Shown: positions 1-64,000 of the stretch, piece by piece | Position numbering within the stretch: position 1 is the stretch's first letter | How the letters are laid out: the number at the start of each line of letters is the position of its first letter | Assembly: GCF_004310325.1 (NCBI RefSeq) | Contig: NZ_SIRT01000001.1 | Location: 434,001-498,000, forward strand | From: Hyunsoonleella flava | Lineage (GTDB): Bacteria; Bacteroidota; Bacteroidia; Flavobacteriales; Flavobacteriaceae | Direction: 5' to 3' | DNA: 64,000 nucleotides | Position numbers and translations under genes: made by a program | The notes under the pieces: model-generated | What the model was told of the DNA's origin: nothing | Seen by the model: only the letters and a program-made list of their open reading frames with translations | Database searches by the model: none

Positions 1-458
1 ACTAATCTGTCAAAATATTTATTGGCCAATGGCTTGTAAACCGCATTCCCTCTGGATTTTATGTAGGTTTGAAGTATGAAAATCCATTCCCAGCTTCCAT
101 AATGGGCACACATTAAAATGATACTTTTACCTTGTGACTCGATGTTTTGTATGAGTTCAACATTAGTGAAAGTAAATCTCTTTCGCATTTCGTTTTCGCT
201 GATAGTTAACGATTTGATGGATTCAAGTATCATATCACATAAATGATGATAAAACACCTTAGTTATACGTTTTATTTCGGCGTCCGACTTTTCTGGAAAC
301 ACCAAGTTTAAATTACTTTTCACAACTTTTTTGCGATATCCAAACACCCGATATATTAGGATGTATAAACCGTCAGATACCGCATATAACATTCTAAAAG
401 GAAGGATGGATATAACATATAAAAGAGGATAAACCAGAATATAGGCTAGAAAATGCAT
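1..458 (-). CDS. Lipid A biosynthesis acyltransferase (LpxL/HtrB family), C-terminus cut by window edge
   Basis: The frame is open from an ATG at 458 to the left edge, giving 152 residues of the N-terminal half. A hydrophobic N-terminal segment (about 3-20) fits an inner-membrane anchor. The acyltransferase motif HX4(D/E) appears as HYGSWE at residues 119-124, the catalytic His/acid pair of the family. These enzymes add the late acyl chains to lipid A on the inner face of the inner membrane. The gene is divergent from the rhomboid gene, with only 62 bases between the starts. The family call is firm; the exact acyl position it modifies cannot be told, and the C-terminal part is not visible. 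Confidence 0.85.
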   Translation of the reverse strand, partial: MHFLAYILVYPLLYVISILPFRMLYAVSDGLYILIYRVFGYRKKVVKSNLNLVFPEKSDAEIKRITKVFYHHLCDMILESIKSLTISENEMRKRFTFTNVELIQNIESQGKSIILMCAHYGSWEWIFILQTYIKSRGNAVYKPLANKYFDRL

Positions 459-520
459 TTATAAGTTTTAGCTTTGTAGGCGCAAAGATATGTTAATTTG
501 ATTTTAAACGTTTCTATCAC

Positions 521-1192
521 ATGGGGAATTTAGAGGTTATTACAATAGCACTTATTGCTGCAAATGTTATAGTATCCTATAAAGGGTTTAATGACTTTAG
601 TTTTTTTGAAAAGTACAAGTTTAACGTTGGTGCCATTCGCCGTGGTGAGCAGATTAGAATGTTTAGTTCAGGATTTTTGCATGCTGATACCACACATTTG
701 TTCTTTAACATGTTTGCGTTGTATCTATTCTCTGATTTGGTGATTTTTGATATTGGTAAGTTTTACTTTTTTGTAGTTTACATTGGCAGCCTAATTGCAG
801 GTAATCTCCTGTCGCTATACTTTCATAAAAATGAATACCATTACAGTGCAGTTGGCGCTAGTGGTGCAGTTACGGGTGTTTTGTATTCTGCAATATTATT
901 AAGACCAGAGCGTGATTATTACTTTTTGTTTCTGCCTTCGCGAATAGGTGATGTGGATTTGGGAATTCCTGGATTTGTTTTAGGCATTGCTTATTTGTTA
1001 TATTCAATTTATGGCATGAAGAAGCGCATTGGAAACATTGGTCACGATGCACATTTTGGTGGTGCCATAGGTGGCTACTTTATTACCTTAATTTTAATGC
1101 CCTCGCTACTACAGAGCAATCCACTGATGGTAGGCTTATTGGCAATTCCTATCGTTGTACTTTTTGTTTTACAGAAAATGGGGAAAATCTAG
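521..1192 (+). CDS. Rhomboid-family intramembrane serine protease
   Basis: This 223-residue polytopic membrane protein has the rhomboid signature: an H-x3-N segment at 59-63, the active-site GASG with the nucleophile at Ser114, and AHFGGAIGG with catalytic His178. Rhomboids cut substrate helices inside the membrane with a Ser-His dyad. About six hydrophobic segments can be counted, the basic bacterial fold, with no extra cytoplasmic domain. The ATG at 521 begins just before the first membrane segment. The substrate is unknown. Both catalytic residues are present, so an active enzyme is expected rather than an iRhom-like pseudoprotease. Confidence 0.9.
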   Translation: MGNLEVITIALIAANVIVSYKGFNDFSFFEKYKFNVGAIRRGEQIRMFSSGFLHADTTHLFFNMFALYLFSDLVIFDIGKFYFFVVYIGSLIAGNLLSLYFHKNEYHYSAVGASGAVTGVLYSAILLRPERDYYFLFLPSRIGDVDLGIPGFVLGIAYLLYSIYGMKKRIGNIGHDAHFGGAIGGYFITLILMPSLLQSNPLMVGLLAIPIVVLFVLQKMGKI

Positions 1193-1352
1193 TTGCTCAT
1201 CTGTCTTAATTGGCACAACTATTGAATTTAGTAGTATGATGCAACAATTGTTTTCATATTAAGTGTTTGATTTACAGTTGTTTTCAATGATGTGTAATGA
1301 ATTTGAAAAACAGGTATATCTGTATTAATGACAGAATGACCTAAATAACTAT

Positions 1353-3803
1353 ATGAAGAAATCTAATTTTATAACTTTTGACAGTTTGTCATTACAGGAA
1401 TTTGATGAAAACTCAGAATTAATTCCGTTAATGACGCCTGAAGATGAAGAGGCCATAAATAATGAAGAACTCCCCGCATCTCTTCCCATTTTATCGTTGA
1501 GAAATACCGTGTTATTTCCTGGTGTTGTTATACCGATTACAGCGGGCAGGGATAAATCTATTAAACTAATTAACGATGCCAATAAAGGCAGTAAGGTTAT
1601 TGGGGTTGTGGCACAAAAAGATGAAACTGTCGAAAATCCTAAAGGAAAAGATATTTATAACACGGGGACGGTCGCCCGTATTTTAAGGGTGTTGAAAATG
1701 CCTGATGGGAATGTTACGGTTATTATTCAGGGTAAGAAGCGTTTTCAAGTAGAACACGTGGTTTCAGAGCAGCCATACATCACAGCAACCATCAAAGATT
1801 TACCTGAAGCCAAACCTGCTCTACAAAACAAGGAGTTTTCAGCCATAATTGATTCCATTAAAGATCTGGCTCTGGAAATTATTAAGGAAAGCCCCAATAT
1901 CCCAACGGAAGCTTCATTCGCAATTAAAAATATAGAGAGCAATTCGTTCTTGGTTAATTTCGTGTCTTCCAACATGAACCTTTCGGTTTCCGAAAAACAA
2001 GAACTTTTAGAAAATAATGATTTGAAGAGTCGCGCATTGGCTACTTTAAAGTATATGAATGTGGAGTTCCAAAAGCTGGCATTGAAAAACGATATTCAGT
2101 CTAAAGTACAAATGGATATGAGCCAGCAGCAGCGCGAGTATTTTCTGCATCAGCAAATGAAGACCATTCAGGAAGAATTGGGAGGTGTAAGCCATGACGA
2201 AGAGATTGATGAAATGAAAGCCAAGGCCAAGGAAAAGCTGTGGGACGAAAAAGTTGCCAAACATTTTGAAAAGGAAGTTGGGAAGTTACAACGCATGAAT
2301 CCTCAGGTTTCTGAATACTCGATACAACGCAACTACCTAGAACTGTTCTTAGATTTGCCTTGGAACGAATTTAGTAAAGATAAATTCGATTTAAAAAGAG
2401 CTAAAAAAATACTAGATAGAGACCATTATGGTTTGGATGATGTAAAGCGCAGAATTATTGAATATTTAGCAGTTTTAAAGCTGCGCAATGATATGAAATC
2501 GCCTATTCTTTGTTTTTACGGTCCTCCTGGAGTTGGTAAAACGTCGCTAGGAAAATCTATTGCTGAGGCTTTGGGTAGAGAATATGTGCGTATGTCTTTA
2601 GGTGGTTTAAGGGATGAGGCTGAAATAAGAGGACATCGTAAAACGTATATTGGTGCTATGCCAGGGCGTATCATTCAAAGTTTGAAAAAAGCTGGAACAT
2701 CTAATCCTGTTTTTGTCTTGGATGAAATTGATAAACTATCAAACTCCCATCAAGGTGATCCATCTTCTGCGATGCTGGAAGTGTTAGATCCTGAACAAAA
2801 TAATGCTTTTTATGATAATTTCTTAGAAATGGGATACGACCTTTCTAAAGTGATGTTTATAGCTACTTCCAATAGTTTAGCTACTATTCAACCTGCACTA
2901 AGAGATCGTATGGAAATCATAAATGTAACGGGATATACCATTGAAGAAAAGGTTGAGATTGCAAAGCGTCATTTATTGCTAAAGCAATTAAAAGAGCATG
3001 GTTTAGATGCATCACATTTAAAGATAGGAAAACCTCAGTTAGAAAAGATTGTTGAAGGTTATACAAGGGAATCTGGAGTGCGCGGTCTAGAAAAGCAAAT
3101 TGCAAAAATGGTGCGTTTTGCTGCCAAAAATATTGCCATGGAGGAGGATTATAACATTAAAGTAACCAATGCCGATATTATTGAAGTATTGGGCGGTCCT
3201 AAATTAGAGCGTGATAAATACGAAAACAATAATGTTGCGGGTGTCGTTACTGGTTTAGCATGGACAAGTGTTGGTGGTGATATTTTATTTATTGAATCTA
3301 TTTTATCTAAAGGAAAAGGCAACTTAAGCATTACGGGGAATTTAGGTAAAGTGATGAAGGAATCGGCTACTATAGCTATGGAGTACATAAAATCCAATGC
3401 TGATAGTTTTGGAATAAATCCTGAAGTGTTTGATAAATACAATGTGCATATCCATGTACCAGAAGGTGCTACACCAAAGGACGGACCAAGTGCAGGGGTT
3501 ACCATGTTAACATCGTTAGTATCTTTATTTACCCAAAAGAAAGTGAAAAAGAGTTTAGCTATGACTGGGGAAATTACGCTACGTGGAAAAGTTTTGCCAG
3601 TAGGAGGTATCAAAGAAAAAATCCTTGCGGCTAAGCGTGCTAGAATAAAAGAAATTTTGCTTTGTGAAGAAAACAGACGCGACATTGAGGAAATAAAACC
3701 TGAATACCTAAAAGGTTTAACCTTTCATTATGTTACAGATATGAGCGAGGTAATTGATATTGCCGTAACAAATCAAAAAGTAAAACATGCTAAAAAACTT
3801 TAG
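1353..3803 (+). CDS. lon: ATP-dependent protease La (Lon)
   Basis: The 816-residue length is normal for LonA. The order is an N-terminal substrate-binding LON domain (about 45-240), a coiled-coil linker, an AAA+ module with Walker A GPPGVGKT at 390-397 and a DEIDK Walker B, then the protease domain with catalytic Ser713 in PKDGPSAG and Lys756 in GGIKEK. The 43-residue Ser-Lys spacing equals that of the E. coli enzyme. Lon degrades misfolded and regulatory proteins in the cytoplasm. The next gene overlaps its 3' end by 17 bases, so the two are probably co-transcribed. No clear heat-shock type promoter was recognised upstream. Confidence 0.98.
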
Positions 3804-4386
3804 GTACATTTTATTTGTTGGTCTGCTTTTTATGGGAGCTACAATTGCGTTTGCCCAAAGTAAACCTACATATAAAGATGTATTACTAAACGGTAAACCA
3901 GCAAAATTGAATTTAGCTACTGGTGAATTTATTCTTGTAGATGGTAATAAAATAGATACTATTAAGCCACTTGAGATAAATGACAAAACGTTTGAACAAA
4001 CCAAGGAAAATACAGATAAATCACCTGACGTAAAACCGAAAGCTAGTGATAGTTTGGAGGTTCCAAAAGACAAGTCAATAGTTCATACCGTAAAAGCAGG
4101 GGAGACGCTCTTTGGCTTGTCTAAGAAATACAATGTGTCTTTGGTTGCATTGCAGAAAGCCAACAACCTAGAAACTACATTAATACATGTTGGTCAAAAA
4201 CTCCGGGTCAGTAATTTAGATGCTCTAGATGAGCAAAGCGATATAGCTGATACTTGGATCGTTTCAAAAGGAGATACCTTATACAGTATTGCGAAAAAAA
4301 ACAATACCACCGTTACAGCACTTAAGCGGCTAAATAATTTAAAAAATAATCTTATTTCTATCGGACAAAAACTTCGCCTAAAGTAG
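3787..4386 (+). CDS. Secreted protein with two LysM domains
   Basis: This 199-residue protein has a signal peptide (hydrophobic core 8-22, likely cut after Ala23), a polar linker, and two LysM peptidoglycan-binding domains at about 99-142 and 156-198. LysM domains bind N-acetylglucosamine-containing glycans, so it probably sits on periplasmic peptidoglycan. There is no peptidase domain. The start ATG lies inside lon (17-base overlap), which suggests translational coupling. The precise role is unknown. Confidence 0.85.
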
Positions 4387-4460
4387 AAATAGTTTCCCCT
4401 AAAAAATAAATGATACATACTATCGTTTTAAGATAGATTCCTTTACTTTGTGCCGTAAAT

Positions 4461-5480
4461 ATGCTAAGGAAAATTATCGCTTTTTTTTGTTTGTTGAGCG
4501 CTTCGCTTGGTTTTTCCCAGGTAGGAGGCGAAAGCACTTATCAGTTTTTAAACTTAGTATCATCTCCACGACAAGCTGCTTTGGGCGGAAAGGTATTTAC
4601 TAACGTAGATTATGATGTAACCCAAGGCTTATTCAATCCTGCTACCATAAATGTTGAAATGGATAACCAGTTAGCGTTAAATTATACCAGCTATTTGGGA
4701 GATATAGGTTATGGTACGGCATCATATGCATATACCATAGATAGACGAACCCAAACCATACATGGCGGCATTACCTATATTAATTACGGTTCGTTTGATG
4801 GTTATGATGAAAACGGCGTGTCTACAGGAACATTTACAGGGAGTGAAACCGCTTTATCAGTGGGTTATGCGTTGCAAATCGGTTATTCAGATTTTTATTT
4901 CGGAGCAAGTTTAAAATTAATCACATCAAAATTAGAACAATACAACTCTTTTGGGGCTGCAGTAGATTTAGGATTGTTATACATTGATGAAGATCTTGAT
5001 TTTCATGCTGCTTTAGTGGTTAGAAATTTAGGTTCCCAAATCACAACCTATGCAGGATTAAACGAACCATTACCTTTTGAAGTGGGCTTGGGGTTATCCC
5101 AACGTCTGGAGCACGTTCCCATAAGATGGCACGTTACTTTAGAAAACCTTCAAGATTGGCCTATTGCACGACCAAACCCTGCAAGAGTTACGAGTGATTT
5201 ATCAGGAAATCAAACGCAAGAAAAAATAGGTTTTGTTGGGCAATTGATAAGGCATACCATACTTGGGGCTGAATTGTTCCCCGAAGGTGGTTTTAATATC
5301 AGATTGGGCTATAATTTCCGTCGTTCAGAAGAACTACGCATAGTCGATCAGCGTAATTTTTCGGGGCTTTCGGCAGGATTTTCCATCAAACTCAATAAAA
5401 TGCGCTTTAGTTATACGCATGCAAAATACACCAGTGCGGCCAACTCTAATTTTTTCGGATTACAAATTGACTTACAATAG
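4461..5480 (+). CDS. porQ: Type IX secretion system protein PorQ
   Basis: This 339-residue protein has a signal peptide (about 1-19) followed by a beta-rich outer-membrane-barrel-like sequence ending in alternating aromatic residues. The early VGGESTYQFL segment and overall pattern match the PorQ family of the type IX secretion system. Known PorQ works with PorU, PorV and PorZ in the attachment complex that cleaves secreted cargo and anchors it to the surface. Its position directly before cmk is a layout I recall from other flavobacteria. A TACTTTG-like box at about 4444-4450 could be its -7 element but is one base short of the consensus. Confidence 0.85.
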   Translation: MLRKIIAFFCLLSASLGFSQVGGESTYQFLNLVSSPRQAALGGKVFTNVDYDVTQGLFNPATINVEMDNQLALNYTSYLGDIGYGTASYAYTIDRRTQTIHGGITYINYGSFDGYDENGVSTGTFTGSETALSVGYALQIGYSDFYFGASLKLITSKLEQYNSFGAAVDLGLLYIDEDLDFHAALVVRNLGSQITTYAGLNEPLPFEVGLGLSQRLEHVPIRWHVTLENLQDWPIARPNPARVTSDLSGNQTQEKIGFVGQLIRHTILGAELFPEGGFNIRLGYNFRRSEELRIVDQRNFSGLSAGFSIKLNKMRFSYTHAKYTSAANSNFFGLQIDLQ

Positions 5481-5575
5481 TATAGGTGTCTTAAATTTTA
5501 TGTTAACCTATTTAAGCTTATAGTGCTTTTAACTTTAATGCACTTTAAGTACTTTAGCCACCTGAAACACGTATA

Positions 5576-6271
5576 ATGAATAAAATCACCATTGCAATAG
5601 ACGGTTACTCCTCAACGGGGAAGAGCACTGTGGCGAAACAGATTGCAAAAGAACTAGGTTATGTTTATGTTGACTCAGGAGCAATGTATAGAGCAGTTAC
5701 GCTTTATGCCATTCAAAATGGATTAATCTCGGACGATGATTTTAATAAAGAAGCATTAATCTATCAATTAGATAAAATTGAATTGACGTTTCAGTTTAAT
5801 AAAGACTTAGGGTATGCTGAGGTATATTTAAATGGAGAAAATGTAGAATCTAAAATCCGCACTCTGGAAGTGTCTGGTTTTGTAAGTAATGTAGCGGCAG
5901 TCCCTGAAGTAAGACAAAAGCTAGTGGCTATTCAAAAAAAGCTAGGGGAGGACAAAGGTGTTGTGATGGATGGACGCGATATTGGAACCGTGGTGTTTCC
6001 TAATGCAGCGCTTAAAATTTTTATGACTGCTTCTGCCGAAAAACGAGCGAAACGGAGATATAAAGAACTTTTGGAACGTGGTGATAAAATAACCTATGAG
6101 GACGTTTTGAAAAATGTTACAGAACGCGATCATATTGATACCAACCGAAAAGATTCCCCTTTGATAAAGGCTGAAGACGCTATCGAAATTGATAATTCAG
6201 ATTTATCGCTAGATGAGCAATTTGAAAAAGTATTACAACTAGCTAAAATCACAATAGAAGGGATGGAATAA
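5576..6271 (+). CDS. cmk: (d)CMP kinase (cytidylate kinase)
   Basis: This 231-residue cytosolic enzyme phosphorylates CMP and dCMP with ATP in pyrimidine nucleotide recycling. The P-loop GYSSTGKS lies at residues 10-17, followed by the family's SGAMYRA segment and MDGRDIG at 131-137, which contacts the CMP base and sugar. Length is typical. It follows porQ by 95 bases and ends directly at a strong hairpin terminator shared with the convergent BON-LysM gene. Confidence 0.96.
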   Translation: MNKITIAIDGYSSTGKSTVAKQIAKELGYVYVDSGAMYRAVTLYAIQNGLISDDDFNKEALIYQLDKIELTFQFNKDLGYAEVYLNGENVESKIRTLEVSGFVSNVAAVPEVRQKLVAIQKKLGEDKGVVMDGRDIGTVVFPNAALKIFMTASAEKRAKRRYKELLERGDKITYEDVLKNVTERDHIDTNRKDSPLIKAEDAIEIDNSDLSLDEQFEKVLQLAKITIEGME

Positions 6272-6272
6272 A

Positions 6273-6300
6273 AAAAGGCACTTTTTAAAAAGTGCCTTTT
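6273..6300. terminator. Bidirectional intrinsic terminator between cmk and the BON-LysM gene
   Basis: A perfect 28-base palindrome with 14-base arms (AAAAGGCACTTTTT and its complement) begins two bases after the cmk stop. Its A and T ends give a U-tract in either direction, so it can stop both convergent transcripts. Confidence 0.9.
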
Positions 6301-6320
6301 ACATTTTATTGCTGAGAATC

Positions 6321-6698
6321 TTACAAATTCGGAATAATCAATTCCTGGTCTGGATGAATCAAATCTGGATTCTTTAAAATATCAGAATTCGCCTTAAAGA
6401 TATCTTGATATTTAGAAGCCTTACCATAATATTGGATGGCTATTTTACCAAGTGTTTCACCACTTTTTACAGTATGTCTATGATACACACTAGAGTCCGC
6501 CACTTTTATGTCGGCCATAATATCTGATGGATTTTCACCACCAACTTCTTTAATTTTATCCCAAATTAAATCTTTTTCATAAGGCGTATTTGCGGTACCC
6601 CAAACTTTTAATTGTCCGTTTTCTTCTTTTACATCTCCATTTTGGATGTTGAGCGATTCTCCTAAGTCTAAAACCGCTTGATATTTAGCTTTTACCAT
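6321..6698 (-). CDS. BON-LysM protein (Kbp/YgaU-like)
   Basis: This 125-residue protein has no signal peptide. An N-terminal BON-like alpha/beta region (about 8-66) is followed by one LysM domain (74-124). This is the arrangement of E. coli Kbp (YgaU), a soluble potassium-binding protein. Function by family is suggestive only: binding residues cannot be checked from sequence alone. It is convergent with cmk and stands alone. Confidence 0.8.
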   Translation of the reverse strand: MVKAKYQAVLDLGESLNIQNGDVKEENGQLKVWGTANTPYEKDLIWDKIKEVGGENPSDIMADIKVADSSVYHRHTVKSGETLGKIAIQYYGKASKYQDIFKANSDILKNPDLIHPDQELIIPNL

Positions 6699-6868
6699 GA
6701 TTTATTTGTTTTAATAGTTAATTTTTTCGGATGAACAATATAATAAATAATTCTTTCTAATGCGCGAATTATACTTCGATATCTCCATCTAAATTTAAGA
6801 CGCCAAAACTACTGAGAAGTCACATTTATTTTTTTTAGTCTGAATTAGGCTAATTATCTGAAAATGTA

Positions 6869-6876
6869 TATTTTTG
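6869..6876 (+). promoter_or_regulatory. Candidate -7 promoter box for rpsA
   Basis: TATTTTTG fits the Bacteroidota TAnnTTTG consensus exactly. It would start a transcript near 6883 and leave a leader of about 165 bases before rpsA. A TTTG -33 element at the expected spacing is not evident. Confidence 0.5.
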
Positions 6877-6938
6877 CACTCCTTTTTAGCGCAGTATCGA
6901 AAAGATAAAAGGGAACTAGAAAAACAATTTTATAACAC

Positions 6939-7017
6939 TTCTGTGTGTTAAGCGGTTAACTTTTCGAAACATACAGAATACAAACGCGATGAGATGGCGT
7001 TTCCGCAAAAGTGGAAA
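6939..7017 (+). promoter_or_regulatory. Structured 5' leader of rpsA: three hairpins, two of them overlapping
   Basis: Three stems can be read by eye. The first has 11 pairs with one G-U (6939-6949 with 6968-6978). The second has six perfect pairs (6982-6987 with 6997-7002, 9-base loop). The third has seven pairs with one G-U and an AAAA loop (7000-7006 with 7011-7017). The second and third share bases 7000-7002, so they compete or are trimmed when both form. The rpsA start is only 30 bases further on. Leader structures used for autogenous control are common in ribosomal protein genes; that this one works so is inference. Confidence 0.5.
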
Positions 7018-7046
7018 TCTTAGCAACGATTCGCAGATTTTATTAA

Positions 7047-8879
7047 ATGGCTGAAAAAGCAAAACAAGCTGAGGTTGAAGCAACTGAAGCACAAACCGCT
7101 GAAGCTCCTGTAGTATCAGAAGCGCAAGCAAATCCTGAAAAATTCTTAAAAGAGTTCAACTGGCACAATTACCAAGAAGGTATTGATGAGGTAGATGACA
7201 AACAACTTGAAGAATTTGAAAAATTAGTAGCAGAGAATTTTGTTGATACTTTAGACGACGAGGTTGTTGAAGGTACTGTAATTCACATTACAGACAGAGA
7301 TGCAATTATCGACATCAATGCAAAGTCTGAAGGTGTTATTTCTTTAAACGAATTCCGCTACAACCCAGATTTAAAAGTAGGAGATAAGGTAGAAGTATTA
7401 ATTGATGTGCGCGAAGATGCCACAGGACAGTTAGTATTATCTCACCGTAAAGCTCGTGTAATTAAGGCTTGGGACAGAGTTAATAAAGCTCACGAAACTG
7501 GTGAAATCGTTAACGGTTTTGTGAAGTGTAGAACTAAAGGTGGTATGATTGTAGATGTTTTCGGAATTGAAGCATTCTTACCAGGTTCTCAAATTGACGT
7601 AAAACCAATTAGAGATTACGATCAGTACGTAAATAAAACTATGGAATTCAAAGTTGTAAAAATCAACCATGAATTTAAAAACGTAGTAGTGTCTCATAAA
7701 GCACTTATTGAGGCTGACATTGAAGAGCAAAAGAAAGAAATCATTGGTCAATTAGAAAAAGGTCAAGTATTAGAAGGTGTTGTGAAGAACATCACATCTT
7801 ACGGTGTATTTATTGATCTTGGTGGTGTTGACGGATTAGTACATATTACAGATTTATCTTGGTCTAGAATCAATCATCCAAATGAGATTGTAGAGTTAGA
7901 TCAGAAATTAAATGTGGTAATCCTTGATTTTGATGAAGACAAGTCTAGAATCCAATTAGGTCTTAAGCAATTGAGCAAGCACCCATGGGAAGCACTTGGA
8001 GAAGAAGTGAAAGTTGGTGACAAAGTAAAAGGTAAAGTAGTTGTAATTGCAGATTACGGTGCGTTTATCGAAGTTGCCGAAGGTGTTGAAGGTTTAATCC
8101 ACGTTTCTGAAATGTCTTGGTCAACACACTTACGTTCGGCTCAAGATTTTGTTTCTGTTGGAGACGAGGTTGAAGCTCAAATTTTAACTTTGGATAGAGA
8201 AGACCGTAAAATGTCTCTTGGTATCAAGCAATTAACGCCAGATCCATGGACAGACATTACTGCGAAATATCCATTAGGCTCTAAGCATACAGGTATTGTG
8301 CGTAACTTTACAAACTTTGGTGTATTTGTTGAATTAGAAGAAGGTATCGACGGATTAATTTACATCTCAGATTTATCTTGGACTAAGAAAATCAAGCACC
8401 CATCAGAGTTTTGTGCTGTAGGTGATAAGTTGGACGTTATTGTTCTGGAGTTGGATGTAGAAGGTCGTAAACTAAGTTTAGGACACAAACAAACTACAGA
8501 TAACCCTTGGGATAAGTACGAAACTGAATTTGCTTTAAACACTACGCATACCGCTGCAATTTCTGAAATAGTTGACAAAGGTGCTACAATAGCATTTAAT
8601 GATGATATCGTTGCTTTTGTACCGCAACGTCACTTAGAGAAAGAAGATGGTTCTAAGCTTAAGAAAGGTGAAGAAGCAGAATTCAAGATTATTGAATTTA
8701 ACAAAGAGTTTAAACGTGTTGTAGCGTCTCACGCTGCAATCCACAAAGCTGAAGAAGCTGCAAACATAAAAGCCGCTGCTAAAAAAGCTGCTAGTGCTGC
8801 TGCCGAAGCAAAACCAACTTTAGGTGATGCTAACGATGCTTTACAAGCTCTTAAAGATAAAATGGACGGGAAAAAATAA
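7047..8879 (+). CDS. rpsA: 30S ribosomal protein S1
   Basis: This 610-residue protein has six S1 (OB-fold) RNA-binding repeats beginning near residues 70, 150, 235, 320, 408 and 495. Repeats 3-5 are the most canonical, with GVFIDL or GAFIEV cores. S1 helps recruit mRNA to the 30S subunit. The N-terminus is a low-complexity Ala/Glu segment and the C-terminus is Ala/Lys-rich, as often seen in Bacteroidota. Start ATG at 7047. The gene stands alone, with its own leader and a strong terminator. Confidence 0.97.
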   Translation: MAEKAKQAEVEATEAQTAEAPVVSEAQANPEKFLKEFNWHNYQEGIDEVDDKQLEEFEKLVAENFVDTLDDEVVEGTVIHITDRDAIIDINAKSEGVISLNEFRYNPDLKVGDKVEVLIDVREDATGQLVLSHRKARVIKAWDRVNKAHETGEIVNGFVKCRTKGGMIVDVFGIEAFLPGSQIDVKPIRDYDQYVNKTMEFKVVKINHEFKNVVVSHKALIEADIEEQKKEIIGQLEKGQVLEGVVKNITSYGVFIDLGGVDGLVHITDLSWSRINHPNEIVELDQKLNVVILDFDEDKSRIQLGLKQLSKHPWEALGEEVKVGDKVKGKVVVIADYGAFIEVAEGVEGLIHVSEMSWSTHLRSAQDFVSVGDEVEAQILTLDREDRKMSLGIKQLTPDPWTDITAKYPLGSKHTGIVRNFTNFGVFVELEEGIDGLIYISDLSWTKKIKHPSEFCAVGDKLDVIVLELDVEGRKLSLGHKQTTDNPWDKYETEFALNTTHTAAISEIVDKGATIAFNDDIVAFVPQRHLEKEDGSKLKKGEEAEFKIIEFNKEFKRVVASHAAIHKAEEAANIKAAAKKAASAAAEAKPTLGDANDALQALKDKMDGKK

Positions 8880-8901
8880 TTTTCTGTTGATTTAGATATT
8901 T

Positions 8902-8930
8902 AAAAAGCGACCAATTTGGTCGCTTTTTTT
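8902..8930 (+). terminator. Intrinsic terminator of rpsA
   Basis: An 11-bp perfect stem (AAAAAGCGACC with GGTCGCTTTTT), a five-base loop and a run of seven T residues lie 22 bases after the rpsA stop. Confidence 0.93.
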
Positions 8931-8943
8931 ATGTTTTCATATT

Positions 8944-9032
8944 TGGGCGTTACCCACAAGGGGTCGGGCTTTCACTACTCAATCCCTCCTGCGTCGGGGA
9001 TTTCAAACATGCCGTTCAATCCCTAACGCGGG
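8944..9032 (+). repeat. Dispersed GC-rich repeat, copy 1
   Basis: This G+C-rich stretch stands out from the AT-rich surroundings. It begins TTGGGCGTTACC, includes GGTCGGGCTTT and CTGCGTCGGGGA, and ends CAATCCCTAACGCGGG. Its ends can pair (GCGTTA with TAACGC). Related copies lie at 11792-11895 (opposite strand) and 36788-36880. I recall similar elements scattered between genes in many flavobacteria. The rest of the 8931-9192 gap shows no credible gene. Confidence 0.75.
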
Positions 9033-9192
9033 TGTGTTTGCTGGCTTATGGCTAATACGAAATTTTAGACTTTTTGGAGAGGTTCGTTTAACTTTTCCAG
9101 ATATGCGTCGTTTTAATGACTTATATCTGACGTTAAACGAAGTTCGGTTTTTTTCTGACAAAGTCAAGGTGATAAATCTTAAAATACTTGTC

Positions 9193-11730
9193 TTAACTAA
9201 TATAATTCCAAATATTCTTATACTTAGCCAATTGCACGTAAGTATTCAAAATCACTTGGTTTTCAGAAGCTTTTAAAGACGGGTCTGCGTGCAATACTTT
9301 TTTAGCAAAATACCGTGCTTGTTGCAAAATAGCTTTGTCTTTTACAATATCTGCAATACGTAAATTTAATACACCACTTTGTTGTGTGCCCATAATATCG
9401 CCAGGGCCACGGAGTTTTAAATCTACTTCGGCAATTTCAAAACCGTCATTGGTGCGTACCATGGTTTCTAAACGGGTTTTGCTATCGTTACTTAATTTGT
9501 GGCTCGTCATTAAAATACAGTAACTCTGTTCTGCACCGCGCCCCACACGTCCGCGTAATTGGTGTAATTGCGATAAGCCAAAACGCTCCGCACTTTCAAT
9601 AATCATTACGGAGGCGTTGGGTACGTTTACACCAACTTCAATAACGGTGGTAGCCACCATAATCTGCGTTTCACCCTTTATAAAACGTTGCATTTCATAA
9701 TCTTTGTCCGCTGGTTTCATTTTTCCATGCACGATGGATATCTGGTATTCTGGCTTTGGGAAATCACGCTCTATACTGGCATAACCGTCCATTAAATCTT
9801 TATAATCCATTGCTTCGCTTTCTTGGATTAGTGGATACACAATATAAACCTGTCTGCCTTTTGCAATTTCATCGCGCATAAACCTGAACACATTTAAGCG
9901 GTTAGCGTCATAACGATGTACGGTTTTAATCGATTTTCGTCCCGGAGGTAATTCGTCAATTACAGAAATATCTAAATCACCATAAACCGACATAGCCAAT
10001 GTCCTAGGAATAGGGGTTGCGGTCATAACAAGTATATGTGGTGGAACAGCCCCACCAACCTCCCCAGAGGGGAGGCTTTTCAACTCTTGCTCTATATAAC
10101 TTAAAACGTTATCAATATCTCCTAAAACTTGTTCGTTGGTGAATCTTATAACTTTAAAACCTATTTCATTTAAAATTTTTGTTCGCAGTTCATCGGCTTC
10201 TTTTTGCTCTATAGTAGTGTGATAGCCACCGTCTACCTCGATAGCTAGATTTTTGTCGAGGCAAACGAAATCAACAATAAACTCATCAATAATATGTTGT
10301 CTGCGAAACTTATGGTCTAATTTTTTACCTCGCAAAGACTCCCATAATGCGCGCTCCGCTTCCGTAGCATGCTTTTTATTCTCTTGTTGTAGTTCTTTCA
10401 ATAACTTGTAAGCAGAAGGACGCGCCGTCATATATTTTTTACGTACTGCTTTGGCTTCCTCCCTTCGGGAGGACTGAGGAGAGCCTCCTTTTTGCCAAAG
10501 CTTACTTCTTTGTTTTACTCCGAAGCGGTGTTGTTCATCAATTATGGCGAGCCCTAAATTGGCAAATTTCACCTTATCTTCAAGTAGGGCATGAGTACCC
10601 ACTAAAATCTGTAATTGTCCGTTTTCAAGGTTTGCATGAATCTCTTTTCGTATTGAAGTTTTAGTTGAGCCTGTTAATAGTTTAATGCTTATATTCAATA
10701 ATCTACACCATTCTTCAAGTCCGACAAAATGTTGTATTGCCAATATTTCTGTTGGTGCCATTAAACAGGCTTGATAACCATTATCTAGCGCGATGAGCAT
10801 GCTCATAAACGCCACAATGGTTTTACCAGAACCTACATCGCCTTGTAACAAACGGTTCATTTGAGCATTGCTTCCTAAGTCCGCTCTTATTTCCTTAAGT
10901 ACGCGTTTTTGGGCATTAGTTAAATTGAATGGTAAATGGTTTTTAAAAAATGCATTAAAATAGTCGCCCACTTTTTCAAACTGAAAGCCTTTGATTTTTG
11001 ATTTATGAATTAAATTTTTCAAAATAAGTTGCAGCTGAATATAAAACAGCTCTTCAAACTTTAAACGAAACTGCGCTTTAGCAAGTAGTTCTTGTGATTT
11101 TGGAAAATGTATGTTTAATAAGGCCTCTGCTTTAGGTATCAGTTTTAACTCTGAGCGTATCGGTTCTGATAACGTTTCGATAAATCGCCCTTTAGTTTCT
11201 AAAAATAGTTGTTGCACTATTTTGCTTACCACACGATTGCTAATGCCTTTATTGCTCAACTTTTCTGTGGAAGGATAAATAGGTTGAATGCCCGAACTTA
11301 AGCTCTTTTTATGTTCGGCAATGGTTTCAATATCAGGGTGGGGCATGCTAAAAGTTCTGCCAAACCTATTTGCCTTACCAAAAATGACATACGGTGTATT
11401 GAGTTTTAAGCTTTCCCTTATCCATTTTTGTCCGCGAAACCAAACTAGTTCCATTATACCCGTATCATCTTGAAATGTGGCTACTAAGCGTTTGCCTCGT
11501 TTTTGGGCTACTTCTTTAAATCCTGTGATTTTTCCAATAACCTGAATTTCGGCACTATTGTCCTGAAGTTGATTGATCTTATAAAATCGTGTTTTATCAA
11601 TGTACCGATTAGGGAATAGATTTAGAACGTCCTGATACGTATGGATATTCAGTTCCTTACGTAATAAATCGGCACGATTGGGACCAACGCCTTTTAAATA
11701 ATCTAGGGGTGTTTGCAGGTTAACAGACAT
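9193..11730 (-). CDS. recG: ATP-dependent DNA helicase RecG with in-frame DUF559 insertion
   Basis: RecG remodels stalled replication forks and Holliday junctions. The wedge/OB domain occupies about 1-200, Walker A GDVGSGKT is at 297-304, DEQH motif II at 398-401, motif III TATP at 570-573, and the RecA-like domain 2 and C-terminus follow. The protein is 845 residues; removing residues 415-562 leaves about 697, the usual RecG size. That inserted block contains a DUF559 (Vsr/PD-(D/E)XK-like) endonuclease and falls in the variable loop between motifs II and III, without a stop or frameshift. All helicase motifs remain, so the helicase may still work. It stands alone, flanked on both sides by dispersed-repeat copies. 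Confidence 0.95.
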   Translation of the reverse strand: MSVNLQTPLDYLKGVGPNRADLLRKELNIHTYQDVLNLFPNRYIDKTRFYKINQLQDNSAEIQVIGKITGFKEVAQKRGKRLVATFQDDTGIMELVWFRGQKWIRESLKLNTPYVIFGKANRFGRTFSMPHPDIETIAEHKKSLSSGIQPIYPSTEKLSNKGISNRVVSKIVQQLFLETKGRFIETLSEPIRSELKLIPKAEALLNIHFPKSQELLAKAQFRLKFEELFYIQLQLILKNLIHKSKIKGFQFEKVGDYFNAFFKNHLPFNLTNAQKRVLKEIRADLGSNAQMNRLLQGDVGSGKTIVAFMSMLIALDNGYQACLMAPTEILAIQHFVGLEEWCRLLNISIKLLTGSTKTSIRKEIHANLENGQLQILVGTHALLEDKVKFANLGLAIIDEQHRFGVKQRSKLWQKGGSPQSSRREEAKAVRKKYMTARPSAYKLLKELQQENKKHATEAERALWESLRGKKLDHKFRRQHIIDEFIVDFVCLDKNLAIEVDGGYHTTIEQKEADELRTKILNEIGFKVIRFTNEQVLGDIDNVLSYIEQELKSLPSGEVGGAVPPHILVMTATPIPRTLAMSVYGDLDISVIDELPPGRKSIKTVHRYDANRLNVFRFMRDEIAKGRQVYIVYPLIQESEAMDYKDLMDGYASIERDFPKPEYQISIVHGKMKPADKDYEMQRFIKGETQIMVATTVIEVGVNVPNASVMIIESAERFGLSQLHQLRGRVGRGAEQSYCILMTSHKLSNDSKTRLETMVRTNDGFEIAEVDLKLRGPGDIMGTQQSGVLNLRIADIVKDKAILQQARYFAKKVLHADPSLKASENQVILNTYVQLAKYKNIWNYIS
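10045..10488 (-). mobile_element. DUF559 endonuclease element inserted in-frame in recG
   Basis: This segment encodes RecG residues 415-562. Residues about 436-548 form a DUF559 domain: TEAE at 457-460, Asp487 in IVDF, and Glu498/Asp500 in the IEVDG strand, the pattern of PD-(D/E)XK-type nucleases. An internal ATG (10431) fits the normal start of free-standing DUF559 proteins. Each edge carries a GC-rich hairpin: 10059-10075 (7-bp stem, AGA loop) and 10457-10473 (7-bp stem, TTC loop), plus a third at 10477-10489. No His-Asn C-end or nucleophile is found at the junctions, so it is not an intein. Mobility is inferred from the modular boundaries. Confidence 0.75.
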
Positions 11731-11791
11731 AGAGCGAATTTAAGCAAATGTGCTGTAAGTTGGAAGTTTAAAATTGGCTTTGGCGGATAAG

Positions 11792-11895
11792 CCCGCGTTA
11801 GGGATTGCAGAGGAAAGCCCACAGCGACCCCGCAGGTGGGAGCGAGGACTTGGAACGTAAAGCCCGACCGAAGCCTAAGCGGAGGGAACGCCCAA
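11792..11895 (-). repeat. Dispersed GC-rich repeat, copy 2 (reverse orientation)
   Basis: Read on the minus strand it begins TTGGGCGTTCCCTCC, has CGGTCGGGCTTTA, and ends CAATCCCTAACGCGGGC. It matches copy 1 at both ends and in the GTCGGGCTTT core, with a diverged middle. The terminal arms pair as GCGTT/AACGC. It fills most of the 221-base gap between recG and the PHP-ACT gene. Confidence 0.75.
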
Positions 11896-11933
11896 AAAAT
11901 TAAACTTTATTATCTGTTTTTCTTTAGAATGGT

Positions 11934-11941
11934 TAAATTTG
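11934..11941 (+). promoter_or_regulatory. Candidate -7 promoter box for the PHP-ACT gene
   Basis: TAAATTTG matches TAnnTTTG. Transcription would begin near 11948, only about four bases before the first ATG (11952), which makes the second in-frame ATG at 11973 a serious alternative start. Confidence 0.45.
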
Positions 11942-11951
11942 GCCTTCTTTA

Positions 11952-13661
11952 ATGCGCAAACGGAATTATTTGATGAGAAAGCTTAACGATTTTATTTGGG
12001 AAACACATGGAATACACGCTGGTACGGAGCAAGACCACGTAAAACATGGGATTGACAAATTGGAGGATATTATTGATAAGGCTATTGAAGCTGGCAACCC
12101 AAGTATTACGTTTATTATTCACTCTCCTAGATTAACAAGCTTTAGGTATATCGCTGAGCGGGAAACGAATGTAAAGTTTATTCGAGGTAATCAATCGTAT
12201 TTAAATTACCCAAAGCGCATCGCAAATTTACGCGCAAAGTACGAGGGGCAAATTAATATAAAATATGGTGTAGAGCTAGAATGGATGGGTCCGGATTTAG
12301 GATTACAATGGAGCCGTTCTAAAATCTTTCAAGCGGAGGATGCGGATTATGTGATTGGATCGGTACATTTTGCACCAGAAGGATTGCCTTACGATGGCTC
12401 TAAAGAGGAAGCCGAACAATTGTTAAAGCTAAGGGGGAGTTTAGAGGCGTATTGGGGCGGTTATTTTGATGAAATGGTTCAGATGATTGAGAGTTTTGGT
12501 GATATGATACAGATTATCGGTCATATTGATTTGCCAAAACTAAATGTGGATATGCCAGAAGCTTTAGTGAATTTTGAAACAAGCGCGCATCCTTTAGCTA
12601 ATAAATTCAGAACGCTTTTAGAATTAATAGCCGATAGAAATTTGTCGCTTGATGTGAATATGGCAGGTGAATTTAAAGGTGTTGGTGTGTACCCAACCCA
12701 GAGTATATTGCGGTATGCCAATGAATTACAAATCCCTGTTTGCGTAGGTACAGATACGCATCATGTGAAATATTACGGATTAAATTATAAGGAGAGTTTA
12801 GAGTACATTCAAAAGGCTGGCTATGAAAGTTATGTAAGCTATTCCAAATTAATTCCTGAAAACAGAACTATTTATGACGACCATGATTTAAAGGTAAAGT
12901 ACACGGTACTGAATAAGGGTATTGAATTGCTCAACCAAAGATTGGATGACGCCCAACGCCGTATTATTCCAGATTTTTCTTTTGGAGGTTCGTTTTCAGA
13001 ATTTGTAGATTTATACAGAAGTGCCACCAGCATGGGGGATTACAATGCCATTAGAATTAGAAAATGGGGTAAATCTATAACTGTTACCAATGAAATTCCG
13101 AAAAACACAAAACGCATTGTTAATGGTCTGTTTTCTGAACATCTGGATGAACCGGGAGTTATTTCATCTTTGTTTAACACGTTGGCATCTGAGGGTATTA
13201 ATGTGCAAACAGCACGTTTAAAATCCAATAACGATGGTACAGCTGTTGCCTTTTTATCTGTTGATGATGCTAATGGGAGTGTAGCTACGGCTATAGATTT
13301 TATTGAGGGAACTGATGGCGGCCTATTTAAAAGCTTAACGTATAAGGAAAACGAAGTTCTTCCAAATTACTATAGCGAGGGCGTGTATTTACTTGAAATG
13401 GATGGTGTAAAGTTAAATTTAGCACTGAGTGAAAAAGTGATTTTAACAAAGCACGAAAATGCGCCCGGTGTGTTATTGATTTTGCTATCGGCTTTGGCTT
13501 CCAAAAATATAAATATCAAAGATTTACGTTTAGGGCATTTAAACGCTGTTGGGTATTCAGCAATTGCCGTAAATGGCGATAGTAATGTTATTAGAAACTT
13601 ACTGAACAAGTTGGGAGATCAGTATTACGAAGCTAATTTGATTGAGTTTCATAGTTTTTAA
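11952..13661 (+). CDS. PHP-domain phosphoesterase fused to two ACT domains
   Basis: The N-terminal half (about 15-330) is a PHP-type metal-dependent phosphoesterase, closest in feel to histidinol phosphatases. Probable metal ligands are His19/His22 (spaced HxxH rather than HxH), His57, Glu108 or Glu110, His139, His191/Asp193 and Asp268/His270. Two ACT small-molecule-binding domains follow at about 396-455 and 497-556, both with the D/N-x-PGV turn. ACT domains usually sense amino acids, so this looks like an amino-acid-regulated phosphatase, but substrate and ligand are not evident. The gene stands alone and ends at a hairpin terminator. The start may be 11973 (residue 8). Confidence 0.75.
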   Translation: MRKRNYLMRKLNDFIWETHGIHAGTEQDHVKHGIDKLEDIIDKAIEAGNPSITFIIHSPRLTSFRYIAERETNVKFIRGNQSYLNYPKRIANLRAKYEGQINIKYGVELEWMGPDLGLQWSRSKIFQAEDADYVIGSVHFAPEGLPYDGSKEEAEQLLKLRGSLEAYWGGYFDEMVQMIESFGDMIQIIGHIDLPKLNVDMPEALVNFETSAHPLANKFRTLLELIADRNLSLDVNMAGEFKGVGVYPTQSILRYANELQIPVCVGTDTHHVKYYGLNYKESLEYIQKAGYESYVSYSKLIPENRTIYDDHDLKVKYTVLNKGIELLNQRLDDAQRRIIPDFSFGGSFSEFVDLYRSATSMGDYNAIRIRKWGKSITVTNEIPKNTKRIVNGLFSEHLDEPGVISSLFNTLASEGINVQTARLKSNNDGTAVAFLSVDDANGSVATAIDFIEGTDGGLFKSLTYKENEVLPNYYSEGVYLLEMDGVKLNLALSEKVILTKHENAPGVLLILLSALASKNINIKDLRLGHLNAVGYSAIAVNGDSNVIRNLLNKLGDQYYEANLIEFHSF

Positions 13662-13686
13662 ATGAGTACTCCTAATACTCATTTTT
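13659..13686 (+). terminator. Intrinsic terminator of the PHP-ACT gene
   Basis: An 8-bp perfect stem (AATGAGTA with TACTCATT), a 7-base loop and a T-run overlap the stop codon. Confidence 0.8.
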
Positions 13687-13790
13687 AGTGTAAATAAATA
13701 TTAAATAGGACATTAGGTCGGTTTTTGTGAGTTTTTATCATCAAATTCACTATTTTTCTACTACAAATAAACCTGACCAAATTCGTTTAA

Positions 13791-15863
13791 GTGAAACAAC
13801 GTTTTGTTTCTTTTATTTTACACCCTTATGTTATCGCATTTTATATTACGCTTGCGATACTTTTATGTCTTCCAGACTCTTTTTCGAAATACGAGGTAAG
13901 TGTCGAAACTCAGGTCCATTCAAAGCTTGAGGATAGTAAATTATATCATCATGATTTTGATGGTGATGGGATAAGCGAACGTATAGAGGCCCAAACTAAT
14001 ACTCTAGGAAATGCTAGCTTCTTATATTACCATTCCAATGGTGATTATGGCGATCAAATTAATTTTAGTTCCAAATGGCCTCATAAAAATATGGACCTGT
14101 GGTTTAGCGATATAGATAATAATGGCAAAAAGGAACTGTTTTTGGTTACGCAACGTATGGACTCAGCATTTTTGCATATTATAGATCCTTTTTCTAAAAA
14201 TGGAATAGTCCTTCGAGATATATTTGTGGATTCTATAAGTGAATTTAATGATACTTACAATTTTGATGTAACGCCCTCTCAACAACGTCATGGAACAAAT
14301 CTTAACAATAATGAAGTTATATTTAATATTCACACCGGTTTTGCGGGAAACCCGAGACATATCTATAAGTACGATTTTAATAAAAAGCAGGTTTTAAAAT
14401 CCCCACATTTGGTTAATTCTGGGTGTTTTGAACAGGCGATTGATATTGATAATGATGGTAGAAATGAAATTTTATTTCGAAATCATGCTAGTGCCAATAA
14501 TATAGATAGTATCTATACTCATAGATTGGATAAAAGCACTTGGTTACAAGTTTTAGATGATGATCTTAGGTTTCTATTTGAACCCATTGAATTTAATGCC
14601 ATTGGAGGTATATATATATACGCTTATAAAAAAAATGGAGAAACTAAGCTGATGTCATATTTCAGATCTAATCAGAAAAAAAAGCTAAAACCCAAATTAA
14701 TGTCCATAAATATCAATGGACATATTGAAAAAGAAATGGAGTTGCCCTTTATGGAAAAGGGAGAGTTTAGAAAAGTTGACAATAATAGATTCGCCCTTTT
14801 TAGAAAAACAGAGAACTCCGTGATTTTTTTTGATTCAGAATTACATGAAATAAGGAATTTTAAAATCCCATTATCTAATGTTGTTTATCAATTTGATATT
14901 TTGAATGATGAAGCACCAGAATGGGTGATTTTACCACAAGCTACTTCAAAATTCTTTATCTATGATAGCAATTTTGAGAACCCTATCTCATTTTCAACTT
15001 CAAGTAATGCTGCTCAGGATGAAAGTATAAATGTTGGGTTAAAATTGTTAAGTAATAATCGAAAACAAATCTTTATCCAAAAAGGTATTTATGTGGATTA
15101 TGTAACCTTTACAAAAAATCCTTTATACTATTTCCAATACGGCATCTATTTGGTAATTTATGTTGGAGTCTTGGGCTTGGTACTATTAGTACTTAAAGGG
15201 CAACGTATTAGAGATAATAAAAGACGTGCTATAGAAAAACAAATATCTGAGTTACAAATTAAAACTATAAAAAATCAGGTAGATCCACATTTTGTATTTA
15301 ATGCCATAAATACTATTAGCGAAATGACCCTGATGGATAACAAATTAGAGGCTGATAAGTTTATTGGTCAGTTTTCGCATTTTATGCGTGATACTTTACA
15401 GCATTCAGATAAAATAACCACTACTCTAAAAGCGGAATTGGAGTATACTGAGAACTTCATTAAATTACAACAGATTCGATTTAATAACAAGTTTCAATAC
15501 AGTATTGATGTTGATAATAATGTAAACTTAGATGCAAAAATCCCAAAACACGTTTTATTTACTTATGTGGAAAATGCTATTAAGCATGGTCTGGCATTAA
15601 AGGATAATGGTTTACTAAGTATTTCGGCTTTATATGGCTCAGGTATTTTACAATTGTATATTGAAGATAACGGAATAGGTATTCGCACATCTCAAATCTC
15701 AAAAAAACATTCTACAGGAAACGGTTTGCGGATTATGGAGGATATTTTTAAGCTCTATTCTAAATTGAATAAAAAGCAAATTACCCACCGCTTAATTGAG
15801 TTAAAAGATGACAAAGGAAATAAACAAGGTGTAAAAGTAGAAATAAAAATATCCAATAAATAA
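13791..15863 (+). CDS. LytS-type sensor histidine kinase with periplasmic FG-GAP-like propeller
   Basis: This 690-residue protein starts at GTG; no ATG precedes the first membrane segment (about 10-28). The periplasmic region (about 30-445) carries Asp-rich calcium-binding-like loops of the FG-GAP/VCBS kind (DFDGDG, DIDNNG, DIDNDG), suggesting an integrin-like beta-propeller sensor. A second membrane segment lies at about 450-470. The cytoplasmic part is a His_kinase (LytS/YehU) domain with the phospho-acceptor His500 in NQVDPHFVFN and a HATPase with ENAIKHG and DNGIGI boxes. It is followed after 7 bases by its likely response regulator. The ligand is unknown. Confidence 0.88.
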   Translation: MKQRFVSFILHPYVIAFYITLAILLCLPDSFSKYEVSVETQVHSKLEDSKLYHHDFDGDGISERIEAQTNTLGNASFLYYHSNGDYGDQINFSSKWPHKNMDLWFSDIDNNGKKELFLVTQRMDSAFLHIIDPFSKNGIVLRDIFVDSISEFNDTYNFDVTPSQQRHGTNLNNNEVIFNIHTGFAGNPRHIYKYDFNKKQVLKSPHLVNSGCFEQAIDIDNDGRNEILFRNHASANNIDSIYTHRLDKSTWLQVLDDDLRFLFEPIEFNAIGGIYIYAYKKNGETKLMSYFRSNQKKKLKPKLMSININGHIEKEMELPFMEKGEFRKVDNNRFALFRKTENSVIFFDSELHEIRNFKIPLSNVVYQFDILNDEAPEWVILPQATSKFFIYDSNFENPISFSTSSNAAQDESINVGLKLLSNNRKQIFIQKGIYVDYVTFTKNPLYYFQYGIYLVIYVGVLGLVLLVLKGQRIRDNKRRAIEKQISELQIKTIKNQVDPHFVFNAINTISEMTLMDNKLEADKFIGQFSHFMRDTLQHSDKITTTLKAELEYTENFIKLQQIRFNNKFQYSIDVDNNVNLDAKIPKHVLFTYVENAIKHGLALKDNGLLSISALYGSGILQLYIEDNGIGIRTSQISKKHSTGNGLRIMEDIFKLYSKLNKKQITHRLIELKDDKGNKQGVKVEIKISNK

Positions 15864-15870
15864 TTTCATT

Positions 15871-16434
15871 ATGGTAGATAAAATAAAAGTAATAGTAATT
15901 GATGATGAACAACGCGCATTAAACCGAATGAAATTGTTATTACAAAACTTTATTGAAGTTGAAGTTTTGGCTTTTATTGAACAAGCAGACACTGCTTTTG
16001 ATTATATCTTGCGGCATGAACCAAATATGGTGTTTATGGATATTGAAATGCCCGGGCGGTCAGGTTTAGAATTGGCAGATGATATTAATAAGAATAACTT
16101 GGATACTAAAATAGTCTACATTTCTGCGCACGACCACTATGCCATAAAAGCAATTAAAACTTATGCGTTTGATTATTTATTAAAACCTGTTAATATTGAC
16201 GAGCTTAAAGCAACTTTAGAACGTTATAAAACCAAATTACTCTCTAATTTAAGTAAACGCGAGTTTGAAATTATTCGTTTAATAGGCAAAGGTTTAAACA
16301 GTAAGGCAATTGGAGAACGTCTTTTTATTAGCCGCCATACAGTAGATACTTATAGGCGTGCCATTTTAGAAAAAACGAGTTGTAAAAACTCTGCGGAGTT
16401 GATTAGTTATGCTACGCGGAATAATTTGATTTAA
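15871..16434 (+). CDS. Response regulator, REC domain plus LuxR-type HTH
   Basis: This 187-residue protein has a receiver domain (1-120) with acidic Asp11/Asp12, phospho-acceptor Asp57 and the KPVN segment, then a LuxR/NarL-type helix-turn-helix (about 127-187, with ISRHTVDTYRR as recognition helix). LytS-type kinases usually pair with LytTR regulators; here the output domain is of NarL type, although the receiver resembles the LytR kind. It is 7 bases after the kinase gene, so the two form a two-component operon. Targets could include the lipoprotein genes just downstream, but nothing in the sequence proves it. Confidence 0.9.
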   Translation: MVDKIKVIVIDDEQRALNRMKLLLQNFIEVEVLAFIEQADTAFDYILRHEPNMVFMDIEMPGRSGLELADDINKNNLDTKIVYISAHDHYAIKAIKTYAFDYLLKPVNIDELKATLERYKTKLLSNLSKREFEIIRLIGKGLNSKAIGERLFISRHTVDTYRRAILEKTSCKNSAELISYATRNNLI

Positions 16435-16478
16435 CTGTTATTGTGAAGTAACAAGAATTGTGCAATCTCTTATTTGCT

Positions 16479-16555
16479 ATTCTGAACTTGTTTCAGAATC
16501 TATTTATCTATTCAAAAAAATGCTTTTCTAACCCTGAGAAGTGCTTTTTCACTTC
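16479..16555. repeat. Two short hairpins in the 284-base gap after the two-component system
   Basis: ATTCTGAA-CTTGT-TTCAGAAT (16479-16499) is a perfect 8-bp hairpin of a kind I recall as scattered between genes in flavobacteria. A second perfect 6-bp stem lies at 16538-16555 (GAAGTG with CACTTC). Neither has a good following T-run. The rest of the gap shows only a possible promoter. Confidence 0.5.
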
Positions 16556-16676
16556 ACCCCAAAAAGGTTGCATTTTATCTTTCCTTTTAGCTTGATTTTT
16601 TAGCGGTTGGTCTTAACTCTCAAAAATGACTGTTTAATTGGTTATTCATGAGCATATTATGGTTTACCACTTGAAT

Positions 16677-16684
16677 TATTTTTG
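16677..16684 (+). promoter_or_regulatory. Candidate -7 promoter box for the lipoprotein genes
   Basis: TATTTTTG matches TAnnTTTG and lies 34 bases before the ATG at 16719. A -33 TTTG at the right distance is not seen. Confidence 0.4.
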
Positions 16685-16718
16685 GTATTAATAACAACAA
16701 ACTCAAATATTTAAAAAA

Positions 16719-17207
16719 ATGAAAAGAACGCTAAATATTATAGTGAATCTAGTTTTAATTTTATGCTCAATTATGGCATTTAACTCATGTGAAGAGTTAG
16801 AGGAAGCTTTGGATGAAATAAATAATGAAATTGGAGCTGAGAATACATGTTATACTTCATGGACGGGAAAGTGGAATGGAATAAGTGATATTACTAGTCA
16901 TTTAAATGGGGAAAATTGTTCAATTTCCGTTAATGTTAGTATAACTTATGATTCAGAAAGTAATAAAGTAGTTGTTAGAACAAGTGATTATGCACATTTT
17001 GTATGCGATGGGGAAGAAAGTGTCTATGGGGAGGGGAATTGCGGAAATAACCGCATAATAGCTTCATTTAACGGTTCTAATAAGCATGAGATTGTACTAA
17101 ATAGAACAGGTAATGAAATCAATGGTACTTCTAAATATTGGATTAAAGATGGGAGTGGCAATTTAACTTTACATACAAGTCAAAGATTTAACCTTACTAA
17201 AGACTAA
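16719..17207 (+). CDS. Hypothetical lipoprotein, lipocalin-like C-terminal part
   Basis: This 162-residue protein has a lipoprotein signal peptide ending in the lipobox FNSC (Cys24), followed by an acidic stretch (EELEEALDE) that fits the Bacteroidota signal for surface-exposed lipoproteins. The rest (about 43-162) is beta-rich, opens with a W-x-G-x-W pattern, and contains four more cysteines that could form disulfides. A lipocalin-like fold is a guess. It is likely co-transcribed with the 57-residue lipoprotein 4 bases downstream. Confidence 0.7.
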   Translation: MKRTLNIIVNLVLILCSIMAFNSCEELEEALDEINNEIGAENTCYTSWTGKWNGISDITSHLNGENCSISVNVSITYDSESNKVVVRTSDYAHFVCDGEESVYGEGNCGNNRIIASFNGSNKHEIVLNRTGNEINGTSKYWIKDGSGNLTLHTSQRFNLTKD

Positions 17208-17211
17208 AGCT

Positions 17212-17385
17212 ATGAGGTCAGCTATTTCAATAATTATGATTTCTATCTTTATATTAAGTTGTTCTAAGCAAGATGAAGAATGCATAGAGTGTCAATTTGG
17301 AGTAGATTATATTTTAACATGCCCAGAAGATTTCGAATCTACCGAAGCTTTTGAATCCTATATCAGTACTTTTAATTGTAGATAG
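17212..17385 (+). CDS. Small Cys-rich lipoprotein (57 residues)
   Basis: An ATG at 17212 gives 57 residues: a short signal peptide with lipobox LSC (Cys17), then a mature part with SKQDEE after the acylated cysteine and four further cysteines (two as CIEC, then in LTCPED and near the end). The lipobox followed by acidic residues makes chance unlikely. It is 4 bases after the preceding lipoprotein gene and in the same orientation. Function is unknown; it might be a partner or an immunity-like small lipoprotein. Confidence 0.6.
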   Translation: MRSAISIIMISIFILSCSKQDEECIECQFGVDYILTCPEDFESTEAFESYISTFNCR

Positions 17386-17437
17386 ACATAATGTAAAATA
17401 AGCTATATGCGCTATTAATCAATTCGTGGGAAAAGAC

Positions 17438-17476
17438 AAGGAGGTAAAGATCGCTGAGAAGCAGGATTACTTCCTT
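17438..17476. repeat. Imperfect 10-bp inverted repeat before the M1 peptidase gene
   Basis: AAGGAGGTAA and TTACTTCCTT pair with one G-U across a 19-base loop. No T-run follows, so it is more likely a leader hairpin or chance than a terminator. Confidence 0.3.
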
Positions 17477-17520
17477 TCTTTATTAAGCAAAGTTGGTCTA
17501 AAGTTTGCTATATTCACTTT

Positions 17521-19560
17521 ATGAAATTATTGCAAACCGTTGTATTGTGTTTGGTAGTCAATATCTGTTATGGACAACAAACAGAATATGTTGATTTTCT
17601 AAAGTGTAAGGCTAATATTAATTTTGATATTTCACAAAAAAAAGTACAAGGCAATGTACTTTATACAATTAAAATTTTAAAGGCTGTAGACTCCATTTAT
17701 GTTGACGCAAACACAATGCGATTTATGCCTGAACGTGTGCGTCTTTTTTACAAAGGAATGAAAGGCAGCGGTGAGCATTTTGGGAAAATAAAAACCGAAT
17801 ATGATGGCAAAAAGCTATGGCTATACCATAAATTCAAAAAGAATAAAGAATATAAAGTAATGATTAGGTATTTTTCTAATCCTAATAGAGCGTTATACTT
17901 CATCGATTGGAATTTAAAACATGATGTCACTTCGAGTGATTCTGATAGCAATCGGAATCGTATCGAGAAGCCACAAATTTGGACCCAAGGTCAAGGGAAA
18001 TACACAAGTAATTGGTTGCCTTCCATTGACAACATGAATGAGAAGATTGAGTTTGATTTATCCATAACGTTTGATGCAGCTTATGAAGTTGTAGCCAATG
18101 GAAATTTAACAGATAAACAAATCAACGATTCCACAATTACTTGGCATTACGACATGAAACAACCAATGCCTAGTTATCTAGTAGCCTTAGCCATAGGCAA
18201 ATACAACAAAAAAGTGGAACACTCCAAAAGTGGAGTCCCTTTAGAAATGCATTATTACCCTGAAGATTCTTTGAAGTTTGAACCTACATATCGTTACACC
18301 AAAGAAATATTCGATTATTTAGAAGAAGAAATAGGCGTGCCATATCCTTGGCAAAACTACAAAATGGTACCAGTAAAAGACTTTTTGTATGCTGGGATGG
18401 AGAATACGAGTTTGAATATTTACTCGGATAGTTTTGTGGTAGATTCCATTGCTTTTGTGGACAAGAATTTTGTAAATATCAATGCGCATGAATTGGCTCA
18501 CCAATGGTTTGGTAACTTGGTGACAGCTACTTCTGGAACGCACCATTGGTTACAGGAAGGTTTTGCAACGTATTATGCGTTGTTAGCAGAAAAGGAAGTT
18601 TTTGGTGAGGATTACTATTACTGGCGACTTTATGAATATGCCGAGGAATTATTAGCACAAGATAAAGCGGGACAAAGTACATCGCTACTAGACCCAAAAT
18701 CGAGTAGCACAACGTTTTACAAAAAAGGATGTTGGGTGTTGCATATGCTTCGCGAAAAAGTTGGTAGTGCAGCTTTTAAACAAGCGGTTAAGAATTATTT
18801 GGAAAAATATCAGTTTAAAAATGTGGAGACTTCTGATTTTATAAGTGAGGTTGAAAAGAGTAGTGAACAAGATATGACTGAGTTTGTAAATACATGGTTA
18901 AAATCTTCTGAACTTAATTATGATGAAATGGAAGAATTCTTCTATTTAACCTCTATTGATTACAAAGGATATTTTCAGTTAGACTGTAAAAATGATCTTG
19001 AAAACTGTTACAAGTATGTTTCTAATAATGATAACACTTTTCTACAAGCCGAAGTCATTAAAACACTTGGTGATAATGTATCGAAAGAACTTCTTGATAA
19101 TTCAAAAGATTTGAAATTACGTCAAGCTATTGCACAAAGCCTTTCAAATACCCCTTTGGAACTTAAAGAAGATTACGAATCACTTCTGAACGATGAATCC
19201 TATATCACCATTGAAACGGCCTTATTCAACCTATGGAAAAGCTTTCCAGAGGATAGAAGCAAATACCTAAATAAAACTAAAAACATCATTGGCTTTAATG
19301 ATAAAAATGTGAGAATGCTTTGGCTAACGTTGGCGCTAATCACAGAAGATTATGAGCCACAGAACAAACCTGAATATTTTCAAGAGTTAACAGGTTATAC
19401 AAGTGATACCTTTGGTTTTGAAGTACGTCAAAATGCTTTTCAGTATTTGCATCAAATACAGGCTTGCAATGATACTTGCAAAGAAAATTTAAAGAAAGCT
19501 ACTACGCATCATAATTGGAGGTTCAAGAAATTTGCGAATTCGCTTTTGGATAAGAAATAG
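17521..19560 (+). CDS. M1-family zinc metallopeptidase (aminopeptidase N-like)
   Basis: This 679-residue protein has a signal peptide (about 1-19). The gluzincin site HELAH lies at 323-327, with the third zinc ligand Glu346 exactly 18 residues on. The M1 substrate-binding motif appears as GMEN in place of GAMEN. An N-terminal beta-sandwich precedes the catalytic domain and a helical C-terminal region follows. It should remove N-terminal residues from peptides in the periplasm or at the surface. Its reading direction converges on the PorP/SprF-like gene with a repeat-type hairpin between them. Confidence 0.93.
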   Translation: MKLLQTVVLCLVVNICYGQQTEYVDFLKCKANINFDISQKKVQGNVLYTIKILKAVDSIYVDANTMRFMPERVRLFYKGMKGSGEHFGKIKTEYDGKKLWLYHKFKKNKEYKVMIRYFSNPNRALYFIDWNLKHDVTSSDSDSNRNRIEKPQIWTQGQGKYTSNWLPSIDNMNEKIEFDLSITFDAAYEVVANGNLTDKQINDSTITWHYDMKQPMPSYLVALAIGKYNKKVEHSKSGVPLEMHYYPEDSLKFEPTYRYTKEIFDYLEEEIGVPYPWQNYKMVPVKDFLYAGMENTSLNIYSDSFVVDSIAFVDKNFVNINAHELAHQWFGNLVTATSGTHHWLQEGFATYYALLAEKEVFGEDYYYWRLYEYAEELLAQDKAGQSTSLLDPKSSSTTFYKKGCWVLHMLREKVGSAAFKQAVKNYLEKYQFKNVETSDFISEVEKSSEQDMTEFVNTWLKSSELNYDEMEEFFYLTSIDYKGYFQLDCKNDLENCYKYVSNNDNTFLQAEVIKTLGDNVSKELLDNSKDLKLRQAIAQSLSNTPLELKEDYESLLNDESYITIETALFNLWKSFPEDRSKYLNKTKNIIGFNDKNVRMLWLTLALITEDYEPQNKPEYFQELTGYTSDTFGFEVRQNAFQYLHQIQACNDTCKENLKKATTHHNWRFKKFANSLLDKK

Positions 19561-19567
19561 TATTTGT

Positions 19568-19673
19568 CTTGTCATTCAGAGCGACCAGTGCTTAGCCTGT
19601 CGAAGTAAGCCATGAATTTTGTTTCATAAAAATTATGTAGATTCTTGGGTCGTTCATCCCTCTGAATGACAAG
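19568..19673. repeat. REP-like element with 14-bp terminal inverted repeat, between convergent genes
   Basis: CTTGTCATTCAGAG (19568-19581) and its perfect complement (19660-19673) bound the element, with an inner GCTTA/TAAGC stem. The TGTCATTCAGAGCG opening resembles dispersed elements I recall from Bacteroidota. It could also act as a terminator for both convergent genes. Confidence 0.7.
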
Positions 19674-19674
19674 A

Positions 19675-20679
19675 TTATTTTCTACGTTCGTTGTTAACAG
19701 GGCTTCTACAAATCAAGCAATCAGCTAGATATGTGATGGAAAGTTCATACACACCATCGGTTCTGCCAATATTTGAGGTGTTGAAATCATATGAAAAGCC
19801 AAATCTAAAACGCTCCAATTCTACACCAACCAAAGCATTCACTGAAGTTAACAAATGGCTATTGCCACTATTTTTTGCAGGATTGGTTACTGCCATGGCT
19901 CCAAGAAATAATTTGTTCAATTTAATAGTTCCCGACAAATCCAAACGGTTATAGCGCCCTTGTTGCATATAATTTGCAGATAGTATCATATCGTTATGGT
20001 CATAATACGGAAATCGGTAACTACCGTGCACGGTATAAAAAATATCTAAAGGCACATTTCCCTCGTCAAAAAATGAAATATTTGGTTGGTTTAGGTGTTT
20101 AATGGCGGCACCTAACCATAAGTCTGTATCATTACGCCTATTCTTTTTGTCAAATACGAAGCCTGCAGTAAAATCTACGAAACCAATACGGTTATTGGCA
20201 TTCATAGCAAACGGATCTGAGCTCGAAGGATTTACGGTTCCCGCATTAATATTGATTTGGTCTGAAAGTAACAGGTTTCTAAAGTTAAACGATTTCATGC
20301 CGTAACCAACTTCTACTGCAGGTCTAAAATACCAGTCATTACTTAAACCGATTATATAGGCGAAGTTCCCATTGAATTGAAAATGGTTATAATTTGTGCT
20401 GTTTTCTCGCTGATTTAAAAAGCTAAATCCCACTCCAATGCCGTCTTTAGCATTTTCAACCCAAGTATTTAAAAAGGCATAATCTGTATCTACCTGTAAA
20501 TCCAGATAAGGCCATTGCGTACGGTGAATCACACCAAAATAAGTGGCCTGTTCAAAACCAGAAAATGCAGGATTTAAACTTTCTGGCACCATCATATATT
20601 GTGAAAAAATTGGGTCCTGTGCGTTTGCCTTAAAACAAAGACAAACCATCACTAGCGTTATATATAATTTTGTCTTCAT
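19675..20679 (-). CDS. PorP/SprF-family type IX secretion membrane protein
   Basis: This 334-residue protein has a signal peptide (about 1-20, ending ANAQ) followed by QDPIFSQYM and NPAFSG, the diagnostic opening of the PorP/SprF family, then an outer-membrane beta-barrel. SprF-type proteins are needed for secretion or surface attachment of a specific adhesin by the type IX system. The gene starts 3 bases after the giant adhesin gene, so it is very probably that adhesin's dedicated partner. Confidence 0.93.
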   Translation of the reverse strand: MKTKLYITLVMVCLCFKANAQDPIFSQYMMVPESLNPAFSGFEQATYFGVIHRTQWPYLDLQVDTDYAFLNTWVENAKDGIGVGFSFLNQRENSTNYNHFQFNGNFAYIIGLSNDWYFRPAVEVGYGMKSFNFRNLLLSDQININAGTVNPSSSDPFAMNANNRIGFVDFTAGFVFDKKNRRNDTDLWLGAAIKHLNQPNISFFDEGNVPLDIFYTVHGSYRFPYYDHNDMILSANYMQQGRYNRLDLSGTIKLNKLFLGAMAVTNPAKNSGNSHLLTSVNALVGVELERFRFGFSYDFNTSNIGRTDGVYELSITYLADCLICRSPVNNERRK

Positions 20680-20682
20680 TTC

Positions 20683-23600
20683 TTATTTTATTAAAACCAC
20701 AACACCTTTACGTTCTATTTTCTTGCCATAAAATGTTTCCCCAGAAAATGTATAATAATAGTTACCATTTTCGGCGGCATCACCTTTTATAGTGCCGTCC
20801 CATCCTTCTATACTTTCATTATTTTCTTCAGAATAAATCATGCTGCCCCAAGTATCATAAATATTCAGTTTCATATTGGATAGCGCAATTTGAGACGGTA
20901 GGAAATTATCATTGAGTGCATCATTGTTTGGTGTAAAGGCATTAGGAACAATTAAAGTATAGCCTTTTTGAATGTTTAACGTAATGGTTCTTACATAAGT
21001 GCAATCAAAAGGATATACTACGGTTTGAGTTACCACATAAGTACCAACGGTGCTGTATGTGTGTGTTGGATTTTCTTCAGTTGAAAAATTACCATCACCA
21101 AAATCCCAAGACATACCTACATAATCTCCTGTTGATGTATTTGTAAATTGAATAGGATCTTCTATGGAATAAAAACCAAAATTGTTAAATGCCTCTGAAC
21201 TTATGGTGAAATTTGGATCTCCCAATTCGGGAATTTCAACATTGTATGAGAACGAAATGGAACATCCAACGCTATCGGTGACATCAATAATGACTAAACC
21301 ATTAACATCGGTCTGCATAATTTCGTTATTTGTACCACTTACTGTTCCGCTAGACCATGAAATTTGATAAGGAGGCACACCGCCCTTAGGCACTGCTATA
21401 AAGGATTGGTCTACAGTTTTAGCATCACAATCAAAATTAGTGGCCGTTTCAACATCAACCTCTAAAGGATCAAATCTATTGATTACGAATGTATCTGAGA
21501 TTTCACAATTATTAGCATCTGTAACAGTAATCGTATATTCGCCTGGAGGTATATTATCTAAATCTTCTGTAGTCGCACCATTAGACCATTGATAGGTAAG
21601 GGGTAAGGTTCCGCCCGTAACAATTGCATTTATGGCGCCGCTATTGGCATCATCACAATCCAAAGCATCGGTTTTTGTGCCCGAAATGGTTAAAGCATCT
21701 GGTTCTGTAATCACAAATGTTTCGGTAATATCACAAGGTTTTCCATCAGTGATGGTAACGGTATAGGTTCCTGGTCCAATATTGTTACGTTCTACACCTG
21801 CTGTTGGATCGTCATCCCAACTCAAACTCACCGGATCTATGCCACCCTCTAAATTGAGAATGATTCTGGCATCGTTTGCGCCAAAACAGGAGACATTAGT
21901 AACCTGCGGTGTAATTCTAAAAATTGGAGGTTCTGCAATAATTACCGTAGCTTCCTTAATGCAGTTGGTATCATCCGTAACAGTAATGACATAAGTCCCT
22001 GGAGATAAATTGCTTTGCACAAGTCCTGAACCTAAATTGCTCCAAGTTATGTTGTATGGTGCATTTCCACCAGAAATATTATTTATTGTGATGGAGGCGT
22101 CATTATCACCATAGCACTCAATTTCAGTAGCTGTGTAATCGATAATAATTTCATCTGTTTGATTGATGATGACTTCCAAATCATCGGTACAACCCGATCT
22201 GTCTGTAACTATTAAGTTATATGCTCCTGCCAATAAACCTGTCAAATTTTGACTCGTACTTGCGAACCCATTTGGTCCCGTCCAACTATAGGTGTAATCA
22301 AAAACGCCCGGGGAAGTTTCAAAAGGTCTTCCGCCAGCGATGTTTACATTTATTTCGCCTGTAGCTTCCCCAAAACAGACAACATCCACTTGGTTTACTA
22401 AACTTGCAATGAGTTCAGGTGGTTCAACCACATCAAAACTTTGAACAATAGGCGCACAATTATTGGCGTCTGTTACAGTGATTTCATAGACGCCTGGTGC
22501 CAAATTGATTAAATCTTCATCATTGCTGAAAGGCGCACCGTTTCTAGTCCAGTTGTATGTGTAAGGGGCGGTACCGCCTGCAACATCAATCCCTATGGTG
22601 CCATCATCTTCTTGAAAACATGAAATGGTCTCAGGATCAAAATCAATGGCACTAAAAATTAACTCATCTGGTTCTGTGATGGTAAAAGTTTCTGTAAAGG
22701 GACAACCGCCATCGTCTAAAATAGAAACGGTATAATCGCCAGGAGCTAAATTGAAAATATCTTCATCGGTACTTGTGTAGCCGTTTGGTCCTGTCCAATT
22801 TATTTGATAAGGTACACCAGTTGAAAATGGGACACCGCCTGAAATGTCTATTTCTAATGATCCGCCATTATCTAAATAACACAAACTATTATTTTGTATC
22901 GTTGTTATGCTTATGGATGGATTTACTGTAACTTCTATTTCAAAATCATTTCCAACACATGCCCCCAAACTAGGTGTAACCGTATAAGTTACGGTTGACG
23001 GATTTGTAGTTGTGTTGGTTAAGGTCTGACTAATAGCATTTTGTGGAGTGGTTTCCTGTGATGCGCCAGTAATAGTTCCTGCGGGATTAATTACTGGATT
23101 AGTCCAAGTATAAGTGGTTCCAATAGGAGCAATGTCCCCACCAGAATTATCTGGTGCTATTGAAAAAGCAGTACCGCTACATATTATAGCCGTTTTATTG
23201 CTAATATCGGGAGTTTCATTCACGGTTTGCTCTGAAACTTGAGAGATAATTTCTGTACAGCCACCCGATGAAAACGTAATGATTGCATAGTAATACACTG
23301 TGCCAACTGTTCCCGAGGGCGGGGTATAACTATTTGAAGTTTCTCCTGCTATTGCTGTTCCTGTTGACGTATCATTAATTGTATTGCTGTACCATTGGTA
23401 TGTTGGTGTGCCAACACCATTGGCAAAAGTAACCGAAAGTGTAAAAAAAGTTTCACCAAAACAAATGGTTTGAGACAATGGCTGATTGGTAAAACTTGGT
23501 GCAGGGTTTATATTTACTTCTGAAATTGCGCTGGTAACACTACAACCTGGTTCATTTTCTGTAATGATGGCATAGTAGTACAAGGTACCAACTGTTCCTG

Positions 23601-26600
23601 TAGGCGGTGTAAACGTTGAATTTGTTGCTCCTGTAATTACGGTACCAACAGTATTGGTGTTTACAGTGTTGCTGTACCATTGGTATGTATAACCAGAACC
23701 GATACCTCCAGAAGCAACTACTTCTAAATCTTGTGGAATAGTACTTTGACAAAGGGTTTGGGTTGACAGAGGTTGTGTAGTAATAGTGGGATCATCTGCA
23801 ACAACAACTTCAGAAACTTCACTGGTTATAGGAGAACAACCGCTACCACTAGAAGAAATCTCTACATAAAAATAATAGTTGCCCGCAATTGTAAATGCTG
23901 GTGGCGTGTAAGTTGCATTTGTAGCGCCAACAATTGCGGTGCCTCCAGTATTAGCATTTACGGTATTGCTATACCATTGGTAAGTGATAGTTCCTGTTCC
24001 ACCAGAATGCGTTACAGATAAATCGGTGTTTACCACGCCATCTACACACAGACTTTGTGTTGTGATAGGATTTGTATCAATCTGAACATTAGGCACAATT
24101 TCAATTCTTGCAGTATTTGATATAATTTCATTACACCCGGCACCAGATGTAAAAGAAGCAATAACATAATAATATGTAATGCCTATGGGGCTATTTGGCG
24201 GTGTGTAGGAAGCATTCGTTTCTCCAGCGATGGCAGTTCCTGTTGTAGTATTATCAACCGTATTGCTATACCATTGATACGTTGGTGTGCCTGGACCGTT
24301 AACATTTACTGTGAGCGGTGACACAGGCCCGTTTAAACAAATGGTTTCATCTTGAGGTTGACTTGTAAACTCTGGTGCAGGATCAACGGTAATCACAAGG
24401 TTTACAGGTGCACCATCACAACTACCGTTGGATGGCGTTATAGTATAGGTAACATCTTCTGAAGTAGTATTAGAGTTGAAAATCGTTTGAATTGGAATAG
24501 TATTTGTCGTTCCATTGGCAATAAAACCTGTTACTCCGGCAGGTGCAGTAGCGGACCAGGTATATGTTGTTCCAGAAATATCAGATGTTAAAACGACTTC
24601 GGTAGTTTCTGTCCCAGAGCATATCGTTTGGGTTAAATCAGTATTAGTAATAGTTGGTATTTCATTTATAACAAAATCTTCAGTATCGGTAGTAGTACCA
24701 CAACTAGACGTTACACTAAAAGTTACTTGATAATTCCCGGGAGTAGTATAAACTATAGTCCCTGGGTCTAAGGTTGTAGCAGTAGTTGGTGTTCCTCCTG
24801 GAAAACTCCAACTATATGTAACGGTTTCAGAAATAGGCGCACAATTGTTTACTATTGCCGACGGCGTAATAGATGCATTCCCGCAAAAGTCTGCTATGGC
24901 ATCAACACCAACTGTTGGCGGACGTTTTACTTCAATGGTTTGTGAAACCATATCGCTTCCACAAGTATTTGTAGCAGTAAGAGTTAATGTGTATGTGCCT
25001 GAGCTTATAAATTCAAAAGAAGGAGATGCAGAATTTTCATCTGTTCCATTTGTAAAGTTCCATTGTGCAACTCCAGTACTGCAAAAACCAGAGGCATAAG
25101 ATACTTCCCATAAAAACGAATCTCCACCGCAACTTTCACTTAAATCTGTAGTATTGGTGGTTTGTACATCTAATGGAGAACATCCATTATTATTGTCTAA
25201 AGTAAAAGCCGCAGTTAAATCAGACTCAATACAAATATCTTTGGTAACGGTGTCCGTTACACCACAGGAGTTTTCAGCATATAATGAAACCGTGTAAGTA
25301 CCAGGAGTAGTATAAATATGTGATGGGTTCCGGTCAGTTGACATTGTGCCATCTCCAAAATCCCAGAAATACCCGTCGTTGATACTACAATTATTACTAT
25401 AACCATCCAATGAGGTATTTTCGAATAGAACAGGGGTGTTGACACAACTTGTTGGAGGGTCTTCAAAATCCACTTCTGGTCTTCTCAAAATAATTATAGG
25501 GCCAGCGGTTAAATTGGTTTGTCCACAAGATGTTGTAATAAATAAAAATACAGTATAAGTAAGAGGACAGCTTGTTTCGGTATATGTATGGGGGATTGGG
25601 AAATCTTGAGAGTTTATAGGATCGGCAGCATTAAAAAATGGAGACGCTTCCAATTGTGCCTGGGTGTAGTTTTCAACAGTGCCATCTCCAAAATCAACTT
25701 GATAATTGGTGTCAGGTGGGTTTGAAGCCCATGATCCTATTGCAAATTCAATAGGGTCTACAGGTGTACATAAATTTACTGTATTTCCAGGGTTAACAAT
25801 TGCTCCTGTTGGATTACTTGAATTTTTAATTAAGTATGTTACCGTATTATCACAATTAGTGCCAATACCAGTAATTTCCATATTGAACGACCCAAGTTGT
25901 GTATAAGTATGCGTAGCAGGAAATGTAACACCAGTTTCTACAGGACTACCATCTCCCCAATCCACATTATAAGAACTAATACATGGCGAAACATTATCCA
26001 CACCAACATTTATAGTATATGAGGGGTCGGTTGTGTTGTTACCACAATTATTAAAAGGGTCAAAAGGACTATCGACATCTCTAAATTCTAACAATGGTTT
26101 TTGTTGAACTGTAATGGGTTTGGTAACTGAAGCGGTACAACCGTTGTCATCAGTTACAGTAAGCGTCACATTAAAAATTTGATTGCCACAACCAAGTGCT
26201 TCAAACTCATGCGACGGACTATCGTTTGAGGATGTATCGCCATCGCCAAAACTCCAGCTGTATGTAAAAGGACCATTGCCAATTGCAGAAGGTGTAAAGT
26301 TTACTGGCGCACCTGAACAAGCCGAATTATTATCAAACGTAAAATCTACTGTTGGAAGCTCATTAACAGTAATCGTAGCTGTTCCAGTAGCAGATTCCGT
26401 ATCTCCTGTATTATCTTCAACAGAAACTAGCCTGTAGATAAATGTGCCAGCAGTTCCTGTATTTACCGATAAATCCACCGAGTTGTTAGACCCTGCTGTT
26501 GAAATAGTTAAATTCCCTCCTCCATTTATTGTGTAGGTGAAGGTATAAGGAGCATTGCCTCCAGAACCTGTAAAGGTGATTTCAGGATCTGGACTACTAT

Positions 26601-26760
26601 TTAAACATACTTCAGTTGTTCCAGAAATTGTGGCATCAGGTGGCAAAATTGAAATACCACTAGTTGTAAATTGAATTGTAGGATGAGTTTCTTTTAGAGC
26701 AAATAAAGATGCAATTATTACTATTGGAAATAATGCAACAAGAAAAGTTTTCTTTAGCAT
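20683..26760 (-). CDS. SprB-like giant adhesin: PKD, Ig-like and SprB repeats with gliding-type C-terminal domain
   Basis: This 2025-residue secreted protein has an N-terminal hydrophobic signal (about 4-20). Several PKD-type domains (FGDG and WDFGDG motifs, about 135-700) come first. Four tandem Ig-like modules of about 96-98 residues, each with YQWYSNT, follow at about 795-1185. Seven SprB-type repeats of about 75-90 residues (GG-x3-Y-x-x-W, LAPG-x-Y, TD-x-x-C) span about 1270-1845. A last PKD and a C-terminal domain opening with PNAFTPNNDALND complete it; the latter is the type B signal for type IX secretion. SprB moves along the surface in gliding bacteria. Whether this cell glides or only adheres is not shown. 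Confidence 0.93.
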   Translation of the reverse strand: MLKKTFLVALFPIVIIASLFALKETHPTIQFTTSGISILPPDATISGTTEVCLNSSPDPEITFTGSGGNAPYTFTYTINGGGNLTISTAGSNNSVDLSVNTGTAGTFIYRLVSVEDNTGDTESATGTATITVNELPTVDFTFDNNSACSGAPVNFTPSAIGNGPFTYSWSFGDGDTSSNDSPSHEFEALGCGNQIFNVTLTVTDDNGCTASVTKPITVQQKPLLEFRDVDSPFDPFNNCGNNTTDPSYTINVGVDNVSPCISSYNVDWGDGSPVETGVTFPATHTYTQLGSFNMEITGIGTNCDNTVTYLIKNSSNPTGAIVNPGNTVNLCTPVDPIEFAIGSWASNPPDTNYQVDFGDGTVENYTQAQLEASPFFNAADPINSQDFPIPHTYTETSCPLTYTVFLFITTSCGQTNLTAGPIIILRRPEVDFEDPPTSCVNTPVLFENTSLDGYSNNCSINDGYFWDFGDGTMSTDRNPSHIYTTPGTYTVSLYAENSCGVTDTVTKDICIESDLTAAFTLDNNNGCSPLDVQTTNTTDLSESCGGDSFLWEVSYASGFCSTGVAQWNFTNGTDENSASPSFEFISSGTYTLTLTATNTCGSDMVSQTIEVKRPPTVGVDAIADFCGNASITPSAIVNNCAPISETVTYSWSFPGGTPTTATTLDPGTIVYTTPGNYQVTFSVTSSCGTTTDTEDFVINEIPTITNTDLTQTICSGTETTEVVLTSDISGTTYTWSATAPAGVTGFIANGTTNTIPIQTIFNSNTTSEDVTYTITPSNGSCDGAPVNLVITVDPAPEFTSQPQDETICLNGPVSPLTVNVNGPGTPTYQWYSNTVDNTTTGTAIAGETNASYTPPNSPIGITYYYVIASFTSGAGCNEIISNTARIEIVPNVQIDTNPITTQSLCVDGVVNTDLSVTHSGGTGTITYQWYSNTVNANTGGTAIVGATNATYTPPAFTIAGNYYFYVEISSSGSGCSPITSEVSEVVVADDPTITTQPLSTQTLCQSTIPQDLEVVASGGIGSGYTYQWYSNTVNTNTVGTVITGATNSTFTPPTGTVGTLYYYAIITENEPGCSVTSAISEVNINPAPSFTNQPLSQTICFGETFFTLSVTFANGVGTPTYQWYSNTINDTSTGTAIAGETSNSYTPPSGTVGTVYYYAIITFSSGGCTEIISQVSEQTVNETPDISNKTAIICSGTAFSIAPDNSGGDIAPIGTTYTWTNPVINPAGTITGASQETTPQNAISQTLTNTTTNPSTVTYTVTPSLGACVGNDFEIEVTVNPSISITTIQNNSLCYLDNGGSLEIDISGGVPFSTGVPYQINWTGPNGYTSTDEDIFNLAPGDYTVSILDDGGCPFTETFTITEPDELIFSAIDFDPETISCFQEDDGTIGIDVAGGTAPYTYNWTRNGAPFSNDEDLINLAPGVYEITVTDANNCAPIVQSFDVVEPPELIASLVNQVDVVCFGEATGEINVNIAGGRPFETSPGVFDYTYSWTGPNGFASTSQNLTGLLAGAYNLIVTDRSGCTDDLEVIINQTDEIIIDYTATEIECYGDNDASITINNISGGNAPYNITWSNLGSGLVQSNLSPGTYVITVTDDTNCIKEATVIIAEPPIFRITPQVTNVSCFGANDARIILNLEGGIDPVSLSWDDDPTAGVERNNIGPGTYTVTITDGKPCDITETFVITEPDALTISGTKTDALDCDDANSGAINAIVTGGTLPLTYQWSNGATTEDLDNIPPGEYTITVTDANNCEISDTFVINRFDPLEVDVETATNFDCDAKTVDQSFIAVPKGGVPPYQISWSSGTVSGTNNEIMQTDVNGLVIIDVTDSVGCSISFSYNVEIPELGDPNFTISSEAFNNFGFYSIEDPIQFTNTSTGDYVGMSWDFGDGNFSTEENPTHTYSTVGTYVVTQTVVYPFDCTYVRTITLNIQKGYTLIVPNAFTPNNDALNDNFLPSQIALSNMKLNIYDTWGSMIYSEENNESIEGWDGTIKGDAAENGNYYYTFSGETFYGKKIERKGVVVLIK

Positions 26761-26944
26761 AGTAAAAGTTAGGTTAATAGCTACTGCCTAAAATATAGAT
26801 TCTTTTTTAGCTTGAGCTGAAAATCTCGTGATAAAGTGTTTTTTTTCTATAAAATACCAAGTATTGGGTATGTGAATTAATATTTATTTTACATTGATTT
26901 CCATATGAACTCTTATTCGTTATATTTATACGTAAATAATATTT

Positions 26945-27859
26945 ATGAAAGCCCTAGTGATATCAGGAGGAGGAAGCAAAGGTGCCTATGCAGGTGGTGT
27001 TGCCCAATACTTAATGGAAGTTGAGGGTAAAGATTATGATATGTTTTTAGGGACGTCTACAGGGAGTTTGCTTGTGCCACATCTTGCAGCGGGAGAAATA
27101 GATAAAATTTACCATGTTTACACCAATGTTACCCAACGGGATATTTTTAGTGTGAACCCTTTTACCATAAGAAAGAAAGGAAAAAGAGAGTTTGTATCTA
27201 TAGATTTTCTAAATACCATATGGCAATTTATAAGAATGAAGCGCACTTTTGGAGAAAGTAAAGCGTTAAGGCGCCATATAAAAAAACATTTTACCAAAGC
27301 TGAATATGATAAAATCAAAACTACCAAGGATGATGTGGTGGTTACTGTGTCAAATTTATCAAAAAACAGAGTAGAGTACAAGTCGATTAAAGATTATGAC
27401 TACGACGAGTTTTGTGATTGGATATGGGTGTCCTGCAATTATATACCGTTTATGTCCTTAGTTGAAAAGAACGATTTTGAATATGCCGATGGCGGCTTAG
27501 GATGTGTGATTCCAATAAGGGAAGCTATTTTAAGAGGTGCTACCGAAGTTGATGCCATAGTTTTGGAATCTGAAAGTATGGAATACAATAAGATTTTGGG
27601 TAAGAACCCGTTTTCATTACTTATTAATTTATTTGGACATTTATCTGATCAAATAGAGCGAAATGATATTACCATAGGGAAATTGGCAGCAAAAAACAGA
27701 AACGTTGAGCTCAATTTGTACTATACGCCTTCAAAACTTACTGAGAACTCATTGATTTTTAATAAGAACCTCATGACATCTTGGTGGCAACAAGGTTGGG
27801 AATATGCCAAACAAAAATGTGAACAAGCACGTTCTAATGAATTGCGATTGGATAACTAA
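26945..27859 (+). CDS. Patatin-like phospholipase
   Basis: This 304-residue cytoplasmic-type protein has the patatin triad features: a glycine-rich oxyanion segment GGGSKGAYAGG (8-18), nucleophile Ser38 in GTSTG, and Asp182 in DGG. Patatin enzymes hydrolyse acyl chains of lipids with a Ser-Asp dyad. No signal peptide or barrel is present, unlike surface PlpD-type members. It is divergent from the adhesin gene and convergent with the next gene. Substrate unknown. Confidence 0.9.
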   Translation: MKALVISGGGSKGAYAGGVAQYLMEVEGKDYDMFLGTSTGSLLVPHLAAGEIDKIYHVYTNVTQRDIFSVNPFTIRKKGKREFVSIDFLNTIWQFIRMKRTFGESKALRRHIKKHFTKAEYDKIKTTKDDVVVTVSNLSKNRVEYKSIKDYDYDEFCDWIWVSCNYIPFMSLVEKNDFEYADGGLGCVIPIREAILRGATEVDAIVLESESMEYNKILGKNPFSLLINLFGHLSDQIERNDITIGKLAAKNRNVELNLYYTPSKLTENSLIFNKNLMTSWWQQGWEYAKQKCEQARSNELRLDN

Positions 27860-27862
27860 AAT

Positions 27863-28384
27863 TTACCACAATTCCCTAACCTCTTCTTTTAGTATTGAAA
27901 TTGCAGCATCACTGGGGGAATGGCGCTCCATCATTTCGGTTAAAATAACTTCACGTAGTTTATCTGCAGAATCTGTTTTTTCAGATAAATTAGCTTTTCT
28001 TATGAGTTGAACCGTAGCTGCTTTTGCCGTACTAATAACACTCCAGCATTTTTCGCTAACATAAATTTGTTGCGCTAAATTGTGCTCCATCTCTTGTTGA
28101 ATGTTTTGTATCAATAAAGCTTCGTAATCATCTTTATTTGAGGATATTGGTTTAACGCGAAGTAGTAATTTATTTGGAGAAATACGCTCTAAAAATAACG
28201 TAAGTCTTTCATAGGCTTGTAGGCGTAGTGGAAGGGAAGTAGTTTGTAAATCTTTCTTTAATAGAAATCTTCTTCGACCATCTTCATTTGCCGTATGGGT
28301 TTTAAAAAAATAGTAAGCGATCAATCCAGTAATCAAAGCTGGAATGGTAAATAAAAATAAATCTATAATTCTGCTAGAGTCCAT
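27863..28384 (-). CDS. Membrane-anchored protein of unknown function
   Basis: This 173-residue protein has one N-terminal membrane segment (about 8-26) and then a mostly helical, charged cytoplasmic part. I recognise no enzymatic motif. It looks like a conserved family of the Flavobacteriia, but I cannot name it with certainty. It lies 20 bases downstream of the glutamate-synthase-like gene and is probably in the same operon. Confidence 0.7.
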   Translation of the reverse strand: MDSSRIIDLFLFTIPALITGLIAYYFFKTHTANEDGRRRFLLKKDLQTTSLPLRLQAYERLTLFLERISPNKLLLRVKPISSNKDDYEALLIQNIQQEMEHNLAQQIYVSEKCWSVISTAKAATVQLIRKANLSEKTDSADKLREVILTEMMERHSPSDAAISILKEEVRELW

Positions 28385-28404
28385 AATCTGTAACGGTTAA
28401 CGTT

Positions 28405-29967
28405 TTAGGTCGATTTGTGTTTACCTCCCAAATATACGCAATCTTTCAAATGTTGCATGCCTTCAAAGGGTACAGGTGCTTTATTGTACATGTAGGCTTT
28501 ATCTAATTCTTTAGACAAATTATGGTCGTCAACATTCATTTCAATATCGCTCATTTTAAATTGACAGGGGTGTTCGTAACCAGCTGCATGCGTAATTTCT
28601 ATCAGCTCTTTTTTAAAGGTCTTAAAATATTGAGCTAGTCGCACAGACTTTAGCGTAGGATCTATACCATTCTGTAACCATTTGCTCTGTGTTGCAATTC
28701 CCGTAGGGCAGCGGTTGGTATGGCAAATTTGTGCTTGGATACAGCCAATGCTTAGCATAGCTTCACGTGCAACGTTAATACAATCTACACCCATAGCAAA
28801 TGCCATAGCTGCTTTAGCAGGAAAACCTAATTTACCACTGCCAATAAACACTACACGATCACACAATCCTTTGGCTTTAAAAAGCCTGTAGATATCTGAG
28901 AACCCATATACCCAAGGCAAGGATACATGGTCGGCAAAACTTGGAGGCGCTGCCCCAGTGCCACCTTCGCCACCGTCAATGGTTATAAAATCAGGGCCTT
29001 TTCCCGTTTTTAGCATGATATCTGCAAGTTCTTCCCATTGTTCCAGTTTACCAATAGCGGCTTTGATACCTACTGGAAGTCCTGTGTTTTCAGCAATGGA
29101 CTCAATAAAATCCACCATTTCAGGTACATTGGCAAATGCTTTGTGGGTTGGAGGAGATAATACATCCTTACCTACTTCAACACCGCGTATCTCAGCAATT
29201 TCTTTTGAAATCTTTTTTCCAGGAAGCACACCGCCTTTTCCAGGCTTTGCACCTTGGGATAGTTTTACTTCAATAGCTCTTACAAAAGGATTGTCTTCAA
29301 CTAGTTTTACCATTTTTTCCATGGAGAATCCACCGTCTTTGGACCGTACACCAAAATAACCCGTACCAAAGTGAAACACCACATCACCACCATTACTGTG
29401 GTAGGGCGATAATCCGCCTTCACCTGTATTATGATAGGCATCGGCCATAGCCACACCTTTGTTTAAAGAATCAATCGCTTTAGCAGATAGAGAACCATAG
29501 CTCATTGCCGAAACATTTATAATAGAAGCTGGCCTATAAGGCTTTTTGCGCTTATTGTAGGCTCCTATCACTTTAGCACATGGCAAGAATGTATTGTCAA
29601 TTGCGTGGGGATGACCTTCTTTAATTCGAAAAGGCATCATCGCGTTGTTAATGAAGATGTGCTGGTGCTGATAAATATCCCTATCCGTACCAAATCCTTC
29701 ATAATTATTTTCCTTTTTAGAAGAAGCGTATACCCAACCGCGCTCAATGCGATTAAAAGGTAATTCCTCCCTGTTATTAGCTACAAAATATTGGCGCATT
29801 TCTGGGCCTATGCTTTCCAACCAATAGCGTAAATGCCCAACTAGGGGAAAGTTGTGAATAATAGTGTGTTTTCTTTGAAATATATCGCGAATTGCAATTA
29901 GCGCTAGAATGATGATGACCCATAACCACCAAGGGGTGCTAGATAGAAACTCTAAAACGTTATCCAT
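28405..29967 (-). CDS. FMN-binding glutamate-synthase-like flavoprotein, membrane-anchored
   Basis: This 520-residue protein has an N-terminal membrane helix (about 13-30) and then the FMN/Fe-S alpha/beta barrel of the glutamate synthase large subunit (glycine-rich GGEGGTGAAP, about 330-340). A cysteine cluster around 410-421 (C-x5-C-x4-C, in GCIQAQIC and NRCPTG) fits a 3Fe-4S site. There is no glutaminase domain, so it cannot be a complete glutamate synthase by itself. Its substrate is unclear. It is divergent from the helicase gene. Confidence 0.85.
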   Translation of the reverse strand: MDNVLEFLSSTPWWLWVIIILALIAIRDIFQRKHTIIHNFPLVGHLRYWLESIGPEMRQYFVANNREELPFNRIERGWVYASSKKENNYEGFGTDRDIYQHQHIFINNAMMPFRIKEGHPHAIDNTFLPCAKVIGAYNKRKKPYRPASIINVSAMSYGSLSAKAIDSLNKGVAMADAYHNTGEGGLSPYHSNGGDVVFHFGTGYFGVRSKDGGFSMEKMVKLVEDNPFVRAIEVKLSQGAKPGKGGVLPGKKISKEIAEIRGVEVGKDVLSPPTHKAFANVPEMVDFIESIAENTGLPVGIKAAIGKLEQWEELADIMLKTGKGPDFITIDGGEGGTGAAPPSFADHVSLPWVYGFSDIYRLFKAKGLCDRVVFIGSGKLGFPAKAAMAFAMGVDCINVAREAMLSIGCIQAQICHTNRCPTGIATQSKWLQNGIDPTLKSVRLAQYFKTFKKELIEITHAAGYEHPCQFKMSDIEMNVDDHNLSKELDKAYMYNKAPVPFEGMQHLKDCVYLGGKHKST

Positions 29968-30097
29968 GTTTTATGCTTAAAAATATGCTTAAATATATTC
30001 AAAATATAATAAAAGCAAATTGTTTATAATTATTGATAATTCAAGGGTAATATGCAGCAAACATTGGTTATTTTCACATGTTGAAAAAGAAGATACT

Positions 30098-32449
30098 TTG
30101 GAAGAATATTTAAATCAGTTAAACAGTGCCCAGTTAGAGCCAACAATTCAAATTGAAGGCCCAATGATTGTTATCGCAGGCGCGGGTTCTGGAAAAACAC
30201 GGGTGCTTACCTATCGTATTGCTTATATGATGAGTAAGGATATAGACCCTTTTAATATTTTAGCATTAACTTTTACCAATAAGGCGGCACGCGAGATGAA
30301 AGCGCGTATTGCTTCCATAGTAGGCGCGAGTGAAGCTAAAAATTTATGGATGGGGACGTTCCACTCTGTATTTGCAAAAATTTTACGTATTGAAGCGGAT
30401 AGATTGGGTTACCCTAGTAATTTTACGATTTACGATACTCAAGACTCTGATAGATTGATTGCTTCAATTATTAAGGAAATGAATCTGGACAAGGATATTT
30501 ACAAGTATAAACAAATTCGATCTAGAATTTCTTCATATAAAAATAGCTTGATTACAGTTAGGGCGTATTTTCAAAACCCAGAATTAATTGAGGCCGATGC
30601 CATGGCAAGACGACCTAGAATGGGCGATATCTATAAGGAATACGTGGAGCGTTGCTTTAAAGCTGGCGCCATGGATTTTGATGATTTGCTCTTGAAAACC
30701 AACGAACTCTTAACACGTTTCCCCGATGTATTGGCAAAATATCAAAACCGATTTAAATACATTTTGGTTGATGAGTATCAGGATACCAACCATTCGCAAT
30801 ATTTAATTGTAAGAGCGCTTTCTGATAAATTTCAGAATATTTGTGTGGTAGGCGATGACGCACAGAGTATTTATGCCTTCCGCGGAGCGAACATCAATAA
30901 TATTTTAAACTTTCAGAAGGATTATGATGATGTAAAAGTGTTTCGTTTAGAACAGAATTATCGTTCTACAAAAAATATCGTCAATGCCGCCAATTCAATT
31001 ATTGACAAAAACCAGACGAAGCTTGAAAAGATTGTTTGGACAGCTAATGAAGAAGGTGCAAAAATAAAAGTGAACCGTTCTCTCACTGATGGAGATGAAG
31101 GGCGTTATGTGGCCAGCACCATTTTTGAAACCAAAATGCAGGAGCATGTGCCGAATAGCGATTTTGCAGTGTTGTATCGCACCAACGCACAATCTCGAGC
31201 CATTGAGGACGCATTGAGAAAACGCGATATTAAATATCGTATTTATGGTGGCTTATCTTTTTATCAGCGTAAAGAAATTAAAGACGTTTTATCATATTTA
31301 CGATTGGTGATAAACCCTGCTGATGAAGAAGCATTAAAGCGCGTGATTAATTTTCCTCCAAGAGGGATTGGTCAAACAACTGTAGACAGATTGGTTGTGG
31401 CTGCGAATGGACTAGGTAAGCCTATTTTTGATGTTATCAAAGATTTGGATAAGATTGAAATTAAAATAAATTCTGGAACCAGAGCGAAACTTGACAATTT
31501 TGCAACGTTAATTGAAAGCTATCAAGTGATGAATCAAACTGCTGATGTATTTGAATTGGCAGAACACGTTACCAGAAGCAGTGGTTTAATTAGAGAGTTT
31601 AACAAAGACGGAACTCCAGAAGGAGTAGCCCGAATGGAAAACATTGAAGAGCTACTTAACGGTATGAAGGATTTTGTTGAAGGCCAAAAAGAACTTGCTG
31701 ATGCCACAGGGTCTCTAGCTGAATTTTTAGAAGATGTGGCACTTGCTACTGATTTAGACAATGACAAGGGCGATAGTGACCATGTTGCGTTAATGACGAT
31801 TCATCTAGCCAAAGGGTTAGAATTTCCTTATGTGTTTATTGTTGGACTTGAAGAAGATTTATTTCCAAGTGCCATGAGTATGAATACCCGAAGCGAACTA
31901 GAGGAGGAGCGAAGACTGTTTTATGTGGCCTTGACAAGAGCAGAAAAACAAGCCTACTTAACTTATGCGCTATCCAGGTATCGTTGGGGGAAACTGATTG
32001 ACGCAGAACCAAGCCGTTTTATTGAAGAAATTGATGAGCAGTATTTGGATATTGTAACACCTATTGAAGAACGCCGCTATAACCCAATGCTTGATGCGAG
32101 TATTTTTGGGGATGTAGAACCCAATAAAAAGGGTTCTCCAGATAAAATTCGATATAAACCAGCAAAACAATTTAAACCCAAAAAAGGAGCATCTCGTAAA
32201 GAGCCTGAAAAATTTCAAGTTACAACACCAAAAAATTTAAAGCCAGTTTCTAAAACAAGTAACGGGGCTTCAAATTTGTTTGATAGTAAATTAGTGGTTG
32301 GTAATATTGTAAAACATATCCGTTTTGGTAAGGGTGAAGTTTTAAAAATAGAAGGCAAAGGTGCTGACACCAAAGCAGAAATTAAATTTGAAACAGGTGG
32401 GATTAAAAAACTATTGTTGCGTTTTGCTAAGTTGGAGGTGATTGGGTGA
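30098..32449 (+). CDS. UvrD/PcrA-type ATP-dependent DNA helicase
   Basis: This superfamily 1A helicase has Walker A AGAGSGKT near residues 27-34, a DEYQDT motif II, a GDDAQSIYAFRGA motif III and the C-terminal VALTRAEKQ motif. It unwinds DNA in repair and replication restart. The frame is open back to 30020, but the first 26 codons look unlike a helicase N-terminus and contain no ATG. The TTG at 30098 gives the usual EEYLNQLNSAQ opening, so I place the start there (783 residues). A C-terminal domain resembling the PcrA RNA-polymerase-binding segment closes the protein. Confidence 0.93.
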   Translation: MEEYLNQLNSAQLEPTIQIEGPMIVIAGAGSGKTRVLTYRIAYMMSKDIDPFNILALTFTNKAAREMKARIASIVGASEAKNLWMGTFHSVFAKILRIEADRLGYPSNFTIYDTQDSDRLIASIIKEMNLDKDIYKYKQIRSRISSYKNSLITVRAYFQNPELIEADAMARRPRMGDIYKEYVERCFKAGAMDFDDLLLKTNELLTRFPDVLAKYQNRFKYILVDEYQDTNHSQYLIVRALSDKFQNICVVGDDAQSIYAFRGANINNILNFQKDYDDVKVFRLEQNYRSTKNIVNAANSIIDKNQTKLEKIVWTANEEGAKIKVNRSLTDGDEGRYVASTIFETKMQEHVPNSDFAVLYRTNAQSRAIEDALRKRDIKYRIYGGLSFYQRKEIKDVLSYLRLVINPADEEALKRVINFPPRGIGQTTVDRLVVAANGLGKPIFDVIKDLDKIEIKINSGTRAKLDNFATLIESYQVMNQTADVFELAEHVTRSSGLIREFNKDGTPEGVARMENIEELLNGMKDFVEGQKELADATGSLAEFLEDVALATDLDNDKGDSDHVALMTIHLAKGLEFPYVFIVGLEEDLFPSAMSMNTRSELEEERRLFYVALTRAEKQAYLTYALSRYRWGKLIDAEPSRFIEEIDEQYLDIVTPIEERRYNPMLDASIFGDVEPNKKGSPDKIRYKPAKQFKPKKGASRKEPEKFQVTTPKNLKPVSKTSNGASNLFDSKLVVGNIVKHIRFGKGEVLKIEGKGADTKAEIKFETGGIKKLLLRFAKLEVIG

Positions 32450-32575
32450 TTATTCTCTTTGTCTCCCTTTTAGATATAAGGCAACTGGCAGTTTTCAAAA
32501 AAACAATACTCTCAGATTAAACTATTTATTGAAAAAATAGTCAACACTATAGTCTTTTTGTAAAAACCACAACAC

Positions 32576-33217
32576 ATGAAAACGTTCCTGACTTTTTTGT
32601 TTACCTCATTTGTATTTGTTTTTTATGCTCAACCGCCTGCTAGAGGACAAGGAGGTGGACCTCCACAGGGAGGTCAGGGGATGCAACGAGAAATGCCGAA
32701 GTTCGATGCTTATAAAACTGCTGGTATTTTTAATTATGATATCCCAGAAGTTCTTAAAAAGTTAAAGATAAAGAAGGATAAAGATTTGACTTTACAAGTT
32801 GAACAAGCGCTTCTAAATTACAATTCAAAAATAGATGAACTAAGATTACGCAACCAAAAGGATTTTGATACGTTGAATGTGTATATCAATGCAATAATTT
32901 CCACAGAATTTAAAAACCGGATGGAAAATCGTCAGCAAGGGAGACAGTTTGGGGGTGGTGAAGCTAGCCCGATGCGTAATGCAATTAAATTTAGTCGAGA
33001 AAAAATAAGACCAGTTCGTCAGCAAGTAATGCAAGAGGAAAAAAAGCTGAACGTAAAGCTTAAAAGTATATTAAACGAAAAGCAAAATATTAAATGGTTG
33101 AAATATCAAAAAAGCATTAAAAATAAACTAAACCCTAGGCGGCAATCCAATAACCAGAACCCAAATAACCAAAATGGTAGAAACGGAAGACAAGGTAGGT
33201 TTCAGCAAGGAGGTTAG
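32576..33217 (+). CDS. Secreted basic protein with Gly/Gln- and Asn-rich ends (Spy-like shape)
   Basis: This 213-residue protein has a signal peptide (about 1-18, YAQ) and a short Gly/Pro/Gln-rich stretch (22-40). A helical basic core (about 50-180) ends with LNEKQNIKWLKYQ, which resembles the LTxxQ-type repeats of Spy/CpxP periplasmic chaperones. An Asn/Gln/Arg-rich tail follows. The resemblance is by shape only. It is convergent with the CBM48 gene. Confidence 0.65.
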   Translation: MKTFLTFLFTSFVFVFYAQPPARGQGGGPPQGGQGMQREMPKFDAYKTAGIFNYDIPEVLKKLKIKKDKDLTLQVEQALLNYNSKIDELRLRNQKDFDTLNVYINAIISTEFKNRMENRQQGRQFGGGEASPMRNAIKFSREKIRPVRQQVMQEEKKLNVKLKSILNEKQNIKWLKYQKSIKNKLNPRRQSNNQNPNNQNGRNGRQGRFQQGG

Positions 33218-33227
33218 GGGGAAATTA

Positions 33228-34193
33228 TTATTTCACCATATAAACCGAGTTGATATGCCCCTCGCCATCATACTCACGAACAGGGTTGTCAGGATCGGTC
33301 ATCCACTTACCATCCACAATAAATTTGTAGTGATGTTTACCTCCAGACAATGGAATGGTATATACCCAACCATCAGTAGTTTTCTTCATCTTAAAATCGT
33401 CTTCACTCCAATTGTTAAAGGAACCTGCCAATATTACTTTCTTAGCTTCAGGATAACCAACTAAAGCAAAAGTGGTATACTCTTGAATATCTATTACAGA
33501 ATTATATTCATGAAACTCATTGGGTGTTTTATTTGGGTTGTGCGGATCTTCCATCCACTTGCCATCAACAATAAAACGATACTGGTAAATGTCTGGTTTC
33601 ATTTGTAAGGTGAGTTCCCAACCAAAATCGGTTTTATTCATTTGAAATAAATCCTCGTTCCACTTGTTAAAAGAACCCGCAAGAATCACTTTTTTAGCAT
33701 CTTTGAAACCCTTCAGTTTAAAATAGGCGTTCCCCATTTCGCTAGGGTAGGCGGTGTACATTTTCAAATTGTAAATACCTCTTATTTTTTTACCATTTTT
33801 TTTTGCTTTTGCAATATTGGCATCTTTTCTAGAAGGTTCTGCCCAATATGCATTGTTTATCACATATTTAAATTCCCATGAGAACGCATCATTAAAATCC
33901 GAAACACTTTTCCTAAGCTCATAAATATAATCGCTTATACGTTGCATTTTCCAGTCTTCTCGGGACCACAGGTTAAATTCTCCAGAGACAGCAACACTTT
34001 CTATATCAAAATCTGAAAATTCAAGCCGTTGTGCTGTATGTTCATGGGTGAATTTGGAATAATCTCTTACGTCAAATCTAAACACAACCGTATCATTTTC
34101 AATTTTATAACCCTTTAGCTCTTTTTGTGCAAAAACACTAAAGCTCACAAAAGTGAATACTATAAAAACGATATAGAATTTTATTAGTTTCAT
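33228..34193 (-). CDS. Secreted protein with tandem CBM48 (AMPK glycogen-binding-like) domains
   Basis: This 321-residue protein has a signal peptide (about 1-22). Two clear CBM48/AMPK1-type modules lie at about 160-245 and 246-321, each with VILAGSFN-x-W and YKFIVDGKW-x-x-DP. A degenerate first module (about 60-150, with SGEFNLW) precedes them. These Ig-like modules bind alpha-glucans. There is no catalytic domain. The ATG overlaps the stop of the aspartic protease gene by 4 bases (ATGA), so the two are translationally coupled. Whether it binds glycogen-like glucan outside the cytoplasm is unknown. Confidence 0.85.
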   Translation of the reverse strand: MKLIKFYIVFIVFTFVSFSVFAQKELKGYKIENDTVVFRFDVRDYSKFTHEHTAQRLEFSDFDIESVAVSGEFNLWSREDWKMQRISDYIYELRKSVSDFNDAFSWEFKYVINNAYWAEPSRKDANIAKAKKNGKKIRGIYNLKMYTAYPSEMGNAYFKLKGFKDAKKVILAGSFNKWNEDLFQMNKTDFGWELTLQMKPDIYQYRFIVDGKWMEDPHNPNKTPNEFHEYNSVIDIQEYTTFALVGYPEAKKVILAGSFNNWSEDDFKMKKTTDGWVYTIPLSGGKHHYKFIVDGKWMTDPDNPVREYDGEGHINSVYMVK

Positions 34194-35155
34194 TCCTTAG
34201 GTAACGGATAATCTATAAAATATAATTTCTCTTTTTTATAATTGATGATGGTTCGTTTTCGTGCAAAAAACTCATATCCCAAAATACCATCCAGTTGCAC
34301 TCCAAAAGCCTCGTTCATGTGGTTTAGATTGGTTAAAACGGTATACATAGGGCCAAAATAAACATCATCACTTAACTTTACACGATGCAATTTCCCTGCC
34401 AAAACCCTAATGGTTTTTCCGCTGGCTCCGTTTAGTTTTAATCGCTTTTTTGGAATAAAATAACGCAAAGCTTTTTTGTTTATGCTCTTATTTATTTGGT
34501 TAAACTCAGCTCCAGTGTCAATACCCAATCGTACTTTTTGATTATTGATGGTACCGTTTACCACGATGGTATGTTTTTTTAAATTGAAGTTTAAGCTATC
34601 CACAATCTTTTCTAAATACACTTTGTCGGTAAGCTTATTGCCTTCTGTATCAACCTTGGTTAAGGTAATTTGATTTAAATGCAAATCGATAAAAACTTCA
34701 TAATCCTTTAAAATACTGTACCCAATAATTCCAAGTAATTTGATTTTTTTACTTTTCTCAATATGGGATAAATTAATGACATCAGATATTTTATTTTGAA
34801 GCTTAAAACTACTCAAATTAAATTCATCTATTCGCCTTTCATAGGAATGATCTAAAATTTCGCTCACGCCGGAGGCATTTGTTGATTTCTTTTGAAATTC
34901 ATAGAGGTTATCAAAATGAACACTATTTAGAATTAAAGCTTCCGAGCCTGTATCAATAATGAAGTTGCCTTTTTTACCTTGCAGTTCTGCTTCTAATACC
35001 ATTAAATGGTCTACCAGTTTAAAAGGAATGCGTGTGGTGTATTGGTTTAATACTTCTGCTTTCGGGAAAATTATAGGAGGGTTAGCCGTGGTATTTGCAT
35101 AAGTGATACAAACACTTAATAGAAAAAATAATACTATGCCCCATATTTTACTCAT
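34190..35155 (-). CDS. Retropepsin-like aspartic protease, secreted
   Basis: Starting at the ATG at 35155 (an upstream in-frame GTG at 35176 precedes a poor signal), the protein has 321 residues with a signal peptide (about 1-20). Two aspartic active-site motifs, IDTG at about 67-70 and IDTG at about 212-215, are each followed by hydrophobic-hydrophobic-Gly segments. It is therefore a single-chain, two-lobed enzyme rather than a retropepsin monomer. It is coupled by a 4-base overlap to the CBM48 gene. The substrate is unknown. Confidence 0.85.
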   Translation of the reverse strand: MSKIWGIVLFFLLSVCITYANTTANPPIIFPKAEVLNQYTTRIPFKLVDHLMVLEAELQGKKGNFIIDTGSEALILNSVHFDNLYEFQKKSTNASGVSEILDHSYERRIDEFNLSSFKLQNKISDVINLSHIEKSKKIKLLGIIGYSILKDYEVFIDLHLNQITLTKVDTEGNKLTDKVYLEKIVDSLNFNLKKHTIVVNGTINNQKVRLGIDTGAEFNQINKSINKKALRYFIPKKRLKLNGASGKTIRVLAGKLHRVKLSDDVYFGPMYTVLTNLNHMNEAFGVQLDGILGYEFFARKRTIINYKKEKLYFIDYPLPKE

Positions 35156-35195
35156 ATTATAAAGACGGTGTAGCACTTAAAATGTTACATAAAAA

Positions 35196-36062
35196 CTACA
35201 AATGTATTTCTATGTAGGCTTTTAGTTTACTCCAAGTATCCAATAGTTCTAATCCAACCCAGCCGTGTCCAGCATTTTCATAAAGCGTAAACTCATGCGT
35301 TACGTTTAAAGATTGTAGTTTATCTCTTAAATCTGTGCCTTGAGTTGTGGGGATTAAAGGGTCTTGTCCACCATAAAATAATATAGTTGGTGGGGCAGTT
35401 GACGTGACTTGATGAAACGGACTTACCTCTTCCAAAAACTCTGTAGTTGGTTCAATGCCAAATAAATCCAGTAGGTTTTGCAAAATGGGATTTGTATTGT
35501 TTAGATACGCAGGGTCCGTTAAATTTGTAGGGCCAACAATACTGCAAACCATATCTACATTTTTGTCATTATCAAACGCATAACTCCACAATAATGATAA
35601 ATGTGCACCAGCACTAGTACCGATAAAACCTATATCTTCAGAAATAGAATATTTGGTCTTATTGTCCTTTAAAAAGTTCACAACACTTGTAATATCCTCA
35701 ATTTGCATAGGGTACGGTTTGTTATTGGCGTCTGCCAATCTGTAATTCATGTTTACAACGGCAATATCCTTAAGTTCTTGATTAATCAATACCTTAATAG
35801 GATTCATATCTTCTTTACTTCCGGACGTCCATCCACCGCCATGAATTAAAATCACGGTTTTAGTTGCAGAAGTTCTATTGGCAGGCAGGTATAAATCAAA
35901 CCTCTGGCGCTCCTCGGTACCATACGGAATATTAAGTTCCTCGTAAATTTTGCTCGTGTCAAATGCATTGGAAATATCACTATCATCAGTGGTTTCGTCA
36001 GAACATCCTAAAAGTAGAACAGTAAAAAGAATTACTGTAAAAAAAAGTTTTTCTAATTTCAT
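35196..36062 (-). CDS. Alpha/beta-hydrolase lipoprotein (esterase/lipase, BD-FAE-like)
   Basis: This 288-residue protein has a lipoprotein signal ending LLGC (Cys20) followed by acidic residues, suggesting surface exposure. The oxyanion segment HGGGW lies at 74-78, the nucleophile Ser150 in GTSAG, and the triad is completed by Asp234 and His266. This is the hormone-sensitive-lipase/feruloyl-esterase type of fold. It probably removes acyl or feruloyl groups from polysaccharides or small esters. It is divergent from the Sua5/YrdC gene. Confidence 0.88.
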   Translation of the reverse strand: MKLEKLFFTVILFTVLLLGCSDETTDDSDISNAFDTSKIYEELNIPYGTEERQRFDLYLPANRTSATKTVILIHGGGWTSGSKEDMNPIKVLINQELKDIAVVNMNYRLADANNKPYPMQIEDITSVVNFLKDNKTKYSISEDIGFIGTSAGAHLSLLWSYAFDNDKNVDMVCSIVGPTNLTDPAYLNNTNPILQNLLDLFGIEPTTEFLEEVSPFHQVTSTAPPTILFYGGQDPLIPTTQGTDLRDKLQSLNVTHEFTLYENAGHGWVGLELLDTWSKLKAYIEIHL

Positions 36063-36160
36063 AAGTGTAGGTTTAAAACCAGTTATACTTTAATTTTATT
36101 AAGTAACTTTAGGGTGTAAATGGTCAATTACTTTGTAAACGTTTGCACAAGATAAATATT

Positions 36161-36781
36161 ATGGCGGAATTTATTAGAATATACGAGGAAAACCCGAATG
36201 CCAAGGAAATCGATAAGGTGGTAAAGGTGCTAAAAAAAGGCGGCCTTATAATTTACCCCACTGATACCGTTTATGGCTTAGGTTGCGATATCACTAATAT
36301 TAAGGCTTTGGAGAAAGTTGCTAGAATTAAGGGTGTGAAATTAGAAAAATCTAACTTTTCCTTTGTATGCCACGATTTAAGCAATCTCAGCGATTATGTA
36401 AAGCAAATTGATACGTCCACGTTTAAAATCTTAAAACGTGCCCTTCCTGGTGCTTACACCTTTATTCTGCCTGGGTCTAAATCTTTGCCAAATCCTTTTA
36501 AAAAGCGTAAAACCGTTGGTATTAGAGTACCAAATAATAACATAGCTTTAGATATTGTAAAGCAATTAGGCAACCCGATTATTTCCACTTCCATTCACGA
36601 TGAAGACGAAATTTTAGAATATACTACGGACCCTGAATTAATTCTTGAAAAATGGGACAACTTGGTGGATTTGGTTATCGATGGGGGATACGGAGGCAAC
36701 GAACCATCGACGGTTATTGATTTATCTGACGCAGAACCCGTTGTGATAAGAGAAGGAAAGGGTAGTTTGGAGATTTTTTAG
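36161..36781 (+). CDS. L-threonylcarbamoyladenylate synthase (Sua5/YrdC/TsaC family)
   Basis: This 206-residue protein starts at the ATG at 36161; the frame extends six codons to a TTG, which is less likely. The YrdC fold signatures are YPTDTVYGLGCD near the N-terminus, KRKTVGIRVPNN, ISTSIH and the late PSTVIDLS. It makes threonylcarbamoyl-AMP from threonine, bicarbonate and ATP for the t6A37 modification of tRNA. No C-terminal Sua5 domain is present, so it is the short YrdC/TsaC type. Confidence 0.92.
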   Translation: MAEFIRIYEENPNAKEIDKVVKVLKKGGLIIYPTDTVYGLGCDITNIKALEKVARIKGVKLEKSNFSFVCHDLSNLSDYVKQIDTSTFKILKRALPGAYTFILPGSKSLPNPFKKRKTVGIRVPNNNIALDIVKQLGNPIISTSIHDEDEILEYTTDPELILEKWDNLVDLVIDGGYGGNEPSTVIDLSDAEPVVIREGKGSLEIF

Positions 36782-36787
36782 AGTTAT

Positions 36788-36880
36788 TTGGGCGCTACCA
36801 CTCCTGCGTCGCGGTCAGGCTTTCGCTAGTCGCTCCCTCCTGCGTCGGGGAGCTTCAACATACCGCTCAATCCTTAGCGC
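36788..36880 (+). repeat. Dispersed GC-rich repeat, copy 3
   Basis: It begins TTGGGCGCTACC, has CGGTCAGGCTTTCGCTAG and CCTCCTGCGTCGGGGA, and ends CAATCCTTAGCGC. The terminal arms pair as GCGCTA/TAGCGC. Compared with copy 1 (GCGTTA/TAACGC), both arms changed together, which keeps the pairing. Confidence 0.75.
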
Positions 36881-36912
36881 AGATGAAAACCCGGTTCAAG
36901 ATTGCCCGCATA

Positions 36913-36944
36913 GAAAAAAAAAGCTCAACCTTTCAGTTGAGCTT
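36913..36944 (-). terminator. Intrinsic terminator of the OmpA lipoprotein gene
   Basis: A 9-bp perfect stem (AAGCTCAAC with GTTGAGCTT, 6-base loop) is followed on the minus strand by a run of T residues, 25 bases after the gene's stop. Confidence 0.88.
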
Positions 36945-36969
36945 CTGTATGATTTCTAGATAGATTTTT

Positions 36970-37809
36970 TTAGTTGCCTCCAGCTTCCAAGTTTTTCATT
37001 TCTTTTTCAATTAAATCATAAAATTGATCTAATTTCGGTAGTACTACAATTCTTGTACGTCTGTTAATTGCTCTGTTCTCAGCAGTATCATTGTCAACCA
37101 ATGGCACATAAGAACTGCGTCCAGCAGCAATCAGTCTTCCTGGGTTTACATCCAAATCTTCAAGAACGCGGATGATGGAAGTTGCACGTTTCACACTCAA
37201 ATCCCAGTTATCTATCAATACGCCGCTAGAATAAGATCTGCTATCTGTATGTCCTTCAACCATACATTCAAAATCTGGTTTTGCGTTCACAACTTTAGCA
37301 ACTTTTGCCAAAACTTCTTTGGCTTTTGAAGTTACATTATAACTACCACTCTTAAATAGCAATTTATCTGATATAGAGATAAATACAACACCTTTTTCAA
37401 CATTTACTTCAATGTCTGGATCGTTAATTCCAACTTCGCGTTTAAAGCTAGTTACTAGAGCAAGTGTTACACTATCTTTTTGAGTTAAGGCATCTTGAAG
37501 ACGTGTAATTTTAAGATCTTTTTCCTTTAAGCTCTCTAAAGTTTTCTCCATATTGTTAGCGCCCTTAGCAGATATAATCCCAAGATTGTCATTTGCATCT
37601 TTTAAATCTTTAACTCTATCTTCTAAAACAGAAACTTTAGCTGTTGCTGTTGCTCTTTCTTCTAAACAAGAGTTCAATTTAACGGTTGCAGAATTCAATA
37701 AGTCTTGAGTCTCTTTTTGTTTTTCCTGTAAGGCTAAAAATTCCTTTTTAGAAACACAAGAACTTAGAATGAATAAGGCTGATAAACTAAGTAATAGTAC
37801 TTTCTTCAT
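36970..37809 (-). CDS. OmpA-family peptidoglycan-associated lipoprotein
   Basis: This 279-residue protein has a lipobox LSSC (Cys18), a coiled-coil (about 20-115), and a C-terminal OmpA domain (about 140-265) with the peptidoglycan-binding segment NWDLSVKRA and a closing NRRTRIVV. It should tether the outer membrane to peptidoglycan. Beta-strand repeats of a barrel are missing, so it is a lipoprotein rather than a full OmpA porin. It has its own promoter-like box and terminator. Confidence 0.92.
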   Translation of the reverse strand: MKKVLLLSLSALFILSSCVSKKEFLALQEKQKETQDLLNSATVKLNSCLEERATATAKVSVLEDRVKDLKDANDNLGIISAKGANNMEKTLESLKEKDLKITRLQDALTQKDSVTLALVTSFKREVGINDPDIEVNVEKGVVFISISDKLLFKSGSYNVTSKAKEVLAKVAKVVNAKPDFECMVEGHTDSRSYSSGVLIDNWDLSVKRATSIIRVLEDLDVNPGRLIAAGRSSYVPLVDNDTAENRAINRRTRIVVLPKLDQFYDLIEKEMKNLEAGGN

Positions 37810-37858
37810 AATTATTAATAAGGTTTTTGTTGGATAAAATATTTGCTATTTGTTTCGA

Positions 37859-37866
37859 CAAAAGTA
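37859..37866 (-). promoter_or_regulatory. Candidate -7 promoter box for the OmpA lipoprotein gene
   Basis: TACTTTTG on the minus strand matches TAnnTTTG and lies 50 bases before the start codon. The -33 region has no clear TTTG. Confidence 0.5.
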
Positions 37867-37917
37867 TATAAAAAACGGATGAAATTAGAACTGTTAACAA
37901 AACTTTTACTAACCGAG

Positions 37918-38907
37918 TTATAAACTTTTATAGAACTTTTTCCTATTTACGAAATACGCCCAAACTATGGATGTTTTGCGGTAATATTTAGTTTTATGTT
38001 TTATCCCTTTTCTTTTTTGAAGAAGACTATGAATATGGCTGTAAAAGCTTAAATGCGCCTTTAGAATAGCCAATGTATGAATGAATTTAAACTCAAGTAA
38101 AAACTTTAAGCCTGCTATACCATCCAAAATTAATCGGATAAAAACTAACAACGCCACATTGCCCTTAGCATTTTTTACCAGCGCAAAAAGGCTGTTTCGA
38201 AAATTCAGGAATGTTTTTTTAGAATTGGTATTGCTTAATGTAGCACCTCCAATATGATAGACTTCGGAATTGCTGTTATAAATGATGTCGTACCCCTTAT
38301 TTTTTACACGCCAGCACAAGTCAATTTCCTCCATATGCGCAAAAAACGATTCATCAAAGCCACCAAGTTCTTCATAAACATTACTTCTAATAAACAAACA
38401 GGCGCCTGATGCCCAAAATATAGGACTGATATCGTCGTACTGTCCGTTATCCTTTTCTACAGTGTTAAAAATTCTGCCTCTACAATATGGATATCCAAAC
38501 TTATCAATAAAACCTCCTGCTGCACCCGCATATTCAAAATAATCCTTTCGCTTAAAGTCTAAGATTTTAGGTTGTACAATAGCAATTTTTGGATTATCAA
38601 TAAAACTTTGTTTTACAGGAACCAGCCAGTCTTTAGTAACTTCAATATCGCTATTCAGCAAACAGAAAATATCAGTATCTACATGTTTTAAAGCATCATT
38701 ATAACCTTTTGCAAATCCTCCATTTTCACTGTTTTTAATGATTTTGACCTTTGGGAAATGAGATTTTAAAAATAAAACCGAATCATCCGTAGAGGCATTG
38801 TCGGCCACATAAATATCAGCATCTTTAGAATGTTTAACAACCGAAGGTAAAAACTGTTCCAAGAGTTTTTTTCCATTCCAATTTAATATGACTATAGCAA
38901 TATTCAT
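37918..38907 (-). CDS. Family 2 glycosyltransferase
   Basis: This 329-residue GT-A fold protein opens with VILNWNGKKLL, has YVADNASTDDS in the nucleotide-sugar site, LLNSDIEVT as the DxD-type metal site, and HMEEIDLCWR as the family's catalytic-loop region. It resembles rhamnosyl- or glucosyl-transferases acting in polysaccharide assembly. A C-terminal hydrophobic segment (about 245-275) may associate with the membrane. The start overlaps the preceding gene's stop by 4 bases. The acceptor is unknown. Confidence 0.9.
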   Translation of the reverse strand: MNIAIVILNWNGKKLLEQFLPSVVKHSKDADIYVADNASTDDSVLFLKSHFPKVKIIKNSENGGFAKGYNDALKHVDTDIFCLLNSDIEVTKDWLVPVKQSFIDNPKIAIVQPKILDFKRKDYFEYAGAAGGFIDKFGYPYCRGRIFNTVEKDNGQYDDISPIFWASGACLFIRSNVYEELGGFDESFFAHMEEIDLCWRVKNKGYDIIYNSNSEVYHIGGATLSNTNSKKTFLNFRNSLFALVKNAKGNVALLVFIRLILDGIAGLKFLLEFKFIHTLAILKAHLSFYSHIHSLLQKRKGIKHKTKYYRKTSIVWAYFVNRKKFYKSL

Positions 38908-39350
38908 GTGTTATACTCAGGTATATCCCTTAAAAATTGATACTGTTCGTTTTCAAAATCCATCTGGCAATAATAATGATTTAATCCATTAGTCACCATC
39001 AGGTAGTCTGCATCAAGTACTAAGTTGTATCTCGCGATTTGGTCAAATACATTTTGGTTTATTTCTATTTTAGGCGCTTTACATTCTACGATGAGTTGAA
39101 TTGAACCGTCTGGTTTGTAAACGATGATGTCATAACGTTTACTTAAATCGTTAATTTTTAATTCCTTTTCAACATTAATTAGCGATTTAGGATACTTTTT
39201 ATCCTCAATTAAGAAATGTACACAGTTTTGGCGTACCCATTCCTCAGGTTGCAAGACCACAAACTTTTTACGAATAATGTCAAAAATCAGAACTTTATTT
39301 TCGCTATTTTTGAATCGAAATTGATATGTTGGGAAATTCAATTTATGCAC
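38904..39350 (-). CDS. HsdR_N-like (type I restriction enzyme R N-terminal) single-domain protein
   Basis: This 148-residue protein carries a PD-(D/E)XK-like nuclease core: Asp in KRYDIIVY and E-x-K in IVECKAP, as in the R subunit N-terminus of type I restriction enzymes. No helicase follows, so it is a stand-alone domain. In flavobacteria such genes often sit next to holA, and this one is divergent from it. The called start is GTG at 39350; a TTG at 39341 is a good alternative because a -7 box lies only 5 bases upstream of the GTG. Function unknown. Confidence 0.82.
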   Translation of the reverse strand: MHKLNFPTYQFRFKNSENKVLIFDIIRKKFVVLQPEEWVRQNCVHFLIEDKKYPKSLINVEKELKINDLSKRYDIIVYKPDGSIQLIVECKAPKIEINQNVFDQIARYNLVLDADYLMVTNGLNHYYCQMDFENEQYQFLRDIPEYNT

Positions 39351-39354
39351 CTAG

Positions 39355-39362
39355 CAAAAGTA
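39355..39362 (-). promoter_or_regulatory. Candidate -7 promoter box for the HsdR_N-GT2 operon
   Basis: TACTTTTG on the minus strand matches TAnnTTTG. It is so close to the first start codon (5 bases) that the mRNA would be leaderless or begin just inside it. Confidence 0.45.
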
Positions 39363-39410
39363 TCATTCATAATAATATTTTAAGAGTTTTTCACTGAAAA
39401 TTTTCTTTTT

Positions 39411-40415
39411 TTGGACGAGGTCAAACAATTAGTAACGGATATAAAAAACAGAAACCTTAAACCTATTTATTTCTTAATGGGAGAGGAGCCTTACTATATT
39501 GATAGAATTTCAGATTTTATTGAAGAAACCGTTTTAACTGAAGAAGAGCGCGGTTTTAATCAAATGGTGCTATATGGCAGGGATATTTCGATTGAAGATA
39601 TAGTGAGTAATGCAAAGCGTTATCCAATGATGGCGGAATATCAAGTGGTAATTGTAAAAGAAGCTCAAGACCTATCACGTACTATTGAAAAATTAGCATC
39701 TTATGCTGAAAACCCTCAAACCACGACGGTTTTAGTAATAAACTACAAGTATAAAAAAATTGATAAACGAAAAGCGCTTTACAAAACTTTAAAAAAGACA
39801 GGTATTGTTTATGAAAGTAAAAAGCTTTACGAAAATCAAGTAGCCGATTGGATAAGGCGTGTACTTTCTCCCAAAGGTTATTCTATAACACCTAAAGCGG
39901 CACAAATGTTAGTGGAGTTTTTGGGCACTGACCTAAGCAAAATAAATAACGAGCTAGAGAAGCTCCAGATTATTTTACCAAAGGACAGTCAAATTTCACC
40001 AGATGCTATTGAAAAGAATATTGGCATTAGTAAGGATTATAATAATTTTGAGTTGCGCAAAGCCATAGGGGATAGAGATGCGGTTAAGGCCTATAAAATT
40101 GTAAACTATTTTGCAGATAATCCAAAGGACAACCCAATGGTAGTGACTGTGTCGTTATTGTTTAACTTTTTTTCTCAGCTTTTACATTTTCATGGATTAA
40201 AGGACAAAACGCCAAGGAGCGTAGCTTCTGCACTAAAAATCAATCCATATTTCGTTAATGAGTATGTAACAGCAGCTAGAAACTATCCTATGCGAAAGGT
40301 GAGTACTATAGTTTCAACGCTGAGAACTTTTGATGTAAAGAGTAAAGGTGTTGGCGCAAATGCTGTACCCCAAGGAGATTTATTAAAGGAATTGTTAGTT
40401 AGAATATTAAACTAA
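39411..40415 (+). CDS. holA: DNA polymerase III subunit delta
   Basis: This 334-residue protein has the HolA pattern: YFLMGEEPYYIDR near the N-terminus, a degenerate AAA+ fold without an active ATP site, and a helical C-terminal collar domain. Delta opens the beta sliding clamp during loading. The start is a TTG at 39411, since no ATG fits before the conserved opening. The stop overlaps the ung start by one base (TAATG), so the two are coupled. Confidence 0.93.
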   Translation: MDEVKQLVTDIKNRNLKPIYFLMGEEPYYIDRISDFIEETVLTEEERGFNQMVLYGRDISIEDIVSNAKRYPMMAEYQVVIVKEAQDLSRTIEKLASYAENPQTTTVLVINYKYKKIDKRKALYKTLKKTGIVYESKKLYENQVADWIRRVLSPKGYSITPKAAQMLVEFLGTDLSKINNELEKLQIILPKDSQISPDAIEKNIGISKDYNNFELRKAIGDRDAVKAYKIVNYFADNPKDNPMVVTVSLLFNFFSQLLHFHGLKDKTPRSVASALKINPYFVNEYVTAARNYPMRKVSTIVSTLRTFDVKSKGVGANAVPQGDLLKELLVRILN

Positions 40416-41080
40416 TGGAAGTAAAAATTCATGAAAGCTGGAAACCATACTTAAAGCAGGAGTTTGAAAAACCGTACTTTAAAAGTTTAGTTGCTTTTGT
40501 AAAGCATGAGTATAAAACAAATACCTGTTTTCCTCCAGGAAAAGAAATATTCAATGCTTTTAACCATTGTCATTTTGATGATGTAAAAGTGGTGATTATT
40601 GGGCAGGATCCTTATCATGGGCCTGGGCAAGCTAACGGACTATGCTTTTCGGTGAATGATGGAATTTCCCATCCACCATCTCTCATTAATATTTTTAAAG
40701 AGATAGAAAATGATTTGGGAACTTCTTATCCCAGTAGTGGCGACTTATCACGTTGGGCCAAACAAGGAGTGTTATTGCTCAATGCAACGCTAACGGTAAG
40801 AGCTCACCAAGCAGGAAGCCACCAAAAAAAGGGTTGGGAAACGTTTACAGATGCTGTCATCGAAACCGTAAGCAAAAGAAAAAGTGATGTTGTCTTTTTG
40901 CTTTGGGGTGGTTATGCGAAACAAAAGGCAAAATTAACCGATAATACTAAACATCAAATTTTAACGTCAGGGCATCCATCTCCTTTAAGCGCAAATAGAG
41001 GCTATTGGTTTGGCAATAGACATTTTAGCCAAACAAACAAGTTGTTGCTTGAGGCCAATAAGAGTATAATAAACTGGTAA
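40415..41080 (+). CDS. ung: Uracil-DNA glycosylase
   Basis: This 221-residue family 1 enzyme has the water-activating motif GQDPYHG with Asp65 and the late HPSPLS with the catalytic His. It removes uracil from DNA as the first step of base excision repair. Full length and coupled to holA by a one-base overlap. Confidence 0.97.
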   Translation: MEVKIHESWKPYLKQEFEKPYFKSLVAFVKHEYKTNTCFPPGKEIFNAFNHCHFDDVKVVIIGQDPYHGPGQANGLCFSVNDGISHPPSLINIFKEIENDLGTSYPSSGDLSRWAKQGVLLLNATLTVRAHQAGSHQKKGWETFTDAVIETVSKRKSDVVFLLWGGYAKQKAKLTDNTKHQILTSGHPSPLSANRGYWFGNRHFSQTNKLLLEANKSIINW

Positions 41081-41086
41081 AATTAA

Positions 41087-41272
41087 TCAGCTTCCGGTAG
41101 GAGCTAAGCTATCATTATCTTCGTAGAGTAATCTGTGCGACTTCAAAACGACGATTTGTTTGCTTTGAGATTTCTCAGTTTTTTTAATCTTGTTACAGCT
41201 AAATTTTAAAAGTAACAGATTAATAAATACCAAAACAGAAAGTACAATAGTAGTTGTTAATAACATAGGCAT
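41087..41272 (-). CDS. Small single-pass membrane protein (61 residues)
   Basis: A 61-residue frame has one hydrophobic segment (about 4-24) followed by a charged tail. No family is recognised. The case for a real gene rests on a near-ideal Bacteroidota promoter 18 bases upstream of its ATG on the same strand. It is convergent with ung with a 6-base gap. Confidence 0.65.
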   Translation of the reverse strand: MPMLLTTTIVLSVLVFINLLLLKFSCNKIKKTEKSQSKQIVVLKSHRLLYEDNDSLAPTGS

Positions 41273-41290
41273 AATTTAGATTTAGTTCGA

Positions 41291-41322
41291 CAAAACTACA
41301 AAAAACATCGATAAAATACAAA
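41291..41322 (-). promoter_or_regulatory. Consensus Bacteroidota promoter for the 61-residue membrane protein
   Basis: On the minus strand, TTTG (41319-41322) is followed after 20 bases by TAGTTTTG (41291-41298). This matches the TTTG-N19-21-TAnnTTTG consensus at both elements and is the best promoter in the window. Confidence 0.75.
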
Positions 41323-41510
41323 TAAAATGTTAATTTTTCATAAAGTTTTCTAAAAGTATTAAATATAATACTACAACTACATAAGATTCTTTGATAAAGT
41401 TGTGATAATTAGTAAATAGTTAAAATAAGAACAAGAAATTATTAAATTAATATTTTTTTAAGTTTAAATTATTATTAGCAAAACCCATCTATATTTAAAA
41501 AAATATAATT

Positions 41511-41518
41511 TATTTTTG
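41511..41518 (+). promoter_or_regulatory. Candidate -7 promoter box of the menaquinone operon
   Basis: TATTTTTG matches TAnnTTTG and lies 16 bases before the menB start. The preceding 190 bases are extremely AT-rich and may act as an upstream element; no clear -33 TTTG was found. Confidence 0.5.
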
Positions 41519-41534
41519 ACCAAAATATGATACC

Positions 41535-42374
41535 ATGAGGGATTCAAAATGGGTAGTTGCAAAACATTATGAAGACATCACGTACAAAAAGCGTGAAGGT
41601 GTTGCGCGAATTGCATTTAACAGACCTAATGTAAGAAACGCATTTAGACCAAAAACAACCAGCGAACTTTATGATGCTTTTTATGACGCTAACGAGGATA
41701 CTTCAATTGGTGTAGTTCTGCTTTCTGCTGAAGGACCATCTACAAAGGATGGGGTGTATTCATTTTGTAGTGGTGGAGATCAAAAAGCTAGGGGTCATCA
41801 AGGTTATGTAGGTGAGGATGGTTACCACCGCTTAAATATTCTTGAAGTTCAGCGTTTAATCCGATTTATGCCCAAAGCGGTTATCGCAGTAGTTCCTGGG
41901 TGGGCTGTTGGTGGAGGACATAGTTTGCACGTAGTTTGTGATTTAACATTAGCCAGTAAAGAACACGCTATTTTCAAACAGACCGACGCTGATGTTACCA
42001 GTTTTGATGGCGGATACGGTTCAGCGTATTTAGCAAAAATGGTGGGACAAAAAAAGGCAAGGGAGATATTCTTCTTGGGTAGAAATTATTCAGCACAGGA
42101 AGCTTTTGAAATGGGTATGGTAAACGCCGTTGTGCCTCATGCTGAATTAGAAAGTACTGCTTTTGAATGGGCTCAAGAAATTTTAGCAAAGTCTCCTACC
42201 TCTATCAAAATGCTTAAGTTTGCTATGAATTTAACAGATGACGGTATGGTAGGGCAACAAGTTTTTGCTGGCGAAGCAACACGATTGGCTTATATGACTG
42301 ATGAAGCTAAAGAAGGGCGGAATGCATTTTTGGAAAAGCGCAAACCAAACTTCGATAAAAAATGGATTCCATAA
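41535..42374 (+). CDS. menB: 1,4-dihydroxy-2-naphthoyl-CoA synthase
   Basis: This 279-residue crotonase-fold enzyme closes the second ring of menaquinone, turning o-succinylbenzoyl-CoA into 1,4-dihydroxy-2-naphthoyl-CoA. The MenB-specific segments FCSGGDQ, VPGWAVGGGHSLH (oxyanion hole) and TDADVTSFDGGYG are present and separate it from enoyl-CoA hydratases. It is first in the operon, and its 3' end overlaps menA by 13 bases. Confidence 0.97.
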   Translation: MRDSKWVVAKHYEDITYKKREGVARIAFNRPNVRNAFRPKTTSELYDAFYDANEDTSIGVVLLSAEGPSTKDGVYSFCSGGDQKARGHQGYVGEDGYHRLNILEVQRLIRFMPKAVIAVVPGWAVGGGHSLHVVCDLTLASKEHAIFKQTDADVTSFDGGYGSAYLAKMVGQKKAREIFFLGRNYSAQEAFEMGMVNAVVPHAELESTAFEWAQEILAKSPTSIKMLKFAMNLTDDGMVGQQVFAGEATRLAYMTDEAKEGRNAFLEKRKPNFDKKWIP

Positions 42375-43276
42375 TGCAAAATCTTTCAGTTTGGATTTCA
42401 GCAATGCGCCTGAGAACACTGCCTTTATCGGTTTCAGGTATCATAATTGCATCAAGTTTTGCGGAATATAACGGATATTTTGACTGGTCAATATTCATTT
42501 TAGCAATTTTAACTACTATAAGTTTACAGGTGCTTTCAAATTTAGCAAACGACTATGGAGATGGCATGAAGGGTACCGATGACGACAATAGAATAGGGCC
42601 AGAGCGTGCCATTCAGAGTGGTAAAATACGGCCAGATGAAATGTTTGAGGTCATTAAATTGAACATATTGGTCTGTATCGTTCTTGCTTTTCTTTTAATA
42701 TTTGCAGCTTTTGGTTCGCAACATTTTATGTTGACGCTATTGTTTTTTGTTTTAGGAATAGGGTCAGTCATTGCAGCGGTTCGCTATACGATTGGAAGTA
42801 AGGCCTATGGGTATCGCGGATTGGGCGATCTGTTTGTTTTCGTTTTTTTCGGTCTAGTTAGCGTTGTCGGGTGCTATGTGCTCTATGCAAAAAAATTAGA
42901 TCATGTTGTTTTTCTTCCAGCAATTACAATAGGACTTTTATCAGTAGCTGTTCTCAATTTGAACAATATGCGGGATATAAAATCTGATTTAATTTCTGGA
43001 AAAATGACGTTGGCCGTAAAATTAGGCCTTGAAAAAGCCAAAGCATATCATTACGGTTTAATCATTTCGGCTATAATCATTTCAACTTTATTTGGGATAT
43101 TATATTACACGTCGCCTTATAATTTGATATGCTTTTTAACATATATTCCACTTCTAAAACATCTAAGAACAGTTAAAAAAAATACAGTTGCAAAAGATTT
43201 AGATCCTGAGTTAAAAAAAGTGGCGCTTTCCACTTTTTTTCTTGCGGTACTTTTGGCCATCGGGCATCTGCTTTAA
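42362..43276 (+). CDS. menA: 1,4-dihydroxy-2-naphthoate polyprenyltransferase
   Basis: This 304-residue UbiA-fold protein has about eight or nine membrane helices. The first prenyl-diphosphate/Mg site reads NDYGDGMKGTDDD and the second NMRDIKSD. It attaches the isoprenoid tail to DHNA in the inner membrane. Its start lies inside menB (13-base overlap), showing tight coupling. Confidence 0.95.
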   Translation: MDSIMQNLSVWISAMRLRTLPLSVSGIIIASSFAEYNGYFDWSIFILAILTTISLQVLSNLANDYGDGMKGTDDDNRIGPERAIQSGKIRPDEMFEVIKLNILVCIVLAFLLIFAAFGSQHFMLTLLFFVLGIGSVIAAVRYTIGSKAYGYRGLGDLFVFVFFGLVSVVGCYVLYAKKLDHVVFLPAITIGLLSVAVLNLNNMRDIKSDLISGKMTLAVKLGLEKAKAYHYGLIISAIIISTLFGILYYTSPYNLICFLTYIPLLKHLRTVKKNTVAKDLDPELKKVALSTFFLAVLLAIGHLL

Positions 43277-43343
43277 TAACCATGCATTATTAATTTTAGA
43301 GTTATCCCTAAAATCATTAATTTAGTCTGAAAAGATATTTTAT

Positions 43344-44021
43344 ATGAAAATTACATTTTACGGACACGCTAGTTTAGGGATTGAAATAGGTGACTGCAAT
43401 ATTCTTGTAGACCCATTTATTTCAGGAAATCCACAAGCTGAATCCATTGATATAGAGACTTTAAAGGCAGATTATATTCTTGTTACCCACGCACACCAAG
43501 ACCACACTTTGGATGTTGAAACGATTGCAAGACGAACTGGCGGTATAATAGTTTCCAACTATGAAATTGTGACACATTATGAACAAAAAGGATTAAAAGG
43601 TCACCCTATGAATCATGGTGGCTCTTGGCAATTCGATTTTGGTACAGTAAAATATGTAAACGCGATCCACACCTCTTCTTTTCCTGATGGTAGTTATGGT
43701 GGGCAACCAGGAGGGTTTATTATCCAATCAGGTAAGAAAACAATTTATATTGCTGGAGATACCGCACTTACCTATGATATGAAATTAATCGGTAAAGCCT
43801 ATGATTTGGATTTGGCAGTTTTGCCAATTGGCGATAATTTCACCATGGGTGTTGATGATGCAATTATTGCATCTGATTTTATCAAGTGTGATAAAATTCT
43901 GGGATACCACTATGACACCTTCGGTTATATTGAAATTGATAAAGTAAGGGCAAAAGCCAAATTTGATACAGAACTAAAATCCTTATCGTTGTTAGATATT
44001 GGAGAGTCCACCGAAGTATAA
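43344..44021 (+). CDS. Metallo-beta-lactamase-fold hydrolase (UPF0173)
   Basis: This 225-residue protein has the dinuclear-zinc motif HAHQDH at 49-54, a later His in NAIHTSS, AGDTAL, and the final GYHYDTFG. This is the UPF0173 group of the metallo-beta-lactamase superfamily. The physiological substrate is unknown. Its place inside the menaquinone operon suggests either a thioesterase-like job in that pathway or chance hitch-hiking; known DHNA-CoA thioesterases are of the hotdog type, so this is only an idea. Confidence 0.88.
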   Translation: MKITFYGHASLGIEIGDCNILVDPFISGNPQAESIDIETLKADYILVTHAHQDHTLDVETIARRTGGIIVSNYEIVTHYEQKGLKGHPMNHGGSWQFDFGTVKYVNAIHTSSFPDGSYGGQPGGFIIQSGKKTIYIAGDTALTYDMKLIGKAYDLDLAVLPIGDNFTMGVDDAIIASDFIKCDKILGYHYDTFGYIEIDKVRAKAKFDTELKSLSLLDIGESTEV

Positions 44022-44026
44022 CATAT

Positions 44027-44719
44027 ATGAAGAAATTTTTATGTCTATTGATAATTGCTTTTTGCTGCATTATTGATATCTCAGCGCAAGTAGATCAGTC
44101 TAAAACAGGTGCTTGGTACATGTACTTTTACAGGCATCAGTTTAAGGATAGTCAATTTGGAATTCAGGGCGATTTGCAGCATAGAAATTGGAATACGCTA
44201 GGCGATTTGGAACAACTATTAATTCGTTCGGGATTAACCTTTACACCAAAAAAAACTAATGTTTTACTCACTTTGGGTTATGCCAATATTACTACTGGCC
44301 AATATGGTGATAGTAAAGCTACGGTTTCAGAAAACAGGATTTATCAAGAAGCCTTTATACCACAAAAGCTTGGGGGCCGATTATACCTTGCACACCGGTT
44401 TAGGTATGAGCAACGTTTTGTTGAAAATCAAGATTTTAGAACCAGATACCGCTATAATTTATTTTTGAATATTCCTCTTAATCAACTAGCATTAATTGAT
44501 AAAACGGTCTACATTGCTTTGTATAATGAACTTTTCATAAATGGCCAAACCGATATAGGGAACAATAATACAGTACAATTATTTGATAGAAACAGAACGT
44601 ATTTAGGTATCGGTTATGTAATAAAACCTGGTAAAAGGATACAATTTGGGTGGATGAACCAGAAAACGAATAACTGGGGCAAGGGGCAACTGCAATTAAG
44701 TTTTCATCATAGCTTTTAG
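44027..44719 (+). CDS. DUF2490-type outer-membrane protein
   Basis: This 230-residue protein has a signal peptide (about 1-20, ISAQ) and then alternating hydrophobic strands ending in a C-terminal aromatic-rich strand (QLSFHHSF), so it is probably a small beta-barrel. The pattern (QVDQSKTGAWYMYFYRH, R-Y-R-Y-N-L-F) fits the DUF2490 family. Its function is unknown. It lies 5 bases after the UPF0173 gene and 6 before menC. Confidence 0.82.
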   Translation: MKKFLCLLIIAFCCIIDISAQVDQSKTGAWYMYFYRHQFKDSQFGIQGDLQHRNWNTLGDLEQLLIRSGLTFTPKKTNVLLTLGYANITTGQYGDSKATVSENRIYQEAFIPQKLGGRLYLAHRFRYEQRFVENQDFRTRYRYNLFLNIPLNQLALIDKTVYIALYNELFINGQTDIGNNNTVQLFDRNRTYLGIGYVIKPGKRIQFGWMNQKTNNWGKGQLQLSFHHSF

Positions 44720-44725
44720 TCAACC

Positions 44726-45760
44726 ATGAAAGCATCGTTTCAGCACTACACTTTAAATTTTAAGCAAGCCAGTGGTACATCTCGAGGTATCCTAAAGACA
44801 AAAGATACCTGGATAATCAAAATTAGTTCAGAAGGAAAAACAGGTATTGGAGAATGTGGAATGTTCAAAGGTTTATCCGCAGATGACAGACCAGATTATG
44901 TTGAGAAGCTAAAATGGACCTGCCAAAATATTGATAAAGGCTTAAAATTTCTAAATTCAAAACTGATTGAATTTCCAAGCATTCAGTTTGGACTAGAAAT
45001 GGCATTTAAATCTCTTAGGGCAGAACAAACTTTTGAGTTATTTTCATCAGATTTCACAAACGGAAAGGCTTCTATCCCCATTAATGGGTTAATTTGGATG
45101 GGAAGTAAAAGGTTTATGCAGCAACAAATTGCAGACAAGATTGATGCAGGATTTAGATGCATAAAGATGAAAATAGGAGCTATTGATTTTGAAGTTGAAG
45201 TAGAATTATTAAAATCTATAAGAAAAGAGTTTACTTCAAAAGATATTGAGCTTAGGGTTGATGCCAATGGTGCTTTTGGTGCAGATGAAGCACTGGAAAA
45301 ATTAAATACCCTATCCGATTTTGATTTGCATTCTATTGAGCAGCCTATAAAGCAAGGGCAAATCGAGGAAATGTCTCGACTTTGTGAAATCACTCCTTTA
45401 CCAATTGCACTAGATGAAGAGTTAATAGGTGTTTTTGATGTAACAAAAAAAGCAGAATTGTTACAAACAATTCGTCCGCAATACATTATATTGAAACCCA
45501 CTTTGGTAGGCGGATATCAAGGAAGCGATTCATGGATAGCTTTTGCAGAAAAAAACGATATTGGTTGGTGGATCACCAGTGCTTTAGAAAGCAATATTGG
45601 GTTAAATGCAATTGCGCAATATACGTTTAACAAACAAGTCACGCTTCCGCAAGGTTTGGGTACGGGCGGTTTGTTTACTAATAATTTTGATGCGCCGCTT
45701 TATGTAAGTGATGGTGGATTGTATTATGATAGAAGTAAAAATTGGAAAATTAATTTATAA
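44726..45760 (+). CDS. menC: o-succinylbenzoate synthase
   Basis: This 344-residue enolase-superfamily enzyme dehydrates SHCHC to o-succinylbenzoate. The barrel motifs are present: K-x-K in IKMKIGA, the metal ligands Asp in RVDANG, Glu in SIEQP and Asp/Glu in ALDEEL, and Lys in ILKPTLVGG. The operon context confirms MenC rather than a dipeptide epimerase. Confidence 0.95.
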   Translation: MKASFQHYTLNFKQASGTSRGILKTKDTWIIKISSEGKTGIGECGMFKGLSADDRPDYVEKLKWTCQNIDKGLKFLNSKLIEFPSIQFGLEMAFKSLRAEQTFELFSSDFTNGKASIPINGLIWMGSKRFMQQQIADKIDAGFRCIKMKIGAIDFEVEVELLKSIRKEFTSKDIELRVDANGAFGADEALEKLNTLSDFDLHSIEQPIKQGQIEEMSRLCEITPLPIALDEELIGVFDVTKKAELLQTIRPQYIILKPTLVGGYQGSDSWIAFAEKNDIGWWITSALESNIGLNAIAQYTFNKQVTLPQGLGTGGLFTNNFDAPLYVSDGGLYYDRSKNWKINL

Positions 45761-45763
45761 ATT

Positions 45764-46723
45764 ATGTATATAGAGCAGGCTTATAAAGGATTAACAGATG
45801 CATGGCGATATATTGTCGGTGGTATGATTATATTTTTTGCGTGGCAAATTTTAGGGGCTATTCCGTTAATGGCAGCAATATTTTTAAATATGGACGGCTT
45901 TGAAAATTTCCCAACCGATATTTCTGGAATGGTTGAACTACTGGGAAGTAACCTTTTCCTCTTTTTAATGCTCATTTCTTTTGCCATAGGACTTGCAGGG
46001 GTTTTTATTTCGTCTAAGTCCCTTCACAAGTTATCCATTAAAAATTTAACGACGACCAGGACAAAAATCGATTGGAAACGTTTTTGGTTTATTTTCTTTT
46101 TATGGGGCGGAATAACTAGTGGGCTAGTACTATTGGATTATTACTATATGTCCCCAGAAAGTTATGTTTGGAATTTTAAACTAGAACCTTTTTTAATTCT
46201 TTTGGCCATTGGTATTTTTCTGCTACCATTGCAAACCAGTTTTGAGGAATATGCCTTTAGAGGGTATGGAATGCATTTTTTAGGCACCTTAGCTAAAAAT
46301 AGGTGGTTGCCATTGGTAATAACTTCTGTAGCTTTTGGTCTCATGCATATTTTTAACCCTGAGGTAGAAAAGTTGGGCTACATCATCATGGTGTATTACA
46401 TAGGTACTGGGTTCTTTTTAGGGATCATTACCCTAATGGATGATGGTTTAGAGTTAGCATTAGGTTTTCACTTTGCAAATAATTTATTTACTGCATTACT
46501 GGTTACAACGGACTGGACGGTATTGCAAACCGACAGTGTGCTAAAAGATATTAGCGATCCATCAGAAATGGTAATTACAGAAATACTTGTGCCAGTATTG
46601 GTAGTGTTTCCAATTCTTTTATTTATTTTGTCCAAGAAATACAAATGGACCAATTGGAAGGATAAATTATTCGGACCAGTTGTTGAGCCACCAAAGGAAG
46701 ATTATAAAATTTTAGAAGAATAA
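45764..46723 (+). CDS. CPBP-family intramembrane metalloprotease-like protein
   Basis: This 319-residue protein has about eight membrane segments. The CPBP (Abi/CAAX protease) motif EEYAFRG lies at 161-167 with Glu161, Glu162 and Arg166, and a later His195 in FGLMH. These proteins are glutamic intramembrane proteases. It starts 3 bases after menC, so it is an integral operon member, although no role in menaquinone synthesis is known. Confidence 0.88.
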   Translation: MYIEQAYKGLTDAWRYIVGGMIIFFAWQILGAIPLMAAIFLNMDGFENFPTDISGMVELLGSNLFLFLMLISFAIGLAGVFISSKSLHKLSIKNLTTTRTKIDWKRFWFIFFLWGGITSGLVLLDYYYMSPESYVWNFKLEPFLILLAIGIFLLPLQTSFEEYAFRGYGMHFLGTLAKNRWLPLVITSVAFGLMHIFNPEVEKLGYIIMVYYIGTGFFLGIITLMDDGLELALGFHFANNLFTALLVTTDWTVLQTDSVLKDISDPSEMVITEILVPVLVVFPILLFILSKKYKWTNWKDKLFGPVVEPPKEDYKILEE

Positions 46724-46732
46724 GACTATTTA

Positions 46733-47809
46733 ATGACGCCCGATTATACCAAAGTACACAACAGGTTTAAATTAGAAGGATTTCACTACAACCATGAAGA
46801 CTTAATGGAAGTAGCCTACAGTTTTGTTAAGGAAGGCTACCCATATCAGCAACAGTTAGGACTTTTTTTACTGGATTGGTTGGACAAGAAAGATTATATT
46901 AAAGTGCAAACTTCAGGTTCTACTGGCAAGCCAAAAATCTTAAAAATCAAGAAGCAAGCCATGATAAATTCTGCAATTACTACCGGTGATTTTTTTGATT
47001 TATCACCTGGAAAAAAAGTGTTGAATTGTTTACCGTCAAACTTTATTGCTGGAAAAATGATGATGGTTAGAGCCATAGTTTTAGGGCTTGAAGTAGATAT
47101 GGTGGTACCATCGTCTCTACCAAGAATAGACTATGAAAAGGATTATGACTTTTGTGCATTTACACCAATGCAATTAAAAAACTTTGCAAGATATTTAAAG
47201 TCGATTAAAACGGTAATTGTAGGAGGGGGGCGTGTTTCAAGTCATATTAAAGACTTGATAAAGGATAAAAAACCTCAAGTGTATGAGACCTATGGCATGA
47301 CGGAAACCGTATCGCATATTGCAGTGAAGAAACTAAACAATTTTACTGGTGATGCATCAGACAATTATTTTACTACGTTGCCCGGAATAGAAATTGCGAC
47401 AGACGATAGAGGATGCTTGGTGATTAAAGCTCCAAAACTTTCAGATGAAACCATAGTAACGAACGATTTAGTAGAAATCTATTCTGAAAACCAATTTGAA
47501 TGGATTGGACGATTTGACAATATGATTAATACTGGAGGCATCAAAGTGTTTCCAGAGAAAATAGAGCAGAAGCTGCAGGATAAAATGGATGGCAGACAAT
47601 TTTTTATTCACGGTATTAAAGACGATACTTTAGGAGAAAAGATTGTTATGGTTATTGAAGGCAACAAAAAAGACTTAGACACCTCATTATTTGATGTTTT
47701 AGATAAATATGAAAAACCAAAAGATATTTTCTTTACCCGTAGGTTTAAAGAAACTGCATCTGGAAAAATTCATAGAGCCAAAACCATTCAATCTGTATTA
47801 GAGTCATAA
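46733..47809 (+). CDS. menE: o-succinylbenzoate-CoA ligase
   Basis: This 358-residue adenylate-forming enzyme is short for the family (bacterial MenE is often 450-490 residues). It keeps TSGSTGKPK, YETYGMTET, the later GRFDNMINTGG hinge and the final catalytic Lys in ASGKIHR. It activates o-succinylbenzoate to its CoA ester for MenB. The short N-terminal part is usual for Bacteroidota versions. It is the last gene before the terminator. Confidence 0.92.
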   Translation: MTPDYTKVHNRFKLEGFHYNHEDLMEVAYSFVKEGYPYQQQLGLFLLDWLDKKDYIKVQTSGSTGKPKILKIKKQAMINSAITTGDFFDLSPGKKVLNCLPSNFIAGKMMMVRAIVLGLEVDMVVPSSLPRIDYEKDYDFCAFTPMQLKNFARYLKSIKTVIVGGGRVSSHIKDLIKDKKPQVYETYGMTETVSHIAVKKLNNFTGDASDNYFTTLPGIEIATDDRGCLVIKAPKLSDETIVTNDLVEIYSENQFEWIGRFDNMINTGGIKVFPEKIEQKLQDKMDGRQFFIHGIKDDTLGEKIVMVIEGNKKDLDTSLFDVLDKYEKPKDIFFTRRFKETASGKIHRAKTIQSVLES

Positions 47810-47843
47810 AAAAATCCGAATCATATTAGTGATTCGGATTTTT
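47808..47843 (+). terminator. Terminator of the menaquinone operon
   Basis: A 13-bp stem (AAAATCCGAATCA with TGATTCGGATTTT, loop of 6) with a T-run directly follows menE. The A-rich left side lets it also serve the convergent yebC-like gene. Confidence 0.9.
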
Positions 47844-47862
47844 AATTTTATTTAGATATACC

Positions 47863-48609
47863 TTAATCTGTAGTCTCTTCCATAGTGTGATACACATTTT
47901 GTACATCATCATCTTCTTCCAATTTTTCTAATAGTTTTTCTACGTCAGCCGCTTGTTTAACAGAAAGAGGTTTGGTGACTTGCGGAATACGCTCAAAGCC
48001 AGAAGACAAAATTTCAATATTATTTTCTTCTAGATAAGATTGAATTTTACCAAAGCTTTCAAATGGTGCATATATCATGACGCTGTTAACTTCATTACCA
48101 TCCGCATCTTCATCAGTGTCTTCAAAAATCTCTTCTACACCAAAATCAATAAGCTCTAGTTCTAATTCTTCCAAATCAAGTGCTTCACCTTTAATTTTGA
48201 AGTTACAAGTATGGTCAAACATAAAAACCACTGATCCAGAGGTACCTAAACTACCGTCGCATTTATTAAAATAACTGCGAACATTAGCTACAGTTCTCGT
48301 GTTGTTATCCGTTGCGGTTTCTACCAAAACAGCAATACCGTGAGGGGCGTAGCCTTCAAAAACCACTTCCTTATAGTCACCTTGATTCTTATCGCTGGCA
48401 CGTTTTATGGCACGCTCTATATTGTCCTTAGGCATGTTAACAGACTTGGCATTCTGTATCACAGCCCTTAAACGGGAATTACTATCGGGATCGGGACCAC
48501 CTTCCTTTACCGCCATAACGATATCCTTACCAATTCTGGTAAAGGCTTTACTCATGGCAGACCAACGTTTCATTTTTCTTGCTTTCCTAAATTCAAAAGC
48601 TCTTCCCAT
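47863..48609 (-). CDS. YebC/PmpR-family regulator or translation factor
   Basis: This 248-residue protein has the family opening MGRAFEFRKARKMKRW and the three-domain body with GGPDPDSN, NMPKDNIERAIK, and GSLGTSGSVVFMF. YebC proteins are described both as DNA-binding regulators and as ribosome-associated factors that ease stalling; the sequence cannot decide. It is convergent with menE. Confidence 0.95.
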   Translation of the reverse strand: MGRAFEFRKARKMKRWSAMSKAFTRIGKDIVMAVKEGGPDPDSNSRLRAVIQNAKSVNMPKDNIERAIKRASDKNQGDYKEVVFEGYAPHGIAVLVETATDNNTRTVANVRSYFNKCDGSLGTSGSVVFMFDHTCNFKIKGEALDLEELELELIDFGVEEIFEDTDEDADGNEVNSVMIYAPFESFGKIQSYLEENNIEILSSGFERIPQVTKPLSVKQAADVEKLLEKLEEDDDVQNVYHTMEETTD

Positions 48610-48698
48610 TTTTATATCAATTAAAAAGTTACAAGTATTTAAGTGCCTAAAGTGTGAGCCACTTTAGAGTTTCGCAAATTTAAAAAAATTACAAAAAC

Positions 48699-49733
48699 TT
48701 ATTGCTTCGGAATATGTTTAGATAAAAATCGCTCATTAGCTCCGTTTAATTTGTTTAGTATAATTTGTCTGTTTTTATTCAATTCTGCATTTGTTTTATT
48801 GTAATCTTTAACGCCTTTATTCATTTTTTTTACTTGTTGGTTGTATTCTGCTATTTGTTCTTTGGTGCGTTTTCGTTGTGGTGTGCTTTCAATAGCTTTT
48901 TTTATGGTTTCAAAATCTTCATTCAATACCAAAAATTCAGTAATAACAGGTATTTTATTATCTGCTTCATCAATAAAAAAATTAAAAGCCTCTTTGGTGG
49001 CATTAATAATACTCTTATCGCCTTTGTAAAGTTCAATATTCTCTAAAAGCTTTAGCCCTTCTTTGGCAGACGCACTTAATGCTGCAGCACTTTGCTCTAT
49101 AGCACCAACATCACCTTTATTTAAGGCATCTATTAAATAAACTTCATTAATGTAAACCTTAAAGTATTTTAAATACATTTCCTTGTAGTGCTTAAATACT
49201 TCATTTGAGATGGTCATTTTTTTACCTAAATCAGATTCACTTTCTAGAATATTTATATTGTGCTTATTGGCAAACGCATAAAAATCAGTCTCATATTGTT
49301 GTTGTGATTCTTCTAATTTTTCATCTGCCATTTCTTGTGCCAACATATAGGCCTCCATAAGGTCATAAGACTGTTCTGCTACTTCTTTCATATCTATAAT
49401 TTTGGCATAATCCTCTTTAAGAAGGTTCAAATTAAAATTAAGATGCTTTAGTACTTGATTTTTATACGTATTGCCATCAAAACCTTCGGCTTTTGTAATT
49501 TTGGCAATGGCACGTTCAACGGTTTTAATCAATATTTTTCTTCGACTATCAATGGTTCTATCGCTTTTACTATGTGCCAAGGCTTTGGTGTAGTTCCACA
49601 TGTTTCTTGTAATGCTTTTTTGCTCTTTTCCCACAAAATCAAGGTAATCAGTAGGTGTTTTAAAGGTTTGTGCATTCATCATAATGGTTGCAAATAGGCA
49701 TAGCAAAATGGAGTACGTTCTTTTAAGGTTCAT
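48699..49733 (-). CDS. Secreted helical protein of unknown function
   Basis: This 344-residue protein has a signal peptide (about 1-21, MNAQ) followed by an almost wholly helical, Lys/Glu-rich sequence with long coiled-coil-prone stretches, including a C-terminal part (about 285-335). No known domain is recognised. It begins 10 bases after the S41 protease gene and is the last gene of the PCD-S41 operon, so it may be a substrate or adaptor of the protease. Confidence 0.75.
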   Translation of the reverse strand: MNLKRTYSILLCLFATIMMNAQTFKTPTDYLDFVGKEQKSITRNMWNYTKALAHSKSDRTIDSRRKILIKTVERAIAKITKAEGFDGNTYKNQVLKHLNFNLNLLKEDYAKIIDMKEVAEQSYDLMEAYMLAQEMADEKLEESQQQYETDFYAFANKHNINILESESDLGKKMTISNEVFKHYKEMYLKYFKVYINEVYLIDALNKGDVGAIEQSAAALSASAKEGLKLLENIELYKGDKSIINATKEAFNFFIDEADNKIPVITEFLVLNEDFETIKKAIESTPQRKRTKEQIAEYNQQVKKMNKGVKDYNKTNAELNKNRQIILNKLNGANERFLSKHIPKQ

Positions 49734-49743
49734 GTGTTTAGTA

Positions 49744-51810
49744 TTAATTGTGATTTGTTGATGTAATATCGTTTAAAATGTAAAAAGCTTCTATAATCAT
49801 AGCGTCATTTGATAACTCTTTGATGACCTCAATATTTTCTTTACTTTTCTTTGGATTGTATTTTAAGACTTTGCTAGTTGCTGAAGTATTTTCAATAATA
49901 ACATTATCATTTTCTACAGTTATCTTATTGGTGAAACTTTCCCATAGCTTCTGGTAAGCATTGATATCTGAAAAAACATTATCTAAAGTGAGGGCATATT
50001 GTATTTTTTTATTGATATAGTCGTTAAGGACACTTTTATTGATATTTGAAATGAGTTTGAAATTCTGATTTTGGGTGATACGTTTTTTACTTTTTTCAGA
50101 AAGAGAATTTATATCAAACCCTTTTAATGCACGATGTGCGAGAGACACTTCTACGGAGTCGTTGGGTAGGGCATAATCCAAGTAAATTTCTTCAGTTTTA
50201 AAACCATCGTAAAGGGAAGGTAGTTGTATATCTGGTATAATACCTAAGCCTTGGTGGCTTTTTCCTGTTGGTCTATAAAAACGTTCTACAGTAAGTTTAG
50301 CAAATCCAAAATCCTGTTTTTCATCTACTGGCAATACAATTTGTGCACTTGATTTACCATGTGTAGAAGTGCCAACAATTAGGGCACGTCCATAATCCTG
50401 CATTACAGAAGCAAAAAGCTCTGAAGCCGAAGCACTAAAATGATTTACCAAAACAATCAATGGAGCAGTAAATACTGCACCACGCTTACTGTCTTTTAAA
50501 GTATAGGTTTCGCCATTATTATATTTCATTATCATTAAGGGGCCACGATCTATAAACATGCCTGATAAATCCATGGCTTCTTTTAGAGAGCCACCACCGT
50601 TGAACCTTAAATCTATAATCAATCCGTTGATGCCCTCCTTCTTCAGCTTGTACACTTCCTTGGCAACATCATTGGCTACTCCTAATCCTTGTGGGGATTC
50701 AAAATCCGTATAAAACTGTGGAATCTTGATGTAGCCTATTTTAAGCGCTTCAGATATATCTTTAATGATATACCCTCTAGCATTGTTTTCTTCATTTTCA
50801 ACTAAACTTTTAATGAGCTTAACATCTTTTATAAGTCCGCTTGATTTTTTTATTTTGAAAGTCGCTTCATGCTGAGATTCATCATTTAAAAATTCCAAAA
50901 CATCTTCATTTGAGACACAATAGGTTTCTAAAATGGTATGATTTGATGACACAGATTTTATAATATCGTTTACTTCCAGATTCGCATTTTTAAAAGCAGG
51001 ACTTCCTGGGGCAATATGTGAGACTACAATATCTCCATTTTCATTCTTGCTTGTAGTAATTCCAAATGATAGTTGATTATTACCCAACCCATGCTCAAAG
51101 ACATTTTTCTCTGTATTGCTAAAAAAAGTAGAGTGGGGGTCATGATAATTTAAAAAAGCATTCAAAAAAGCATGTTCCACAAATTGATGGATACCACCTT
51201 TGGCGTTGGAAATTTCATCAAGAAAGCACAACTCCTTTTCTACAACTTTTTTCTTAATTGCGGGTTCTTTTATTTTGAAGTTTTTGCGCAACACCTCAAG
51301 GTTAGTAGTGTCTTCCATCATGTCCGTCAGTACCTTGTATCTTAATCGTTTAGCCCAATATTTCTTAGCTTTTTCATCATTTTTAAAGTAACCAAAATCC
51401 CTATTTGCATCAAAATACAGTGTATCTGTTCCTGTATAGTCCAGTTCCAAATTTGAAAGTTCACTTAAATAAGATTTTGAAGCAGCAATACGCTTTTCAA
51501 GATGCTTAACATAGGTTTTAATAAATTCACAATTACCCGTATTGATGTAATCATCAAGTTGATAGGTGTGTTCTTTAAAAAGATTAATATCACTTTTTGT
51601 AAACAAACACTTTTTAGAATCAAGATGAGAAATGAAAAGTTGAAACACACCTTTAGATAATGAATCATCCACTTTTTTAGGAGCAAAGTGCTCTTTTTTA
51701 ACTAAAGTTTTTAGTCCTGAAAGTTGTTTACAAAAATTTGGGTTTTGTGCAAATACAAAACTGTAAAAACACAAAAAACAAACAAATAAAGTAATGGTAG
51801 TGTTACGCAT
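49744..51810 (-). CDS. Tail-specific protease-like S41 peptidase (Prc/CtpA)
   Basis: This 688-residue protein has a signal peptide (about 1-21). The order is a helical N-terminal domain, a PDZ domain (about 245-335), and a catalytic S41 core with Ser461 in the ASASE segment and Lys486 in THGK, the same 25-residue spacing as E. coli Prc. A C-terminal helical part like the Prc tail follows. It should degrade proteins in the periplasm. It lies between the PCD gene (17-base gap) and the unknown secreted protein. Confidence 0.93.
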   Translation of the reverse strand: MRNTTITLFVCFLCFYSFVFAQNPNFCKQLSGLKTLVKKEHFAPKKVDDSLSKGVFQLFISHLDSKKCLFTKSDINLFKEHTYQLDDYINTGNCEFIKTYVKHLEKRIAASKSYLSELSNLELDYTGTDTLYFDANRDFGYFKNDEKAKKYWAKRLRYKVLTDMMEDTTNLEVLRKNFKIKEPAIKKKVVEKELCFLDEISNAKGGIHQFVEHAFLNAFLNYHDPHSTFFSNTEKNVFEHGLGNNQLSFGITTSKNENGDIVVSHIAPGSPAFKNANLEVNDIIKSVSSNHTILETYCVSNEDVLEFLNDESQHEATFKIKKSSGLIKDVKLIKSLVENEENNARGYIIKDISEALKIGYIKIPQFYTDFESPQGLGVANDVAKEVYKLKKEGINGLIIDLRFNGGGSLKEAMDLSGMFIDRGPLMIMKYNNGETYTLKDSKRGAVFTAPLIVLVNHFSASASELFASVMQDYGRALIVGTSTHGKSSAQIVLPVDEKQDFGFAKLTVERFYRPTGKSHQGLGIIPDIQLPSLYDGFKTEEIYLDYALPNDSVEVSLAHRALKGFDINSLSEKSKKRITQNQNFKLISNINKSVLNDYINKKIQYALTLDNVFSDINAYQKLWESFTNKITVENDNVIIENTSATSKVLKYNPKKSKENIEVIKELSNDAMIIEAFYILNDITSTNHN

Positions 51811-51827
51811 AAAACAATCAAGAAGTC

Positions 51828-52118
51828 TTACTCCTCTTGCTCTACAATAGTTTCAATAGCTTCGGCAAGTTTAAAATCCTTATTCGTAACGCCACCCGCA
51901 TCATGAGTGGATAATGATATGGTTAATACATTATAGACATTCGACCAATTAGGATGATGATTTAACGCTTCACATTCAAAAGCAATACGACTCATAGCGC
52001 TAAAACAGTCCTTAAAATTTTCAAATTCAAACTCTGCATGAATGGCATTGTCAAAATATTCCCAATCAGGAAAACGCAATAATTTAGCTTCGATATCTTC
52101 TTTTGAAAGTCTATTCAT
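51828..52118 (-). CDS. Pterin-4a-carbinolamine dehydratase (PCD/DCoH)
   Basis: This 96-residue protein has the PCD core: His-His in EALNHHPNWSNVYN and the late THDAGGVTNKDFKLA. It dehydrates 4a-hydroxytetrahydrobiopterin after aromatic amino acid hydroxylation. No phenylalanine hydroxylase is in the window, and many bacteria carry PCD for other pterin steps. First gene of its operon. Confidence 0.93.
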   Translation of the reverse strand: MNRLSKEDIEAKLLRFPDWEYFDNAIHAEFEFENFKDCFSAMSRIAFECEALNHHPNWSNVYNVLTISLSTHDAGGVTNKDFKLAEAIETIVEQEE

Positions 52119-52228
52119 GTTATATCAATTTTATAGCCTTAGGCTTGTAATTTAATTGATACTAATTTAAAGAATTTTCGTAAGCAAGGACACGTCTTTT
52201 AACAAGTTTTCAAGTCTTTAAACGAATA

Positions 52229-53065
52229 TTATTTTAGCTCTGTTATGAGATCTTGACTCTGAATTTGAAGGTGTTTGGGAAGTTTATTGAATTTTGGTAG
52301 AACGGCTAAGTACCTGTCATCATTTGTGGTATACACTCTTTTATATTGCGCTGTTTTGTTTAATTCTAAAGACGAAACCAACTCTTTTATGAATTCGTCA
52401 TGATGCACTAAATCTGTACTTCCGAGATGGAAAATACCATGTTTATTTCTATTGATGATATAATGGATTTGTTGCGTTAGCTTAGAGTCTGTAGTAACAT
52501 TCATTATCAAATTAGGGAAGACTTCAACAGGTACTTTTTCCTTGATATTTTGAAGGATTTCATTAATTCTGGGCGAATGATTGCCAAATACCATTGGTAA
52601 TCTTAAAATAGCGACTTGCTTTTTGGGCAAGCGCAACAACATATTTTCAATTTTTATTTTGAAATGCCCGTAAACACTGTTGCTTAAGGTTTTGTCTTGC
52701 TCATAACTTGGGTATTTGCTATACGCATCAAATACATTGGCAGATGACAAAAACAGAAGCTTTATCTGTTTTGAAAATACATATTCCGCAAGATGTTGGT
52801 GCAACAATACCTGTTTAGAAAAATCGCCCCGAAGTGCTGAAATTATTGTGGTGGGTTTAACGATATCTAAAATTTCATAAATATCATCTTCCTCAAAATT
52901 ATATTGAAAAAAATGGTGGTTTTTCTCCAGTTGTTTGTTGGACGTGTTATAGGTAGCAAAGGTCCTAAAATAGGAGCACAGTTCGCTGTAAATAGCGTTC
53001 CCTAAAAAGCCACTTCCGCCAAGAATTAAAATTGTGTGTTTATGTGCCCGCTCCATCTTCGCCAT
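52229..53065 (-). CDS. NAD(P)-binding sugar-nucleotide reductase/epimerase-like protein (RmlD-like SDR)
   Basis: This 278-residue extended SDR has the nucleotide-binding GGSGFLGNAI (about 16-25), a central YGHFKIK in place of the usual YxxxK (Y-x-x-x-K kept), and RLPMVFG. It resembles dTDP-4-dehydrorhamnose reductase, but the substrate is uncertain. It follows gcvT by 14 bases. A second in-frame ATG at residue 4 is possible. Confidence 0.82.
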   Translation of the reverse strand: MAKMERAHKHTILILGGSGFLGNAIYSELCSYFRTFATYNTSNKQLEKNHHFFQYNFEEDDIYEILDIVKPTTIISALRGDFSKQVLLHQHLAEYVFSKQIKLLFLSSANVFDAYSKYPSYEQDKTLSNSVYGHFKIKIENMLLRLPKKQVAILRLPMVFGNHSPRINEILQNIKEKVPVEVFPNLIMNVTTDSKLTQQIHYIINRNKHGIFHLGSTDLVHHDEFIKELVSSLELNKTAQYKRVYTTNDDRYLAVLPKFNKLPKHLQIQSQDLITELK

Positions 53066-53079
53066 ACATCAACATAGAC

Positions 53080-54162
53080 TTACCCTTTGTAAAATGGTAA
53101 TTTTACAACGGTTGCAGGTACTGCTTTTTTTCTAATTTGAATATTGATTTTACTTCCGGCATCAGCAAAAATAGGAGGGACGTAGCCCAAACCAATGCCT
53201 TTGCCCAAGGATGGCGCCATGGTACCAGAGGTCACATTGCCAATGATATTACCGTTGCCATCCACAATATCGTAACCATGACGTGGAATACCGCGGTCGT
53301 CTAACTCAAAACCAACTAGTTTACGTTCTGGTCCGCGTTCTTTTTCGGCTTTTAACGCGTCGCTATTAGTGAAATCTTTAGTGAATTTTGTAATCCAGCC
53401 CAAACCAGCTTCAATAGGAGAGGTGGTGTCGTCAATATCATTACCATAAAGGCAATAGCCCATTTCTAGGCGAAGTGTATCACGTGCCGCCAATCCTATG
53501 GGTTTGATACCAAAACTATCGCCAGCTTCCAAAACCTTATCCCAAATTTGTTGTACTTCGCTGTTTTTACAATAAATCTCAAAACCGCCACTGCCAGTAT
53601 ATCCAGTAGCCGAAATAATCACATGTTCTATACCAGCAAAATCACCCACCACAAAATTGTAAAACTTAATTGCGGATAAATCTACACTGGTTAAAGATTG
53701 CATTGCTTCCACAGCTTTTGGACCTTGAATGGCGAGTAGGGAATAGTCGGCACTTAAATCGCGCATGGTAGCCCCAACATCGTTTTTGGATTGAATCCAG
53801 TTCCAATCTTTTTCAATATTACTGGCGTTTACCACTAACAAATAGGTGTGTTCCTTAACGCGATAAATAATTAAATCGTCCACGATACCGCCATCGTCAT
53901 TGGGTAAGCAGCTGTATTGTGCCTTACCAATAGCGAGTTTAGATGCATCATTGCTGGACACTTTTTGAATTAATTCCAGGGCGTGTGGCCCTTCAATTAA
54001 AAATTCACCCATGTGGGACACATCAAAAACACCAACAGCGTTTCGTACCGTTTCGTGTTCTGCAGTAACGCCTTCGTATTGTACAGGCATATTGAAACCC
54101 GCAAAAGGCACCATTTTAGCACCAAGAGCTTCGTGAGTGGTTGATAAGGCAGTATGTTTCAT
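53080..54162 (-). CDS. gcvT: Aminomethyltransferase (glycine cleavage system T protein)
   Basis: This 360-residue protein transfers the methylene group from the H-protein arm to tetrahydrofolate. The family signatures are seen throughout: [56 protein letters not shown] and the late [16 protein letters not shown]. Length is normal. gcvH and gcvP are not in the window. Confidence 0.97.
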
Positions 54163-54182
54163 GTATTAATTATCTTTAAGCG

Positions 54183-54329
54183 TTAATGTAATAAAATGTA
54201 TAAAATTAGAAAGCATATTGCAACAATTAAAATTCCAATTAAAAACCCTTTAATTGGTTTAGCGGAATTAGCAATATCATGAATTGTTGCTCCAAAAAAT
54301 TTAATAATTCCAACAAGAATATCTTCCAT
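54183..54329 (-). CDS. Small membrane protein (48 residues)
   Basis: An ATG at 54329 gives 48 residues with one hydrophobic helix at the C-terminal end (about 29-47) after an amphipathic N-terminal part. A TAnnTTTG box lies 12 bases upstream on the same strand, and the ORF nearly fills the gap before gcvT. No family is recognised. It is probably real but unproven. Confidence 0.5.
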   Translation of the reverse strand: MEDILVGIIKFFGATIHDIANSAKPIKGFLIGILIVAICFLILYILLH

Positions 54330-54341
54330 GGTCAAGGTACA

Positions 54342-54349
54342 CAAATGTA
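54342..54349 (-). promoter_or_regulatory. Candidate -7 promoter box for the 48-residue protein (and possibly gcvT)
   Basis: TACATTTG on the minus strand matches TAnnTTTG, 12 bases before the ATG at 54329. No clear -33 element. Confidence 0.4.
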
Positions 54350-54468
54350 TTGAAAATATATAGATTTTTTTGCGCTGTAAGCGCCCAATATTTTATGTTA
54401 TAACAGTAAATACAATATTTTTTTTGTATAAATTATCTTATATTGCAATAAACAACACAGATTACATA

Positions 54469-54885
54469 TTGCAAGAATTCCTCATCAATTTAAAACGTTT
54501 AGGTAAAAGAAAAATTTACACTGAAACCATTGTTGTAGAACACCAAATTAATGACTTGAAAGATTTAATTATAGCTTGTGTTTCTAGTAAGGTAAGGCAA
54601 TATAATTCCAAAAGAGAAAAAAACCAACTGCTGTCGTTTTTAACACCTTCACAAATTCAAGAGCAATCAGAAACTGGTAAAATAAGTTTTGGAGATATTG
54701 CTAATTTTAAACTGGCAGATGAAACAGAAAGTATTGAAACTGCGCTTCAAGCCTATGCAGATGGTATGTTTTTAGTGTTTTTAGATGATGAAGAAGTTTC
54801 TACGCTAGACACTAAAATTGCACTCTCTAAAGACACAAATATCACCTTTTTAAGAATGACGTTTTTAACAGGAACGTATTGGTAA
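54469..54885 (+). CDS. DUF4132-associated small protein of unknown function
   Basis: The frame is open from 54370, but that region begins with TTG and encodes an unlikely N-terminus. The TTG at 54469 gives 138 residues starting QEFLINLKRLGKRK, and I place the start there with low certainty. The C-terminal half has a regular pattern: SETGKISFGD, ETALQAYADGMFLVFLDDEE, and a final beta-rich TNITFLRMTFLTG. I recall similar small proteins beside DUF4132 genes in other bacteria. It ends 15 bases before the giant gene and surely shares its transcript. Function unknown. Confidence 0.65.
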   Translation: MQEFLINLKRLGKRKIYTETIVVEHQINDLKDLIIACVSSKVRQYNSKREKNQLLSFLTPSQIQEQSETGKISFGDIANFKLADETESIETALQAYADGMFLVFLDDEEVSTLDTKIALSKDTNITFLRMTFLTGTYW

Positions 54886-54900
54886 AAACTAAAACTGAGT

Positions 54901-57900
54901 ATGATTAAATTAGAAAACGCCCAAGCCTTTATTGAAAGCAAAAAAACTTCAAAATTACAAAGAAGTCATTTAAACGGTTTCAGCAGAAAATATAATGTTT
55001 TAGGACTTTTAATTACACAACTTTCAAAAAACACAACGCATAGTTACTACTCAAATAACGTGAACATAACGCCTTATAAAGATCATTTTGGTAGTGATGT
55101 AACCACTAATCCGTGGAAGAGTAAAGAAGGTGCAAAATTAGCCAAGTTATTATTTGGGAATTATCAAGCTAAGTACATTTCAGACATTTGGGATTTAATT
55201 TTAAAATCGCCTTACCAAAACGACTATACAAGGCGCTCGTTTAGATGTAAATCAACGGATGATTATACCGTAAACAGACTTCGGTTTCTACAAAATTTAT
55301 ATCAGTCTGGAACTTTAGGATACTCAGGGTTAAATATTCTAGAATTAGCACAATATGATATTTACGATCAATATTATTACAAAAACCATTCGTATGTATT
55401 TGCTGCTGCTTTAAATGATGAAAAAGAATCGGTAAACCTTCATAATTTAATAAAGGACATTTTTTTAGGTGAAGATGAAATTGGAGGAGTTACCAGAGGT
55501 TTAATAAAAGGTTTGTTACTAACCGAAAATCCTGAGAATTGGAAATTAGTTGAAGATTTATTGCTGGCAGCCCAACGGCAAGAAGGTTTAAGACAAACTA
55601 TTTTGGAGGCCTTGGATGAAACTTCCATTGGCGCACTACAGCATTTTATAAAAGTAATTTTAGATTACAATTTAATGCGATTTAGTAGTGTAGTTAGAGC
55701 TGTAGACACTTGGTTTGGTTTTGGCTGGGAAGCGCCTAAAACCGCAACAATAAAGCGGGTTTTAGAGCTAAGCTTATCTTTTTTTGAAAAACCTAGCTTA
55801 ACCGAAAGGGCATTAACAAGTAAAGACAATTTAGAGATTTATGTTGCTTTATGGTTTTTAGGCTTAGATGATGTTGATAATGCAAATTTAAAGGCGATTG
55901 ATTTAATAAATACAGGTAGTAAAGAGAAAAAAATACTAGCTAGTATGTTTATATCGCAAACAGGGCGAACAAATCATAAAGTTTTAGATTGGATCAACTC
56001 CAATTTTGGAAACGATTTAGAAATAGATTTCTGGGTTTTGCAAACCATACCAATTAACCCTAAGCTTAGTGATGATTTATTCAATAAAATAAAGCACTAT
56101 GGAGAAGAATTGCCTTCTAAGGGAAAAATAGTTAAAGGGCAGGTGTTTGCATGGACCGCGTATACTATTAAACCCGATTACTTTTTTGAATATTTAGTAA
56201 ATCATGCTAACAAAGACCAATACCAGTTATTGGCAAAAAATTTAAGTGCCATAACCTCTGATGAGCGTAGTAACTTTATTAGAAAGCTATTTCCAGACCA
56301 CTATTCTTGGTCTTACTACAATACTAATAAAACGAAAAACCCTAAGATTAATTTAAAAGCAGCACCTTGGAAACGAGATGTTATTCACCAAGCTATTAAG
56401 GATAGAAATACATCTGTAATGGCAACAGGAATTAACCTGTTTGAATCGATAGACTTAAATGATGATGATGTTATTGTACTTGAAGATTTACTTCAGCGTA
56501 AGAATAAAGATTTAAGAGAACATATCATTAAGCTTATACTTAAACAAAAAGAAAATAGGGTAGAAGCTATTACTTCAAATCTTATCGCATCTCCAAAAGT
56601 AGACCAAAGGCTAGCTGCTCTAGAAATAATGACTGTTTTACATGATAGTAACCGCATGGTGCCTTTTATTGATACGCAAATTAGTTTATATACTAAAAGA
56701 CCAAAACTCACTAAAAACGAGCAAGTTTATATCGATAAATTTTCTAAAACCACACAAGATTACAGTTTTGAAAACGGTTTTGGTGCTATAGATTACAGCA
56801 ATCTAGAACCACTAATTACGCCTAAAATTATTTTTGGTAAAGACAAATCATTGCTTTCCAATATCATTTCTAAAATAACCCCAAAAACTAACTTTATTTT
56901 CGGCAATTTAATTGATACTGAAAAAACGGTAAATGCAATAAATACACTAATCCGTCTTTTTGAAAAACATCAAAACTACGAGTACGAAGCACACTATCAG
57001 AATGGTGCTAAAGAAACAGTTTTACTTTCAAATAGTATCAATTTTACAGACAAAAAAGCATATCATTTAGAAGATGCAAAAGCGCAATTGCAGCTGCTTC
57101 CTATGGCAGAGGTATGGATAAACTGGTATGAAAATTCAAAATTGAACGATTTTGAACTATTGGCGGCCATCTATAACTGCGATAATTTCCCATATCTATT
57201 CAAAAGTGAAGATTACGTTCATTTTGTAAAACACTATATGCCCAATTTAAAAGGCTTGCGTTTAGTGAAAACCAATAGATGGGATTCCATAAACAAAAAA
57301 GTTGCTAGACTACTTGATTTTATATATAAAGCTTATGCCGATTTCCCAACACTATTACAGTTTAAAATAGACCTATTTGAAGATGCTATTGCAAGAATTC
57401 CAGAAGATTTAAAGCGTAAAACCTCTAAAGAGCGATGGAATAACAAAGTAACACATTGGACAGATATTATTGAATATCAAACTTTAGATTTGAATGCATT
57501 AGGAACAGAATTGCATCAAATCTCAAACAATACCAAATTACTGAAACGCTATTGGGATTTAAAAATGTATCTATTTGCAGCAAAATTAACTTATCCTAAA
57601 GTGCCAACTGATATTTCTGAAATTGCCAAAACAAACGTTTCTATTTTACAACCAAATTTCCCGCCAGAATGGATTACAGTTGCACTATACAAAGCAAATA
57701 CTATAAGTGCAGATGATTTTAAATATCAGTTACTTGTAAATACCGATTTGCTAAATATTATAGAGAAAACCAGATATTATAGGCACAACGATGTCAATAT
57801 TGATGGCATACCTCATGATATTGCACATGATTTAAAGAAGAACATGATTTCTGTGGAGTTGGAGCGGGGAGACTTGGCTACAGAGGCAACGCATTACATG

Positions 57901-59928
57901 AACCATTTTGGTAGCGTAGAGGGTACAACGTATTTATTCGAATTATTAACACGATTAGGAAAAGACACGTTTCATAGAGGCTACTCTTGGTATAATTTTG
58001 ATTCGAAAAAGGAAGTGTTTAGTAATTTAATAAAGAAAAGTATCCCGAAAGAAACAGAAACCTACACTGATTTTCTGACACAAGCAAAAACTTCAAAAAT
58101 CACAAAAAAGCGTTGGATTGAAACAGCTATTTATGCGCCGCAATGGGCAAACTGGATTGGCGAATACTTAAATATAGAAAAACTGGAAGACGCAGTTTGG
58201 TGGTTTCATGCACATGCTTCAGATTATATGAATGCTGAAAAAGAGACCATAATTTCTAGATATTCTAATGTTGAAAAAGCCGATTTTGCAAAAGGAGTAA
58301 TAGATTTAGATTGGTTTAATGAGGTGTATCCCAAATTTGGAAAACAAAATTGGAAAGTACTACATGATGCCGCAAAATATATTTCTGATGGTAATGGTCA
58401 CCGACTTGTAAAACTGTATTCTTCCGTAATTCTTGGCGAGATTAAAATAAGAGAAACGCTTGCTAAAATAAATGATAAGCGAGACAAGGATTATGTAAAA
58501 GCATTTGGATTAATTCCTTTAAGTAAAGCCAATAGAAAAAAAGACCTTTTAAATAGGTATACTATTTTACAGGAGTTTTTAAGAGAAAGCAAACAGTTTG
58601 GAGCGCAACGACAAGAAAGCGAAAAAAATGCTGTAGAAATAGCTTTGGATAATTTGGCAAGAAATGCAGGATATGATGATAGTATTCGGTTTTCTTGGGC
58701 AATGGAAGGGGAGGCTACCCAAAACATTATGAAACAAGCATTTGTTGAGATTGATAATGTAGTTGTAGAATTATTTGTTAATGCACAGGGAAAAGCAGAT
58801 ATAAAAGTTACTAAAGATGGGAAATCCCAAAAATCTATTCCTGCTAAATACAGAAAGGATAAGCAAATTAAATCGCTTCAAAAAAATAAAGCATATTTAA
58901 GAAAACAATATTCCAGAACACGTATTTCGTTAGAAAACGCGATGTTAAGAGAAGAAGTGTTTAGTAAAGAAGAACTTAAAAACATCCTGATACATCCAGT
59001 TGTAAAAGCAATGCTAAATAAGTTAGTGCTTTATAATAAAACAAAAAACACCTTTGGGTTTTATAAAGAAGGTGGTTTGGAGGATAGTGAAGGTAAGCTA
59101 ATCAGCATTGCAGAAGATGATGCAGTTGTTATTGCGCATCCATCTCATTTATATGAAAACGTTGTTTGGGATTTGTATCAAAAATATGCTTTTGATACAA
59201 AACTAGTACAGCCTTTTAAACAAATATTTAGAGAGCTTTATGTAATTACAAAAGACGAAATAGAACGTAATTTACAGTCAGAACGGTACCAAGGCCACCA
59301 AATACAACCTCAAAAAACTGTAGCATTATTACGTTCGCGAGGATGGACGGTAAATCATGAAGAAGGCTTACAAAAAGTATATCACAAAAAAGGATTTATA
59401 GCTTCAATTTATGCTATGGCAGATTGGTTTTCTCCAGCCGATATTGAGGCACCAACATTAGAGCATATAGCGTTTCATTCTAGAAACACCTACAAACCAA
59501 TACCGCTTACTGACATAGATAGCGTAACATTTAGTGAAGTAATGCGCGACTTAGATTTGGTAGTAAGTGTAGCGCATGTTGGAGGTGTAGACCCAGAAGC
59601 AAGTCATTCTACCATGCAGATGCGTGGTGCTTTAGCAAGAGAAACCGCAAGACTATTTAAAGCAGATAATGTTACAGTACAAGAACGACATATTTTAATA
59701 AAAGGAACTTTGGCCGATTATAGTATTCATCTAGGAAGTGGCATGGTAAGCAAAACAGGTTTACAATTATCTATCATACCAGTACACAGCCAACATCGCG
59801 GGCGTTTATTTTTACCGTTTATTGATGACGATCCGAAAACTGCTGAAATCATTTCAAAAATGAAATTATTGTCAGAAGATAATAAGATAAAGGATCCTAC
59901 AATTTTAGCTCAGATACAACGGTCTTAA
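54901..59928 (+). CDS. Giant DUF4132-domain protein (1675 residues)
   Basis: This very long cytoplasmic protein has no signal peptide or membrane segment. Most of it is helical and looks like a HEAT-like scaffold (short repeats around 260-620). The last 450 residues form the DUF4132 region, recognisable by FRELYVIT, RSRGWTV, DLDLVVSVAHVGGVDPE and IHLGSGMV. DUF4132 is also found in MolR-type proteins, but its activity is unknown. The single small partner gene directly upstream suggests a two-protein complex. It has no mobile signatures itself, but it sits at the edge of an accessory region. Confidence 0.85.
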   Translation: MIKLENAQAFIESKKTSKLQRSHLNGFSRKYNVLGLLITQLSKNTTHSYYSNNVNITPYKDHFGSDVTTNPWKSKEGAKLAKLLFGNYQAKYISDIWDLILKSPYQNDYTRRSFRCKSTDDYTVNRLRFLQNLYQSGTLGYSGLNILELAQYDIYDQYYYKNHSYVFAAALNDEKESVNLHNLIKDIFLGEDEIGGVTRGLIKGLLLTENPENWKLVEDLLLAAQRQEGLRQTILEALDETSIGALQHFIKVILDYNLMRFSSVVRAVDTWFGFGWEAPKTATIKRVLELSLSFFEKPSLTERALTSKDNLEIYVALWFLGLDDVDNANLKAIDLINTGSKEKKILASMFISQTGRTNHKVLDWINSNFGNDLEIDFWVLQTIPINPKLSDDLFNKIKHYGEELPSKGKIVKGQVFAWTAYTIKPDYFFEYLVNHANKDQYQLLAKNLSAITSDERSNFIRKLFPDHYSWSYYNTNKTKNPKINLKAAPWKRDVIHQAIKDRNTSVMATGINLFESIDLNDDDVIVLEDLLQRKNKDLREHIIKLILKQKENRVEAITSNLIASPKVDQRLAALEIMTVLHDSNRMVPFIDTQISLYTKRPKLTKNEQVYIDKFSKTTQDYSFENGFGAIDYSNLEPLITPKIIFGKDKSLLSNIISKITPKTNFIFGNLIDTEKTVNAINTLIRLFEKHQNYEYEAHYQNGAKETVLLSNSINFTDKKAYHLEDAKAQLQLLPMAEVWINWYENSKLNDFELLAAIYNCDNFPYLFKSEDYVHFVKHYMPNLKGLRLVKTNRWDSINKKVARLLDFIYKAYADFPTLLQFKIDLFEDAIARIPEDLKRKTSKERWNNKVTHWTDIIEYQTLDLNALGTELHQISNNTKLLKRYWDLKMYLFAAKLTYPKVPTDISEIAKTNVSILQPNFPPEWITVALYKANTISADDFKYQLLVNTDLLNIIEKTRYYRHNDVNIDGIPHDIAHDLKKNMISVELERGDLATEATHYMNHFGSVEGTTYLFELLTRLGKDTFHRGYSWYNFDSKKEVFSNLIKKSIPKETETYTDFLTQAKTSKITKKRWIETAIYAPQWANWIGEYLNIEKLEDAVWWFHAHASDYMNAEKETIISRYSNVEKADFAKGVIDLDWFNEVYPKFGKQNWKVLHDAAKYISDGNGHRLVKLYSSVILGEIKIRETLAKINDKRDKDYVKAFGLIPLSKANRKKDLLNRYTILQEFLRESKQFGAQRQESEKNAVEIALDNLARNAGYDDSIRFSWAMEGEATQNIMKQAFVEIDNVVVELFVNAQGKADIKVTKDGKSQKSIPAKYRKDKQIKSLQKNKAYLRKQYSRTRISLENAMLREEVFSKEELKNILIHPVVKAMLNKLVLYNKTKNTFGFYKEGGLEDSEGKLISIAEDDAVVIAHPSHLYENVVWDLYQKYAFDTKLVQPFKQIFRELYVITKDEIERNLQSERYQGHQIQPQKTVALLRSRGWTVNHEEGLQKVYHKKGFIASIYAMADWFSPADIEAPTLEHIAFHSRNTYKPIPLTDIDSVTFSEVMRDLDLVVSVAHVGGVDPEASHSTMQMRGALARETARLFKADNVTVQERHILIKGTLADYSIHLGSGMVSKTGLQLSIIPVHSQHRGRLFLPFIDDDPKTAEIISKMKLLSEDNKIKDPTILAQIQRS

Positions 59929-60749
59929 TTTTTTAAATTATATTATCTTGATGTAGAGTATGGTTTTTGAATATTCTATTTTACATAATGTAAATTATAG
60001 TACAAATGTATTGTTTAGTTAATAAGAGTGGTTTATCCATTTGATAGCTATAATGTAGTATTATGTAAAATATCCCAGAAGCTGTATTTATTCTTTACGA
60101 TATTAAGTACTTGGGTCAAGAAAATTTGAAATATTCAATTCTCACGGATTAAGATTTTAGATTTATAAGGAAAGTCATTTGTAGCTATAATTAGCCGTTA
60201 TGTAAAATAGCCGCTACCAAACGCTCGATTGTTTTATAAAATCAAATTGCTATGGCAATTTATTTTACACACAATTATCCAACGCTTGCCAACGCCAAAA
60301 TAAAAGCTAACCTTTTTGCTCTTATTAAAAATCGCGTATTCGATTAAATGTACGTTATAAAAAAATTTAGACGATTCTCGTGAGCTTGCCACAAGAGCAT
60401 AAATTTTAAGAAAAATAAAATTCTATGCACTTGTTATATTTAGAACTTCAATTAACCTTTTTTTCATTCTTTTATTATCTTTTGTCTTGAAACAAAAGAA
60501 ACAAAAATTCAAGGCTGCATAAACTTTTCGAAACAATTTACGGCTTATTCGCTATATTTTAGGAAACATTGTAACTAATTAAGATTGCTCTGAAGTTATT
60601 GAGTAATTATAACTCTTAAGAAACTGTATTACTAAACCCCTAAAATATGCACGCTCATTTCTCCTATTGTTTTAACCAAAATTTTATGAGGCCAAGGTAT
60701 ATATCGAAATTCTATTTTACATAATATTTAAAAACTCAACTATTTGTAA
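59929..60749. other. 821-base gap without a gene, rich in short repeats
   Basis: No convincing frame occurs on either strand. It holds four copies of TTATGTAAAATA (about 59977-59988, 60061-60072, 60198-60209, 60713-60724; first and last on the minus strand). Three have CTATAAT five or six bases before the 12-mer. A perfect hairpin AAATTGC-TATG-GCAATTT lies at 60244-60261 and another (CTTTTGT with ACAAAAG) at 60479-60498, the latter in a Bacteroidota-type intergenic motif. It separates the convergent DUF4132 and ubiquitin-like operons. Confidence 0.6.
60045..60210 (+). repeat. Direct repeat pair: TAGCTATAAT-N6-TTATGTAAAATA
   Basis: Two copies (60045-60072 and 60182-60209) share both half sites exactly while the six bases between differ (GTAGTA and TAGCCG). 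A half-site pair with a variable 6-base centre is the shape of a tyrosine-recombinase core site. A related inverted copy lies near 59977-60000. Confidence 0.45.
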
Positions 60750-60890
60750 TTAGTCACCTTTTTTGTGCTTATGCTTTTTTAATGGTGGATAATCTTTCTT
60801 TTTATCTGGTGACACTCTTCTTCTTTTGTCCAGTGAACCATCATCTTTTCTTGGTTTAGGACCTGGTTTAATTGCTTCAATTGTAATCAT
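60750..60890 (-). CDS. Lysine/proline-rich small protein (46 residues)
   Basis: An ATG at 60890 gives 46 residues, about one third Lys/Arg, with KPGPKPRKDDG near the start and a basic tail KKHKHKKGD. It begins 12 bases after the DUF6527 stop, in the same direction, so it is the likely last gene of the ubiquitin-like operon. No fold is expected. Its many lysines make it a possible modification target or nucleic-acid binder, which is pure inference. Confidence 0.55.
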   Translation of the reverse strand: MITIEAIKPGPKPRKDDGSLDKRRRVSPDKKKDYPPLKKHKHKKGD

Positions 60891-60902
60891 AATATTTGTT
60901 TA

Positions 60903-61313
60903 TTAATTAGATAATAGCTTTAAAAACCAATCTAAAACTCTTCTAAAAATTGATTTTCTTACCTGTTTTGATTCTAAATCATCATAATAGGCTTGTCTTT
61001 TTCTTGCTTCTGCTTCACGTCCTGCTATGATTTCCTCTTCACTCCAATCATGTGACCATTCAATATTTCCATTAGTAATCCAATAATGCGACCTACATGG
61101 TAATTGCCAATTACCTATAGAAGGATATAAAGTTGGTTTATTTTTAACTTCTTTAAACGACCATTCGGATGGCTCAATTGGAGTCATTATTTTATTTTCA
61201 CAACCACATGGGCACAAATGACCTGCAATACCAAATTCTTCAGAAACATATAAAATTCCTTGCTCAAGGACTTTTGGTAAATATTCAACTTTCAGCAATT
61301 TAATTTTTTCCAT
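60903..61313 (-). CDS. DUF6527 family zinc-site protein
   Basis: This 136-residue protein has H-L-C-P-C-G-C (His32, Cys34, Cys36, Cys38) and a second pair in LPCRSHYW (Cys73, His76), a likely zinc site and the hallmark of DUF6527. Proteins of this family occur beside ThiF/E1-like and multiubiquitin genes. The C-terminal part is an amphipathic basic helix (about 112-136). Its start overlaps the ThiF gene by 14 bases. The function is unknown; a structural or ligase-like role in the conjugation system is possible. Confidence 0.85.
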   Translation of the reverse strand: MEKIKLLKVEYLPKVLEQGILYVSEEFGIAGHLCPCGCENKIMTPIEPSEWSFKEVKNKPTLYPSIGNWQLPCRSHYWITNGNIEWSHDWSEEEIIAGREAEARKRQAYYDDLESKQVRKSIFRRVLDWFLKLLSN

Positions 61314-62475
61314 TCTCCCCTACTAAATTTACCCCATCAACATTAAATAACATGTGGAAATATGAATTGTCATCCAAATAAAAACCTCTTATTTGTTTAT
61401 ATTTAATAACCGCTAAACAAGCATTTAAGGCATTAAGTTCTGAAATTTGAATATTACTTTTATAAACATGATCGGGAATATCACTTAATGGAGCTAGCCT
61501 TTTATTTATAGTACTTTGTGCTGATTCGACAGGGAAATATGTAGTTCGAAGTGTGCCACTTATTAAGCCAGTATCTTTGTCTAATCCCATACCTAAATCT
61601 ATAAATGGTATTTTTAGTTTTACTAGTAAATCAAATATTTCACCACGAGCAGCTCCGCTATCAACACACACAAAAGCAAAAGTAACCCCAGTCAAATCTT
61701 CTTCTGAATCACAAGTAATATAATTAGAATAAATATTTACATTATCACGGAAATTCTGATAACGATTGTTATATACTTCTGTTTTTCTTTTACCTAGTTC
61801 TTCTTCATTTAATTTTCCAGGAGAACGGAATGCATTATGAACATGATACCAATCTCCATCAAATCCTTTGATTTCTTTTACTGGAGTTTTAACTAAAAAA
61901 TCTAAAAGGTATGAACCAGTCCCACCAAGTCCGATAATCGCAATTGTATCTTCTTCAAGTTTAGCACTTAACTCTCCTATTCCTGCCCTACTTGTTAACG
62001 TATCCCTAAATTTAAACACAGATTTAGTGTTTTCATCAGCTACTCTAAAAGTATAAGGGTTCGCATCAAATTTATCAATTGCTGGTCCAGAAATTATAGT
62101 AATATAATTTTCAATTTTTTCGAACCAATCTTTAAATTTTCCACTTGGAGGCTTGTTAGAGAAAGACCTTTGTACAACCAAATCTTTTGAAGCCAAATGG
62201 ACTGATGTGACACCACCACCAAGATTTCTTATTGGTTTTCCGTTTAATTCATGAGGATGACTACCACAAAAGAATATTTGATGGTCTTTCATGCTCATTT
62301 TATTCTGGCTAATAAAATTTACTATCGAAACTATTGCGCCAATTTGAAGGTTTCCATTATTGTCTAGATAAGGGATATCTCTAACAACAAGATGATTGCT
62401 ATCTATTGCTAATGCATATCCCTTTTTTAATAACCTTTCAATATCTTCATTATTTTCTGCTAAACTTCCTATCAT
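61300..62475 (-). CDS. ThiF/E1-like adenylyltransferase with N-terminal DUF6791-type domain
   Basis: This 391-residue protein has an N-terminal region (about 1-165) resembling DUF6791. The E1-like Rossmann domain carries GLGGTG at 182-187, the acidic Asp206/Asp208 after the second strand, the Arg finger region NAFR (214-217) and Lys230-Lys231. E1-like enzymes adenylate the C-terminus of a ubiquitin-like protein. No CxxC zinc pairs exist. The only cysteines are Cys70, Cys255, Cys270 and Cys353, so any thioester must use one of these or the enzyme may stop at adenylation. It lies 6 bases after the ubiquitin-like gene. Confidence 0.88.
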   Translation of the reverse strand: MIGSLAENNEDIERLLKKGYALAIDSNHLVVRDIPYLDNNGNLQIGAIVSIVNFISQNKMSMKDHQIFFCGSHPHELNGKPIRNLGGGVTSVHLASKDLVVQRSFSNKPPSGKFKDWFEKIENYITIISGPAIDKFDANPYTFRVADENTKSVFKFRDTLTSRAGIGELSAKLEEDTIAIIGLGGTGSYLLDFLVKTPVKEIKGFDGDWYHVHNAFRSPGKLNEEELGKRKTEVYNNRYQNFRDNVNIYSNYITCDSEEDLTGVTFAFVCVDSGAARGEIFDLLVKLKIPFIDLGMGLDKDTGLISGTLRTTYFPVESAQSTINKRLAPLSDIPDHVYKSNIQISELNALNACLAVIKYKQIRGFYLDDNSYFHMLFNVDGVNLVGENGKN

Positions 62476-62481
62476 TTCTAT

Positions 62482-62751
62482 TTAAGATTGTCCCGTATGT
62501 TTCACTTTAAAAATCATTCCTTCTTTTACTCTTACTTTTCCACCTGGAGATAAAATTCCAGTTGGTTTATTTCCTTGTCCTCTTTCATAAGTAACTGAAT
62601 AAGTTCTTTCTGGATGTTGAGGAAAATCGGGAAATGCAAGTGTAACCACTTCATCATAAGTGATATCGTTCTTTTCTTCTTCATGAGGAGTTCCATTAAC
62701 AATAATGGTTACCTTTTTTGTTTTTTTGTCTTTTTCTAAATTTGAGACCAT
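62482..62751 (-). CDS. Multiubiquitin-family beta-grasp protein (ubiquitin-like)
   Basis: The start ATG at 62751 gives 89 residues (an upstream in-frame ATG at 62814 adds a poor N-terminus that would overlap the inverted repeat). One beta-grasp unit is recognisable: VTIIVNGTPHE, TYDEVVTLAFPD, YSVTYERGQGNKPTG and a closing KVRVKEGMIFKV. This is the Multi_ubiq pattern but with a single copy instead of tandem ones. The protein ends HTGQS with no terminal Gly-Gly. In known systems such proteins are activated by the linked E1-like enzyme. It opens the operon. Confidence 0.82.
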   Translation of the reverse strand: MVSNLEKDKKTKKVTIIVNGTPHEEEKNDITYDEVVTLAFPDFPQHPERTYSVTYERGQGNKPTGILSPGGKVRVKEGMIFKVKHTGQS

Positions 62752-62804
62752 AATTTTATTTTTTTTGTTATTAAACAATTTTTTATGGTACAAATAAAAG
62801 ACAG

Positions 62805-62829
62805 TATGGCGCAATCTATTTGCGCCATA
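62805..62829. promoter_or_regulatory. Perfect 10-bp inverted repeat, candidate operator
   Basis: TATGGCGCAA-TCTAT-TTGCGCCATA is a perfect palindrome with a 5-base centre, located between the WYL regulator gene and the ubiquitin-like gene, 53 bases upstream of the latter. It is G+C-rich against the AT-rich surroundings and not followed by a T-run, so it is a better operator than terminator. Binding by the WYL protein is inference. Confidence 0.6.
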
Positions 62830-62855
62830 AAAAAGAATATTATATTTTTTTTAAT

Positions 62856-63854
62856 TTATGTGATTTTATATTGTGCTTGTGCATTTTTTAATGCATCAAC
62901 AACCTTTGCTATGACTGACTTTGGAGATATTATTCTAGCATCAGAACCGTAACTAAAAATTTTTGAGTAAAATTCATAAGATGGTTTCACGATAACTTTA
63001 ATGATTAAAAATTCTTTATTTTCTTCAACTATTTCCTGTGTATGATGAATTGGAAGTGTTTTAAGATAATGTCCTTGTTTTGATTTAAATGAAATAATTA
63101 CTTCAATGGGTACTTCATCTGTAACAGTAACTCCAAATGAATATTTAAAATATTCTTGACTATTAAAATCTATTTTTTCAAAAACTTCCCCAGTTCGTTT
63201 AAAGCTAATTATTCGGTCTAAACCAAAAGTTATTAAACTATCATACTTAATATTTATTCCAATTAAATACCATAGTAATTTATCCTCTTTTAATAATAAT
63301 GGCTTTATGAAATGCTTCTTTGATTCTTTATTATGCCTCCTATAGTTTACCTCAATAACATTATGATTTGCGATACAATCTAATAATTCAGTGATGTTTC
63401 CCAAACCGGGAATAAGAGGATGTTTTTCAGTTTCTAATAATGTGTTCTGTTCAAATAGTTCTTTCATTTTTAAAGATATATTCGATGAATCAATAACCTT
63501 TTTTGTAGTCATTGAAATTTCTTTAAATATTGGATAATCTCTATATTGAGTTATTGTTTTAAAATAAAAAAGAAGAGCATTTATTTCTTCATCTAATAAT
63601 TCAATAATTGGAAATATTTCATCAATATTTTCTGGATAATAATAGGCTTTTTTTGATGTATCATATTCAATCGGTGCATGATAGTCTGTTATCATATTTC
63701 TAATATCTCTTTGAATAGTTGTCTCTCCAACTGAAATATCATGCCTCTCATAAACTTTATTTATAATAAAACTCGTTTTAACGGTATCATAATCTCTCAA
63801 TAATCTATCTATAACACGATAACGTAGCTGAATATTTTTAGGTAATTCCCGCAT
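62856..63854 (-). CDS. WYL-domain transcriptional regulator
   Basis: This 332-residue protein has an N-terminal winged helix-turn-helix (about 10-72, GETTIQRDIRNM), a linker, and a WYL domain (about 155-225) with Trp195-Tyr196-Leu197 and the conserved R-I pair at 214-215, then a WCX-type C-terminal domain (about 235-325). WYL regulators sense nucleic acid or nucleotide ligands and often repress phage-defence operons (CapW and BrxR types). It starts 3 bases after the DUF2779 gene. The palindrome downstream is its likely target. Confidence 0.9.
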   Translation of the reverse strand: MRELPKNIQLRYRVIDRLLRDYDTVKTSFIINKVYERHDISVGETTIQRDIRNMITDYHAPIEYDTSKKAYYYPENIDEIFPIIELLDEEINALLFYFKTITQYRDYPIFKEISMTTKKVIDSSNISLKMKELFEQNTLLETEKHPLIPGLGNITELLDCIANHNVIEVNYRRHNKESKKHFIKPLLLKEDKLLWYLIGINIKYDSLITFGLDRIISFKRTGEVFEKIDFNSQEYFKYSFGVTVTDEVPIEVIISFKSKQGHYLKTLPIHHTQEIVEENKEFLIIKVIVKPSYEFYSKIFSYGSDARIISPKSVIAKVVDALKNAQAQYKIT

Positions 63855-63857
63855 AAA

Positions 63858-64000
63858 TTAATTGATTAAGGCTTTAAAATGTTCATAAAGCATTACCATC
63901 GCCAATGTGTCCAACTCACAATATTTCAATAATGCGGAAGTTATTTGTTCTACTTCGGATGTCGTCATATCTGTATACTGCAATTTACCATATGCTGTTA
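63858..64000 (-). CDS. DUF2779-domain protein, C-terminal end only
   Basis: The last 46 residues before the stop read YGKLQYTDM, LLKYCELDTLAMVMLYE, the typical end of DUF2779 proteins, which have a nuclease-like N-terminus. Most of the gene lies beyond the right edge, so activity cannot be judged. The WYL gene begins 3 bases downstream, so the two are one transcript. Confidence 0.75.
   Translation of the reverse strand, partial: TAYGKLQYTDMTTSEVEQITSALLKYCELDTLAMVMLYEHFKALIN

Follow-up and report, generated by a model that had tools for sequence, protein, structure and literature searches.

What is the function of a small gene that lies directly beside the gene for a giant DUF4132 protein in Hyunsoonleella flava, and is the pair a unit that is conserved outside this species? 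The window analysed here, i.e., the whole stretch of 64,000 nucleotides (contig NZ_SIRT01000001.1, positions 434,001 to 498,000, assembly GCF_004310325.1), carries both genes on the forward strand. The preliminary description reported a 138-residue protein and a 1675-residue DUF4132 protein 15 bases apart, and this observation was confirmed. The features discussed below are the following.

54469..54885 (+): small gene, 138 aa, predicted ubiquitin/MoaD-like beta-grasp protein with a helical insertion, ending in ..RMTFLTGTYW, the Gly-Gly of other forms being replaced by G-T-Y-W.
54901..59928 (+): giant partner, 1675 aa, with DUF5724, DUF4132 and DUF7737.
57958..58734 (+): residues 1020-1278 of the giant, mostly within DUF5724, all-helical from about residue 1036 and HEAT-like.
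58819..59346 (+): DUF4132 domain (residues 1307-1482), in which H1413, Q1441, R1444, Y1447, E1453, R1462 and W1482 are the same in 70 of 70 aligned sequences.
59614..59916 (+): DUF7737 domain (residues 1572-1672), whose presence tracks the small gene.

Both open reading frames are intact. The small gene starts with TTG, the giant gene with ATG. A longer TTG start at 54370 would give a small protein of 171 aa, but the start at 54469 is supported by the close relative Algibacter amylolyticus (L050; L and G numbers are our handles for loci and genomes), whose protein starts with GTG at the equivalent codon. A Pfam search of the giant identified DUF5724 at residues 39-1268 (1018 bits, cut-off 25), DUF4132 at 1307-1482 (165 bits, cut-off 27) and DUF7737 at 1572-1672 (114 bits). 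In contrast, the small protein matches no Pfam, PADLOC or PHROGs family at the thresholds used, and its single NCBIfam match (15 bits) lies far below the curated cut-off of 123. The giant had been described as helical. This holds for part of the region modelled, as residues from about 1036 to 1278 are all-helical and match HEAT-type proteins, but the DUF4132/DUF7737 core is mixed alpha/beta. Foldseek listed only weak matches for this model (E 0.13 and up), with HEAT-type proteins first, and the rows of a second structural comparison (VIA) fall on the helical part, so that no fold or activity was recognised for the core.

Is the pairing conserved? The small gene accompanies the giant in 76 of 80 loci, in records from Bacteroidota, Bacillota, methanogens, Acidobacteria, Anaerolineales, Phycisphaerales and, on short MAG contigs that may be misbinned, Proteobacteria. 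The pair was also found in Deinococcota. Both genes lie on the same strand in 112 of 112 pairs, although some genomes were reached twice (for example L025/L044 and L027/L082). The small gene is usually first, with a short gap. Gene order changes about 4 times or more on the tree while adjacency stays; the 5 changes counted include L101, which is probably a start-codon artefact. The interpretation given in the preliminary description was partly supported: the pairing in distant phyla holds, a conserved complex is inferred rather than shown, a stress role is supported for Deinococcus radiodurans by published data, and a defence role has no support. The absence of the small protein beside most DUF4132 genes had been named beforehand as the observation that would refute the idea. 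This condition is literally fulfilled in samples from five phyla (phyla as named in the titles of the seed records), since 35 of 59 DUF4132 genes lack it. Nevertheless, the sample splits by subfamily. The small gene lies within 3 kb of 24 of 25 DUF4132 genes that carry the C-terminal DUF7737 region and of 0 of 34 that lack it (Fisher p about 1e-15), with the caveat that some genomes contribute several DUF4132 genes and the rows are not fully independent. Here, the DUF7737 region means a profile of window residues 1500-1675. The five seeds (the window, G580, G583, G584 and G587) and a broken DUF4132 fragment in G271 were left out of this count. Three of the 24 positives have a giant split into shorter ORFs (L199, L201, L231), and L038 has one gene between the pair. 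Exceptions exist outside the samples. Of 11 plasmid-collection loci, 6 have the small gene and 5 do not, though their giant hits the DUF7737-region profile (Nonomuraea L127 and L268, Acetobacter L269 and L272, and, weakly, Burkholderia L129). Capnocytophaga L052 lacks the small gene too. No conserved third partner emerged, as clustering of the neighbouring genes gave only clade synteny.

What kind of protein is the small partner? The AlphaFold model (pLDDT 84, pTM 0.73) predicts a beta-grasp fold with strands at residues 2-10 and 16-23, a helix at 30-57, further helices, and strands at 101-105 and 125-129. The best Foldseek matches are a T. brucei ubiquitin-like protein, an H. pylori MoaD-type subunit, PI3K RAS-binding domains, human molybdopterin synthase, the parkin Ubl and ISG15. 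The E-values are weak (0.06 and up), and one listed match (rank 16) is plainly unrelated. VIA lists a U11 snRNP chain (Z 8.1), human molybdopterin synthase (7.8) and Urm1 (7.3), followed by ISG15, ubiquitin and SAMP1, with Z still 6.5 at rank 50; a Z near 8 can, however, reflect a common arrangement. Another group obtained MOCS2/SAMP1-like matches for the Deinococcus homologue DR_A0165 (PMC9650054). Sequence searches do not link the protein to a known ubiquitin-like (Ubl) family. A Pfam scan of 39 members showed only weak single-member hits in the 25 families listed of 39, and a profile search of the PDB gave 5 weak unrelated hits. A profile-profile comparison with ThiS/MoaD reached only E 0.003 at a probability of 10%, in register over 28 columns, and the GG-ending subset did worse (E 0.024, probability 2%, 9 columns).

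The C-terminus differs between forms of the module. In the compact forms the small protein ends exactly in Gly-Gly in 17 of 17 cases, although their mean identity is 39% and only 10 of 128 well-filled columns are invariant, both Gly among them. The protein also ends in GG in 4 of 4 Deinococcus species examined and in one Anaerolineales MAG. In contrast, 83 of 94 long forms lack this ending, including the window protein, which ends in GTYW and is therefore probably a non-conjugating subunit. L026 was scored as compact only because its giant is a 147-aa remnant, and was left out of the 17; L212 and L236 have longer ORFs (1117 and 1232 aa). In a tree of the shared core, 16 of the 17 compact GG forms are one clade (0.98), sister to the long forms. 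The 17th (L239), compact by length, groups at the base of the long forms; it and then a weakly supported group (0.36) with the GG-ending long forms branch before the tail-bearing clade (0.89), so GG is probably ancestral. An E1 (ThiF) gene lies directly downstream in 2 of 17 compact loci, L033 (1-base overlap) and L144 (2-base gap), with PF00899 scores of 219 and 211 bits. None was found near the long forms. The window genome has two ThiF genes, one of them in a multi-ubiquitin operon near the pair.

These data bear on two rival readings. The pair may work like MoaD-MoaE or ThiS-ThiG, the Ubl carrying sulfur as a C-terminal thiocarboxylate into an active site of the giant, without any protein being modified. 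The rank of molybdopterin synthase small subunits among the best structural matches, the single-domain ThiF-type E1 in two loci and the one-to-one pairing, typical of carrier and enzyme, fit this view. Nonetheless, it seems unlikely, as the 83 long forms without a GG near the end could not carry a thiocarboxylate in the known way, no recurrent biosynthetic neighbour was found beyond clade synteny, and the partner has no MoaE match. Alternatively, the small protein could be a non-covalent structural subunit or adaptor in all forms, GG being a structural turn. The dominance of tail-bearing forms speaks for this, as does the finding that N- and C-terminally tagged DR_A0165 of D. radiodurans shared 157 pulled-down proteins, which argues against a free C-terminus being needed for those contacts. 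The terminal GG in 17 of 17 compact forms at such low identity and the two downstream E1 genes speak against it, and this reading remains doubtful.

Is the pair involved in stress or in defence? In D. radiodurans it corresponds to DR_A0165 (SEP068184) and DR_A0166. The DRA0166 protein rises after mitomycin C in an irrE-dependent way (PMC8533742). DR_A0165 rises after gamma rays and H2O2, and its deletion raises H2O2 survival (PMC9650054). An RDRM operator lies upstream in 3 of 4 Deinococcus and a variant in the 4th. The literature disagrees on this point: PMC9650054 reports no RDRM upstream of DR_A0165, whereas PMC8533742 lists one at -83, and the sequence shows it. A toxin-antitoxin pair with the small protein as antitoxin was considered because of the usual gene order and short gap. 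This reading is very improbable and already largely refuted in Deinococcus, since DR_A0165 was deleted with DR_A0166 expression unaffected and the strain is viable and grows somewhat faster late (PMC9650054); moreover, the gene order flips.

An anti-phage role is unlikely as well. Ubl/E1 operons are known defence genes, and the separate multi-ubiquitin/E1 operon lies only about 1 kb away in the window. The distribution of the pair is patchy (11 of 199 family genomes), and Acetobacter relatives of the giant sit on mobilizable plasmids. However, PADLOC 2023 gave nothing for the small protein and one weak 11-bit HEAT hit for the giant, PHROGs gave no match to the small protein, and searches of phage records and two viral-contig scans, made with the giants and not with the small protein, returned no hit. 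The surroundings are the same in 10 of 11 Chryseobacterium loci, and in D. radiodurans the pair belongs to a damage regulon. A relation to MoxR/vWA conflict systems was not supported either, as the main text of PMC7159879 contains no mention of MolR, DUF4132 or WGR.

Taken together, the module is best read as a ubiquitin-like protein dedicated to one giant partner in stress response, with a probability of roughly 0.55; the dedicated partnership itself is very likely. In this view, the beta-grasp body would dock on the DUF4132-DUF7737 core, and its flexible C-terminal tail would reach a putative conserved polar pocket there, as MoaD does with MoaE, expected near the conserved polar residues H1413, R1444, E1453, R1462, E1546, D1552, H1610 and S1613. 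The HEAT-like arm would scaffold or select a target. In the GG-ending forms the tail would be adenylated by an E1/ThiF enzyme, encoded next door in two compact loci and otherwise supplied from elsewhere in the genome, and then used for protein conjugation or sulfur transfer with the giant as ligase, acceptor or carrier partner. In the clade of the window the second Gly would have been replaced and a short aromatic tail added, so the Ubl most likely stays as a non-conjugated regulatory subunit. The gene pairing, its link to DUF7737, the terminal Gly-Gly, the two adjacent E1 genes and the RDRM operator were directly observed, while the fold rests on prediction. The docking, the activation chemistry including any covalent conjugation, the target and a stress role outside Deinococcus are inferred. 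A bolder and rather unlikely possibility is an undescribed, widespread modification system of bacteria and archaea, in which the giant acts as a new class of ligase and hands the E1-activated Ubl to proteins damaged by oxidation or involved in DNA damage, some lineages having turned the Ubl into a fixed regulatory subunit by losing Gly-Gly. The D. radiodurans JAMM protease DR0402, whose loss has the opposite H2O2 phenotype, would then be its deconjugase.

How does the pair compare with described systems? Literature searches returned few papers on DUF4132, none on DUF5724 or DUF7737 and none on MolR together with ThiF and ubiquitin-like proteins; DRA0165, DRA0166 and SEP068184 are covered by published work (literature considered: PMC8533742, PMC9334617, PMC1779556, PMC8832034, PMC7159879, PMC9650054). 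The Deinococcus pair has homologues of both proteins in the same arrangement, and the MOCS2/SAMP1-like structure of DR_A0165 was already reported, but that work described it as Deinococcus-only. It ends in ..LTALAGG, whereas the window protein ends in ..LTGTYW. The present analysis makes this protein the visible member of a cross-phylum gene pair with a predicted ubiquitin-like fold and gives a testable function to DUF5724, DUF4132 and DUF7737. It also connects ubiquitin-like proteins to a bacterial DNA-damage regulon, where the authors of a JAMM protease study had already suspected a Ubl system (PMC8832034), and offers a natural series from Gly-Gly to tail-bearing forms for studying how a modifier becomes a subunit. 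MoaD/ThiS and SAMP/TtuB proteins share the predicted beta-grasp fold, the terminal Gly-Gly of the compact and Deinococcus forms and the ThiF neighbour of two loci. There is, however, no clear sequence relation, the present proteins have about 130-140 aa with a helical insertion, their partner is DUF4132-DUF7737, and many members lack GG. Bacterial Ubl/E1/E2/JAB operons (Iyer et al. 2006, PMC1779556) likewise combine a Ubl with an E1, as some of the present loci do, but no E2 or JAB was recognised by eye, without a profile search, beside the compact pairs, and neither MolR nor DRA0165 was found in that paper. Other DUF4132 proteins, such as MolR of E. coli, a species that was recovered in the DUF4132 control search, share the DUF4132 domain but have neither the DUF7737 region nor the small gene (0 of 34). 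Of two such proteins scanned with Pfam, the one at L205 carries WGR and the one at L226 does not.

The two genes are intact and lie head to tail, 15 bases apart:
54469-54885, + strand: small gene, 138 codons, TTG start
54901-59928, + strand: gene of the giant, 1675 codons, ATG start

According to Pfam, the giant consists of DUF5724, DUF4132 and DUF7737. In contrast, the small protein has no hit in Pfam, PADLOC or PHROGs, a single NCBIfam hit far below the cut-off, and only chance-level hits in a sequence search of the PDB. The genome holds one DUF4132 gene. By eye, a similar AT-rich block precedes the small gene in the window (54430-54456) and in Algibacter (L050, upstream of 9569; fetched loci are labelled L throughout), which is possibly the promoter.

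The pairing was examined at several levels. In the family sample, 11 of 199 genomes, including the source genome, have the small protein, and all 11 have a DUF4132 relative in the same neighbourhood. In one of them (L026, 13050-13493), only a 147-aa remnant is left, which joins matches to the N-terminal 73 and the C-terminal 71 residues of the giant and stands next to an intact small gene. In the phylum sample, DUF5724 matched 12 of 395 genomes. The 7 strong ones all carry the small gene, and the 5 weak ones do not. In a scan of the whole collection, the best 80 of 580 confirmed stretches were kept, and 76 of these have the small gene. Of the 4 without it, L055, L114 and L116 end at contig edges. 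The fourth, from Capnocytophaga gingivalis (L052), carries two tandem giants (10001-20050), the first split into two ORFs, and no small gene in the 25 kb examined.

As these searches favour DUF5724-type giants, DUF4132 genes were also taken from samples of five phyla, which did not include Actinomycetota, and their surroundings were fetched. Leaving out the seed genomes and one broken fragment, the small gene lies within 3 kb of 24 of 25 genes whose product has the DUF7737 region and of 0 of 34 without it (Fisher p about 1e-15, although some genomes give several rows). The one miss, L237, starts 70 bases from a contig end, and three of the 24 have giants split into shorter ORFs. The preliminary description had named the absence of the small protein beside most DUF4132 genes as evidence against the pairing. 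For DUF4132 as a whole this is indeed the case, since 35 of 59 genes lack it. The partner is really DUF4132-DUF7737. Nevertheless, searches of a plasmid collection added exceptions. Of 11 loci fetched, 6 have the small gene (4 Deinococcus, Bacteroides, Novosphingobium), and 5 have a giant that hits the DUF7737-region profile but no detectable small gene (Nonomuraea L127 and L268, Acetobacter L269 and L272, and Burkholderia L129, the last with a weak hit). In Acetobacter, a 132-aa protein that the profile of the small, predicted ubiquitin-like protein (Ubl) does not hit stands in its place. Forms without the Ubl therefore exist.

Several groups of giants can be distinguished. Long forms of about 1650 aa, such as that of the window, and compact forms, mostly of 814-970 aa, come with the small gene. 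The rest, mostly of 1010-1393 aa and without DUF7737, do not; one member of this group, L205, has WGR. Acidobacteriota proteins of 2004-2055 aa were also found (L226, L227, L228), and in L226, the one scanned with Pfam, DUF4132 lies at the N-terminus (residues 67-251). The pairs are on the same strand in 112 of 112 cases, and 9 of them lie more than 250 bases apart. The small gene lies downstream in 21 of 109 labelled pairs, with 5 parsimony changes on the tree, one of which is probably an artefact, so adjacency outlives gene order.

The fold of the small protein was predicted with AlphaFold on 15 homologues, which gave pLDDT 84.1, pTM 0.73 and the order strand-strand-helix...helix-strand-strand. 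The best Foldseek matches are mostly ubiquitin-like or other beta-grasp chains, PI3K chains being the most numerous, but the E-values are weak (0.06 and up) and one row, at rank 16, is unrelated. A second structural comparison with VIA lists a U11 snRNP chain (SNRNP25), human molybdopterin synthase, Urm1, ISG15, ubiquitin and SAMP1, with Z from 8.1 to 6.5 over 50 rows. A published prediction for the Deinococcus homologue found the same neighbours, with 5MPO and 3PO0 first (PMC9650054). Sequence methods, however, do not reach known Ubl families. A profile comparison with ThiS/MoaD sequences aligns only the last strands, in register, at a weak E of 0.003 and a probability of 10%, and the subset ending in Gly-Gly (GG) did worse (E 0.024). 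The beta-grasp fold is thus likely, but rests on prediction.

The C-terminus differs between the groups. All 17 compact-form small proteins end in Gly-Gly at the stop codon, although their mean pairwise identity is 39% and only 10 of 128 well-filled columns are invariant, the two Gly among them. Among 94 long-form pairs, 3 end in GG, 8 in GG plus one to four residues, and 83 otherwise. Two more Deinococcus species end in GG. The small protein of the window ends in GTYW. On a tree of the shared core, which included four MolR-like proteins and was rooted with one of them, 16 compact forms make one clade (0.98) beside the long forms. L239, which is compact by length and ends in GG, and a weakly supported group (0.36) of Deinococcus, L100 (ending in GG) and L118 (ending in GM) branch before the tail-bearing clade (0.89). 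In two compact loci, L033 and L144, a ThiF gene follows the giant with a 1-base overlap or a 2-base gap. As this is 2 of 17, an E1 link is suggested but not general.

A link to stress has been described in Deinococcus. D. radiodurans carries the pair between trxC and a DUF99 gene, and its small protein is a clear homologue (E 2e-32). By position and by its operator, this pair is DR_A0165-DR_A0166. An RDRM operator 83 bases upstream, control by DdrO, and a rise of DRA0166 protein after mitomycin C that needs IrrE were listed (PMC8533742). Another study reported that DR_A0165 rises after gamma rays and H2O2, that its deletion raises H2O2 survival, that it binds Trx1, and that it is Deinococcus-only and has no RDRM (PMC9650054). 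The last two points do not hold against the sequence. Homologues exist across phyla, and the operator TTATGCTATTTACATAA stands upstream in D. radiodurans, D. psychrotolerans and strain D7000, with a symmetric variant in D. ficus. The exact 17-base DdrO-type operators upstream of the small gene in the three Deinococcus lie at L124 5229-5245, L270 3815-3831 and L271 3547-3563. Loss of the JAMM protease DR0402 was reported to lower H2O2 survival, and its authors speculated about a Ubl system (PMC8832034); linking this protease to DR_A0165 is our inference.

As for the giant, the model of residues 1020-1675 (pLDDT 88.3, pTM 0.74) shows a HEAT-like helical arm and a mixed core with many invariant polar residues. 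Structural comparisons found no solved fold for the core, and any activity assigned to it remains hypothetical.

The observation of a small gene paired with the giant is confirmed. Its interpretation in the preliminary description, a conserved complex recurring in distant phyla and possibly of defence or stress type, is partly supported. The partner had to be corrected to the forms with DUF7737, the published stress data concern Deinococcus, a complex is inferred, and a defence type gained no support. The reading of the small protein as ubiquitin-like is new here. The mechanism we favour is a Ubl docked by its tail to the giant, E1-activated in the GG forms and a fixed subunit in the clade of the window. 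While the pairing itself was observed, the fold is predicted, and docking, activation, and the role as a fixed subunit are inferred. By our estimate, the probability is about 0.92 for a dedicated partner, 0.88 for the beta-grasp fold, 0.7 for E1 activation of the GG forms, 0.65 for a non-conjugating form in the window, and 0.5 for a stress role beyond Deinococcus. In the literature searched, no paper on DUF5724 or DUF7737 was found, and of three mentioning DUF4132, including one on Leptospira, none concerned a partner Ubl as far as could be seen.

A further locus lies close by, at 60903-63854 on the - strand of the window. Genes for a WYL regulator, Multi_ubiq (PF14452), a DUF6791-ThiF E1 and DUF6527 form a separate multi-ubiquitin operon convergent with the pair. 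Of its four proteins, only the WYL regulator had relatives in the pool of pair loci.
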